From assembly GCA_030698405.1 (NCBI GenBank), contig JAUYMU010000075.1:1-45662 (forward strand): 45,662 nt of DNA. Reading direction: 5' to 3'. Within the stretch, counting starts at the first letter, position 1. Each line of letters starts with the position of its first letter. The translations under genes and the position numbers were made by a program. The notes under the pieces were generated by a model, which saw only the letters and a program-made list of their open reading frames with translations, did no database searches and had not been told where the DNA came from. Shown piece after piece: positions 1 through 45,662 of this stretch. The stretch is from Bacteroidota bacterium (lineage in GTDB: Bacteria; Bacteroidota; Bacteroidia; Bacteroidales; Prolixibacteraceae).

Positions 1-582
1 AAACCAGCCGGGGCAAAACAATTGGCCGAATTTTGCGCGCTGGTGGCTGAAGCTGTTCCGCAAATGCCGGTTTATTTCTACCACATTCCGGTTTTGAGCG
101 GTTGTTATTTGAACATGATCGACTTTCTGCAGGAAGCTGCGCCGATTATTCCCAATCTGGCCGGAATCAAATACACGCACGAAGATTTTATGGATTTCCT
201 GAGTTGCATCCATTTTATGGACGGCAAGTACGACATGATGTGGGGCCGCGATGAGAACATGCTTTCTGCGCTGGTTCTTGGATCACGCAGCGCGGTGGGA
301 AGTACCTTTAATTATGCCGCCCCGCTTTATTACCAGCTAATTGCCGCATTCGATAACGGTGATCTTCCTCTTGCACGCAAACTTCAGCAAATGTCGATCG
401 ACATGATCAGGCTGCTTGGTAAATATGGCGGCATCGCAACCGGAAAAGCTTACATGAAATATGTTGGTCTCGATATGGGACAATTCCGTTTACCGGTTAA
501 AAATACTTGGGTCGAAAACTATGAAAAATTCGCAGAAGATGTCAATTCGCTCAACATGCAGGAGTTTTTCTCGAAACTATAA
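1..582 (+). CDS. nanA: N-acetylneuraminate lyase, 3' part (5' end outside window)
   Basis: This is the C-terminal part of a DapA/NAL-family class I aldolase, open from the first base, so the start lies upstream. The enzyme splits N-acetylneuraminate into ManNAc and pyruvate in the cytoplasm. Visible family landmarks are the Tyr-containing strand VYFYHIPVLSG and the Schiff-base lysine in AGIKYTHEDF (Lys codon at 169-171). The GRDENML segment further on matches the family's product-site region. The 3' end overlaps the next gene by about 44 bp and the following genes are a mutarotase/epimerase, a ManNAc 2-epimerase and a transporter, which supports Neu5Ac over dihydrodipicolinate as substrate. 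What is seen is the aldolase fold signature; the exact substrate rests on family knowledge and context. Confidence 0.9.
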   Translation, partial: KPAGAKQLAEFCALVAEAVPQMPVYFYHIPVLSGCYLNMIDFLQEAAPIIPNLAGIKYTHEDFMDFLSCIHFMDGKYDMMWGRDENMLSALVLGSRSAVGSTFNYAAPLYYQLIAAFDNGDLPLARKLQQMSIDMIRLLGKYGGIATGKAYMKYVGLDMGQFRLPVKNTWVENYEKFAEDVNSLNMQEFFSKL

Positions 583-1744
583 ACTACTGATTATTCTTTT
601 TACAATGGCACAGTTAATTGGAAGCTCCTGTTCGCCAACGGGAAACGAAAAGTTGGCTTTAAGCTGGCATGAATTTCCTGAAATTCCTCCGGCATCATTC
701 GAATCGGTTCAGCCCGGTTTGGCCGGCTCGATAGCTGGAGCGCATGGAAACTTTCTGTTGGTTGCCGGTGGTGCCAATTTCGAAGACGGCCTGCCGTGGC
801 GCGGTGGAAAAAAGAAATACCACGACGAAATTTTTCTGCTTGAAAAAACTGCTTCAGGAGAATATTCTTGGAAACAGGTTCCTGAAAAATTACCTTACCC
901 GATGGCTTATCCGGCCTGTGTTTCAACTCCGGAAGGAGTGGTGAGCATTGGCGGTGAGGATTTTGATAGTCCGGTGGCGGATGTTTTCCTGTTTTCATTT
1001 CAGGATGGAAAAGTCAGCCGGTCAAGTTTGCCTGAACTTCCGCAGGCGATTTCATCGGCCGGTGCAACCGCTATCGGAAATGAACTGTTTGTGGCCGGTG
1101 GATTGGTTGCTTCAGGCGCAAGTTCTGTATTCTATTCGCTCGACATGAAAAATTTAGCCAAAGGTTGGCGGGTTTTGCCTGAAATTCCGGTCGCATTTTC
1201 TCACGCGGTGGTTGTTAATCAGGAAGATGAAAACGAAATGTGCATTTACGTGATTGGTGGCCGGAACAAAACTTCCGAAGTTTCCACTTTTTTGAGCAGC
1301 GTTTGGAAATACACGCCTTCCATCCAGAAATGGAGTCTGGAAGGTGATATTATTTCAGATGGGAAACCACTCGCACTTTCTGCCGGAACCGGAATTGCCG
1401 TAGGTTTACATCACATTGTATTGTTTGGCGGCGATCCGGGAATTTTCTTCAACCGAACCGAGCGCATGAATGCTGCCCTTGAGAAAGTTTCAGGAGAAGA
1501 GCGGCAAAAGCTTTGGAATGAAAAAGATTCGATGCTCACCAATCACCCCGGTTTTTCAAAAGACATACTGGCTTTCAATACACTTTCGAAAAGTTGGGAA
1601 AAGATTGGCGAAATAGCCGGTGATTCGCCGGTTACCACCTCCGCTTTTTCATGGAACGGAACAACCGTAATTCCTTCCGGTGAGGTACGTCCCGGTGTTC
1701 GTACTCCAAATGTGATAGGTGTTAAAATTCAGTTTGAAAAGTAA
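539..1744 (+). CDS. nanM: Kelch-repeat N-acetylneuraminate epimerase/mutarotase, exported
   Basis: About 401 aa if translation starts at the ATG at 539, which gives a short basic N-terminus, the hydrophobic stretch LLIILFTMAQLIGSS and a Cys (GSSC), an SPII-like lipoprotein signal. A longer reading frame upstream lies inside nanA and is less likely; an ATG at 605 is a shorter alternative. The mature part is a six-bladed Kelch propeller with repeated blades such as FLLVAGGANF, GVVSIGGEDF, ELFVAGGLV, IYVIGGRNK and HHIVLFGGDPG. The NanM family converts alpha-Neu5Ac to its beta anomer in the periplasm, and some homologues act on anhydro-Neu5Ac. It overlaps nanA by 44 bp and is followed after 5 bp by the 2-epimerase, so translational coupling is likely. 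The signal is weaker than a classic lipobox, so localisation is inferred. Confidence 0.85.
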   Translation: MSIRSTCRSFSRNYKLLIILFTMAQLIGSSCSPTGNEKLALSWHEFPEIPPASFESVQPGLAGSIAGAHGNFLLVAGGANFEDGLPWRGGKKKYHDEIFLLEKTASGEYSWKQVPEKLPYPMAYPACVSTPEGVVSIGGEDFDSPVADVFLFSFQDGKVSRSSLPELPQAISSAGATAIGNELFVAGGLVASGASSVFYSLDMKNLAKGWRVLPEIPVAFSHAVVVNQEDENEMCIYVIGGRNKTSEVSTFLSSVWKYTPSIQKWSLEGDIISDGKPLALSAGTGIAVGLHHIVLFGGDPGIFFNRTERMNAALEKVSGEERQKLWNEKDSMLTNHPGFSKDILAFNTLSKSWEKIGEIAGDSPVTTSAFSWNGTTVIPSGEVRPGVRTPNVIGVKIQFEK

Positions 1745-1749
1745 TTGTT

Positions 1750-2940
1750 ATGGAAAAAGATTTTAGACTATTGGCGGAACAATACCGGAATGAACTGCTC
1801 CAAAAAGTGATTCCTTTCTGGGAAAACCACTCGAAAGACGAGGAGTTTGGCGGTTATTTTACTTGCCTCGACCGCCATGGAAACGTATTCGATACCGACA
1901 AATTCATATGGCTGCAGGGGCGCGAAGTGTGGATGTTCGCGACGCTTTACAACAAAGTGGAGCAGCGGCCTGAATGGCTGGAAATGGCTTTGCATGGCGC
2001 AAGCTTTCTTCTGGAACATGGGCACGACGGCAACCTGAACTGGTATTTTTCGCTTACCCGCGAAGGAAAACCGCTGATTGAACCATACAATATTTTCTCG
2101 GATTGCTTTGCGACAATGGCTTTTGGCCAGTTGTACCAGGCAACCGGGAATGAAGAATATGCCGGCATCGCAAAAAAAACCTTTGAGAATATCCTGAAAC
2201 GGAGCGAAAATCCGAAAGGGAAATTCAGCAAGGCTGTTGCCGGAACCCGTCCACTAAAAGGATTTTCATTGCCCATGATTTTGTGCAATTTGTCGCTCGA
2301 AATTGAGCATCTGCTGCCAAAAGAATTGGTGGATGAAACCATTCAGAATGTGCTTCACGAAGTCATGGATATTTTCTATCAGGAAGATTCCGGACTCATT
2401 CTTGAGAATGTGAATCCTGACGGAAGTTTCTCCGATTCGTTTGAAGGGCGTTTGCTGAATCCGGGCCATGCCATTGAAGCGATGTGGTTTATCATGGATT
2501 TGTCTGTCAGATTGAAACGTCCGGAGTTGACTGAAAAAGCTGTTGAAATCATGCTCCGCACGCTGAAATACGGCTGGGACGAACAATTTGGCGGCATCTT
2601 TTATTTTCTCGATATCAAAGGTTATCCGCCGCAACAGTTGGAATGGGACCAGAAACTTTGGTGGGTGCATGTCGAAACGCTTATTAGCCTGATAAAAGGT
2701 TACGCACTGACTGGTAATCCTGAATGTCTGGAATGGTTCGAAAAGGTGCATGATTACACCTGGTTGCATTTTGCCGATCCTGAATTCGATGAATGGTTTG
2801 GTTACCTGAACCGTCGGGGCGAAGTATTGCTACCTTTAAAGGGTGGAAAATGGAAAGGCTGTTTCCACGTTCCGCGCGGATTGTTCCAGGTTTGGAAAAC
2901 GCTGGAAAAGTTGGATGGTGAAAATATAGCAAAAGTCTGA
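1750..2940 (+). CDS. N-acylglucosamine 2-epimerase (AGE family, ManNAc to GlcNAc)
   Basis: 396 aa, the usual length for the renin-binding-protein/AGE (alpha/alpha)6-barrel family. It interconverts N-acetylmannosamine and N-acetylglucosamine in the cytosol and replaces the NanK/NanE route; Bacteroides fragilis NanE in nanLET is of this type. Family motifs seen are NPGHAIEAMWFI, KLWWVHVETLISLIKGY, EWFGYLNRRGE and the C-terminal FHVPRGLFQVW, and the histidines of NPGH and FHVPR correspond to the proposed catalytic pair. The start follows nanM by 5 bp, so the two are co-transcribed. Cellobiose 2-epimerases share the fold, but the nan context favours ManNAc. Confidence 0.92.
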   Translation: MEKDFRLLAEQYRNELLQKVIPFWENHSKDEEFGGYFTCLDRHGNVFDTDKFIWLQGREVWMFATLYNKVEQRPEWLEMALHGASFLLEHGHDGNLNWYFSLTREGKPLIEPYNIFSDCFATMAFGQLYQATGNEEYAGIAKKTFENILKRSENPKGKFSKAVAGTRPLKGFSLPMILCNLSLEIEHLLPKELVDETIQNVLHEVMDIFYQEDSGLILENVNPDGSFSDSFEGRLLNPGHAIEAMWFIMDLSVRLKRPELTEKAVEIMLRTLKYGWDEQFGGIFYFLDIKGYPPQQLEWDQKLWWVHVETLISLIKGYALTGNPECLEWFEKVHDYTWLHFADPEFDEWFGYLNRRGEVLLPLKGGKWKGCFHVPRGLFQVWKTLEKLDGENIAKV

Positions 2941-2959
2941 AAGACTTGAATTTGAATAA

Positions 2960-3017
2960 CCTCCGGTAAAACCGGAGGCAGCGGAACACTCAAGATTGAG
3001 AACCCCCAAGTGGGTTC
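2960..3017. repeat. Two small palindromic repeats (interspersed family B)
   Basis: A hairpin with arms cctccggt/accggagg around a 3-nt loop (2960-2978) is followed by gaaccc/gggttc (3000-3017). The first resembles the ccaccggt/accggtgg hairpin at 31712-31730, including a preceding acttgaat segment. The second is similar, in opposite orientation, to 30011-30037 (ttatattgaacccactt). Such modules are scattered in spacers of this window, so they are interspersed palindromes rather than gene-specific sites. They could also act as a partial terminator or mRNA-stabilising hairpin between the 2-epimerase and the transporter. Confidence 0.75.
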
Positions 3018-3045
3018 AATATAAATTTAAACAGTATCTTAATAT

Positions 3046-3138
3046 TCCTGACTCACCCCACCCCGACAAGTCGGGGTTTCCCCTCTCTTCTTGAAGAGAG
3101 GGGGGACGGCCGCTTGCGGACGTCGGGGTGAGTCAGGA
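3046..3138. repeat. Nested palindromic element with 14-bp terminal inverted repeats (family A)
   Basis: The ends tcctgactcacccc (3046-3059) and its exact reverse complement (3125-3138) bracket three internal hairpins: ccccgac/gtcgggg (3061-3076), a 10-bp stem of cccctctctt (3080-3103) and a short cgc/gcg stem. A related copy at 31985-32085 shares the internal cccctctct and ggccgc(t/c)tgcggac blocks. The element is about 93 bp, GC-rich in an AT-rich spacer, and encodes nothing, so it looks like a MITE- or REP-like non-autonomous repeat. It ends 15 bp before the transporter start. Confidence 0.8.
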
Positions 3139-3153
3139 AAAACAACTAACATT

Positions 3154-4407
3154 ATGCAAATCCAACAGAAAAAATGGTATCCATGGATAATTGTAGCCCT
3201 TTTATGGGTAGTTGCCCTTCTCAATTACATGGACCGGCAAATGCTTTCGACCATGAAAGTGGCCATGATGGGCGACATTCACGAGTTGCAAACTGCAGAG
3301 AATTTCGGGCGCCTGATGGCTGTTTTTCTTTGGATTTATGCGCTGATGAGCCCTGTTGCCGGGCTTATTGCCGACCGGCTGAACCGAAAATGGTTAATTA
3401 TAGGGAGTTTGGCTGTTTGGTCAGCTGTAACCTTGGCGATGGGATATGTGGATAATTTTAATCATCTGTATATTTTACGTGCAATTATGGGCGTCAGCGA
3501 AGCTTTGTATATCCCGGCAGGATTGTCGCTGATTGCAGACTATCACAAGGGAAAAACCCGTTCGCTGGCAATAGGTATTCACATGACCGGATTGTATGTC
3601 GGGCAGGCCATGGGTGGCTTTGGAGCAACTGTTGCGCATGAATATTCGTGGCAAACCACTTTTCATTCCTTTGGGCTGGTTGGAATTTTATACAGTATTG
3701 TTCTTGTTGTGTTTCTTCGGGAGAAAAGAGAAAATAAAACAGAGCCCGAGTTAAAGGCAAAACAACCTTCCATCGGTGGATTTACTTCGGTTTTAAATAG
3801 TTTGGGGATGCTTTTCGGAACCATAAGTTTTTGGGTAATCATGTTTTATTTTGCTGCCCCAAGTTTTCCGGGCTGGGCAATTAAAAACTGGATTCCAACG
3901 CTCTTTTCAATGAGTTTGAACATTGATATGGCTCAGGCGGGTCCGCTTTCTACGATTGCAATAGCTGCTTCTTCCTTTATAGGAGTCATTTTTGGTGGTA
4001 TTCTGGCCGACAGGTGGATTCAACGGAATCTACGCGGTCGGATTTATACCGGAGCAATTGGATTGTCACTAACTATTCCTGCTTTGCTTTTTTTAGGTTT
4101 TGGTCAAACATTTTTTACCATTGTAGGCGGAGCTGTCTTCTTCGGAATAGGCTATGGAATGTTCGATGCCAACAACATGCCTATTCTTTGTCAGTTTGTA
4201 TCGCCCAAACACCGCGCTGCCGGTTACGGATTAATGAACATGACCGGTGTTTTTGCAGGGGCATTTATCACTGATCTGCTTGGAAGATCAACAGATTCAG
4301 GTAATCTGGGCCGGGATTTGGGCATGCTGGCAATTCCGGTGGCTTTGGCAGTTGCCCTTTTGCTTACCACACTAAAACCAAAATTTGCAGATAAAACGGT
4401 AGATTAA
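3154..4407 (+). CDS. MFS transporter, probable sialic acid importer (NanT-like)
   Basis: About 417 aa from the ATG at 3154 (MQIQQKKWYPWIIV); the longer frame upstream runs through the palindromic repeat and is rejected. About 12 hydrophobic segments are visible. The anion:cation symporter style start WIIVALLWVVALLNYMDRQMLSTM and the loop motif GLIADRLNRKWLIIGS place it in the MFS, where NanT-type proteins sit. Its position directly after lyase, mutarotase and 2-epimerase, and before an esterase, suggests inner-membrane uptake of N-acetylneuraminate. Substrate is inferred from context; hexuronate or galactonate transporters have similar sequence. Confidence 0.85.
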   Translation: MQIQQKKWYPWIIVALLWVVALLNYMDRQMLSTMKVAMMGDIHELQTAENFGRLMAVFLWIYALMSPVAGLIADRLNRKWLIIGSLAVWSAVTLAMGYVDNFNHLYILRAIMGVSEALYIPAGLSLIADYHKGKTRSLAIGIHMTGLYVGQAMGGFGATVAHEYSWQTTFHSFGLVGILYSIVLVVFLREKRENKTEPELKAKQPSIGGFTSVLNSLGMLFGTISFWVIMFYFAAPSFPGWAIKNWIPTLFSMSLNIDMAQAGPLSTIAIAASSFIGVIFGGILADRWIQRNLRGRIYTGAIGLSLTIPALLFLGFGQTFFTIVGGAVFFGIGYGMFDANNMPILCQFVSPKHRAAGYGLMNMTGVFAGAFITDLLGRSTDSGNLGRDLGMLAIPVALAVALLLTTLKPKFADKTVD

Positions 4408-4419
4408 TCATATATGGTT

Positions 4420-4427
4420 TATCTTTG
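4420..4427 (+). promoter_or_regulatory. Putative -7 box TATCTTTG upstream of the SGNH hydrolase
   Basis: TATCTTTG fits the Bacteroidetes -7 consensus TAnnTTTG and lies 34 bp before the ATG at 4462. No good TTTG -33 element is found at 19 bp, so strength or regulation is uncertain. It would allow the esterase to be transcribed separately from the transporter. Confidence 0.4.
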
Positions 4428-4461
4428 GATTGCAATTTTTTAAACCTAAATAAACCAACAA

Positions 4462-5139
4462 ATGAAAAAAAATGTATTCCTGAACTACCTTCTATTCTTT
4501 TCGCTGCTATTGGGTTCTTTGGCTTTATTTAGTCAGGAAAATAAATTCGGAACCTATTACAATCAGCGCCTTAGCCTGTTCGAAAAATTGCCTGACACAA
4601 AAGACGAAATCATCTTTTTGGGCAACAGCATTACCGATGGGGGCGAGTGGTGCGAGTTATTGGGAAATCCCAATGCTAAAAATCGTGGAATCAGTGGCGA
4701 CACAACTGAAGGCGTATTGTTCAGGCTCAATGAAGTTACCCGTTCAAAACCTGCCAAAGTATTTTTACTGATTGGTATTAACGATCTTTCCAGAGGAGTT
4801 TCAAAGGATACGGTGTATTCTAACATTTGCAGGATTGCTGATCGGATTAAAAAAGATTCGCCTAAAACTAAGGTTTATATTCAAAGCATATTACCTGTGA
4901 ACGATTCATTTGGCCTATTTAAAAACCACACGAATAAAGCCGCGGATGTGCTTTGGGTCAATGCCCAATTGAAAAGCTGGTGCGAAAAAGAGCAGTTTCA
5001 ATATTTCGAGTTATACAGTAGGTTTAAGAATCCGGACAGCGAACTCCTGAATCCTGAGTTGACCAACGATGGATTACATCTGAAAGGCGATGGATATCTA
5101 CTTTGGGCGGAAACTATTAAATCATATCTTAAAAAGTAA
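4462..5139 (+). CDS. SGNH/GDSL-family esterase, exported (possible sialate O-acetylesterase)
   Basis: 225 aa with an N-terminal signal peptide (MKKNVFLNYLLFFSLLLGSLALFSQ). SGNH blocks are complete: block I FLGNSITDGGEW with the nucleophile Ser, block II GISGDTTEG, block III LLIGINDLSRG and block V LTNDGLHLKGDGY with the catalytic Asp/His. This family removes acyl groups from sugars, lipids or glycans. As the last gene of the nan cluster and secreted to the periplasm, removal of O-acetyl groups from sialic acids is a reasonable role, like NanS-type enzymes, but this is inferred; a platelet-activating-factor acetylhydrolase-like esterase of another substrate is equally possible by sequence. Confidence 0.8.
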   Translation: MKKNVFLNYLLFFSLLLGSLALFSQENKFGTYYNQRLSLFEKLPDTKDEIIFLGNSITDGGEWCELLGNPNAKNRGISGDTTEGVLFRLNEVTRSKPAKVFLLIGINDLSRGVSKDTVYSNICRIADRIKKDSPKTKVYIQSILPVNDSFGLFKNHTNKAADVLWVNAQLKSWCEKEQFQYFELYSRFKNPDSELLNPELTNDGLHLKGDGYLLWAETIKSYLKK

Positions 5140-5180
5140 ATTTCAAATATTTCCATAAAACTACTGATTGATGAGTTGTT

Positions 5181-5213
5181 GAATGATATTTACGGACCAG
5201 TGAATGATTTGAA
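5181..5213 (+). promoter_or_regulatory. Tandem operator-like repeat, copy 1 (GAATGATaTT / GAATGATTTG, 21-bp period)
   Basis: GAATGATATT at 5181 and GAATGATTTGAA at 5202 are direct repeats 21 bp apart, about 120 bp before the DUF3472 gene and reading toward it. The same motif with the same spacing occurs at 17636-17668 and, on the minus strand, at 13066-13098. Two helical turns between half-sites is what a dimer of AraC-type DNA-binding domains would need. Assignment to the HTCS at 13287-17540 is inferred. Confidence 0.65.
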
Positions 5214-5335
5214 CTGTAATTCATAAATTCTTTCCTGATTTTAAAATAAACTCTCCAGAAAAATGGCTTCAGTTAGTGTCAACTTGCATAGGTTGAAAAT
5301 TGACTCAATTATTAACTGAAACTAAAAATTTTAAT

Positions 5336-6706
5336 ATGAGAAAAATTAAGAATTATCTCTTGCAGTTCAAGGCGAAGCAGACAAAAAACGTATCTCAACT
5401 CATTACATTCACTAAGTATTCTGTTGCTTTAGCAATTTTTATGAGCTGCAGTAACGTAACACCCAGTGTCGAAATACCCGATCCGGTATATAAATTTGAG
5501 GTCAGTATCCCCACACAGGGAAATAGCTGGGTAACCAATAATCTATCACAAAACAGCACCGTAATAACCGAAAATGGCATTGAGAAATGGAACAATAGTT
5601 CCTCGGTAATAGCTACATTCTTTAAAACCACTTCCACTGGGAAAATGCAAATCGGATTGCGGGCCAAATCCACTACCGGACAATCAAAGCTTAAAGTAAG
5701 ATATGGCAACAAAGAGGTTGTGGTTGAAATTAAATCAAATACCCTGAATGATGTTTATGTCGCAACCTTCGATGTGGTATCAGCAGGCTACCAGAAAATT
5801 GAAATGCAGGGAGTTGAAAAATCGGATGCCTATTTTGCTGAAATCACCGATTTGTTGGTTGGTGGTGAAGTAAGCAAGCAAAAAATATATTGGGTAAAGG
5901 AAGATTTTTACTGGGGCCGACGCGGACCATCGGTTCACCTGAATTATGAAATACCTCAGAATAGCGGCGATATTAAATGGTTTTATAACGAAGTTTCCAT
6001 TCCTAAAGGTGAAGATGTTTTGGGCTCCTATTTCATGGCCAATGGTTTTAAGGAAGGTTATTTTGGCATTCAGGTGAACTCGGATACCGAACGCCGTATT
6101 CTCTTTTCGGTGTGGAGTCCATATACCACCGACAATCCCAGTTCTATTCCTAATGACTATAAGATTAAATTGCTAAAAAAAGGGTCAGCTGTCTATTCCG
6201 GAGAATTTGGAAATGAAGGTTCGGGAGGGCAAAGCTACCTGGTATATAACTGGAAACCAGCTATTAAATATCGATTTTTGCTGAAGGTCGAACCTGTCGG
6301 GGACAATTCAACGGATTATACCGCTTATTTTTTCGATCCAGAAAAATCAAATTGGGAACTGATTGCCAGTTTTCGTCGTCCTTATACCAACACGTATCTG
6401 AAAAGTCCGTACTCCTTTCTTGAAAATTTTATGACAGAAACAGGCCAGTTGGCACGCAAAGGAAATTATCTCAATCAATGGGTGTGCAATACAAATGGCA
6501 CTTGGTTCGAAATGGTCCGTGCCCGTTTTACTGCTGATGCCACCGCCCGCAAGGAATCACGGATGGATTACTCCGGAGGTACTGAAAATGGCGTTTTTTA
6601 TCTGAAGAACTGTGGATTCTTTAGTGAAACAACTCCGTTGGATACCTACTTCAATCGACCTGCAACCGGAATAACACCAGCTATCGATTTCAGTAAACTT
6701 CCTTAA
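5336..6706 (+). CDS. DUF3472-family lipoprotein with N-terminal DUF5077-like domain
   Basis: About 456 aa from the ATG at 5336 (MRKIKNYLL). The signal segment YSVALAIFMSCSN ends in a Cys, so a lipoprotein. Residues about 35-165 look like the DUF5077 beta-sandwich and the remainder (IYWVKEDFYWGRRGPSVHLNYEIP through NGVFYLKNCGFF) is the DUF3472 domain. No catalytic residues are known to me for this family; it is common near PUL genes and is thought to act on or bind glycans. The upstream operator-like repeat ties it to PUL 1 rather than to the nan genes before it. Function is unassigned. Confidence 0.75.
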   Translation: MRKIKNYLLQFKAKQTKNVSQLITFTKYSVALAIFMSCSNVTPSVEIPDPVYKFEVSIPTQGNSWVTNNLSQNSTVITENGIEKWNNSSSVIATFFKTTSTGKMQIGLRAKSTTGQSKLKVRYGNKEVVVEIKSNTLNDVYVATFDVVSAGYQKIEMQGVEKSDAYFAEITDLLVGGEVSKQKIYWVKEDFYWGRRGPSVHLNYEIPQNSGDIKWFYNEVSIPKGEDVLGSYFMANGFKEGYFGIQVNSDTERRILFSVWSPYTTDNPSSIPNDYKIKLLKKGSAVYSGEFGNEGSGGQSYLVYNWKPAIKYRFLLKVEPVGDNSTDYTAYFFDPEKSNWELIASFRRPYTNTYLKSPYSFLENFMTETGQLARKGNYLNQWVCNTNGTWFEMVRARFTADATARKESRMDYSGGTENGVFYLKNCGFFSETTPLDTYFNRPATGITPAIDFSKLP

Positions 6707-6776
6707 TGCATTGAATTAGTATCATTTTCAACAAACATTTTATCCCTCCAGTTTTTTTTAATTGACTGAAAATTTC

Positions 6777-6825
6777 AAGTGCAAGCTTTTTAAAGGAATA
6801 CTCCAAAAGCTTGCACTTCGTTTTT
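6777..6825 (+). terminator. Intrinsic terminator after the DUF3472 gene
   Basis: A perfect 14-bp stem (aagtgcaagctttt at 6777-6790 and its complement at 6805-6818) with a 14-nt loop, followed by cgttttt. It starts 71 bp after the stop codon at 6706. Confidence 0.75.
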
Positions 6826-7010
6826 GTAACTTGTCTGTTATATTATTCATTATCAAAATTTAATGCATTTTCAGCAGACCCAATTCAAGTTTACCTTTAA
6901 AATTCTTCTTAAGAGAGCCCGAAAAGCTTCTAAAGCAGGAATATTAGACTGAAATACCCACTGTCGGTTTTCGGCTTATTGCTTGCAAAGATTACACCTG
7001 CCGGGCGCAT
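6826..7010. other. Spacer without a convincing gene
   Basis: AT-rich sequence between the convergent DUF3472 and SusD genes. On the minus strand a short open stretch ending near 6862 reads about 23 codons to a stop (C-terminus GKLELGLLKMH), which could be the tail of a decayed gene, but nothing recognisable precedes it. Confidence 0.5.
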
Positions 7011-7061
7011 ACACAAAAAAAGAGGTTGAATCAATGTTTGATTCAACCTCTTTTTTTGTGT
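7011..7061 (-). terminator. Perfect 23-bp hairpin terminator after SusD (bidirectional)
   Basis: Arms at 7011-7033 and 7039-7061 are exact reverse complements with a 5-nt loop. The outer part is an A/T run and the core is gaggttgaatca, so each strand has a U-tract. It lies 67 bp downstream of the SusD stop on the minus strand, closing the SGBP-SusC-SusD operon. Confidence 0.85.
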
Positions 7062-7128
7062 GCAGGTAGAATTCAGATTTTAAATTCTACTTGCAGAAAT
7101 TTACTTCTGATGTATCGCCGTAAAGCGA

Positions 7129-8799
7129 TTACGGATTTTGAACTAAATTGGGCTGCGCTAAAATTTGTGGGTCAGGAATAAAATCGACAACTCTGTTCGA
7201 ACTGGCTGGTACAGTCATCAGAGCAGCGCCCCGGTCGTGTGTTCCAGGATAACGCCTGTCTAATGTTAAACCGTTTCTAAAAATATCGTAACGGCGATGA
7301 GCCTCAAAAGCAAGTTCTAAACGGCGCTCATCCAGTACAATATCCAATATGCTTTTTTCAGCAGGAACAACTGAAAATTCAGGAATATTGGTGCGTTTAC
7401 GAATAATATTCACATCGGCAAGAGCTCCGTCTGTATTCCCTGTTTTGGCACGAGCTTCGGCCCTGTTGAGGTACATCTCGGCCAAACGCGAAATAATTGG
7501 TGAAAACAATTGTGGCTGGTCTTCCTGATTGGAACATTTTATGACAAAATATTTAGGGTAACCATTTCTCATTTCCATTCTCCGTTCCAGTTTCGCATAG
7601 GTTTTTGCGGTAACATTGGCACCAGAAGTAATGTAGTACAATGTTTTGCCATCAACCACCTCTGTTTGAACAGTTTTTGTGCCGTTGTAGGTATAATCCC
7701 AGTTAGCGCCGTTTTGAGTCACGTTGTAGGTTTGAAACATTTTGGAGCCTGCGGGAGTAGCTTTTGCATAGGTGTAAATAATCCAGTAAAGTGGATTTCC
7801 AGATGCATCGTTTACATATTGAGGTACAATGAATTTATTCCGTCTGTCGCTGGGATTTTCGTTAAGCATATCGCGGAAGGGTTCTGAAGCGTACATTTCG
7901 CCCCAGCCAACACCGTCAATCGTGGCATACATACCGCCAAATGCATACCATCCGTAATCATCCTTATCTTTAAGTGCTTTGCAGGCAAAAATAACTTCCG
8001 AGTTCTCTTCAGGTTTTAACTTTGGAAATGTTTCGTAGTCTGTACCTTGCAATAACTCAAATTTGTTCGAACCGATCACTTTTGTAGCATATTCTTCGGC
8101 TTTTGCATTGTCTTCCATGTAAAGATAAAGCCTGGATAATAAAGCATTTGCTGCTTGTTCCGATGCATAAATGTTGTACTCGTCTTGCACCCTTGTAAAC
8201 TTACTCATTAGCTCGGCAGCTTTCAAAAGGTCGGCTTCAATCTGTTTGTACACTTCCCTTACAGTTGCACGGGGAGGCAAATTATTTACATCTGGTTCAG
8301 CATCCAAAACAATTGGAACGCCCAGGTTTTTATCAGGATCCTGATTGTAAGGTCGCCCCCAGATACTTACAAGGTTTAAGTAGAAGAAAGAACGTAAATA
8401 ATACATTTCGCCAATAACGTGATTCATGCGGTCTGTTCCTTCCTTCGCTTTCGAGATAACCTTGTTGGCATTTACGATTCCACGATAACAGGTTGACCAC
8501 AAGCTATTCAGATGCCCGTTTGTTGGGGTGTGCTGATAATTATACATGTAGTACAAGGCATCGGTGGTTGCTCCGCTAAGAGCAATATTGTCGCCACCAA
8601 ACTCACCATGAAAGTGGTAAGGGCGCATAAATTCATTGGTTTTTAACAAGGCATAGGTACCTAATGCCGCAGCCTCTACTCCCAACTCGTCGGCAAATAC
8701 TTTATCATCGGCCAGATCCTGGAAAGGCTCTCTTTCAATATCGCAACTTCCAAAACCAATGGTAATGAAAATAAGAATGATCGAATATATTTTTTTCAT
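7129..8799 (-). CDS. SusD/RagB-family glycan-binding lipoprotein (PUL 1)
   Basis: 556 aa. The signal MKKIYSIILIFITIGFGSC gives an SPII lipoprotein with Cys19. SusD features include the TPR-rich region, YLRSFFYLNLVSIWGRPY, the SusD-like domain ISRLAEMYLNRAEARAKTGN and the C-terminal VLDERRLELAFEAHRRYDIFRNG. It sits on the outer face of the outer membrane as the lid of the SusC transporter and captures oligosaccharides. It starts 20 bp after the SusC stop, so it is co-transcribed. Ligand is not readable from sequence; neighbours suggest GalNAc/sialic-acid glycans. Confidence 0.95.
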   Translation of the reverse strand: MKKIYSIILIFITIGFGSCDIEREPFQDLADDKVFADELGVEAAALGTYALLKTNEFMRPYHFHGEFGGDNIALSGATTDALYYMYNYQHTPTNGHLNSLWSTCYRGIVNANKVISKAKEGTDRMNHVIGEMYYLRSFFYLNLVSIWGRPYNQDPDKNLGVPIVLDAEPDVNNLPPRATVREVYKQIEADLLKAAELMSKFTRVQDEYNIYASEQAANALLSRLYLYMEDNAKAEEYATKVIGSNKFELLQGTDYETFPKLKPEENSEVIFACKALKDKDDYGWYAFGGMYATIDGVGWGEMYASEPFRDMLNENPSDRRNKFIVPQYVNDASGNPLYWIIYTYAKATPAGSKMFQTYNVTQNGANWDYTYNGTKTVQTEVVDGKTLYYITSGANVTAKTYAKLERRMEMRNGYPKYFVIKCSNQEDQPQLFSPIISRLAEMYLNRAEARAKTGNTDGALADVNIIRKRTNIPEFSVVPAEKSILDIVLDERRLELAFEAHRRYDIFRNGLTLDRRYPGTHDRGAALMTVPASSNRVVDFIPDPQILAQPNLVQNP

Positions 8800-8819
8800 A
8801 ACTAAGAGTTTTTGCTTTA

Positions 8820-11800
8820 TTATTTGAAATTAATTTTAATACCCACTAAATATTTTTTAGCCAACGGATACATCTGTCCAGATTCCGGATCCATACCCGA
8901 CCATTTGGTTAATGTGATGAGATTATCGCCAGTAACATAAACCGAAGCTCCTGCAAGTTTTAGGTGGTCTGTTGCAATTTTTGGCAACTTATATGACAAG
9001 GTAAGATTACGCAACCTCATGTAACTTGCATTTTCCAGATATCGGGTCGAGTTTTTGTTTGCATCAACTCCGCCCATTTCCGGTTTCGGGTGAGTTGCAA
9101 TATCTCCGGGTTTTTCCCAACGGCTCCAACCTTCAGCCAGGTTCATGTGATTAAACGTGGGATATGATCCATCGCTGTCAAATAATTCCCTGTCGCTGTT
9201 GTAGAGATAAATTCCTTCAACAAAACCAATACTGGCCGACAAACTGAAATCATAAACCCTGAACTGGTTATTGATACCTCCGGTGTAAGTTGGTGTACCT
9301 TTTTTGTTGGCATGTTGCAACGTTGCATTGGCATGAGTTGAAACAAGTTCTTTAGTAATGGTGCCATCTGTAGCAGTATTCACCTTTTCCCACAGAGGTA
9401 ATCCGGTGCCCGGATCAACACCATACCAAATGCGCTGATACCACGAATCCATGTCGTAACCTTCCTCTATTCTTTTTGAACCGCTGGTATAAGCTTTGTT
9501 TTCGTACAATTCTTTTACCTCGTTTTTGTTGTAAGCTAAATTCAGTGTCATATCCCAACCAAAATTTTTGGTTTTAATAATTTCAGGATTTACAGACAAT
9601 TCGTACCCGCTGTTTGTAATTCGACCAACATTCATCCAAACACCATTGTACCCAGTCATTGCAGGTAGTGGTACATAAGAAAGCAGCCCATCACTGTCTT
9701 TATTATAAAGATCGAAATTAAAACCTACCCGGTTAAATAACCTTGCATTAATCGCGAAGTTGGTACTTGAAACTTTTTCCCAGCTAATATTAGGGTTGCC
9801 TTTCTGATACGGGCGTGCAGCAGTACGACCATTGTATTGACCAGTTAATTCATAATATCCAAGGAATTGAAATCCTCCCGGAGCATTACCAACCTGTCCA
9901 ATACTTGCAGTAAGTTTAAGAACATTTAACCATTTAATGCCGCTCATGAAGCTTTCATTGTGTAGGTTCCAACCAGCACTGGCCGACCAAAAGTTACCAT
10001 ATTGGTTGTTTGGCCCGAAACTGCTTGATCCCTGACGGTTGAGCGAAGCAGTTGCCATAAATCGGTCTTCATAAGCGTATTGTAAATTAACCAACATACT
10101 TTGTTTGGCCGATTCGCTTTTGAATCCACTCACACTTAATGGTTCGGTAGTGGTGTTAAGTACGTTCAACCCGGCGGCCACACCTTTGCCTGTTGCAGAG
10201 TTGTCATCGTAATATGTATCGCTGTACTCCACTGCAACAAATGCATTTAAGGTACTTTTCCCAATTTCCCGGCTAAAGCGGAGCATTTGGTTGGTAAAGC
10301 GGTTTTTACTGAATGAATAACCATGCTGGTAGGTTCCGTTATTGGCTAAACCACTAAGTGAACGAGGGTCGGTATAGTATTGGCTGTTACCATTGCTCAA
10401 TGAAATGTTGTTCATCGAGGAAAAGGTGAGCCAGTCGGTAATCTTATAATCAAATCCAACATTTGCCATTACATTGTTGGTGCGACCTTTGCCCCAATTG
10501 TATTTCAAATCATACAAATAATTGCTTTCATCCCTCCCGATCCATATTTTGTCGTTAGAAGTCAAATAATCTTTACCTGTGGCAACTTTTGGGTGTAAGG
10601 GTGTACCGTCGGGTAAATACGGATTGTCCCAAGGCATTAGTGTATATATGCTATATAGACTGTGTTCCTGATTAAATGTATTCCGATAACTTCCTGTTAA
10701 ATTTGTTTTGATGGTTAATCTTTCACTGGCTTTAATCTCAACGTTTGCAATTGCCGAATAACGTTCATAATCATATCCTTTTACGGCGCCCTCTTCGTTG
10801 TAATACGTTCCTGATAAATACGCAGAAATTTTATCTGTACCTCCGGAGTAGTTAACGTTGTATTCTTCTGCCTGTCCGGTTTGTGTGCCTATACCCATCC
10901 AGTCGGTATCGGTATTAAGCAAATCCTCTGTAAACCAGCTATTCGTATTCCATTTACTGTGATAGTCATACAATTGTTTCGAGTTCATCAACGAAAAGTT
11001 ACCTGTATTAAGCTCGGTAATACCACGGGTAACATTGAAATTAATTTTTGAAGAACCTTTTTCGGGCCGTTTGGTCTGCACCAGAATTACTCCGTTTGCT
11101 GCCAGTGATCCGTACAGCGAAGTGGCCGAGGCATCTTTCAAAACCGTGATACTTTGAATATCACTGGGACTGAGGTTTGGCTCGCTGTTACCAATAATCA
11201 CACCGTCTAAAACCCATAATGGCGCATTTGTGTTTGATAAAGAGCCTTTCCCCCGAATACTTATGGTAGAAGTTTCGCCCGGACGACCTGTTGCGGTGCG
11301 GGTGTAAACACCGGCAACTTTTCCCTCCAACATTCGGGAGACGGAAGGTGCAAATACATCTTTTAATGCTTCACTATCAATTGCGACCGCAGAGCCTGTC
11401 ATGTTTGATTTTTTTGTAGTACCGTATGCTACTACCATCAACTCCTCAAGCATGCTTGTTTCGGTTTCCATCTTTAGACTAATAACGGCTTGCCCATTAA
11501 TGGGTACTTCTTTTGTTACATAACCTATAAATGAAAAAACCAAAGTCGCTTTATGATCCTTCACTTCAATGCTATAGGTACCATTCAGGTCTGCTATAGT
11601 ACCGATATTGGTTCCCTTAATTACAATATTAACGCCGGGGAGGCTTTCCTTTGTTTGTGCGTCAGTCAGTTGCCCTGTTACTTTCAATGTTTGCGCATTA
11701 ATAGAGCCAACAGTAAGCATTAATCCAAAAAAAACGATGATGGTTTTTTTGAAAATGGATGCATTAATTATCCCTATTTTGGTCTGCTTCGCTTTTCGCA

Positions 11801-11828
11801 GATAGTCTTTTCTTTTTAAGTGATTCAT
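8820..11828 (-). CDS. SusC/RagA-family TonB-dependent transporter (PUL 1)
   Basis: 1002 aa, usual SusC length. After an unusually long basic N-region comes a signal ending SINAQ near residue 46, then a carboxypeptidase-regulatory-like domain (VTGQLTDAQTKESLPGVNIVIKG), the TonB-box/plug transition (EELMVVAYGTTKKSNMTGSA), the plug motif LWVLDGVIIGN...ITVLKDASATSLYGSLAANGVILV, and a 22-strand barrel ending in GIKINFK. It imports oligosaccharides across the outer membrane together with the SusD protein 20 bp downstream. It lies 72 bp after the discoidin lipoprotein gene, so the three form one unit. Confidence 0.96.
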   Translation of the reverse strand: MNHLKRKDYLRKAKQTKIGIINASIFKKTIIVFFGLMLTVGSINAQTLKVTGQLTDAQTKESLPGVNIVIKGTNIGTIADLNGTYSIEVKDHKATLVFSFIGYVTKEVPINGQAVISLKMETETSMLEELMVVAYGTTKKSNMTGSAVAIDSEALKDVFAPSVSRMLEGKVAGVYTRTATGRPGETSTISIRGKGSLSNTNAPLWVLDGVIIGNSEPNLSPSDIQSITVLKDASATSLYGSLAANGVILVQTKRPEKGSSKINFNVTRGITELNTGNFSLMNSKQLYDYHSKWNTNSWFTEDLLNTDTDWMGIGTQTGQAEEYNVNYSGGTDKISAYLSGTYYNEEGAVKGYDYERYSAIANVEIKASERLTIKTNLTGSYRNTFNQEHSLYSIYTLMPWDNPYLPDGTPLHPKVATGKDYLTSNDKIWIGRDESNYLYDLKYNWGKGRTNNVMANVGFDYKITDWLTFSSMNNISLSNGNSQYYTDPRSLSGLANNGTYQHGYSFSKNRFTNQMLRFSREIGKSTLNAFVAVEYSDTYYDDNSATGKGVAAGLNVLNTTTEPLSVSGFKSESAKQSMLVNLQYAYEDRFMATASLNRQGSSSFGPNNQYGNFWSASAGWNLHNESFMSGIKWLNVLKLTASIGQVGNAPGGFQFLGYYELTGQYNGRTAARPYQKGNPNISWEKVSSTNFAINARLFNRVGFNFDLYNKDSDGLLSYVPLPAMTGYNGVWMNVGRITNSGYELSVNPEIIKTKNFGWDMTLNLAYNKNEVKELYENKAYTSGSKRIEEGYDMDSWYQRIWYGVDPGTGLPLWEKVNTATDGTITKELVSTHANATLQHANKKGTPTYTGGINNQFRVYDFSLSASIGFVEGIYLYNSDRELFDSDGSYPTFNHMNLAEGWSRWEKPGDIATHPKPEMGGVDANKNSTRYLENASYMRLRNLTLSYKLPKIATDHLKLAGASVYVTGDNLITLTKWSGMDPESGQMYPLAKKYLVGIKINFK

Positions 11829-11900
11829 AATCTTTTCATTTTTAAAATGTTAGTTTAAAAGTAATTATCCATTCCTGTTTTCAATTAATCTCAGGTTTGA

Positions 11901-12815
11901 TTAATCGAGCAGTCCGTCGTGGTACACTTTAAATTCACTCAAATGGGTGAATGTTGTATTGCCGGGAGTTGATAGGATTCTGATTCTGAAATATTTAGAT
12001 GTGTAGTTTTTATCCAGTGATAATGTATTGGCAGCCGGAGGCATAATAGTAACAGGTAAACCTTTTGGCGACTCCCATACAGTTGTCCACGATACACCGT
12101 CGCTGCTTGTTTGCAAATCAAATGAATTTGGTCGTCCGGTTGTTCCACTTGGACTACGGAACCAGTACTGAAAACCGCCAATACCTTTAGGTTCAGGAAA
12201 ATTAATTTGTATCCAGTGAGGAAGTGGAGCAACGCCTTCCGACCACGCCGTATGCCAATAAGTTCCGGTGTTTCCGTCAACAAGATTTGCCTTTGGACCT
12301 TCAGAAGTTTCCTGGGTATATGTTTCCAACATTTCAGGTGTCAACGTATGGAAAGTTTTACCGGCTTTTGTTTGAAAAGTTTTTGTTTCGCCATAAGAGA
12401 CCCCATTTGCATTGGCTGCATAAGCCCTGACTTTGTAGTTGGTCTTGGGTTTTAGTCCGGTAATTGTAGCGACAAAATCCCAGTCAGTTTCTAATATTCC
12501 GCTGTGCGTGTATTTACCGGCAGCAACGAAATTATCTTCAACAGTGGGCTCCGTATCAGAGTCGGTATAGCATAACCCTATCGCAACTATTTCCGCACTC
12601 CCGTTTGCGGTTACAATTCCCCCGCCAATAGCTTCAATGTCTTTAATCTCAGTAACATCTTTAGTCGAAGTTTGTGGAATGTTACCACTCTCATCCTTAT
12701 CGCAACCGGTAATAAGAGGTGCGGATATTGCTACTGTGAACAATAAAATGAACGAAAACAGATTTTTTTTGAGAAAATCCCGATAATTACTACCTACAAC
12801 AATTTGGTTTTTCAT
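11901..12815 (-). CDS. Surface lipoprotein with FnIII-like and F5/8 type C (CBM32-like) domains
   Basis: About 304 aa from the ATG at 12815 (MKNQIVVGSN); an earlier start adds 20 residues but leaves the signal unchanged. The signal LFTVAISAPLITGC gives lipidation at Cys38. Residues about 50-150 form a Bacteroidetes FnIII-like domain (GLCYTDSDTEPTVEDN, ITGLKPKTNYKVRAYAANANG). Residues about 165-300 are a discoidin/F5/8 type C domain (NLVDGNTGTYWHTAW, HWIQINFPEPKGIGGFQYW, YFRIRILSTPG, LSEFKVY), the fold of CBM32, which often binds galactose or GalNAc. It is likely the surface glycan-binding protein of PUL 1. It is the first gene of the operon, before SusC, whereas such proteins usually follow SusD. 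Confidence 0.85.
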   Translation of the reverse strand: MKNQIVVGSNYRDFLKKNLFSFILLFTVAISAPLITGCDKDESGNIPQTSTKDVTEIKDIEAIGGGIVTANGSAEIVAIGLCYTDSDTEPTVEDNFVAAGKYTHSGILETDWDFVATITGLKPKTNYKVRAYAANANGVSYGETKTFQTKAGKTFHTLTPEMLETYTQETSEGPKANLVDGNTGTYWHTAWSEGVAPLPHWIQINFPEPKGIGGFQYWFRSPSGTTGRPNSFDLQTSSDGVSWTTVWESPKGLPVTIMPPAANTLSLDKNYTSKYFRIRILSTPGNTTFTHLSEFKVYHDGLLD

Positions 12816-13286
12816 AAGCTTGTTTAAATTTAAAATAATAAAAAATACGAATATGTTAGTTTGAAAATTCCGCACACAAATTGCAAACGCTTATATGTTT
12901 TCATTTCTCTGCTCACTCTTCATGTTTTCAGTCTTTTGAGAAATGATTTTTCAGGTAAATCTGTTTTTGGGGACTGCTTTTTAATAGTGTATAAAATTGC
13001 AGCAAAACGCATCAACTGTTCTGTAGTAATAATTCGATTATCTAGACTGAATAATCAAATCATATTTCAAATCATTCATCAATCAGGATAAATCATTCCT
13101 GAAATATTTGGTTTTCGTTTTAATTTAGGGATTATCTGGCCAAAGAAATAGTATTAAAACACAAATAAATAATTGACAATAAGCAGATTAATGAATTTCA
13201 TATTATTCCATCCAGAGTTGATGAAATTGATTTTTGCAGTGGTTGTTTCAGCCAAAGGACATTATACAGACAGATAAGAAAAACGA
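12816..13286 (-). promoter_or_regulatory. 471-bp control region of the PUL 1 SGBP-SusC-SusD operon
   Basis: No gene is seen here. It holds the tandem operator-like repeat at 13066-13098, an extra half-site CAAATCATAT at 13056-13065, and AATTGCAAACG at 12879-12889, an 11-mer also present in the PUL 2 promoter (39434-39444). No clear TAnnTTTG -7 box was found. The long distance from operator to start codon (about 250 bp) implies a long leader. Confidence 0.6.
13066..13098 (-). promoter_or_regulatory. Tandem operator-like repeat, copy 2 (GAATGATTTA / GAATGATTTG, 21-bp period)
   Basis: Read on the minus strand, GAATGATTTA (13098-13089) and GAATGATTTG (13077-13068, continuing AA) are direct repeats exactly 21 bp apart and point toward the SGBP-SusC-SusD operon. 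This is the same motif, spacing and gene-relative orientation as at 5181-5213 and 17636-17668. Confidence 0.7.
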
Positions 13287-16200
13287 TCAGTTCTTCAATT
13301 TTATAAATTCACTCGGTGTTTGCCCGTAAACTTTCACAAAACATTTCGAGAAGTAATTGGGATCGCTAAAACCAACTTCGTAAGCCACTTCGCTAATGGT
13401 CTTGCTTCCGGCAGCCAGCAATTGCGCAGCCTTTTTTAGCCTGATGTTGCGGATAAATTCGGAGATGGAAAGATCGGTCAACGCCTTTATTTTCCTGTAG
13501 GTTTGTGGCTGGCTCAAATTAATCACCCGGCATAAAGTTTCCACATCAAACGACGTGTCGGTAATGTGCTTCTCAATTTCTCCAATAACCTTCTCCAAAA
13601 ATTTCTGATCCTCCTGATTGTGCACATATTCATCACTTTCGAGCTTGGTTCCGTGATAAAACTTCGACTGCAATTTCCGTCGCTGATTAATCAGGTTTTC
13701 AATTGTCAGGTACAAATACTGCAAATCGAATGGCTTGGTAATGTAAGCATCGGCACCCGATTTTAATCCACTCATCTGGTTTGGCAAATCGGCCAGTGCA
13801 GTAAGTAAAACAACCGGAATGTGGCTGGTTTTAAATTCATCTTTCACCTTTCGGCAAAATTCAAAACCGCTGAAATCGGGCAGCATCACATCGCAAATAA
13901 TCAGGTCGGGGTGTTTGGTATCTGCCATTTTCATACCGGATTCAGCATCTGCAGCTTCATCAACACGATAATTGGCCGAAAGTATTTCCTTCAGGTAAGC
14001 TCTTAAATTGTTATCGTCTTCAATCAAAAGCAAGCGGGGTAAACTCTGTTCTTCGCCTGCCCTAACATCACGCAGCAAAACGGGTGAATAATCGTCGATA
14101 CTTGCAATCAGAATTTCCCTGTTGGATTGAGGATTGGATAGGTTAGTACCATTACTATTTTGCTCATTTTCTCCTGCATCAACCGGAACTGTTAAGGTAA
14201 ATACCGTACCCTTGCCAGGTTTACTGATAACTTCAACGATCCCGCCATGCAATTCGACGTATTTCTTAACCAACGCCAGACCAAGCCCACTTCCCGATTG
14301 CCGCAAATTCTGCGAATGGTCGGCCTGATAAAAGGTATCGAAGATGTAATAAATCTGATCTTCTGGAATTCCTTGTCCGCTGTCGGAAACCGTTATCCGG
14401 AATTGTTCTTTTTCATTTACCCCTTCAATCCGGTCGATGCCAACAGTTATCTCGCCATGATCAGGAGTAAATTTAAAGGCATTGGAAATGAGGTTGAACA
14501 CGATCTTCTCCAACTTTTCTGCATCAACCGAAACATCCAATACTTTTTGAGTAGAGACAAACCGGAAGCTGATTTTTTTACGCTGTGCTATGTCGTTGAA
14601 CAGAAAAGCAATCTGCTGGACAAAAGGAACTAAATCAAGGGAAGTACGCATCAATCCTGCTTTGTCGGTATCTGCCTTTCTGAAATCGAGTAACTCATTA
14701 ACTAGCAGCAACAATTTGGATGCATTGCCATAAATAATCTTAAATTTTCGCTGCAATTCGTGTCTGTTCAACTCGTCAATATGGGTAACCAGCTCTTTTA
14801 GCGGACCAATAATGAGGGTTAACGGAGTGCGAAATTCGTGCGAGATGGTGGTGAAAAAATTGATTTTAGCCTGATTGGCTTCCTGCACCTGTTCGGCAAG
14901 AGCCAGCAGATTATCGCGCTGTTTCACGATTTGCTCATTCTGCTCATTCAGTTTCTGGTTCTTCTGTTCAATTTTTTCGTTACGACCAATCATCTCTTCG
15001 TTAATGCGCACCAGTTCTTTGTTTTGCTGCTCAATTTGGATATTTTTTTCCGATAAAGCCGCAGTTTTCTCCTTCACCAGTTTTTCGAGTAGTTTGCTTT
15101 CCTCTTTAACAGCTTTCAGCCTGAAATAAAAAACAAGATAAATGGCAAGTAAAATGGAAAGAACAACCAAAAGTTTAAACCACCAGGTCAGCCAGAAAGG
15201 TGGCAAAACAACTATTTTTATGGAAGTAGGGTGCTCGTTCCAAACGCGATCGTTGTTCGAACCCTGAACCATAAACGTATAAGTTCCGGGGTTGATATTG
15301 GTGTACGAAGCAGAACGCTGATTTCCGGCCTCCACCCAATCTTCGTCGTAACCTTCCAGCTTATACCGGTACTGGTTTTTTCCCGAAAGAATATAGTTCA
15401 ATGCGGTAAACTCAAATGTAAAAATGGTCTGGTTATACTTTAGCCTCAACTCTTTGGCTTCGCTAACCTGATGACTGGTTATCGCCGGATGCGAAAAAGG
15501 GGTAACAGGTTGGTGGTTAACAGTCAAACCGGTTATTACCACCGGAGGAATAAATTGGTTTGGATTAATTCGGGCAGGATCAATAATATTAAAGCCATCA
15601 ATACCTCCAACATATATTTTTCCATCTTTTGCCCTGAACCAGGCATTCTGGTTAAACTCATTACTTTGCAGGCCATCTTCCCAGGTGTAGTTCAGGAACG
15701 TTTTAGTTTTGGTATTGTAAACTGAAATTCCAAGGTTGGTAGAACACCAAATACGTCCCTGATCGTCGGGAATAACCGCATAAACCACGTTGTTCGAGAG
15801 TCCGTCAGAACTCATGTATCTCTTTAATTTTCTTTCTTTTACGACATATTCGTACAAACCATTATTGGTTCCAAACCAAACAATATCGGGTGATTGTTCA
15901 CAAACAGAAAAAATGCGGTTAAATGTCTGGCGGCCAGAGTTTGGGTCGGTTTTAAGAATCTGTTCAAAATCATTGGTATTCTGATCGTACAAATACAATA
16001 AACCTTCAGAAGTACCCAACCAGAATTTACCATTATAACTTTCGGCTACGGTCATGAAATTCTCTCTAATTTCAAAGCCATCGCTGTTTTTCGGATTTTT
16101 CAGCTCAACCGTATTTGTTCCAGGATCATATTTCAAAAAGCCCATCGATGTAATCATCCAGACTATACCTTCTGAATCTTCAAATCCGTTGTTAAAGGTT

Positions 16201-17540
16201 GAGATTTTGGGCAATGACGTAATATTGACCGGATTGAATGGTTGAAATGGTGCTGTTCCGTTTTTAGAAACGAGGATTCCCTGATGATTTGATACGTAAA
16301 TATTCTGCCGCGAATCGCCAAAAACATTGTGCTGGTCGAAGTCTTTAAAATACAAATCAACTCCATCAGTCTTTTCAGGTTTGTTAAAATAGTCTTCCTT
16401 CAACGAGAATAAGCCCTTTGACGTAGCCACCCAAACCGTATTTTTCTGATCACGATAAATACCTTTGATGTTATTAATCGCCTGGTTCAACGATTTGTCT
16501 TTTAGAAAGTTATTATACTTACTAAACCTTGAATTTTCAGGATCGAGTTTATTAACGCCACCCAAAAAAGTTCCAACCCATAAGATTTCTTCCTGATCTT
16601 CAAAAAGAGAAAAAATCACCTCATCGTTCATCGATTCTGGATCATCCGGATCATTTTTGAACGATTCAAAATCGTCGCTTTGAGGATTGTAGCGGAACAA
16701 TCCGATGCCGGTACCTATCCAAACCGAACCATTTTTACGCTGAATTATCTGGTTAATTGTACCCCCTTCAAGAGAATAACGATCAATCCTCCGGGTTTCC
16801 GGCTGATATTTAATCAAGCCATGGTTTCGGGTGCCAATCCATAAATTTCCTTTAACATCGTAAAGCAAGGTTTGAATAAATGCAAGGGATTCAAGCCCAA
16901 GATCAATTTCTTTCGGACTATTGTTGGCTGAAAAATCAAAATTGTACAACCCATTTCCGGTTCCAAGCCAGAGCCCGCCGCGCTTATTATCAGCAATCGA
17001 ATTAATAATCGTGAACTGAGGCTGATCACAAAACGCAGGTGTAGAAAACGATGAATCTGCCGGGTTCCACGAGCAGATTCCACCGCCGCTGGTGGCTATC
17101 CAAAGCTTGCCGTCGGAACCAGTTAATATACTCCGGATATCGTTATCGGGCAGGGATTCTTCAATTCTAGCATCATGCCGGAATGCAAAAAATGTATCAT
17201 GTTTTCGATCATACCTGTTCAGTCCCTCGCTTTGTGTGCCGATCCATAATGCCGAATCAAGCGGATTTTCATAGATACAAACAATGTCATTATCAATCAG
17301 CGATGAAGGATTGGAGGGATCGTTCCGGTAAACATTCAGTTTATAGCCATCATAGCGGTTCAACCCGTCAGCAGAGCCGAACCATAAAAATCCTTTCGAA
17401 TCCTGATAAATACTTTTTATCGTTGATTGAGAAAGGCCGTCTTTGATGGTCAGGTGAGTGAACCGGTTAGTTCCGGTCGATAAAAAGACAATCGTCAGAA
17501 ATAAACACACCAGTCCTATCTGTCTATGTTTTTGTTGCAT
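13287..17540 (-). CDS. Hybrid two-component system sensor/regulator (HTCS), propeller type, PUL 1
   Basis: About 1417 aa from the ATG at 17540 (MQQKHRQIG). Order: signal/anchor segment; two periplasmic seven-bladed propellers of Reg_prop repeats to about residue 690 (for example GFLWFGSADGLNRYDGY); Y_Y_Y domain; membrane segment about 783-808; coiled coil; HisKA with phospho-acceptor His901 (TTISHEFRTPLTLI); HATPase (NLISNAFKFTP, DSGQGIPED, GSGLGLALVKK); receiver with Asp1217 (LIICDVMLPDFSG) and Lys in YITKPFD; C-terminal AraC-type HTH (ISEVAYEVGFSDPNYFSKCF). It senses an oligosaccharide in the periplasm and activates PUL promoters in one chain. It lies just upstream of the operon it should control, divergent from GH109. 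The repeated GAATGATTTG pairs are its candidate operators. Confidence 0.95.
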   Translation of the reverse strand: MQQKHRQIGLVCLFLTIVFLSTGTNRFTHLTIKDGLSQSTIKSIYQDSKGFLWFGSADGLNRYDGYKLNVYRNDPSNPSSLIDNDIVCIYENPLDSALWIGTQSEGLNRYDRKHDTFFAFRHDARIEESLPDNDIRSILTGSDGKLWIATSGGGICSWNPADSSFSTPAFCDQPQFTIINSIADNKRGGLWLGTGNGLYNFDFSANNSPKEIDLGLESLAFIQTLLYDVKGNLWIGTRNHGLIKYQPETRRIDRYSLEGGTINQIIQRKNGSVWIGTGIGLFRYNPQSDDFESFKNDPDDPESMNDEVIFSLFEDQEEILWVGTFLGGVNKLDPENSRFSKYNNFLKDKSLNQAINNIKGIYRDQKNTVWVATSKGLFSLKEDYFNKPEKTDGVDLYFKDFDQHNVFGDSRQNIYVSNHQGILVSKNGTAPFQPFNPVNITSLPKISTFNNGFEDSEGIVWMITSMGFLKYDPGTNTVELKNPKNSDGFEIRENFMTVAESYNGKFWLGTSEGLLYLYDQNTNDFEQILKTDPNSGRQTFNRIFSVCEQSPDIVWFGTNNGLYEYVVKERKLKRYMSSDGLSNNVVYAVIPDDQGRIWCSTNLGISVYNTKTKTFLNYTWEDGLQSNEFNQNAWFRAKDGKIYVGGIDGFNIIDPARINPNQFIPPVVITGLTVNHQPVTPFSHPAITSHQVSEAKELRLKYNQTIFTFEFTALNYILSGKNQYRYKLEGYDEDWVEAGNQRSASYTNINPGTYTFMVQGSNNDRVWNEHPTSIKIVVLPPFWLTWWFKLLVVLSILLAIYLVFYFRLKAVKEESKLLEKLVKEKTAALSEKNIQIEQQNKELVRINEEMIGRNEKIEQKNQKLNEQNEQIVKQRDNLLALAEQVQEANQAKINFFTTISHEFRTPLTLIIGPLKELVTHIDELNRHELQRKFKIIYGNASKLLLLVNELLDFRKADTDKAGLMRTSLDLVPFVQQIAFLFNDIAQRKKISFRFVSTQKVLDVSVDAEKLEKIVFNLISNAFKFTPDHGEITVGIDRIEGVNEKEQFRITVSDSGQGIPEDQIYYIFDTFYQADHSQNLRQSGSGLGLALVKKYVELHGGIVEVISKPGKGTVFTLTVPVDAGENEQNSNGTNLSNPQSNREILIASIDDYSPVLLRDVRAGEEQSLPRLLLIEDDNNLRAYLKEILSANYRVDEAADAESGMKMADTKHPDLIICDVMLPDFSGFEFCRKVKDEFKTSHIPVVLLTALADLPNQMSGLKSGADAYITKPFDLQYLYLTIENLINQRRKLQSKFYHGTKLESDEYVHNQEDQKFLEKVIGEIEKHITDTSFDVETLCRVINLSQPQTYRKIKALTDLSISEFIRNIRLKKAAQLLAAGSKTISEVAYEVGFSDPNYFSKCFVKVYGQTPSEFIKLKN

Positions 17541-17566
17541 AATCCTTCCGGTTTTTAAACACCTCA

Positions 17567-17574
17567 CAAAACTA
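17567..17574 (-). promoter_or_regulatory. Putative -7 box TAGTTTTG of the PUL 1 HTCS
   Basis: Minus-strand TAGTTTTG fits TAnnTTTG and is 26 bp before the ATG at 17540. A TTTA at about 17 bp upstream (17592-17595) could be a degenerate -33. The same octamer precedes the PUL 2 sugar porter gene (39356-39363). Confidence 0.45.
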
Positions 17575-17635
17575 GAGAAATCATTGAGTTATAAAACTAG
17601 CATTCCTCAATTTTAAGAGTTCTTTTGTGCTGAAT

Positions 17636-17668
17636 GAATAATTTGTCCCTTCGCACGAATGATTTGAA
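17636..17668 (+). promoter_or_regulatory. Tandem operator-like repeat, copy 3 (GAATAATTTG / GAATGATTTG, 21-bp period)
   Basis: GAATAATTTG (17636-17645) and GAATGATTTGAA (17657-17668) are direct repeats exactly 21 bp apart in the divergent spacer between the HTCS and the GH109 gene, reading toward GH109 and about 150 bp before its start. Confidence 0.65.
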
Positions 17669-17815
17669 CGAGCATTCGACTTTTTTTTACCATTTTTTGG
17701 TTCAAAGCTACCTGTAAATAGAGTACCCAAGCTGTATTTTTATATTCTGAAAATTCAAAATAGTCAACTAAAGAATAACATATTGTATTTCTAAACTAAC
17801 GATAAAATCACAAAA

Positions 17816-19282
17816 ATGAGTTCAAACAGAAGAGATTTTCTCCGGAATTCCTTGTTAGGAACCGGAATGCTGGCAACAGGATTGGCCAGCCACGCAGCTT
17901 CATTAACCAATGAAACAAGTGCTGAAAGAAGAAAAAAAAGTTCGAAACAGCAGTTTAATATGTGTGGCTACGCAGCGCCAAAGTTAGATAAAGTTCGTGT
18001 TGGTTTTGTTGGTATTGGCGACCGTGGTGCTGGCGCTGTTGAGCGAATGACTTATATTGAGGGTGTTGAAATTACCGCTCTTTGCGATATTCGCCAGGGA
18101 GCTGTTGACGGAGCACAGGAAATACTCGCCAAAGCCGGACTTCCCAAAGCAAAAGAATTTGTGGCCGGCGACCTCGGGTTTAAACAATTGTGCGATAGTA
18201 ACCTTGTTGACCTTGTTTATATTGCCACTCCCTGGGAATGGCACATTCCGGTTGCAGTCGCAGCAATGGAAGGCGATAAACATACCGCTGTTGAAGTTTC
18301 TACGGCAAAAACGATGGACGAATGCTGGCAAATTGTTGAAGTCTCGGAACGCACCCGCAAACACTGTGTCATCCTGGAAAACTGCTGCTACGATTTTTTC
18401 GAATTACTTACTCTTAATATGGTTCGGCAAGGTGCTTTTGGCGACCTGATTCATGGCGAAGGTGCTTACATTCATGATCTGGATTATTGGCATTTCAATA
18501 AGCCTCAGGATGAGAAAATGTCGGACGGTGCCTATACTAAAATGTGGCGTATTCACGAAAATAAACGCAAAGCCAATGTGTATCCAACTCATGGTTTGGG
18601 CCCGATTTGCCAGGCGATGAATATTAACCGGGGCGACAAAATGGATTACCTGACCGCAATGATGTCGGCTGATTTCACGTTAAAAAACAGAATTGCAGAA
18701 AAAGCAAAAGAAGATCCGTTTTTTCAGCAGTTTGTTGGTTGGGATATGCGTGGGAACATGGATATTCAACTGATAAAGACCAATAAAGGACGTACTATTA
18801 TGATTCAGCACGACGTGAGTTCACCCCGTCCTTATTCCAGAATTCACATGCTAAGTGGCACAAAATGTTTTGCGCAGAAATGGCCACTTCAACACATCGC
18901 ATTTGGGCATAAAGCTGCTGATGAAGCAAAAATGAAAGAGTTGGAAGAAAAATATACGCCTGAAATTGTTCGTCGCATGGGTGAAATGGCCAAAAAGGTT
19001 GGAGGTCATGGTGGGATGGATTTTATGATGGACTGGCGCTTAATTGATTGCCTGCGCAATGGCTTGCCAATGGATATGGACGTTTACGATGCGGCCGCCT
19101 GGAGTTGTATTACTCCATTGAGCGAATGGTCGATTGCCAACGGATCAAAACCGATTGAAATTCCAGACTTTACCCGTGGAGCCTGGCAAACCAATAAACC
19201 GCTTGAGTTAACACTGAAAGGCGGCGGAACAACCGGTGTTAAAGACCTGAAAAAAGGTGGCGATAAGCAATTGGGAATTTAA
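17816..19282 (+). CDS. GH109 family alpha-N-acetylgalactosaminidase-like protein, Tat-exported
   Basis: 488 aa. The N-terminus SSNRRDFLRNSLLGTGMLA is a twin-arginine signal. A Gfo/Idh/MocA-type Rossmann domain follows with the NAD motif GFVGIGDRG (residues about 63-71), then EVSTAKTMDECW and the hallmark ENCCYDFFELLTLNMVRQG...GEGAYIHDLDYWHF, typical of GH109. GH109 enzymes use bound NAD+ to remove terminal alpha-GalNAc, as on blood group A or Tn structures; Tat export of the folded, cofactor-loaded protein to the periplasm fits. Context: the operator-like repeat upstream and the CBM32-like binding protein both fit GalNAc. Other Gfo/Idh/MocA oxidoreductases share the fold, but the NCCY segment favours GH109. 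Confidence 0.88.
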   Translation: MSSNRRDFLRNSLLGTGMLATGLASHAASLTNETSAERRKKSSKQQFNMCGYAAPKLDKVRVGFVGIGDRGAGAVERMTYIEGVEITALCDIRQGAVDGAQEILAKAGLPKAKEFVAGDLGFKQLCDSNLVDLVYIATPWEWHIPVAVAAMEGDKHTAVEVSTAKTMDECWQIVEVSERTRKHCVILENCCYDFFELLTLNMVRQGAFGDLIHGEGAYIHDLDYWHFNKPQDEKMSDGAYTKMWRIHENKRKANVYPTHGLGPICQAMNINRGDKMDYLTAMMSADFTLKNRIAEKAKEDPFFQQFVGWDMRGNMDIQLIKTNKGRTIMIQHDVSSPRPYSRIHMLSGTKCFAQKWPLQHIAFGHKAADEAKMKELEEKYTPEIVRRMGEMAKKVGGHGGMDFMMDWRLIDCLRNGLPMDMDVYDAAAWSCITPLSEWSIANGSKPIEIPDFTRGAWQTNKPLELTLKGGGTTGVKDLKKGGDKQLGI

Positions 19283-19366
19283 GTATATGAATATGGTTTC
19301 ACGCTCGTTCCGTTCGATGCTGCAATATCCGAAGTGAGAGATTTGGTTGAGCTTTCAAAAAGATAA
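19283..19366 (+). pseudogene. Possible 3' remnant of a lost gene next to GH109
   Basis: Directly after the GH109 stop, the same frame stays open for 27 codons (YEYGFTLVPFDAAISEVRDL through ELSKR) to a TAA at 19363-19365. It has no start of its own and the composition is protein-like, so it could be the C-terminus of a gene truncated when the neighbouring cluster arrived. I do not recognise the family; chance is possible for so short a stretch. Confidence 0.3.
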
Positions 19367-19372
19367 TCAACC

Positions 19373-20389
19373 TCATTGTTTTTTCCTTAACTTCTGAATG
19401 TCTGCTTCAATCTCATTTAAACTATCCAATCGCTGCGTTTCTCTTGTTGCTTCTATGTATTTATTGTATTCCAATAGAGACTTTTCAAGGGCCATTTGAT
19501 GGCTGATTATTCCGGCATGAGTTAACAGTTCTCTGCCGTTAAGTTGTAAAATTGAATCTAAACGATTGATCCAGTCTTTCATATACATCGGAACTTGTTG
19601 CTGAGCCATGGTTTCGGCAAAAGTTAAATATTGTTCAACCAGCAAACCGAGAAGTTTTATCTCGTTCTCGTTCAGGTAATTTTTGGCTATACTGATGTCT
19701 GATTTTTTCGGGACTTGGATATTCTTTTTGTCGTATGACTGCATACCCAACAATGGCAGCGTTGCGTCAACCCTGCGATAAATTAATTCGGCTGCAGTTT
19801 GCTGACTTATAGCCCAGAGTAGTTTGTTCTGGACAATTTTGAAAAATTCAATCGTCTTTTCGTCTTTAGGGTTGTAGTCGATACTGGTAGTATAAATATC
19901 TTTTATTTTTTGATAGAAAAAGCGTTCTGAAAGGCGAATCTCGCGGATACGTTCTTGCAGTTCGCTGAAGTAATTCATTGAACTGCCTGTCTTAAACCGG
20001 TCGTCGTTCAGCGTAAAACCTTTTACAATGTATTCTTTCAGGCGTTGCGTAGCCCAAATTCTAAATTGGGTTCCCTGATGAGATTTTACCCGGTAGCCAA
20101 CAGAAATGATTACATCGAGGTTATAGTAGGTCACATCTTTTACCTGCATTTTATCAGGTATGGCGCCATGCGGAGTGGTGTGTCGGAAATTCCGACATAC
20201 CAGTTTTTCATCTAATTCTCCTTCGTTAAATATATTGCCAATATGTTCAGTTATTGTACTTCTTCCTTTCCCAAAAAGTACCGCTATCTGGCTCTGTGTT
20301 AGCCAAACGGTTTCATCCTCCAAATGCACATCTATTTTGATACTGCCTTCAGAGTTTTGGTAAATCAATATTTCGCTGCTGTTATTCAT
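19373..20389 (-). CDS. RhuM-family protein (virulence RhuM, defence-island associated)
   Basis: 338 aa. The N-terminus is characteristic: QNSEGSIKIDVHLEDETVWLTQSQIAVLFGKGRSTITEHIGNIF, a winged-helix/ANT-like domain, followed by VCRNFRHTTPHG, YYNLDVIISVGYRVKSHQGTQFRIWATQRLKEYIVKGF. This family was named after Salmonella RhuM; its biochemical role is not settled and members are frequent beside restriction-modification genes. The C-terminal half carries helical coiled coil (LLEYNKYIEATRETQRLDSL). It is the last gene of the three-gene cluster and is flanked by an 11-bp direct repeat. Confidence 0.85.
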   Translation of the reverse strand: MNNSSEILIYQNSEGSIKIDVHLEDETVWLTQSQIAVLFGKGRSTITEHIGNIFNEGELDEKLVCRNFRHTTPHGAIPDKMQVKDVTYYNLDVIISVGYRVKSHQGTQFRIWATQRLKEYIVKGFTLNDDRFKTGSSMNYFSELQERIREIRLSERFFYQKIKDIYTTSIDYNPKDEKTIEFFKIVQNKLLWAISQQTAAELIYRRVDATLPLLGMQSYDKKNIQVPKKSDISIAKNYLNENEIKLLGLLVEQYLTFAETMAQQQVPMYMKDWINRLDSILQLNGRELLTHAGIISHQMALEKSLLEYNKYIEATRETQRLDSLNEIEADIQKLRKKQ

Positions 20390-20442
20390 GGTTGTTATCT
20401 TTTATTCGATTTATTGCAAATTATTACGTCAACGATTCAATA

Positions 20443-21399
20443 TCATCTCTCAACCTCATTTTTTATTATTGTCAATTTTTGGATCGATTCATTGTCAAGC
20501 ATATCAATTAAAGGGTGATCCATCGGCATATTTAAATCGAAATCCATGATCCATTTAAATTCCAGATACCTTGTTTTGTTATTAATGCCGGTGACCATAC
20601 ATTCAATCCTGCTTCCATCAGTTAATTTAACTCTGGCCTGCTTTATTTTTGTTCTGTAATAAGATGGAAATTCTTTTTTACGGACATTAATTTTACCTCT
20701 GTATTTTCCTTCGGCTAAAAATTCTATGCCTCTTCCATCCGGTTTTTTAACCACTTCAACCCAAACAACCTGACCAATTAATCGCGACGGATTTCCAAGA
20801 TGCCATTCTATTTTTTCAGTATCAGCCCCCAATATCAATTGTTTGTCAATATTTAAACCTTGATAGGTTAGCTGGATTTCGTCGCCTGGTAGCTTTTTTA
20901 AAATGGATTGGTCGGGCCCAAACTGCGATTTATGCAACAACCCAACAAAAGAGCCGTATTTCCAGCCAAACTCTGAACCAATATCAACAAAAAAACCATA
21001 GTTTGTCTTTCGGATAATAATCGCGGTAATTTTTTCGCCTGGCAAAAGCTCTAGTTCTTTAAACTGTGGTATTTCTCCATTAACAATAATTGAAATGGGG
21101 TCGTGCGAAATTTTATGGATTTTACAAAAAAATATCCGGTCTATTAATTTGGGCGAAACAGCTTTCCAATATTCAATATCGGCATATTTCCAAGGCATAT
21201 ATTTGAATGCAATAAAACCATACAGACCGGCGACTTTCACTAAAAACCCAGTTTGTTTAACTGCCATGATTTTGAAGGGGACACTAATGTTTTCATCCCT
21301 TAGCCTTTCGGCATTTTTCACAAGCTCATCAAGCCATTCTTTTTTTTCAGGCTGACCAAATAGTTCTTTCGTGATTTGTGCGATTTTATCAAAAATCAT
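20443..21399 (-). CDS. Protein with S1-like (OB-fold) RNA-binding repeats, linked to a type IIG RM gene
   Basis: 318 aa, no signal or membrane segment. A clear S1 motif runs about residues 120-195 (GEKITAIIIRKTNYGFFVDIGSEFGWKYGSFVGLLHKSQFG ... LPGDEIQLTYQGLNIDKQLILG, quoted in parts here only as landmarks: NYGFFVDIG, GLLHKSQFG, PGDEIQLTY). Weaker OB-like repeats lie at about 40-75 (VPFKIMAVKQTGFLVKV) and 210-285. The gene starts 14 bp after the stop of the restriction-modification gene, so it is co-transcribed. I do not know a described role for such a protein in this setting; RNA or nucleic-acid binding is inferred from the fold. Confidence 0.6.
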   Translation of the reverse strand: MIFDKIAQITKELFGQPEKKEWLDELVKNAERLRDENISVPFKIMAVKQTGFLVKVAGLYGFIAFKYMPWKYADIEYWKAVSPKLIDRIFFCKIHKISHDPISIIVNGEIPQFKELELLPGEKITAIIIRKTNYGFFVDIGSEFGWKYGSFVGLLHKSQFGPDQSILKKLPGDEIQLTYQGLNIDKQLILGADTEKIEWHLGNPSRLIGQVVWVEVVKKPDGRGIEFLAEGKYRGKINVRKKEFPSYYRTKIKQARVKLTDGSRIECMVTGINNKTRYLEFKWIMDFDLNMPMDHPLIDMLDNESIQKLTIIKNEVER

Positions 21400-21413
21400 A
21401 AACTATTGCTCTT

Positions 21414-24400
21414 TTAACTATTTTCAATAATACTAATTTCATCCGGTGTCAGTTCGTAAAGCTTGTAAACCAATTCATCAATTTTCCGCTCGTTTTCGGT
21501 GCTGTCAATGCCTTGCTGCTTTTGAGCACGAATCTTATCAACAAGCGTTTCAATTTTCAACTCCATGTCTTCTGACGGGATTTTAATTGGGAGCAGTTCT
21601 ATCTTGTACTTTTTCCAGCGATTTGTGCCCATTCCGGTGGTGGTACCAATTTTATTGAAATACCATTCTGAAACATTGGAATTCAGTATAGCCAGTAGGA
21701 ATTTCAGCTTCTCGCCGGTCATTAAAAACGTAGTCGCTTCGGCGTAATAGTTGCAATCGTCGTAGGCAAACTTGGGTTTATCAGCTATTTCACCCCAAAT
21801 AATCTTGGGTTTTTCAAAGTCTTTCCAATATGAAATCGAATCCTGCGTTTCGAACCATTTATTATTTGTTTTCTTTCTACTTTCTTTTTCTCCTGATTGT
21901 TCAAGTCTTGATTTTCCAAAATTCAAAAAGTGATTTAAAACACTTGGATAACTTTCAATATCAATTTTTAAGCTTGGAAAGGTGCAAATACTCCATTGGT
22001 TTGAGAACTCATAACTATATTTCTTTAAGTCTCTTCCCCTCAGAATTGGTTTAATGATTTCCAGACACGTTGGATCTTCATTGACCAAGCTATTTTTTGT
22101 TGCTTCATCAATTATGAAAGCAGCATTATAGCCAGTTTTAATTCCAAAATTTATCCTGACATCAAACTCTTTCAGCAATTTAGAATTGCGTTCTATTTTA
22201 GCTTTTAAGTTTCCTGATTCTTCATTACCAATGCTCCATTCCGAGGTTTCCGGTATAATATATTCAAAACTATTTTCTTTGAAATAAGCTGAAAGGGAAG
22301 AGCCCAAAATATAGTTTCCTGATAAATTGGAAACGAAAAAAGGTGTTTCGTCTTTGTGTTTCTGAAGGGTAATTATGTTTGACTCGACAGTAGCTTCATC
22401 AAATACCTGAATATCTTCAATATTCAACAAGCTAATCGGCTGCATATTTTGGGTAAAATATTTTTTAAGCAGATCGCCGTAAATCGCCCTTAGCCAAGAA
22501 TTTGAAGTTATAAAGGTGAGCAATCCTTTTGACTTTAATATTTGGTTTCCTCTTTCATAAAAGAGGCAATAAATGTCGGAACCTTTTGAATAGGTTTGAT
22601 ATCCTGCATTTTGGAAATATTCAGCCTGTTCTTTCATTTTTGACAATGAAATATACGGTGGATTTCCAATCACTACATCAAAACCTTCAAAATCCCCTTT
22701 GTCATTCAGTACTTCAGGAAACTCGAAACGCCATTCAAAGGCGTTTTTGTAAATCTTGTTATGCTTTATTTCATCAATCTTTTTTGTCAAACTATTTATT
22801 TCTGTATCAAGTTTCTGACGTTCGATTAATGCTTTTTTATCAAGTTCCTTCTGGTTTTTCCCATAATCAGATTGAGGTTCGAATAAGAAATTACCGGTGA
22901 AACGATTATAAAGTTCGTGGCTCAGCTTATCTAACCTCGTTTTTAATGGATCGTTATGGCGGAATTCATACGTTAAGCTTTGTTTAATCTGGAGAATTAA
23001 AGCTTCCATCTCCCGCTTCAAATCTTTGCTTTTTGTACTTCGATAAGTACTTACAGCTTGCCTGTAACTCGCAATAGTCCAATTACTTTTTTGCAATACC
23101 TTTTTTAAATCAGCATCTAAGGCATATTGATTTATCAAGGAATTTCCACATTTAATATTGATGTCGATGTTTGGAAGCGTTTCCAATTCGGTAAAGTCAG
23201 TTTCTTCCTTGTAGTAAGCGTTTTTCAGCAGTTCGATCCACAAACGCAAACGGCAAATTTTTACTGAGTTTGCATTTATATCAACCCCAAACAAACAGTT
23301 TTCGATTATTGTCTGCTTTTCGTGGAAAAGTGTTTTTTGAATTCTTTGGGAAGGTAAAATCCTTTCATCGGTTCGGAAAGAATCGCCGCCAAATCTATAT
23401 TTGATTATTTTTCCACCCGTAATTATTGGCAATCTATATTCAAAATCATCTTCAGTGTATTTATTGATTAGCCGGAGTTCATCATCAATTATTTCAGCTC
23501 TGAAATCATCAATTATCAGGCCTTTATCATCAGCAAAAATACCGAGATCAGATTTTATTGCAATAATTTCGTTGAGCGACGAAACCAGAAAATGCCCCGA
23601 ACCTACAGCAGGATCGCAAATACGAAGCGAATCAATTACGGCGTTAAATTCCAGAATGTCTTTTGCCGATTTGCGGTCGGCTATATAGTTTTTAATATCA
23701 TCGAACGTTTCAATATTCCACCCATATTTTTCTTTGAACTTTTGCACTACCGCCAACCTGATCGACTGCCTGCACATAAACATAGTAATAAAGCCGGGAG
23801 TGAAAATCGAACCATCCTTGTATCCGTTAATTTTCTCGAAAACTTTGCCCAAAACCGAAGCATTGATCAGGGTTTTGTTATCTTCCTGCACCTCGTCGGT
23901 TCCTTCGCTGGCAAAATCGTAAGCATCCAGAAATCTGAAAAGATAATCGAGTGTGGGCAGTTTTTCCACCTTCTTTTTTTGGTCTTTTAAAATGGTCGTG
24001 CCAATCAGTTCAAGCAATCCGGCATCATCGAGCGCATTGATTTTTATAGTTTGGTCTTCCAATTCACTGATTTCGAAAAGCGAACTGTTCAGGTACGGAA
24101 CCCTGCCATATTTGCTCTTTATCGCATCAGTACGGTCGTTTAAATTTACCGCCAATACTTTGTGGAAAAGCTTAAAAAGTTCGTCGAAATCGTGAATGGT
24201 TTCGGTATTTAAAAAACAAAACGATTTATTTCCCTGATGGTAAGTAACCAACTGGCCCTCCAACAATTTAAGAAACAAAATGCGGTTAATCCACGTGATA
24301 CAAAGTTCCAGTGAAACATTAAAGATTCGTTCTTCCCTGGTTGTTCCATAAGCCGATTGGTCGGGCAAACGGTGCAAAACTTCCTCTGTATTCAGGGCTT

Positions 24401-25271
24401 CAATAATGGTTTCGATAAATGAAGCCGCGTTTCGTTTTTCCTTTTTTCGCCTGATGATATTTTTTGATCCTTCTCTGGTTTCTTCGAGTCCGATGATATG
24501 CAGCAATTCTTTATAAAACCGTTCGTCTAATGAATTACTGTCGTTGGGTGTGGCAATTTTCATCAAATGCAGAGGCGAAAGAATTTTAAACAATGAGCTT
24601 AATTCGCGGTCGTCTTCTTTTTTATTGTTTCTTAAAATGGTTTCATATTTACGAATATCGAAATAAATACAAGGGATTTCAACATCGATCCTTTGAATGA
24701 TTTTCGCGATCTCCTCATAAAAAAACGGATTGTCTTTTCTGTCGTTGATCTTCGTTTCGTATAGTTTTCGGATTTGGGTATTGCGGTAAATGTGCTTGTC
24801 AAACTGATTGGCATCAATGAGATACCATTCGTTGATATTGGTTATTACCAGTTGCTTAAGCTGGATGTTTCCAACTTTATTACGTTCATCGAGATAGTAG
24901 AGAATTAATTCGTGAAGCGCTTTTTTGTTTGGATTTTCTGCCGAAATCATCTCATTCAGATTATTGGGGCGTTTTGCTTCAATAATTACCCCAACTTCAC
25001 TGTCGGTACTTTTGCCCAAATGGATCACCAAATCCTTCTTGTCTTTGGTATTTATGGCATTGATGTCTTTGTAATAGGTGTCGCGTAAAAAGTCGCGGAG
25101 ATCATTTTTAAGGTGCTCTTCGCTTTCGTCCGTTGGCCTTTTTTCAATGGTGCTTATTTTATCGAGCAATCCGATTAGGTTGGCTTTAAAAATATCAATT
25201 TCGCTTCTTAAAGGTTTTTGTTTTAAAAATGCTTTGAGCGCTTTTTTGGGTGATTGCGATATTAGTTTCAT
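21414..25271 (-). CDS. Type IIG restriction-modification enzyme (nuclease + N6-adenine methyltransferase + specificity)
   Basis: 1285 aa single-chain enzyme. The N-terminus holds a PD-(D/E)XK nuclease: Asp80 (KKDLVIHLG) and Glu98-Ala-Lys100 (VIIEAKRPNN). A long helical linker leads to the methyltransferase with SAM motif I DPAVGSGHF (from Asp553) and catalytic motif IV NPPY (870-873, VVIGNPPYISL). The C-terminal part (KPILRGRDLKKY, FLMTGEKLKFLLAILNS, GMGTNRWKKYKIELLPIKIP) is a TaqI-like target-recognition domain. It would methylate and cut the same site and so protect against phage. The gene seems AT-richer than its neighbours. BREX PglX shares the methyltransferase plan but lacks the nuclease, and no other BREX genes are present. 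Confidence 0.9.
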   Translation of the reverse strand: MKLISQSPKKALKAFLKQKPLRSEIDIFKANLIGLLDKISTIEKRPTDESEEHLKNDLRDFLRDTYYKDINAINTKDKKDLVIHLGKSTDSEVGVIIEAKRPNNLNEMISAENPNKKALHELILYYLDERNKVGNIQLKQLVITNINEWYLIDANQFDKHIYRNTQIRKLYETKINDRKDNPFFYEEIAKIIQRIDVEIPCIYFDIRKYETILRNNKKEDDRELSSLFKILSPLHLMKIATPNDSNSLDERFYKELLHIIGLEETREGSKNIIRRKKEKRNAASFIETIIEALNTEEVLHRLPDQSAYGTTREERIFNVSLELCITWINRILFLKLLEGQLVTYHQGNKSFCFLNTETIHDFDELFKLFHKVLAVNLNDRTDAIKSKYGRVPYLNSSLFEISELEDQTIKINALDDAGLLELIGTTILKDQKKKVEKLPTLDYLFRFLDAYDFASEGTDEVQEDNKTLINASVLGKVFEKINGYKDGSIFTPGFITMFMCRQSIRLAVVQKFKEKYGWNIETFDDIKNYIADRKSAKDILEFNAVIDSLRICDPAVGSGHFLVSSLNEIIAIKSDLGIFADDKGLIIDDFRAEIIDDELRLINKYTEDDFEYRLPIITGGKIIKYRFGGDSFRTDERILPSQRIQKTLFHEKQTIIENCLFGVDINANSVKICRLRLWIELLKNAYYKEETDFTELETLPNIDINIKCGNSLINQYALDADLKKVLQKSNWTIASYRQAVSTYRSTKSKDLKREMEALILQIKQSLTYEFRHNDPLKTRLDKLSHELYNRFTGNFLFEPQSDYGKNQKELDKKALIERQKLDTEINSLTKKIDEIKHNKIYKNAFEWRFEFPEVLNDKGDFEGFDVVIGNPPYISLSKMKEQAEYFQNAGYQTYSKGSDIYCLFYERGNQILKSKGLLTFITSNSWLRAIYGDLLKKYFTQNMQPISLLNIEDIQVFDEATVESNIITLQKHKDETPFFVSNLSGNYILGSSLSAYFKENSFEYIIPETSEWSIGNEESGNLKAKIERNSKLLKEFDVRINFGIKTGYNAAFIIDEATKNSLVNEDPTCLEIIKPILRGRDLKKYSYEFSNQWSICTFPSLKIDIESYPSVLNHFLNFGKSRLEQSGEKESRKKTNNKWFETQDSISYWKDFEKPKIIWGEIADKPKFAYDDCNYYAEATTFLMTGEKLKFLLAILNSNVSEWYFNKIGTTTGMGTNRWKKYKIELLPIKIPSEDMELKIETLVDKIRAQKQQGIDSTENERKIDELVYKLYELTPDEISIIENS

Positions 25272-25436
25272 CGAATAGGTCTGTCAGATAATTAAGTTGC
25301 TAATTTATGATATTTAAATGCTTATCATGCATTGTTAAGGAGAAATATTAGCAGACACCAATATATAGCATCATATAAAATCCCTTAGGAGGCTAAAAAC
25401 AAATTTCAAACAATTACATTTCACTCTTATTATATT

Positions 25437-25444
25437 TATATTTG
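25437..25444 (+). promoter_or_regulatory. Putative -7 box TATATTTG of the fructan HTCS
   Basis: TATATTTG fits TAnnTTTG and ends 24 bp before the preferred ATG at 25469, in the divergent spacer with the restriction-modification gene. No good -33 TTTG at 19 bp. The position of this box also argues against the upstream TTG start at 25442. Confidence 0.45.
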
Positions 25445-25468
25445 AGAATTGCTAAAACTAAATTTCTT

Positions 25469-28267
25469 ATGCATCCCGGCAGAAACCTAAAATATATCCT
25501 ATTCCTCTTTTTCCTGCTTCACTTCACCCCTGGTTTTTCCAGCAAAAAAATCAGGATTGGCTTTTCGCAATGCACAACTGCTGACAAATGGAGGCAATCG
25601 CAGATCAGGTTGATGGAAATTGAGTTGGCGTTTTTCCCGAACATGGAACTGTCGATTAAAGATGCGAAAGACAATAATGAAACCCAGATCAGACAAATTG
25701 AAGAGTTTTTAAAGGAAGGAATTGATTTGCTGATTGTTTCGCCCAACGAATCGGAACCCATTACGCCAATTGTGGAAAAGGTATTTAAAAGCGGAATACC
25801 CGTAATCGTTATCGATCGCAAAGTGAATACTAAATTTTACTCGGCATACATAGGCGGGAACAATTACCGGATTGGACAGGAAGCCGGGGCTTATACAGCC
25901 AAACTGCTGAAGGGCAAGGGAAAAATACTGGAGATTTCGGGTCGTAAAGGATCGTCGCCAGCCATCGAAAGGCACAATGGACTGGTTGACTTTCTAAAAA
26001 ATTATCCTGAAATCCTGATTGTCAAATCAGTTTCAGGAGAATGGAATTGGGATAAGACCCGGGAATTGATGCAGCATATGGCCGCATCGACGCTTGAGTT
26101 TGACCTCGTTTTTGCTCACAACGATGTGATGGCCCGGGAAGCTTTCAACGTGATGCACGAACATGGAACCAGAAATGGAAAATTTATTCTTGGAGTTGAT
26201 GGCCTTGCTGGAGATGATGGTGGTATTCAGTATGTTATCGACAAAAAACTGAATGCGACTTTTTTATATCCTACCGGCGGAGAAACTGCCATACAGATCG
26301 CAAACAAGATTTTCACCCAGCAGACATTTGAAAAGGAGAATATTCTTCCAACAATGGTGATTGACTCAACCAACGCCCAGATTTTAAAAGCCCAGACCAG
26401 TCAGGTTGAATTGCTCCATCAGAAAATTGAAAAGCAAAAATCTATTCTCGACATCCAGATCTCAAAAAATCAGACCCAACGCCTGATCCTGATATTTTTA
26501 ATTTCACTACTGGTGCTTATTGCAGCTTTGGTGATTTTGATCTTTAAGGCCTTCAGGAATAAAAAAATTGCTAACGAGAAACTGGAAGCCAAGAATCATA
26601 AAATTAAAAAGCAAAACATTGCCATACTGGAACAGCGGGACAAACTGGTGGAAGTTAGTCAGCAATTGGAAGAAGCCACGCAGGCAAAACTTCGTTTTTT
26701 CACCAATATCTCACACGAATTCCGTACTCCGCTGACTTTAATAAAAGGTCCGCTGGAAAACCTGATGCAATCGGAACAGTTTTCAGCCGAGCAGCAAAAC
26801 CAGTTTAAACTGATGCACCGGAACACGATCCGGTTATTACGATTGGTGAACCAGTTAATGGATTTCAGGAAACTGGAAAATAAAAAGATGGAATTGGCTG
26901 CTTCTGAAAATGATTTGATCGATTTTCTGCAGGAAACGAAAGAATCTTTTGCATCGCTGGCTTCTGGCCGTAACATTGAATTGGATGTTGTTTGTCCTGA
27001 AAAACATTTGTCTGTTTGGTTCGACCGAGATAAAATGGACAAGGTATTGTTTAATATTCTTTCCAATGCGTTTAAATTCACTTCCGATGGCGGAAAAATT
27101 ACCATTTTGGCCAACAAAGTGGTTCCGATGGTGCCCGGAATTTATGCCGAAGAAGTGCAGATCGAAATTAAGGATACCGGTATTGGCATTGCGGAGAAGC
27201 ATTTGGACAAGATCTTCGACCGGTTTTATCAGGCCGGAAAATCACATGCAGTGAAGGGAACAGGGCTTGGGCTCAACCTTTCGAAGGAATTTATTGAAAT
27301 GCACCGGGGACGTATCAGCGTGAAAAGTTCTGAAGGAAAGGGAACATCCTTTTTCATTTATCTGCCATTGGGAAACCTGCATCTTCTGCCCGATGAAATG
27401 GTGATTGATGAAACAATTCAGGAACATAACTTAGACAACCAGATTTTAACCCGAGACTTGGCCACCGATGAAATTCCTTCAGCAACGATTGACGGAGACA
27501 AAAACAAACCGGTTATTCTGGTGGTTGAAGATGTATCTGATGTCAGAGAATTTATACGTATAAGCCTCGGGAGTCAGTATCAGATAATTGAAGCAAAGAA
27601 CGGAAAAGATGGCCTTGACAAGGCATTGGAAGAAGAGCCAGATTTGATTATCAGCGATGTAATGATGCCTGTGATGGATGGGCTGGAATTGACCCGGCAT
27701 TTGAAAACTGACATGAAAACCTGCCATATTCCGATTATCCTCCTGACTGCCAAGGCCGCGCTGGAGCATAAACTGGAAGGTCTGGAAGAGGGCGCCGATT
27801 CATACATTCCAAAACCTTTTAACAGCCGTCATTTGCAGGTTAGGGTAAAAAAACTGCTTGAATTGCGTGCCAAAATCAGGGAACATTACAAAGACCAACT
27901 TGATTTTCAGGAAAAAGAAAGTGATTTGAACCGGCTGGATAAGAAATTCCTGTCGAAAATTGCCCAGATTGTTGAGCAAAATGCTGGAAATGAAGACCTG
28001 AGCGTTGACGATCTAGGGCATAAACTGGGAATGTCGAGAGTACACCTTTACCGCAAAATAAAAAAACTGACCGACATGTCGGTCAGTGAATTTGTAACTT
28101 CGATAAAACTCCGGAAGTCGCTTGAACTGCTCCGAAACAGCGGACAAACAATTGCCGAAATTGCGTATGAAGTGGGATTTTCATCTCCATCCTACTTTAC
28201 GCGCTGTTTTAAAGAGCAATTTAAAATGTCGCCCAGCGAATACATGCAAAATAAAAAAGGGGAATAG
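25469..28267 (+). CDS. HTCS with periplasmic sugar-binding sensor domain (fructose-sensor type), PUL 2
   Basis: About 932 aa from the ATG at 25469 (MHPGRNLKY); a TTG nine codons earlier is less likely. Order: signal peptide; type I periplasmic-binding-protein (LacI/RbsB-like) domain about 30-310 (KIRIGFSQCTTADKWRQSQ, VSPNESEPITPIVEKVF, GIPVIVIDRKV, FAHNDVMAREAF, GVDGLAGDDGG); membrane segment about 336-361; HisKA with His416 (TNISHEFRTPLTLI); HATPase (NILSNAFKFTS, GTGLGLNLSKEF); receiver with Asp730 (LIISDVMMPVMDG); AraC HTH (IAEIAYEVGFSSPSYFTRCF). Bacteroides thetaiotaomicron BT1754, the fructose sensor of its levan locus, has this layout. The fructan genes lie just downstream, convergent, so fructose-triggered activation of PUL 2 is the natural reading. 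Confidence 0.93.
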   Translation: MHPGRNLKYILFLFFLLHFTPGFSSKKIRIGFSQCTTADKWRQSQIRLMEIELAFFPNMELSIKDAKDNNETQIRQIEEFLKEGIDLLIVSPNESEPITPIVEKVFKSGIPVIVIDRKVNTKFYSAYIGGNNYRIGQEAGAYTAKLLKGKGKILEISGRKGSSPAIERHNGLVDFLKNYPEILIVKSVSGEWNWDKTRELMQHMAASTLEFDLVFAHNDVMAREAFNVMHEHGTRNGKFILGVDGLAGDDGGIQYVIDKKLNATFLYPTGGETAIQIANKIFTQQTFEKENILPTMVIDSTNAQILKAQTSQVELLHQKIEKQKSILDIQISKNQTQRLILIFLISLLVLIAALVILIFKAFRNKKIANEKLEAKNHKIKKQNIAILEQRDKLVEVSQQLEEATQAKLRFFTNISHEFRTPLTLIKGPLENLMQSEQFSAEQQNQFKLMHRNTIRLLRLVNQLMDFRKLENKKMELAASENDLIDFLQETKESFASLASGRNIELDVVCPEKHLSVWFDRDKMDKVLFNILSNAFKFTSDGGKITILANKVVPMVPGIYAEEVQIEIKDTGIGIAEKHLDKIFDRFYQAGKSHAVKGTGLGLNLSKEFIEMHRGRISVKSSEGKGTSFFIYLPLGNLHLLPDEMVIDETIQEHNLDNQILTRDLATDEIPSATIDGDKNKPVILVVEDVSDVREFIRISLGSQYQIIEAKNGKDGLDKALEEEPDLIISDVMMPVMDGLELTRHLKTDMKTCHIPIILLTAKAALEHKLEGLEEGADSYIPKPFNSRHLQVRVKKLLELRAKIREHYKDQLDFQEKESDLNRLDKKFLSKIAQIVEQNAGNEDLSVDDLGHKLGMSRVHLYRKIKKLTDMSVSEFVTSIKLRKSLELLRNSGQTIAEIAYEVGFSSPSYFTRCFKEQFKMSPSEYMQNKKGE

Positions 28268-28291
28268 CCCCGATTAATCGGAGCTATTCCC
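28260..28291. terminator. Hairpin between convergent HTCS and GH32, overlapping the HTCS stop
   Basis: A 16-bp stem with no loop bases to spare (28260-28275 against 28276-28291) and one mismatch that becomes a G-U pair on the minus strand. The HTCS stop TAG (28265-28267) lies inside it. The following tail is only moderately T-rich (cacttttaa), so it may terminate either transcript weakly. Confidence 0.5.
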
Positions 28292-28403
28292 ACTTTTAAA
28301 TAATGCTGTTCACCGATCAAAGAAGGGCTTCCAAATCCGTTAAATTTCGTATCACTTTTTGATTTTTAATTTCAGAATGTTCCAAATTGAATCATACAAA
28401 AAT

Positions 28404-29984
28404 TTACCAGATTCGCTTTAAGCTGTGAAATTCAGCTTTTCCCAACAACAAATCCCCTCCCTTTGAGAATACTTTTAGTTTGGTGAAATTCTCCGATGGA
28501 AATACAATATCGGTCATAACCAGTTTTCCGCCATCCACAAACAGTTCTGTTGAAGCAACATCCACAAAAATCCTCAATTGCAGATGCCCGCCTGCGGTGT
28601 AGGGCGTCTTCGAAATCCCTGCAAATTCTTTGGAGAACGTGGAAGGACCGGCAGCCCTGCGATCAACAAAAAATTGTTTCTGCTTTGCCGAATAGCCGAT
28701 TACCAATTTTTCCTGAAGATTGTTTTCCAGCACAATTCCAAGTGAATCAGCGCTGCTGTTTTCAAGGTTAAAATCAAAAATCAGTTCGCTTTGGCTGAGT
28801 GTAATACTATCCAACGACATTTCTTTTTCTCCTGAAATATTTTGCGCGGAAAGATAAACCGGAGTTGTTCCACCGCGAAGAACTTCCATTTCCTTAACAG
28901 GTTTTGAAACCAGCAAATAACTGTTGTCCTGATTGATCAGCGACAATTCGCGCGGAATTGTTGTGGCACTTCGCCAAACGGTGGTTGGTACAACATTGGC
29001 ATACTGCCAGTTGCTCATCCAACCAATAAAAAGCCTGCGGCCATCGGTTTCCGGAACATTCGACCAGGTTACACCAGCGTAATTATCGCGGCCCCAGTCC
29101 ACCCATTTCTCATTGGTCTCGTCAGGAGTAAACTTTTTTCCGTCGAATTCACCTGTAAAATATTGGTTGGCCGAGCCGCCGTTTGGCCCGCCGGGATTGA
29201 TATTGACCAACATTACCCATTTGGAAACATCGCTTCCCTCCACTTTCAGCGGAAATAAATCCGGACATTCCCAAACTCCGCCATGCGCGCCGATTCCTTT
29301 TCCGAATTCACTTTCAAATTTCCAGCTGATTAAATTTGGCGATGAATATAGATGCACCCGGTCCTGAACGGCCAGAATCATTACCCATTTGCCTGTTTCA
29401 TTGTGCCAGAACACTTTTGGGTCGCGGAAATCGGGAATTCCGGGGCTTTCGAGTACCGGATTGTTGGCGTATTTGGTCCATGTGCGACCTTTGTCGGTAC
29501 TAAAAGCCAGTGCCTGACTCTGCGGCGTTTTGCTTCCGCTTTTTTCCAGCATCACATTGTGGTAGGTATAAATAGCCACCAATGGAGGGTTTTCGGCAGT
29601 ACCTAAACCTGATGTGTTTTTGAGGTCGGCAACCGCACTTCCAGAGAAAATCCATCCCAGCGAATCAGGGTAAATGGCAACGGGCAAATGTTCCCAATGA
29701 ACCAAATCTTTGCTGATGGCGTGCCCCCAGTGCATTGGCCCCCAAACAGTGCTGTCGGGATAATACTGGTAAAAAAGGTGGTATTCACCTTCATAATAAA
29801 CCATGCCATTCGGGTCGTTCATCCAGTTGGCTTCAGGAGTAAAATGGAATTGAGGACGGTATTGTTCGGTGTAATAAATTGCCGGAGAAGTGTTCGTTTC
29901 CTTTTTATTTCCGGAATTGGAAGAACATCCAAAAAACAGTGGAATTAAAAGGATTATCAGTATTTTGAAATAGTTTGTTTGCAT
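28404..29984 (-). CDS. GH32 glycoside hydrolase, lipoprotein (levanase/inulinase/invertase type)
   Basis: 526 aa. The signal ends at LLIPLFFGC (Cys20), an SPII lipoprotein. All GH32 catalytic motifs are present: WMNDPNG with nucleophile Asp57, FRDPKVFWH with transition-state stabiliser Asp188, and WECPDLFPL with acid/base Glu239. Other family signatures are YHLFYQYYPDSTVWGPMHWGHAISKDLVHW (in the N-terminal propeller) and a C-terminal beta-sandwich (LRIFVDVASTELFVDGG). It releases fructose from beta-fructans or sucrose-like ends. It is the last gene of the fructan operon. Endo or exo action and levan or inulin preference cannot be read from sequence. Confidence 0.95.
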   Translation of the reverse strand: MQTNYFKILIILLIPLFFGCSSNSGNKKETNTSPAIYYTEQYRPQFHFTPEANWMNDPNGMVYYEGEYHLFYQYYPDSTVWGPMHWGHAISKDLVHWEHLPVAIYPDSLGWIFSGSAVADLKNTSGLGTAENPPLVAIYTYHNVMLEKSGSKTPQSQALAFSTDKGRTWTKYANNPVLESPGIPDFRDPKVFWHNETGKWVMILAVQDRVHLYSSPNLISWKFESEFGKGIGAHGGVWECPDLFPLKVEGSDVSKWVMLVNINPGGPNGGSANQYFTGEFDGKKFTPDETNEKWVDWGRDNYAGVTWSNVPETDGRRLFIGWMSNWQYANVVPTTVWRSATTIPRELSLINQDNSYLLVSKPVKEMEVLRGGTTPVYLSAQNISGEKEMSLDSITLSQSELIFDFNLENSSADSLGIVLENNLQEKLVIGYSAKQKQFFVDRRAAGPSTFSKEFAGISKTPYTAGGHLQLRIFVDVASTELFVDGGKLVMTDIVFPSENFTKLKVFSKGGDLLLGKAEFHSLKRIW

Positions 29985-30010
29985 GTCGTTTATATTTAGA
30001 ATCTGTTTAA

Positions 30011-30037
30011 TTTTATATTGAACCCACTTCGGGGTTC
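30011..30037. repeat. Small palindrome related to 3000-3025 (family B)
   Basis: gaaccc(30020-30025)/gggttc(30032-30037) preceded by ttatatt; the reverse complement of 3000-3025 reads nearly the same. It lies in the 92-bp spacer between the two GH32-family genes. Confidence 0.6.
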
Positions 30038-30076
30038 CAAATTGCTTGTTAAATTTACCCCCGGTTCCGATTCTCT

Positions 30077-31609
30077 TTACCGGCGTTCAGTCCAAATGCT
30101 TTTCAGTTCTGTTATATCACCTTCTTGCAGGGTAATGTCGCCATTTTCTGAAATCAGTGCAATTTTGTTCCAGCTGTCCGAAATGAAATATTTTCGGGAA
30201 AGTGTTATCATTCCATCCATTGCAAAAAGTTCGGCAGAAGTCCGATCGACAATAATTTTTAAATCGATCGTTGGTTCTTTAATCACATACGGGGCATATT
30301 GAAATCCGTTCCAGTCATCCAGGCGGTTTTCTCCTTTTTTTGTTTCTGAAATAAAGAAATAACGCCGCTGACTATGGTATCCGATTGTCAGTTCATCGCC
30401 CTGCCCGTTGGAAATCCTGATGCCAAAAACCTCTGCCAAATTGAGATACAATCGGTTGTTGACATCAAATTTCAGGTTTATTTCAAGCGGAATTTTAAGT
30501 TGTTGCTTAATTTTTAATTCTCCGGAAAAGGTGGTTTCTTTCAGAAGCTGTTTGTTTTCTGCAATCGTTTCAATTGCATTTACGGGTTCCGACACAATAT
30601 AGAAATCACTGTATTCGTCGCGTAAAGTCAATGCTCTGGGAATGCTATAAACATTGGCAACTTCACTTTCACTCTGTCCATGTTTGTACCTGTAATTATC
30701 AATCAAGCCTATGTAATAAGCTGGTTTCCCCGATTCAATGTAATTCGACAAAACGACACCGGCATAATTGTCGCTCCCATTGTCGAGCCATTTTGGTTTT
30801 GTTCTTTCTGATTTGAATACATAGCCGTCAAAATCACCGTAGAAATACTGAACTCCGCTGCCTTCGTTGGGAGAATCGGTGCTTCCGCTGATCATCATGA
30901 TCCATTTCGTGTTTTGTGTGCCATCAATTTTAAGCGGTGAAAAGCTCAGGTGAGTCCAGTCGCCAACTTTGGAATAGACTTTTTCGCCGAATACACTTTC
31001 GAATTTCCAGTTTTTCAAATCAACCGATGAATAAAAACGGACTTCGTAACCGGTTAAAACGCCCATCATCCAGCGCTGGGTTTCTTCGTGCCAAAAAACG
31101 CGAACATCATTTGGCTGAATAAAACAATTTTCCAATGTAATCGGAGTCGCCTCTTTTTGCCAGCTTGTGCCTTTGTCTGTGCTGAAGGAAATAGCCAGAG
31201 TTTGAATTTCAGGATTTATATTCTGCTCATTAGTTGTGGCGTAAATGGCGACCATCGGAGTTGTTTCGTTACCAAAACCGGAAGAATTGTTCCAGTCGAT
31301 CACGATACTTCCGGAACCCGGTATTTCATTGTTTTCCGGTTGAATGGCCAATGGCAGAAGTTGCCAGTGAACCAGATCGGTGGATTTTGCATGTCCCCAA
31401 CTTATCGAATTCAAATTGACTGAATCGGGTGAACATTGGTAAAACAGATGGTATTCATCTTCAAAATAAAACAATTCAGTAGGAGCGCCCAAGTTCATAT
31501 CTGTCAGGCTGAAATGAACTTCAGGCAGACTTGTTTCTTTTTTTGAAGCTGTTTTACATGCTGCCAAAACGAAGATCAGTAAAATTGGAATAATAGATTT
31601 TTGAGACAT
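30077..31609 (-). CDS. GH32-like lipoprotein lacking catalytic residues (probable fructan-binding protein)
   Basis: 510 aa, intact frame. The signal SIIPILLIFVLAAC gives lipidation at Cys18. The fold aligns with the GH32 downstream: FYFEDEYHLFYQCSPDS, SWGHAKSTDLVHWQLLPLAI, SFSTDKGTSW, VRVFWHEETQRWMMGV and a C-terminal sandwich (KIIVDRTSAELFAMDG). The active site is gone: the NDPNG block is GAPTE (nucleophile Asp replaced by Ala42), RDP is NDV (167-169), and the Glu-Cys of the acid/base block is Thr-His (219-220). A hydrolase role is therefore unlikely; a surface fructan-binding role, taking the place of the missing separate surface glycan-binding protein, fits the position directly after SusD. 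Selection seems to have kept the frame and fold. Confidence 0.85.
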   Translation of the reverse strand: MSQKSIIPILLIFVLAACKTASKKETSLPEVHFSLTDMNLGAPTELFYFEDEYHLFYQCSPDSVNLNSISWGHAKSTDLVHWQLLPLAIQPENNEIPGSGSIVIDWNNSSGFGNETTPMVAIYATTNEQNINPEIQTLAISFSTDKGTSWQKEATPITLENCFIQPNDVRVFWHEETQRWMMGVLTGYEVRFYSSVDLKNWKFESVFGEKVYSKVGDWTHLSFSPLKIDGTQNTKWIMMISGSTDSPNEGSGVQYFYGDFDGYVFKSERTKPKWLDNGSDNYAGVVLSNYIESGKPAYYIGLIDNYRYKHGQSESEVANVYSIPRALTLRDEYSDFYIVSEPVNAIETIAENKQLLKETTFSGELKIKQQLKIPLEINLKFDVNNRLYLNLAEVFGIRISNGQGDELTIGYHSQRRYFFISETKKGENRLDDWNGFQYAPYVIKEPTIDLKIIVDRTSAELFAMDGMITLSRKYFISDSWNKIALISENGDITLQEGDITELKSIWTERR

Positions 31610-31680
31610 GGCGGATTGCTATAAAAGCTAAGTAATGAGATGATTGCGAATAAAATTTCAGTTCACTCCGAAAATGCGAT

Positions 31681-31850
31681 TAATTATCCCGAAGGGATGA
31701 AACTTGAATAGCCACCGGTGAAACCGGTGGAAAAATGAAATCAAAATCACAACCCTGAAAGGGTTGAACTTTTAGAGTGTTAATATTCAACCCTTTCAGG
31801 GTTGCGTGTTCATCTTTCATTGTTCCGTCCAGATAGATCGGGACGGTTAT
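31681..31850. repeat. Array of small palindromes in the SusD to GH32-like spacer (family B)
   Basis: In order: atccc/gggat (31686-31698), ccaccggt/accggtgg (31712-31730), caaccctgaaagggttgaa at 31750-31768 with its exact 19-bp reverse complement at 31786-31804, and ccgtcc/ggacgg (about 31826-31847). Each 17-19-bp unit is itself palindromic. The ccaccggt unit is similar to 2960-2978. No gene is seen in 31610-32104; this array and the family A element fill it. Confidence 0.75.
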
Positions 31851-31984
31851 TCAGATTCAATCCTTTCAGGACTATTTTTTAACATTCTGACTTTTCAGAG
31901 TGTACTCAAATTTAAAAGAAAAATTGGTTCTATAACGTTTTGTGCGGGTAAGGATAAAAACAAAAATAGAACTGTAATTTCCAA

Positions 31985-32085
31985 ACTCACCCCCTCGCAC
32001 CCGTGGTGCTCGCCCCCTCTCTTTTTAGAAGAGGGGGGAAGGCCGCCTGCGGACTTCCCTGCCAGCCGCAGGCAGGGGGGTGAGT
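31985..32085. repeat. Nested palindromic element, second copy (family A)
   Basis: Ends actcaccccc (31985-31994) and its exact complement (32076-32085) enclose internal stems including cccctct/agagggg and gcctgcgg/ccgcaggc. It shares order and sequence blocks with 3046-3138. It lies 20 bp downstream of the SusD stop (minus strand), so the transcript would fold here, possibly separating expression of SusC/SusD from the GH32 genes. Confidence 0.8.
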
Positions 32086-32104
32086 ATGAATTTTTATCTA
32101 ACTG

Positions 32105-33847
32105 TTAGTAGCCGGGATTCTGTTTGTACAATCCTTTGGTGAAATCAATTTCACGTTGTGGAATTGGGTAATATTCGTCTCTTCCGGCAGTGAATTTCGC
32201 TCCGGCCAAAAATCCTTTTCTGGTTTTTTCTTTGGCCAGATAAGCATTCAAAGTAGGTTCAGCAATTCCCCAGCGAACGAGGTCGAAGAAACGCGGACTT
32301 TCCAGCGCAAATTCCAATCTTCTTTCCCAACGTAGCGCCTGACGTGCATTTTCCTGCGACCATGCCAGATTTGAACCATTGTATAAGCTGATTTTGTAAT
32401 TCGATGGCGAAGTTCCGTTGGCCAGTTTGGTGCGTTCGGTACTAACCGAAGCCCTTGCACGTACCTGGTTAATGAGCGGCATCGCTTTGTCCTGCTGACC
32501 CAGTTCAATATAGGCTTCAGCCTGCATTAAAAGTACATCGGCATACCTGATAATATCGATATTTTTAGATACACCCATGAACGGACCTTGTTTTTTGTAG
32601 CAGGAACAGTCGGCTGCCTGTTGTTCTTTCATGCTCTGGAAAAATCCGTAAACACCTGCATCGCGCACCCAGCTATTGCTGAAAATATAGGCTGGTTCGT
32701 TGCGGTATTTGTAAGGATGCCCATCGATACCAACTGAATGATCGATACGTGGATCAACAGTTACACCAGTTGGAGTAAGGTCGGTAGCGCTCAGGGTTAC
32801 ATGGTTAAAAGTATTGAACTTGGGTAATCCTGAAGCATCGGTTGCGAATGCGTTAACCAGATTGTGGCTTGGCTGGTGAAATCCGCAACATCCGTACTGA
32901 GGCGCGCCATGAGGATAATTCAATCCGGTTACAAAATTTAAACGACCTGCAGTGGTTCCGTCGCTGATCGAAAACTGGATAGCAAAAACTGATTCCGGAC
33001 CATTGTCAAAACCGTCTAAAAAATTCTCGCCAAAATCAGGTTGCAAATTGTATTTTCCTGAACTGATGACCATTTCAGTCAACGTAACAACCTCTTGCAA
33101 TCTGGCGGTGTTTATTTTAGTAACCTGATGGTTATCGCCCTGTTCATAAGCCTGATACAATCTAAGTTTTGCCAGGTAGGCAGCTGCCGATAATTTATTG
33201 GCGCGACCTATTTCCGGTTGATTTGCAGGCAAATTGTCAATGCCATATTGAAAATCCGCTCCAATTTTATTCCATAACTGATCGCTCGTCAGATCCTGAT
33301 TCGAAACCTGTTTTATTTCGTCATTGGTTAGATCTTCAGTGATATACGGAATACGATTAAACAGAACTTTCAGCATAAAATGGGAGTGAGCTCTTAAAAA
33401 ACGGGCTTCGGCAATTCTTACTTTCCGGAGCGGATATTCATCATCGGTCAACTGATTCAGTGTGCGCAAAGCTGTGTTTGCCCTTGAAATTGCGCTGTAA
33501 AAATTTTCCCAGGTAAATGGAAGTCCGGCCAGCCAGCCTTGGGAAGGTTGGGTCAGATTGTACTGTTCGTAAAAATTGAACGGCTCAACATCAGAAACAC
33601 CACCACCACCTTTGTAAGCATCGTCGGAACGAACACTTCCGTAAACCCACATGCTTGTCATCGGGCCAATCATATCATCATTGCCGATTCCGGCATAAGC
33701 AGCGGTAACTAAACCTTCAGCTCCATCAACAGTTGGACTTCCGGCAGAAATAAAACCCTGCGGTTCTGTTTCAAGAAACTTGGTACACGACGTAGCCATC
33801 AGACTTAAAAGTACAGCTGCACCGATATATATTTTATTTATATTCAT
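32105..33847 (-). CDS. SusD/RagB-family glycan-binding lipoprotein (PUL 2)
   Basis: About 580 aa from the ATG at 33847 (MNINKIYIG); an upstream start adds 11 residues before the signal and is rejected. The signal AAVLLSLMATSC gives a lipoprotein with Cys at about 21. SusD features: RIAEARFLRAHSHFMLKVLFNRIPYITED, DIIRYADVLLMQAEAYIELGQ, RWERRLEFALESPRFFDLVRWG and the C-terminal YPIPQREIDFTKGLYKQNPGY. It starts 19 bp after the SusC stop. It should bind fructan at the cell surface with SusC; substrate is taken from GH32, fructokinase and HTCS neighbours. Confidence 0.95.
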   Translation of the reverse strand: MNINKIYIGAAVLLSLMATSCTKFLETEPQGFISAGSPTVDGAEGLVTAAYAGIGNDDMIGPMTSMWVYGSVRSDDAYKGGGGVSDVEPFNFYEQYNLTQPSQGWLAGLPFTWENFYSAISRANTALRTLNQLTDDEYPLRKVRIAEARFLRAHSHFMLKVLFNRIPYITEDLTNDEIKQVSNQDLTSDQLWNKIGADFQYGIDNLPANQPEIGRANKLSAAAYLAKLRLYQAYEQGDNHQVTKINTARLQEVVTLTEMVISSGKYNLQPDFGENFLDGFDNGPESVFAIQFSISDGTTAGRLNFVTGLNYPHGAPQYGCCGFHQPSHNLVNAFATDASGLPKFNTFNHVTLSATDLTPTGVTVDPRIDHSVGIDGHPYKYRNEPAYIFSNSWVRDAGVYGFFQSMKEQQAADCSCYKKQGPFMGVSKNIDIIRYADVLLMQAEAYIELGQQDKAMPLINQVRARASVSTERTKLANGTSPSNYKISLYNGSNLAWSQENARQALRWERRLEFALESPRFFDLVRWGIAEPTLNAYLAKEKTRKGFLAGAKFTAGRDEYYPIPQREIDFTKGLYKQNPGY

Positions 33848-33866
33848 GATAGTTAATTTAAAAGGT

Positions 33867-36800
33867 TTATAACGAAACATTTACACCAAATGAAATGGTA
33901 GTTGGGACAGGTATTCTGTTCACATCAGTTCTTTCCGGATCGGGACCCTGAAATTCCTTGGTTTTAAACCAGAACAGATTGTCAGCCATTACATACAATC
34001 TTAATTTTTCAATTCCGGTTTTCTGTATCGAAGCTGAATTGAAAGTGTATCCCAGCTGAATGTTCCGAAGTTTAAAATACGACGTGTTTACATTAAAGTA
34101 GTCTGAAGATCTTGTTTCATTGTTTCCATCCGACAAGGTCAAAGCCGGAATTGAAGTATTGGTGTTTTGCGGAGTCCATGCATCAAATACGCCTGGGCCA
34201 ACATTGTCTCTGCCTCTGATAAAATTATTATAGAAAGTATAAGGGTCGAAACCTGTTTTTCCTGAAACACCTGAACCAAATATGGCAAAGTCGAAGTTTC
34301 TATAATTCACACTAATATTCAAACTGTATTCCATATTTGGAAGCAAAGTACCGATGAATTTCTGATCGAGTGCGTCGATGGCACCGTCGTTGTTCAGGTC
34401 TTTGTAACGGATTCTTCCCGGAGCAGCGCCCACTTGTGTTGCATGAGAGGTAACTTCTCCCTGGTTCTGGAAAATACCGTCAGAAACGTATCCAAAAACC
34501 GATAATTCTGAATGTCCGATAATGGTTTGCTCTGCGTTTCCGGGATATCCGGTTCTTACCTCTTCAGGCAATTTGGTGATTTTATCTTTAAAGTGACTTG
34601 CATTTGCAGAAACCTCGTAATTAAAATCTTTGCTTACCTCTTTGCGGTAACTTAAAGCGAATTCCCAACCTTTATTTGATTTGGTTGCCCCGTTCAGGAA
34701 TTGAAGCTGACCTTCGCCCAGTGCTGAAATAACAGGAGGTTGGATCAAAATATCGCTTGTTTTACGGCTAAACCAGTCGAAAGAACCAACCAGTTTACTG
34801 TCAAAAAATCCAAAGTCGATACCAAGGTTTATCTCATCTGTAGTTTCCCATTTCAAAGCTGAATTGGCTGCCTGAACGGAAACAAATCCTGAAGGAAGGT
34901 TTCCGGAATCGGCGCCACCCAAAGAATACGCAGAACCAACATTCCAAAACTGGTCGAAGAAATCGTTGTGGAAAATAGCAGCAACCTGGTTTGCCGTTGC
35001 ACCATAACGCGGTTCATACAATCCAAGGCTTGCAAAATCGCCTACATCCTGGTTACCAACCCGTCCGACACCAATACGAAGTTTCAGATTCGACAGATTT
35101 TTAACATCCTTCATAAAGTCCTCTTCAAGAATTCTCCATCCAAATGTTGCAGCAGGGAAAATACCATAACGGTTATCTTTACCAAACCTGGATGAACCAT
35201 CACGACGCACAGTAACGTATGCAAGGTATTTGTCGCCGTAGTTGTATTCGATTTTACCAAATTGAGAGAAAAGACGACTTCCGGTTGCTGTTCCAAAACT
35301 GTTCCCATTGCTGGTGCCGGCGCTCAGCACAAAGAATTCTTCTGTTTGAGTTGAAAAACCTTCCTTATATCCGGTGAAATCGCCGAAATTGTCACTCACA
35401 GCTTCCAAACCCAATAAAAATCCAAAACTGTTTTTACCTGCTTTGTAATTGTATCTGGCAGTATTCGACCAGGTGTAACTCTTAAAGTCGCTGTTGTAAA
35501 TGGTCATATTATTTACTGAGCGGGCAATGAATCCTTCCACAAAACTTGGTTCAATGTTCTTTCTGTTCAGCATCGAATAATCGAGACCCAAATTTGTTCT
35601 GAAAACCAGATTTTTCACCAATTCCACTTCCGCGAATACATTTCCAAATAAATAAGTCCGGTTGGTATTGTCCCAACGGTTGATGTACTGCATGTGAACC
35701 GGATTGTTACGATCTGAATATCCTGAACCGATTGGTCCTGCAAATTCTCCAGTCGTTGTGTACATGGGAATTGTTGGAGCCAGCGTAACAGCAAGTCCCG
35801 GAGTTGGAGCGCTTCCCAAATCGGGTGTTTCTAAAGTTTCATTCGACGAAACAATTTGTGCATTCATTCCAAACTTCAGTTTTTTATCGAAAGTGCTGGA
35901 TTGAGCGTTTAGCCGGGCGCTGATTCGGTCGTAGTTGGTATATTTTAACATCCCTGTATTTTTCAGGTAGCCAATATTCATCAATACCGATGATTTATCG
36001 TTTCCTCCTGAAACGGTTAAATCATTGTTGATCACATAACCGGTCTCATAGCTTTCCTTTTGCCAGTCGGTGTCGCCAACAGGTACTGTTTGATTGCCAC
36101 CCACATAAGGTTTGGCTGTAACACTATTTAGGACAGGGTTGTTATAATCCTTATTCCAGTCAAAATTATAGATTTCTCCATATCCGCTGGCCGGATCAAC
36201 ACCGTCGTTTACGGAGGCTTGCCACAGCGCTTTGCCGCGATCAACAGCATTCAGCATTTTATACCGCTGCGATTTTTCTGATTGAACTGAAAGGTTAGAG
36301 TTGAACTGAATATTCACTTTTCCGGCTTTGTTTGCGCCATTGTTGGTGGTCACAATCACAACACCGTTCGATGCCCGTGATCCGTAAATGGATGAAGCGG
36401 AAGCATCTTTCAGTATCTGTACCGATTCAATCGAACCCGGATTCAGACTTTGAAAAACTTCAGGACGTTTTGTAGGAACTCCATCAATGATGTACAACGG
36501 ATTGTTGTCGCCCAATGTGTTCACACCACGGATCAAAATCCGGCTGTTGGCTGCATTGGGGCTTCCAGTTTTTTCGATGTAAAGACCGGGTACCCGACCT
36601 TGAAGCGCCTGCATTGGATTTCCGGAGCTTAAAGTAACGTTTTCAATGGATTTCATTTCCACAACTTCAATCGCACCTGTCAGGTCGGCTTTTCTTTGAG
36701 TGCCGTAACCAACCGCAACAACTTCATCCAAACCAATGGATTCTTCTTCTAAAACCACATTGATGGAGGTGCGTCCGCCAACTGAAATTTCCTGCGGTTT

Positions 36801-37055
36801 CATTCCAACAAAGCTGAAATTCAAGGTCGCATTTGTAGTTGTTTTAATGGAATAATTACCATCAAAATCAGTAATAGCGCCATTCACAGTACCCTTTTCA
36901 ACAATGGTTACACCCGGTAATCCAGCCCCGGTTTGATCAGTAACTTTTCCGGTTACCGATGTTTCCTGGGCAATTGCCTCCATCGAAAATAAAAATGCCA
37001 ATATGAGGAATAATCCTCTGGCCATTTGTTTCAAAATAATGCATCTTTTCTTCAT
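33867..37055 (-). CDS. SusC/RagA-family TonB-dependent transporter (PUL 2)
   Basis: 1062 aa. Signal ends at SMEAIAQ, followed by a carboxypeptidase-regulatory-like domain (VTGKVTDQTGAGLPGVTIVEKGT), the segment DEVVAVGYGTQRKADLTGAI, the plug (LYIIDGVPTKRPEVFQSL, VQILKDASASSIYGSRASNGVVIV) and a barrel ending PTTISFGVNVSL. It imports fructo-oligosaccharides across the outer membrane. It begins 7 bp after the fructokinase stop, so catabolic, inner-membrane and outer-membrane functions are on one transcript. Confidence 0.96.
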   Translation of the reverse strand: MKKRCIILKQMARGLFLILAFLFSMEAIAQETSVTGKVTDQTGAGLPGVTIVEKGTVNGAITDFDGNYSIKTTTNATLNFSFVGMKPQEISVGGRTSINVVLEEESIGLDEVVAVGYGTQRKADLTGAIEVVEMKSIENVTLSSGNPMQALQGRVPGLYIEKTGSPNAANSRILIRGVNTLGDNNPLYIIDGVPTKRPEVFQSLNPGSIESVQILKDASASSIYGSRASNGVVIVTTNNGANKAGKVNIQFNSNLSVQSEKSQRYKMLNAVDRGKALWQASVNDGVDPASGYGEIYNFDWNKDYNNPVLNSVTAKPYVGGNQTVPVGDTDWQKESYETGYVINNDLTVSGGNDKSSVLMNIGYLKNTGMLKYTNYDRISARLNAQSSTFDKKLKFGMNAQIVSSNETLETPDLGSAPTPGLAVTLAPTIPMYTTTGEFAGPIGSGYSDRNNPVHMQYINRWDNTNRTYLFGNVFAEVELVKNLVFRTNLGLDYSMLNRKNIEPSFVEGFIARSVNNMTIYNSDFKSYTWSNTARYNYKAGKNSFGFLLGLEAVSDNFGDFTGYKEGFSTQTEEFFVLSAGTSNGNSFGTATGSRLFSQFGKIEYNYGDKYLAYVTVRRDGSSRFGKDNRYGIFPAATFGWRILEEDFMKDVKNLSNLKLRIGVGRVGNQDVGDFASLGLYEPRYGATANQVAAIFHNDFFDQFWNVGSAYSLGGADSGNLPSGFVSVQAANSALKWETTDEINLGIDFGFFDSKLVGSFDWFSRKTSDILIQPPVISALGEGQLQFLNGATKSNKGWEFALSYRKEVSKDFNYEVSANASHFKDKITKLPEEVRTGYPGNAEQTIIGHSELSVFGYVSDGIFQNQGEVTSHATQVGAAPGRIRYKDLNNDGAIDALDQKFIGTLLPNMEYSLNISVNYRNFDFAIFGSGVSGKTGFDPYTFYNNFIRGRDNVGPGVFDAWTPQNTNTSIPALTLSDGNNETRSSDYFNVNTSYFKLRNIQLGYTFNSASIQKTGIEKLRLYVMADNLFWFKTKEFQGPDPERTDVNRIPVPTTISFGVNVSL

Positions 37056-37062
37056 AGTTTGT

Positions 37063-37959
37063 TTACTTTGAGATTAATAACTGTTCAATTTCAATCCTAT
37101 CATATTCCGGAGTTGCTCCGGCTTTACTTGCCACAAATGCCCCGGCGGCACAGGCAAATTCAAGCGCTTTGTCATTTGTTTTTCCTTCGGACAAGGCAGC
37201 AATGAACCCAGCCAGAAACGCATCGCCTGCACCAACGGTATCCACCGCATCCACTTTAAATCCCGGATGATCGTAAAACACTCCATCGGAATAGAGCAAT
37301 GCCCCTTTGTCGCCTTTGGTTACAATTACCATTTTCGAATTGTACTCTTCGGCAAACCATTTCACCAGACTTTTTTCATCGTGTTTGTGCTTGTTGTACC
37401 ATTGCCCGAAAACGCCCAGTTCCTCGTCGTTCAGCTTTACGATGTCCGATTTCAGGATAAGCTGCTCTACAATTTCTCTTGTGTCGTATGGTTGCCGCAG
37501 GTTTACATCAATGAGTTTCACAACGTCATTTTCGAGCAGTTGAAGAATTGTATTCCTTGTTTCAGGATTACGGGAAGCAAGTGTTCCGTAGATGATCAGG
37601 CCAGATGTTTTTGCCTGACTGATCAGAGAATCTGTCAATACCAGTTTGTCCCAGGCAACAGGTTCGCAGATTTCGTAGGTTGCATTGTTGTTTTCATCCA
37701 AATGAACCAATACTTCGCTGGTAGGTAGCGTTTCATCAATCTGAATCAGGTCGGTTTGCAAACCAGAATCTTCGAGAAATGCAATTAATTTTTTGCCTTG
37801 ATCATCATTTCCAACTTTACTGGAAATGGATACTTTCTGTCCGATACGGTTCAGGTGCAGGGCCACGTTCATTGGGGCGCCTCCCGGTTTTGCCCCTGAA
37901 GGGAGATTGTCCCAAAGGATTTCCCCGATACACAGAATTTGATTATTCTTTATTTTCAT
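37063..37959 (-). CDS. PfkB-family carbohydrate kinase, probable fructokinase
   Basis: 298 aa, typical ribokinase/PfkB length, cytoplasmic. Motif 1 is seen as AKPGGAPMNVALHLNRIGQ and motif 2 as VDTVGAGDAFLAGFIAAL with the catalytic Asp of GAGDAF. The start GEILWDNLPSG matches bacterial fructokinases. It would phosphorylate incoming fructose. The gene lies 8 bp after the sugar porter and 7 bp before SusC. Bacteroides levan loci also carry a fructokinase. Other sugar specificities are possible by family, but the GH32 context is strong. Confidence 0.9.
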   Translation of the reverse strand: MKIKNNQILCIGEILWDNLPSGAKPGGAPMNVALHLNRIGQKVSISSKVGNDDQGKKLIAFLEDSGLQTDLIQIDETLPTSEVLVHLDENNNATYEICEPVAWDKLVLTDSLISQAKTSGLIIYGTLASRNPETRNTILQLLENDVVKLIDVNLRQPYDTREIVEQLILKSDIVKLNDEELGVFGQWYNKHKHDEKSLVKWFAEEYNSKMVIVTKGDKGALLYSDGVFYDHPGFKVDAVDTVGAGDAFLAGFIAALSEGKTNDKALEFACAAGAFVASKAGATPEYDRIEIEQLLISK

Positions 37960-37967
37960 TGTTTAAG

Positions 37968-39326
37968 TTATTTTGTTTTATTCCGTTGTTTATCCATTTC
38001 ATCCTGAATTTCTTCCAGTGATTTACCTTTGGTTTCAGGCAGAATTTTCCAGGCAAAGAAGAAGTGCAGCACCATCATTACGGCAAAGAAGGCGAACGAT
38101 GGGCCTCCGCCGATTGACGGCATGTTGGCAAAAACCGGGAACGACCAGCTGATGGCCGCTGCCATGATCCAATGGGTAAAACTGCCCAGTGCCTGACCTT
38201 TGGCGCGTAATTTATTTGGAAATATTTCGGAGATAACCACCCAGAGTACAGCTCCCTGCGAGAAAGCGAAAAAGGCGATGAATCCCATCAGGTAAATCAT
38301 TACACCATAGCCCCCAAACTCGGTGAAATTATTGGTGAAGAATGCTTTCGACAACATACCCAGAAAAAATACCATTCCTACAGATCCTGCCATCAGGAGG
38401 TTTCTGCGTCCGTAACGGTCGATTAAAAACAGGGCAACGATGGTAAAAAGCAGATTGGTTAGTCCGATTGAAATTGACTGAAGCAGGGAAGCATTTTGTC
38501 CCATGCCGGTCATTTCGAAAATACGTGGCGCATAATAGATTATGGCGTTGATACCGGCAAGCTGATTGAAGGCCGCGATCAGAATGGCAATCATTACCGG
38601 GAAGCGGTTCTCTTTGCTAAACAGATTGTAATGGCCGGTTTTTTCCTGACTTTGGATAGAGTCAGTAATGAGTTTCACTTCACCTTCAGGATTTGCTGCG
38701 CCAATACGGGTAAAGATTTTGATGGCTTCCTCCTTGCGGTTGTTCATGGCCATCCAGCGCGGACTTTCCGGCATTCCGAAAAGCAGCACAAAGAATGAAA
38801 AGGCGGGAATGGCTTCAACACCAATCATCCAACGCCACGAAGCGGTTTCGATGGCGCCTGAAATAAGGTAATTAATTACGTAGGCCAAGAATATAGCAGT
38901 CACCACATTAAACTGGTTCATTACTACCAGACGGCCACGTTGGGCAGCAGGCGAAATTTCAGCAATAAACATGGGTGTAACGACTGAAATGCAGCCCAGC
39001 AGGATTCCGGTCAGAAACCTGAAAAAGAGGAATACGCCCCAAACCGGCGAAAGTGCACTTCCAAGCGTTGAAAGGGCAAACAGTCCGGAGAGAAAAATGA
39101 GCGATTTGCGGCGGCCAAACTGGTCAACCGGTTTACCTATTATAATGGTACCGATAATGGTGCCGATTAATGCAATCGCAACGGTAAAACCAAGGGAGAA
39201 CTTGCTGAGTTGGAAAACTGCCTCTAATTGGGAAGTAGTTCCGGAGATCATTGCAATATCGTAGCCGAACAGGAAACCGCCCAGCGCGATAATCATTGCT
39301 ACAGTACTTACTTTTTGTGTTTTCAT
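37968..39326 (-). CDS. MFS sugar porter, probable fructose importer
   Basis: 452 aa with 12 membrane segments and full sugar-porter signatures: GGFLFGYDIAMISGTT, GRRKSLIFLSG, RFLTGILLGCISVVTPMFIAEISPAAQRG (shown in parts: GILLGCISV, AEISPAAQRGR), PESPRWMAMNNR, QLAGINAIIYYAPRIFE, DRYGRRNLL and PETKGKSLEEI. It carries a hexose across the inner membrane with protons. It is the first gene of the PUL 2 operon, with the fructokinase 8 bp downstream, matching uptake and phosphorylation of fructose. The upstream region carries the operon's control sites. Confidence 0.93.
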   Translation of the reverse strand: MKTQKVSTVAMIIALGGFLFGYDIAMISGTTSQLEAVFQLSKFSLGFTVAIALIGTIIGTIIIGKPVDQFGRRKSLIFLSGLFALSTLGSALSPVWGVFLFFRFLTGILLGCISVVTPMFIAEISPAAQRGRLVVMNQFNVVTAIFLAYVINYLISGAIETASWRWMIGVEAIPAFSFFVLLFGMPESPRWMAMNNRKEEAIKIFTRIGAANPEGEVKLITDSIQSQEKTGHYNLFSKENRFPVMIAILIAAFNQLAGINAIIYYAPRIFEMTGMGQNASLLQSISIGLTNLLFTIVALFLIDRYGRRNLLMAGSVGMVFFLGMLSKAFFTNNFTEFGGYGVMIYLMGFIAFFAFSQGAVLWVVISEIFPNKLRAKGQALGSFTHWIMAAAISWSFPVFANMPSIGGGPSFAFFAVMMVLHFFFAWKILPETKGKSLEEIQDEMDKQRNKTK

Positions 39327-39333
39327 AAGTGTC

Positions 39334-39363
39334 GGGAATAGATTTTTTGTATTCCCAAAACTA
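39334..39363 (-). promoter_or_regulatory. -7 box TAGTTTTG and leader palindrome of the PUL 2 operon
   Basis: Minus-strand TAGTTTTG at 39363-39356 fits TAnnTTTG and is 29 bp before the ATG at 39326. Just downstream, gggaata/tattccc arms (39334-39340 and 39350-39356) form an inverted repeat over the likely start of transcription. No TTTG -33 element is present at 19 bp; activator sites begin there instead. Confidence 0.5.
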
Positions 39364-39392
39364 CTACCGACCTCAAAAAGCGTGTATCCGAA

Positions 39393-39483
39393 ATGATACG
39401 AAGATGATCACCTATGATACATTCGGACAACCCAATTGCAAACGTTTGCAGAAATGTTACATGAATGGCAGCTATGTTACATG
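39393..39483 (-). promoter_or_regulatory. Activator-type control region of the fructan operon: four direct repeats around a palindrome
   Basis: On the minus strand four related units read CATGTAACAT (39483-39474), CATGTAACAT (39463-39454), AATGTATCAT (39423-39414) and TTCGTATCAT (39402-39393), with periods of 20 bp in the first pair and 21 bp in the second. Between the pairs is the perfect 14-bp palindrome TGCAAACGTTTGCA (39437-39450), a LacI-family-type operator. The proximal unit ends about 30 bp before the -7 box, where an AraC-type activator would touch the polymerase. The HTCS at 25469 is the likely activator; this is inferred. Confidence 0.6.
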
Positions 39484-39555
39484 GTGCAGGTTCAGGTATT
39501 TAAAAAAATCGGATCAATATCGTTTAGTGTGGGGAAAATAAAGGAAGTATTTTTA

Positions 39556-39620
39556 GGTGCAGCGCACCGTTGATATTTGTAGTATTTATGATCCAATTCA
39601 CGCAAGAGGTGCAGCGCACC
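39556..39620. repeat. Two copies of the hairpin GGTGCAGCGCACC
   Basis: The 13-mer ggtgcagcgcacc (stem ggtgc/gcacc, loop agc) occurs at 39556-39568 and 39608-39620, 52 bp apart, in the spacer left of the decayed antitoxin. The two copies have the same flanks (a before, cg/cc after). This looks like a small dispersed repeat unit. Confidence 0.6.
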
Positions 39621-39635
39621 GAAATATAAGTGCTT

Positions 39636-39765
39636 ATTTATTAGTAATTTTTTTCTTAGTCTTTCAATAACTTCTTCATGTGGTATTCCTTTGCCATCAT
39701 TCAATTCCTCAATGGCGTCAATAATTCCTTGTTTTTCGGAACTTGTAACTCCTATCCATTTGATT
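39636..39765 (-). pseudogene. Remnant of a small antitoxin-like gene
   Basis: The minus-strand frame reads KQGIIDAIEELNDGKGIPHEEVIERLRKK, quoted as landmarks DAIEELNDGKG and IPHEEVIERLRKK. This resembles the conserved C-terminus of short Bacteroidetes type II antitoxins (helix, gap, GKGIPHEEVM). No start codon or N-terminal part is in frame, an in-frame stop lies just upstream near 39765, and downstream the frame runs into the repeat sequences. It is read as a decayed gene; family identity is by pattern memory only. Confidence 0.4.
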
Positions 39766-39810
39766 TATCGCCAAACAGAATTAGCCGTTTACCATTAAAT
39801 ATTTTACAAA

Positions 39811-39844
39811 AAAAAGGTGGCCTGTATTGATTTACAGCCACCTT
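39811..39844 (-). terminator. Intrinsic terminator of the mntA-hepT pair
   Basis: A stem of aaggtgg...ccacctt extended by ctgta/tacag with one bulged base (39814-39844), with an eight-A run at its left that is the U-tract on the minus strand. It begins 26 bp downstream of the hepT stop. Confidence 0.8.
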
Positions 39845-39869
39845 AATATCTTATTTATTTCTGAATAAT

Positions 39870-40202
39870 CTAATTTAGCTTTTCTAGAACTTCTGTTTTT
39901 AAAGGTTCAAGATATTTTTTTATTATTGCCCAAATCATTGACGAATCAACAGCATCATAGGTGTGAATTAGTCTATTGCGAAACCCAACTATCTTCCGGG
40001 CATTTTCAAGCGTAAAATCAGGGAATAGCTTGTCGAATTTATTTACAGCTTCTCCAATAATTCCCAATTGCCGCTCTACAGCACTCTGGGTTTTCAAATC
40101 TGAAACATATTCGCTGTAATTACTGACAGAAGACGTGAACTGGTCAATCAACTCAATCGCACGTATAATATCAGACAAGTACTTTTTCCCCTGCTCTGTC
40201 AT
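39870..40202 (-). CDS. hepT: HepT-like HEPN ribonuclease toxin (DUF86)
   Basis: 110 aa helical HEPN protein. The active-site motif Rx4HxY is seen as R75-NRLI-H80-T-Y82 (GFRNRLIHTYDAVD), preceded by SAVERQLGIIGEAVNKF, both hallmarks of HepT. HEPN toxins cleave RNA; in the Shewanella HepT/MntA pair the antitoxin inactivates the toxin by adding AMP units to the tyrosine of this motif, which is present here. It overlaps mntA by 32 bp, so the two are translationally coupled with the antitoxin first. Confidence 0.9.
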   Translation of the reverse strand: MTEQGKKYLSDIIRAIELIDQFTSSVSNYSEYVSDLKTQSAVERQLGIIGEAVNKFDKLFPDFTLENARKIVGFRNRLIHTYDAVDSSMIWAIIKKYLEPLKTEVLEKLN

Positions 40203-40506
40203 ATATTAGAATCTTGTTTGAATCAATACTCTTACGTAGGAAAGGATTGTGGATTGACGAATCGGTCAAAAGATCAACTTTGCGGCGAAAGAAACTCTCA
40301 AGCAAATCCCACAATGAGATCAATTTTTCACCTCGTTCTATCGGATCGTTGTCGTCAATCTCCACCAGTAAGTCAATGTCGCTTTTTTCATAGTCAAACC
40401 GATCGGTAACAGATGAACCAAAAGCATAAAGGTATTTAACCTGGTGGTTTTGGCACAAAGCTTCAAAATCTTTCTTTCGGGTCGATATTTCATCTTTTAC
40501 AAACAT
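40171..40506 (-). CDS. mntA: MntA-like nucleotidyltransferase antitoxin
   Basis: 111 aa minimal nucleotidyltransferase with the fold's motif intact: G30-S31 ... D43-I-D45 (YAFGSSVTDRFDYEKSDIDLLVEI). It would modify and neutralise HepT. The start is the ATG at 40506; it lies 40 bp downstream of the head-GIN gene's stop, and its 3' end overlaps hepT by 32 bp. Confidence 0.9.
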   Translation of the reverse strand: MFVKDEISTRKKDFEALCQNHQVKYLYAFGSSVTDRFDYEKSDIDLLVEIDDNDPIERGEKLISLWDLLESFFRRKVDLLTDSSIHNPFLRKSIDSNKILIYDRAGEKVLV

Positions 40507-40546
40507 GAATCAAATATACAATTCCTATTTGGTTATTTTGCTTCTG

Positions 40547-41257
40547 TTACTTTGCACTTCTTACCTTGCCCGAACCGGTTATTGCCTGATCGATCATAGG
40601 TTTTCCTTTGTAGGTAACATTTCCGGAGCCAGCCATACGAACGTAAAGGTTGTTATTGGCCTCAACCTCTACATTTCCGGAGCCTGAAACTTTAACAGTC
40701 ACATCATCGGCAGGGTATTTCATACCTTTGAAATTTCCGCTGCCGGATATGTTCACGCTCAAATCCTGTGCAGCGGTTTCGCCTGCCAGAACAATATTTC
40801 CTGAGCCTGAAATGGTAGTTTTTACCCGTTCGGCGGTAAGCTCCGAAAGTTTGATATTTCCGTTTCCGCTAACCGCCAAATCGATGATTTTGGATTTGAT
40901 TTCGTCTTCGGCAATAATATCGCCCGAGCCAGTCACACCCAATCCGTTAATTTCAGGAGTGGTAATGTAAATGGTGATTTCGCCGGGATTGAAAGTTGTC
41001 CAGAAAATGTTTTTGTTGGGAAACCTGATAATCAGTTTGCCATTTTTTACTTCTGTAATTAGTTCTTCGAGTGCCGATGGTTTGGCCACAATTTCGAGGC
41101 TTTGTTTTGCACCCTGCACAAGGTGAACTGTTGCTCCAACCCGTAGTGAAATTTCGGTAAAAGGATCGACTTTGCGGGTTTCTTCGTCTGCCTGAACCTG
41201 AATGGCTGTCAGGATAAAAGCGAATAAAATGAATGCTGTTGCTAATGTTGTTTTCAT
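40547..41257 (-). CDS. Head-GIN domain (DUF2807) exported protein
   Basis: 236 aa with a Sec signal (MKTTLATAFILFAFILTAIQVQA). The body is a right-handed beta-structure with repeated GSG(D/N)I/V turns: VTGSGDIIA, VSGNGNIKL, ISGSGNIVL, ISGSGNFKG, VSGSGNVEV, MAGSGNVTY, ITGSGKVRS. This is the putative auto-transporter adhesin head-GIN (DUF2807) family, very common in Bacteroidetes; its function is unknown. No lipobox is present, so periplasmic or surface. Not obviously linked to its neighbours. Confidence 0.88.
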   Translation of the reverse strand: MKTTLATAFILFAFILTAIQVQADEETRKVDPFTEISLRVGATVHLVQGAKQSLEIVAKPSALEELITEVKNGKLIIRFPNKNIFWTTFNPGEITIYITTPEINGLGVTGSGDIIAEDEIKSKIIDLAVSGNGNIKLSELTAERVKTTISGSGNIVLAGETAAQDLSVNISGSGNFKGMKYPADDVTVKVSGSGNVEVEANNNLYVRMAGSGNVTYKGKPMIDQAITGSGKVRSAK

Positions 41258-41416
41258 GATTCTTATTTAATTGATTGTTTGTTCTGAACTTCTAAACGTG
41301 TTTAAAGACGGCAAATTATACTGGAAGTTGCAAAATGCAGAAAAAAAAGTGATCAGTCGCAGTTACCTGTCGCAGAATTTACGACTCTGAACACTGAGAC
41401 TGAATACTGAGACTTT

Positions 41417-41956
41417 CTACTCCTCGTCCAGATCAAACAAGCCTTCCGGAATGCGCAGTTCTATCTCGCGTTTATCTTCGTCTATACTTACAATCAGTTC
41501 TTCGTTGAGCGGAACAAGCGCTTCTTTGCCCTGATAGTCAACCAAAAGCAACATATTTCCGGCGTAATCGTGAACTTCCTTTATTTCACCAATCAGCCCG
41601 AGCGTTTCGTCGAGCAATTGATATCCGACCAATGCATGAGGGCTCATTTCATCGTCAGACTCGATCACATCCTCTTTGTTTACAAAAACTGACAATCCGC
41701 AAAGCGCTTTTGCTTTTGCATCGGTATCCACCCAATCGAGGCGTGTAATAACCGATTCCGATGATTTAAAGCGAAACCCTTCTTCAGCAATAAAGAATGG
41801 AACAAGCAAATTGTCGATTTCAAGGAAAAGTGGCGGATATTCTTCGAGTGTTTCGTAGTATTCTTCCTGAAAGCGGATGACGAGTTCACCATTGATGCCA
41901 TGCGGTTTCTGCACATAGCCCACTTTTGTACAATTGTTTTTCGGTATTGTTTCCAT
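41417..41956 (-). CDS. rimM: Ribosome maturation factor RimM
   Basis: 179 aa, normal length. The N-terminal RimM domain (KVGYVQKPHGINGELVIRF) and the PRC-barrel domain (LVGYQLLDETLGLIGEIKEVHDYAGNMLLLVDYQGKEALVPL, landmarks GEIKEVHDY and EALVPLNEE) are both clear. It helps mature the head of the 30S subunit and binds S19. It follows rpsP, the conserved order; trmD is not next to it here. A hairpin with a U-tract lies between rpsP and rimM. Confidence 0.96.
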   Translation of the reverse strand: METIPKNNCTKVGYVQKPHGINGELVIRFQEEYYETLEEYPPLFLEIDNLLVPFFIAEEGFRFKSSESVITRLDWVDTDAKAKALCGLSVFVNKEDVIESDDEMSPHALVGYQLLDETLGLIGEIKEVHDYAGNMLLLVDYQGKEALVPLNEELIVSIDEDKREIELRIPEGLFDLDEE

Positions 41957-41972
41957 AGTTGTAAAAATAGAA

Positions 41973-42000
41973 AAAAGCGACAGATCTCTCTATCGCTTTT
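41973..42000 (-). terminator. Terminator-like hairpin between rpsP and rimM
   Basis: Arms aaaagcga (41973-41980) and tcgctttt (41993-42000) with a 12-nt loop containing agatct. On the minus strand it is followed by a T-run (tttttt), 50 bp after the rpsP stop and 17 bp before the rimM start. It should reduce read-through, giving more S16 than RimM. Confidence 0.6.
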
Positions 42001-42049
42001 ATTAGTTGTCTGTTTTATTCCGAAGTTTAAAACAGGATTCGGTCAAAAA

Positions 42050-42604
42050 TTAACCTTCAGTTTCTTCAGGAGCGGCTTCTTCGGCTACTTCTTCAGCAAC
42101 TGGTGCAGGTGCCGGTGCGGCAGCAGCTCTTGCAGCGGCAGCAGCTTCAGCATTGCGTTTTGCAATTGCGTTCAATCTTTCAGTGTTCTTTTTGGTTTCC
42201 AGGTCGAACTGTGCTTTGCGCGAAGTTTCTGAATTTGAAACCAATCCATCTTTTTTAGCCTGAACTTTATTCGCTTTTTCGGTTACCCATGCATCGAATT
42301 TAGTTTCAGCTTCTTCAGCAGTGAAAGCGCCTTTGGCGACACCACCTAAAAGATGTTTTTTGTACATTACTCCTTTGTAAGATAAAATAGCTCTTACGGT
42401 GTCGGTTGGTTGGGCGCCTTTTGCAAGCCAGTCAATGGCTTTGTCAAAATCGAGTTCAATAGTAGCAGGATTTGTATTTGGATTGTACGATCCAATACGT
42501 TCAATATTACTACCATCCCGTGGTGCCCTGCTATCAGCTATCACAATGTGATAGTAAGCATACCGTTTGCGACCATGTCGCTGCAATCTGATTTTTGCTG
42601 GCAT
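42050..42604 (-). CDS. rpsP: 30S ribosomal protein S16 with long Ala/Pro/Glu tail
   Basis: 184 aa. The first 80 residues are classic S16 ([43 protein letters not shown], quoted by landmarks RLQRHGRKR and [23 protein letters not shown]). Residues about 90-184 are a charged then Ala/Pro/Glu-rich low-complexity tail ([18 protein letters not shown]), common in Bacteroidetes S16 and absent from the 80-90-aa E. coli protein. It is the first gene of rpsP-rimM. Confidence 0.97.
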
Positions 42605-42649
42605 TTTGCTTAAATTTAAATGATAAACAGTTATTTAAAAATTGTGGCG

Positions 42650-42679
42650 CAAAGTTAAAACATTAATCCTGAAATCAAA
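42650..42679 (-). promoter_or_regulatory. Promoter of rpsP-rimM (TTTG / TAACTTTG)
   Basis: Minus-strand TAACTTTG (42657-42650) matches TAnnTTTG and a TTTG -33 box lies at 42679-42676, 18 bp away, close to the usual 19. Transcription would begin around 42643, leaving a leader of about 40 nt. This is the best complete Bacteroidetes promoter in the window. Confidence 0.7.
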
Positions 42680-42771
42680 ATCGAGTTTTGAAATAAATCC
42701 GGGTAGATCTGTGCCCCGCATTTTTAGTCATTTTATTTCTACTTTTACTGGGTCGCTGATCAATTTTCAAA

Positions 42772-45662
42772 ATGCTTAAAAAGTGCATTCTTCCGGTACT
42801 CTTTTTCCTGATTTCTCTCCCTTTATTTGCAGAATTCAGAACGAATGTACATTCCATATCGCGTCGTGAAGGATTATCGAATGGTGCGGTAAATACCATT
42901 GCGAAGGATGCGGATGGATACATCTGGTTCGGTACCTGGAATGGTCTTAACCGGTTTGATGGCAATGACATGACAACTTATCTGCCCGGAATTAATTCCT
43001 ATTCCATCCACAACCATGTTGTCCGCGAATTGTACCCCACGGCTTCGGGCCCAATCTGGATGCTTACTAATAAAGGAGTGGGTTTGTACGATAATGTGCA
43101 CAACCGTTTTAGCAACTATTTCACGAATGAATCGGAACAGCTAAACTTCGAAAATGACATTTCTATCAGTCACTCTGACAAATACGGAACACTGGTTTCC
43201 GTGTTCGGAAGAGGAATTTTCAGTTATGACAGCATCTCCGGTGAATTCAGGAATATTATTTTTGATGAGACTTCGAAAGCAGTTTCTCTTCGCATAAAAT
43301 GGGTTCAATGGCTGGATAGCAGTGCTTACTTCATTTCAGAAAATGGCCGGCTGATTTTAATGAATGGCAACCACCTTCGGGAGATCATGCCTTTGCCGCT
43401 CACTGAAACCCTGACATCATCCAATTCATTCCTCATCAACAACCGTCCTTTCCTGATGCTGACACAACGTTCAGGAATGGCCATCCTAATTGATATAAAT
43501 GCCAAAGAAATTCAGCAGCTATCGATTCCTGACGACATTATTACTTCATTTTCAGTTTCAGAAAACAAAGAACAACTTTGGGCAGGTACTGAAAAAGGCA
43601 AGATATATAGTTTCAACTTGCTTACGCGCAGATTTGAATTGCTTGACCAGCTTTCAACGCTGTTTATTAATAATCCAATTACGACCCGGATATTGTGTAT
43701 TTACGAAACCGAGCCCGGCATTTTGTGGATAGGAACTGACGGAAACGCCGTATATACACTGAAGTTAGCTGAATTCCCGAGTAAGAGCCTGTCATCGGAT
43801 CAACTGGCATATCCCACGGTAAGGAGCATACATGTTACCCGCAAAGGTGATGTTCTGATCGGCACCAAAGGCGGAGGCATCGATATTTTTAATAATAAAG
43901 GCACTCACATTGCAGCAATATCAGTCAAAAATGGACTGAACAACAATTCAGTACTTTCATTTCACGAACTTAACGATGGTTCTATATGGGTTGGCACCGA
44001 TGGATTTGGCATTGATATACTTTCACCGGATTATAAATCCATCCGCAATTTTCCATCCGACTTTAAAAGTATGAATTCATTGAGTTTCGCTTCTGTATAT
44101 CGGATACTTGAGGGAAACGATCAGAGGATTTACCTTGGAACAAGCGGTTATGGGGTGATTATGGTTGAACTTGATTCCAAGGGAATTTTGCCGTTGAGCT
44201 GCGAACAATTGATTCTCGACAAAAATATTACTTCAGCCGGACTGCAAAAACAAATTGTTTATGCCCTTGCCGAAGAAAAGCCCGGCTTCATCTGGATCGG
44301 ATCGCGCGGAGCCGGGGTTTTCAGGTACAATACCATTACAAAAAGAGTTATTGCTCAGTACAATACCGCCACGCACCCTAATCAAATCAGAAATGATGAT
44401 ATCCTCTCATTATTTACTGACCGGAACGGCCAGATCTGGGCTGGAAGTAGTTATGGTATTTTTAGTTTCGTGCCTGTTAACGCCGACTCTGTAATTGTTG
44501 CCGGATTAAATATTCAAACCGATCTGTCAACTGCCAGTATTCACACGATTCAACCCGGCAGCCCCGGGGATTTGTGGGTTACGACCAACGAAGGACTTTC
44601 ATTAATAAATATCATCAGTTGGAACGTTAAGAGTTTCAATGTTAACGATGGACTGATTAATTTTGAATACAGCGACGGCGCATCTTTTTTTGATATAAAT
44701 ACAGACAAGCTTTATGTCGGGGGCACGATGGGGGTGGATATTATCCAGACCAAAGAGATTAAATTTTCCTCCTATTTTCCTCCCATAGCGATCAATCATC
44801 TTTATATCCGAAACCAGTTGATTGAACCGGGAAATGAAAGCGTATTGACAAGCGGCATAAACTACCAGAAAAGCCTGAAGTTAAAGTACAATCAAAATAC
44901 CATCTCGTTTCATGTCGCACCTCTCGCATACTGGGGTCGCGAACGGCATAAAATTTCATACCGGTTTATAAACTTCGATAATGAATGGACGACCAATCCT
45001 CAAAATCAGCCAATTAATTTTGCCAATCTGGAACCGGGAAATTACAAGCTCCAGATCAGGGTGAGCGATGAGAATGGCATCTGGTCGAAACAAATCAGGG
45101 AAATCAGCATGGTTATTGATCCTCCATTCTGGTTAACAGCATGGGCAATTGCCGGGTATATTTTGGTTTTCTTCGGTATCCAGCTTATGATATTTGTAGT
45201 TTACCGGCGGCGTGCGATCCGGAAGAAAGAAGCCGCATTGCAGGAATTCAAAATGAAACACGAGGAAGAATTGCACAATTACAAAATTGAGTTCTTTACC
45301 AACGTGGCCCATGAGTTTCGCACTCCGCTGACAATTATCACTTCACACTTGCATACATTACTTGATGATACCCGGCTGGCGCTTGAAAATCCCCGCCTGT
45401 TAAAAGTATTCAACAACAGTATTAAACTTCAGAAACTGGTGGTTGAAATTATGCAGTTCAGGAAGTTGGAAAAGGGAAAAGAACCTTTGAATATTCAGCG
45501 GACAAATCCGGTTGAACTAATAAAAGAAGTTGTTTCAGATCTGGATTTGCTCGCACAGCAAAGAACCATTTCTATGGAGGTGATTGCGCCCGAAACTGAA
45601 ATTTGTATCATGACCGATGCAGATAAGTTTCAGCGGATATTTACCAACCTGATCTCAAATTC
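42772..45662 (+). CDS. HTCS, propeller type, 3' end outside window
   Basis: At least 963 codons from the ATG at 42772 and still open at the end of the window. Order: signal peptide (LKKCILPVLFFLISLPLFA); two Reg_prop propellers (GYIWFGTWNGLNRFDGN and later WIGTDGNAVYT, WVGTDGFGIDI, WIGSRGAGVF); Y_Y_Y domain about 705-780 (LKYNQNTISFHVAPLAYWG, ISYRFINFDNEWTT); membrane segment about 786-815; HisKA with His847 (TNVAHEFRTPLTII); the HATPase domain begins and the sequence ends at the N-box (TNLISN). Receiver and AraC domains are expected beyond the edge. It would govern another PUL to the right. It is divergent from rpsP. Confidence 0.93.
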   Translation, partial: MLKKCILPVLFFLISLPLFAEFRTNVHSISRREGLSNGAVNTIAKDADGYIWFGTWNGLNRFDGNDMTTYLPGINSYSIHNHVVRELYPTASGPIWMLTNKGVGLYDNVHNRFSNYFTNESEQLNFENDISISHSDKYGTLVSVFGRGIFSYDSISGEFRNIIFDETSKAVSLRIKWVQWLDSSAYFISENGRLILMNGNHLREIMPLPLTETLTSSNSFLINNRPFLMLTQRSGMAILIDINAKEIQQLSIPDDIITSFSVSENKEQLWAGTEKGKIYSFNLLTRRFELLDQLSTLFINNPITTRILCIYETEPGILWIGTDGNAVYTLKLAEFPSKSLSSDQLAYPTVRSIHVTRKGDVLIGTKGGGIDIFNNKGTHIAAISVKNGLNNNSVLSFHELNDGSIWVGTDGFGIDILSPDYKSIRNFPSDFKSMNSLSFASVYRILEGNDQRIYLGTSGYGVIMVELDSKGILPLSCEQLILDKNITSAGLQKQIVYALAEEKPGFIWIGSRGAGVFRYNTITKRVIAQYNTATHPNQIRNDDILSLFTDRNGQIWAGSSYGIFSFVPVNADSVIVAGLNIQTDLSTASIHTIQPGSPGDLWVTTNEGLSLINIISWNVKSFNVNDGLINFEYSDGASFFDINTDKLYVGGTMGVDIIQTKEIKFSSYFPPIAINHLYIRNQLIEPGNESVLTSGINYQKSLKLKYNQNTISFHVAPLAYWGRERHKISYRFINFDNEWTTNPQNQPINFANLEPGNYKLQIRVSDENGIWSKQIREISMVIDPPFWLTAWAIAGYILVFFGIQLMIFVVYRRRAIRKKEAALQEFKMKHEEELHNYKIEFFTNVAHEFRTPLTIITSHLHTLLDDTRLALENPRLLKVFNNSIKLQKLVVEIMQFRKLEKGKEPLNIQRTNPVELIKEVVSDLDLLAQQRTISMEVIAPETEICIMTDADKFQRIFTNLISN

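Follow-up and report, generated by a model that had tools for sequence, protein, structure and literature searches.

The locus

The window considered here, a stretch of 45,662 nucleotides from a member of the Prolixibacteraceae (genome G000), is the whole of contig C5, and sequence 5' of its base 1 lies outside it. It carries a PUL with the following features:

5336..6706, + strand: DUF5077-DUF3472 protein, predicted regulon member (the ORF opens at 5300, with an ATG at 5336)
7129..8799, - strand: SusD-family lipoprotein
8820..11828, - strand: SusC/RagA-family TonB-dependent transporter
11901..12815, - strand: surface glycan-binding protein (SGBP) with an F5/8-type C domain
13287..17540, - strand: hybrid two-component system (HTCS), the proposed regulator (Reg_prop/Y_Y_Y sensor, HisKA, HATPase, REC, HTH_18)
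13290..13667, - strand: DNA-binding domain that defines the HTCS clade (SQPQTYRK and SDPNYF segments)
17816..19282, + strand: GH109-family protein (alpha-N-acetylgalactosaminidase family)

The HTCS is of the classical kind, with a periplasmic Reg_prop sensor, HisKA, HATPase, REC and an AraC-type HTH all in one chain, and its REC domain bears a SHIP motif at residue 1248 of the ORF. The SGBP most likely starts at 12815 (MKNQ..., followed by a lipobox), not at the ORF start, 12875.

The contig opens with a DHDPS-family fragment, whose position suggests a NanA-like lyase, and between it and the DUF3472 gene are encoded a NanM-like kelch protein, an N-acylglucosamine 2-epimerase, an MFS transporter and a GDSL esterase. 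Together these look like a sialic-acid operon with its promoter beyond the contig. On the other side of the locus, the segment from GH109 to a second HTCS (19373-25271) encodes a RhuM-family protein and an Eco57I-type restriction-methylase with DUF7149/DUF7814, and is probably a defence insertion. The second HTCS (25442-28267), fructose-type with a Peripla_BP_4 sensor, has two GH32 genes and one for a SusD-like protein beside it. The intergenic regions checked for this HTCS and its GH32 locus yielded no clear 21-bp repeat.

Paired sites in the source genome

The first-pass annotation of this DNA had described three spaced motif pairs with a 21-bp period, intergenic and facing the genes that they precede. 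All three are present as described: GAAT(G/A)AT-type pairs begin at 5181 (+), 13098 (-) and 17636 (+), each with a period of exactly 21 bp, each in intergenic DNA, and oriented toward DUF3472, SGBP-SusC-SusD and GH109, respectively. A looser pair pattern, allowing up to three mismatches, matches the window three times, as compared with a mean of 0.15 matches (largest count, 2) in 100 dinucleotide shuffles.

On the scale of the whole genome (5,486,406 bases in 138 contigs), for which our statements on G000 are the outcome of pattern searches, the spaced 10-bp pair GAATNATTTN-N11-GAATGATTTG at up to one mismatch is confined to these three window sites, and a fourth match, on C98, has two mismatches. 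The core GAATGAT-N14-GAATGAT by itself is unspecific, with 15 matches at up to one mismatch in G000 (one for the reversed control), some of which resemble simple repeats.

Conservation in two congeners

The HTCS is 91% identical to its counterpart in G012 and 90% identical to that in G008 (residues 660-1426), and the HTCS intergenic region retains the array described below in both genomes. The gene divergent from the HTCS in both congeners encodes a DUF3472 protein 36-39% identical to that of the window, and GH109 follows. In both G012 and G008, DUF3472 is preceded by an array. G008 has an extra one in front of GH109, its first 6 bases falling within the end of the DUF3472 ORF, and G012 has one in front of SusC-SusD. 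In this last case, the array is the counterpart of the one upstream of DUF3472 in the window and stands, together with a GDSL gene remnant, before a SusC-SusD pair, the SusC being 27-31% identical to the window SusC. Across these close relatives the operators persist although the genes that they precede vary (GH109 or DUF3472 in one instance, DUF3472 or SusC-SusD in the other), which suggests that regulator and operator together form the stable part of the locus. The G012 remnant itself (L190:7072-7278, - strand) has a fuller counterpart on another contig, the nan-operon GDSL copy, and appears to be a trace of rearrangement.

DUF3472 had been assigned to a GalNAc/sialic PUL. Its place in the regulon holds, with the congener DUF3472 genes adjoining the HTCS behind the same operator. 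The sialic part of the assignment fares less well: the 14.9-kb stretch with the G012 nan operon contains no pair at up to 6/20 mismatches, and the nan promoter of the window is off the contig. The predicted regulon here is DUF3472, SGBP-SusC-SusD and GH109. An M60 peptidase adjoins the HTCS in G012 and G163, and an O-glycan substrate is plausible.

Co-occurrence with one type of DNA-binding domain

The DNA-binding domain, used as query against 140 family genomes, gave 30 loci, these being the best domain of 30 genomes, and clade membership was assigned by reading the residues of these 30 domains. Eleven of them share the recognition segments SQPQ (SQSQ in G079) and N/SDPNYF, namely those of G000, G012 and G008 and of the more distant G163, G073, G092, G083, G070, G079, G093 and G089. 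The presence of both GAATGAT and TnC in one half-site would fit the two recognition helices of an AraC-type domain, lying about one turn apart.

The array recurs in six of the eight distant clade loci, with a period of exactly 21. Upstream of SusC, GAATGAt-N14-GAATGAt is seen in all five of the loci tested first (G163, G073, G079, G093, G089), where the 7-bp core pair has shuffle P values of 0.001-0.009; with the full 10-bp half-site of the first-pass annotation, G093 does not reach significance (P 0.08). The HTCS-SusC divergent region holds the pair in four of these five loci, and in five of the six distant arrays once G083 is included. The HTCS contig of G083 was cut, and its context was unknown before a combined operator and -7 pattern matched contig C703, on which the N-terminal part of the HTCS, the array, the -7 box and the SusC start are found. 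Because that pattern included the -7 box, the independent part of the G083 result is its genomic position.

The remaining two distant loci, G092 (where the contig begins inside the HTCS) and G070, lack an array, and neither genome has a combined match at up to two mismatches; G070 does show, at L208:11167, a weak core pair with two mismatches and no TnC. Its clade HTCS is an ORF of ~335 aa (L208:9748-10755), and HTCS and operator may have been lost jointly. One further intergenic core pair on a clade contig, with one mismatch (L207:629), was set aside, lying at neither an HTCS nor a SusC promoter.

Consistent with a tie between motif and domain type, 14 control loci with other HTCS recognition residues contain no intergenic core pair at up to one mismatch and a single pair at two. 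The combined operator and -7 pattern finds 27 matches at up to two mismatches in the 140 family genomes, as opposed to two for the reversed pattern. All nine matches at 0-1 mismatch are in clade genomes (8/11) and none in the other 129, the best domain having been inspected in 19 of those. The 18 two-mismatch matches divide into three in clade genomes, at arrays already known, and 15 elsewhere. Seven of the eight genomes helped to define the pattern, and therefore only the absence elsewhere and the G083 match are free of circularity. The spaced pair at up to one mismatch has 25 matches in the same 140 genomes: six are in G000, G012 and G008, 14 lie inside ORFs of at least 150 aa and five lie outside such ORFs.

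Searches of the order (393 genomes, E up to 1e-33) and class (395 genomes, E up to 1e-38), both sampled from a larger group, extend this comparison. Neither a pair nor SQPQ/SQSQ is present in G493, G360 and G354 from the order search or in G541 and G736 from the class search. The domain identities of the first three, ~49-55%, overlap those of clade members G079, G089 and G093; their first recognition segments read SQTR (G493), SQTK (G360) and SRVH (G354), with NDPNYF kept in G493 and G360, and they were excluded from the clade by recognition residues only after the pair scan. The G493 HTCS (SQTR) has a 21-bp repeat of its own, AATAATTACTT (L252:6282-6568, - strand), with TTAC/TGAC at four 21-bp steps and with CATATTTG at 96 bp and TATCTTTG at 115 bp from the start, which hints at a similar layout.

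Across loci, then, the motif follows the DNA-binding domain type, and the exceptions are in G142. Two intergenic GAATRATTTGTGAT-type pairs with a 21-bp period are found there, with 0 and 1 mismatch (L213:8863, - strand; L214:9144, + strand), each in the gap between a SusD-like gene and the gene that follows, and neither with TnC columns or a -7 box. The best domain match of G142 is outside the clade, and the HTCS of the L214 PUL has SKST residues; possibly, these pairs are the repeat of another regulator.

The first-pass annotation proposed the pairs as the candidate recognition site of the HTCS at 13287-17540. Genomic uniqueness, conservation in congeners and the tracking of recognition residues all support this proposal, and the three window sites are very probably operators of that regulator.

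Four probable half-sites in register

The unit had been described as two half-sites. The strong pair is real, but the unit seems to comprise four repeats, with half-sites GAATGATnnnTnC at 0, +21, +42 and +63, of which that at +42 is the least certain. The strong pair would then be the distal half of a longer array, in which half-sites 1 and 2 are strong, 3 is degenerate and 4 is moderate. The arrays and associated promoter elements of the window are as follows:

5181..5257, + strand: operator array before DUF3472 (half-sites 5181-5194 and 5202-5215 strong; 5223-5236 and 5244-5257 weak)
5280..5287, + strand: putative -7 box before DUF3472 (CAACTTGC, a poor match, identical in G012)
12992..12999, - strand: putative -7 box before SGBP (CAATTTTA, 99 bp from array start)
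13022..13098, - strand: operator array before SGBP-SusC-SusD (13098-13085 and 13077-13064 strong; 13056-13043; 13035-13022)
17636..17712, + strand: operator array before GH109 (17636-17649 and 17657-17670 strong; 17678-17691 and 17699-17712 weak; conserved in G012 and G008)
17735..17742, + strand: putative -7 box before GH109 (TATTTTTA, 99 bp from array start)

Ten promoters (the three of the window, that of GH109 in G008 and six distant ones) were aligned on the first half-site. Further columns common to at least 8/10 promoters are T53, C55, G64, A65, A69, T74, C76 and parts of the -7 box (100-107), with A69, T74 and C76 invariant (10/10). From position 41 on, 17 columns reach at least 8/10, whereas 2,000 shifted alignments give 1.6 on average and never more than 6, and T53/C55 and T74/C76 echo T11/C13 at the 21-bp period. 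When a matrix is built from the first two half-sites of the remaining promoters, +63 ranks first and +42 second among offsets 34-190, with leave-one-out P values of 5e-5 and 2.5e-4, respectively.

Splitting the promoters by lineage separates the two weaker half-sites. With the six distant promoters as training set and the four from the window and G008 as test, +63 ranks first and +42 sixth of 156 offsets; with the window, G008 and G163 as training set and the five promoters of the other genus as test, +63 ranks first and +42 second. Half-site 4 is thus well supported and half-site 3 less so, its content being little beyond T.C. The promoters of G083, G089 and G093 are 54-58% identical at unconserved columns (other pairs, 22-48%; shifted baseline, 32%), and on account of this shared ancestry the promoter-alignment P values are optimistic and independence is overstated.

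A putative -7 box and the promoter layout

In most promoters, a -7-like box is found 99 bp past the first base of the array. The GH109 box of G008 (CTTTTCAA) is, like that before DUF3472 in the window, a poor match. With G083 left out, a box with at least 5/6 matches falls at one offset in five of nine promoters (P 5e-5, the floor of 20,000 shifts); when one of two related promoters is dropped, it does so in four of eight (P 1.5e-4). None of the ten promoters has a TTG wholly inside the 16 bp whose downstream edge lies 15 bp before the -7 position. Half-site 4 would instead stand where a -33 box is expected, as judged from predicted start sites.

How far does this layout extend to other HTCSs? 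Among 93 non-clade upstream regions, some of which precede the HTCS gene itself, 10 pairs scoring at least 11/13 occur at period 21, as compared with 0-3 at each of the remaining periods between 15 and 30; for four repeats, the statistic at period 21 is little above that at other periods, and searching 126 upstream regions de novo for 21-bp repeats yields a modest excess only. For five of the 10 strong non-clade pairs, a -7-like box lies 53-62 bp from the start of the pair, an interval picked post hoc, where 0.14 would be expected per random start. Other HTCSs may thus use only the proximal pair. At another HTCS locus of the source genome (L194, G000:C131), a different 21-bp pair, TCTCTTTTTGTCC/TCTCTATTCGTCC, stands upstream of a 999-aa ORF at 11483, and a -7-like box follows at 58 bp, which would fit the use of a proximal pair alone.

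A proposed mechanism and its alternatives

It is likely, in our judgment, that the three sites are HTCS operators, each made up of four half-sites on a strict 21-bp period with a -7-like box 99 bp from the start. From the sites, their register and their co-occurrence with one domain type, we infer binding by the HTCS, the number of dimers and the direction of regulation. With its four half-sites reaching as far as the -33 position, such an array suggests binding by two dimers and activation of a class II-like kind. The SHIP motif fits the inhibitory REC-DBD arrangement described in the sections of PMC11253607 drawn on here, and activation by phosphorylation is therefore likely. Binding of a glycan by the periplasmic sensor would lead to phosphorylation of the receiver domain, which would free the AraC-type DNA-binding domain. 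One HTCS dimer would then load onto the strong distal pair and help another to occupy the weak proximal pair. The last half-site of this proximal pair would cover the -33 position of promoters seemingly without a -33 box, and RNA polymerase would be recruited there in a class II-like manner. We lean, by a modest degree, toward a scheme in which this HTCS clade activates transcription via its four-half-site 21-bp array, with two dimers or one membrane-bound tetramer, the weak pair replacing the -33 element and being loaded by the high-affinity distal pair.

The strongest competitor, to which we would give a minor share of the probability, is an ordinary operator of two half-sites, with one dimer on the strong pair and with the +42 and +63 columns reflecting promoter sequence in an unusual -33 region. 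The HTCS motifs published in the part of PMC3878776 considered here are pairs; moreover, half-site 3 is almost solely T.C, and half-site 4 adjoins the promoter, where other constraint is expected. On the other hand, the extra columns keep to the 21-bp register, the matrix from half-sites 1 and 2 puts +63 first in both lineage-split tests, and half-site 4 of the SGBP array opens with GAATTATTACTAC, nearly a full half-site.

The four-repeat operator of the HTCS must also be weighed against binding by some other regulator, encoded elsewhere and merely co-occurring with the PUL, a reading made conceivable by the 28-bp core scattered over G000 (the 15 matches at up to one mismatch) and by the G142 pairs, which occur without this HTCS type. 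It is improbable, given that the array goes with a single DNA-binding-domain type in genera whose neighbouring genes differ and that, of the six distant arrays, five are located in the divergent intergenic region of the HTCS itself. Chance, or the recent duplication of one promoter, might be suspected from three copies within 12.5 kb and from window arrays that are 37-48% identical at unconserved columns (shifted baseline, 32%), but is contradicted by genomic uniqueness, shuffle counts and recurrence in other genera and can virtually be dismissed.

Relation to known systems

In the AraC I1-I2 and MelR operators, direct repeats are spaced by about two helical turns, the last one abuts or overlaps the -35 region, and MelR uses several half-sites; these are sigma-70 promoters, with soluble sugar-binding regulators and other repeat sequences. 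The window arrays would resemble such class II operators in their working only.

Closer at hand are the operators predicted for 16 HTCSs of B. theta, which, in the portion of Ravcheev et al. (2013; PMC3878776) used here, are direct repeats with a mean distance of 21 bp that precede operons neighbouring the HTCS gene, with a dimer proposed to bind one DNA side and with motifs that follow the DNA-binding-domain tree. With 16 predicted in 2013, HTCS operators are less rare than the first-pass annotation put it. The window arrays are likewise ~21-bp direct repeats upstream of PUL operons beside an HTCS and are conserved in relatives. A strong pair is present, and two weaker half-sites seem to be added in register; where that account gives two sites, there would be four here, in register and locked to a -7 box, in a host outside Bacteroides. 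The likeness drawn here is one of spacing and placement.

Experimental precedent for binding comes from BT4124 and BT4663, whose receiver/DNA-binding fragments bound promoter DNA in EMSA (PMC11253607). The excerpted text of that study describes the inhibitory REC-DBD arrangement in most HTCSs and places the S/CHIP motif in the conserved inhibitory interface; the window HTCS belongs to the same family and carries this motif as SHIP, and its binding is predicted. With the B. theta mucin/GalNAc locus BT4240-50, as it appears in the passages of PMC11992087 considered, the locus shares GH109, an SGBP with CBM32 and SusCD, a likeness of gene content to which the M60 peptidases of the G012 and G163 loci add.

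Neither a four-repeat array nor a fixed -7 spacing was found in the HTCS literature as represented by portions of open-licence PMC papers. That HTCS operators are 21-bp direct repeats was already known; the promoter-locked four-repeat array appears to be new. HTCSs control many Bacteroidota polysaccharide loci, and how they act on promoters of the unusual -33/-7 type is, to our knowledge, poorly defined. An array of four repeats locked to the promoter would provide exact bases to mutate and predicted transcription starts, and may allow regulons to be assigned from DNA sequence, as it does here for DUF3472.
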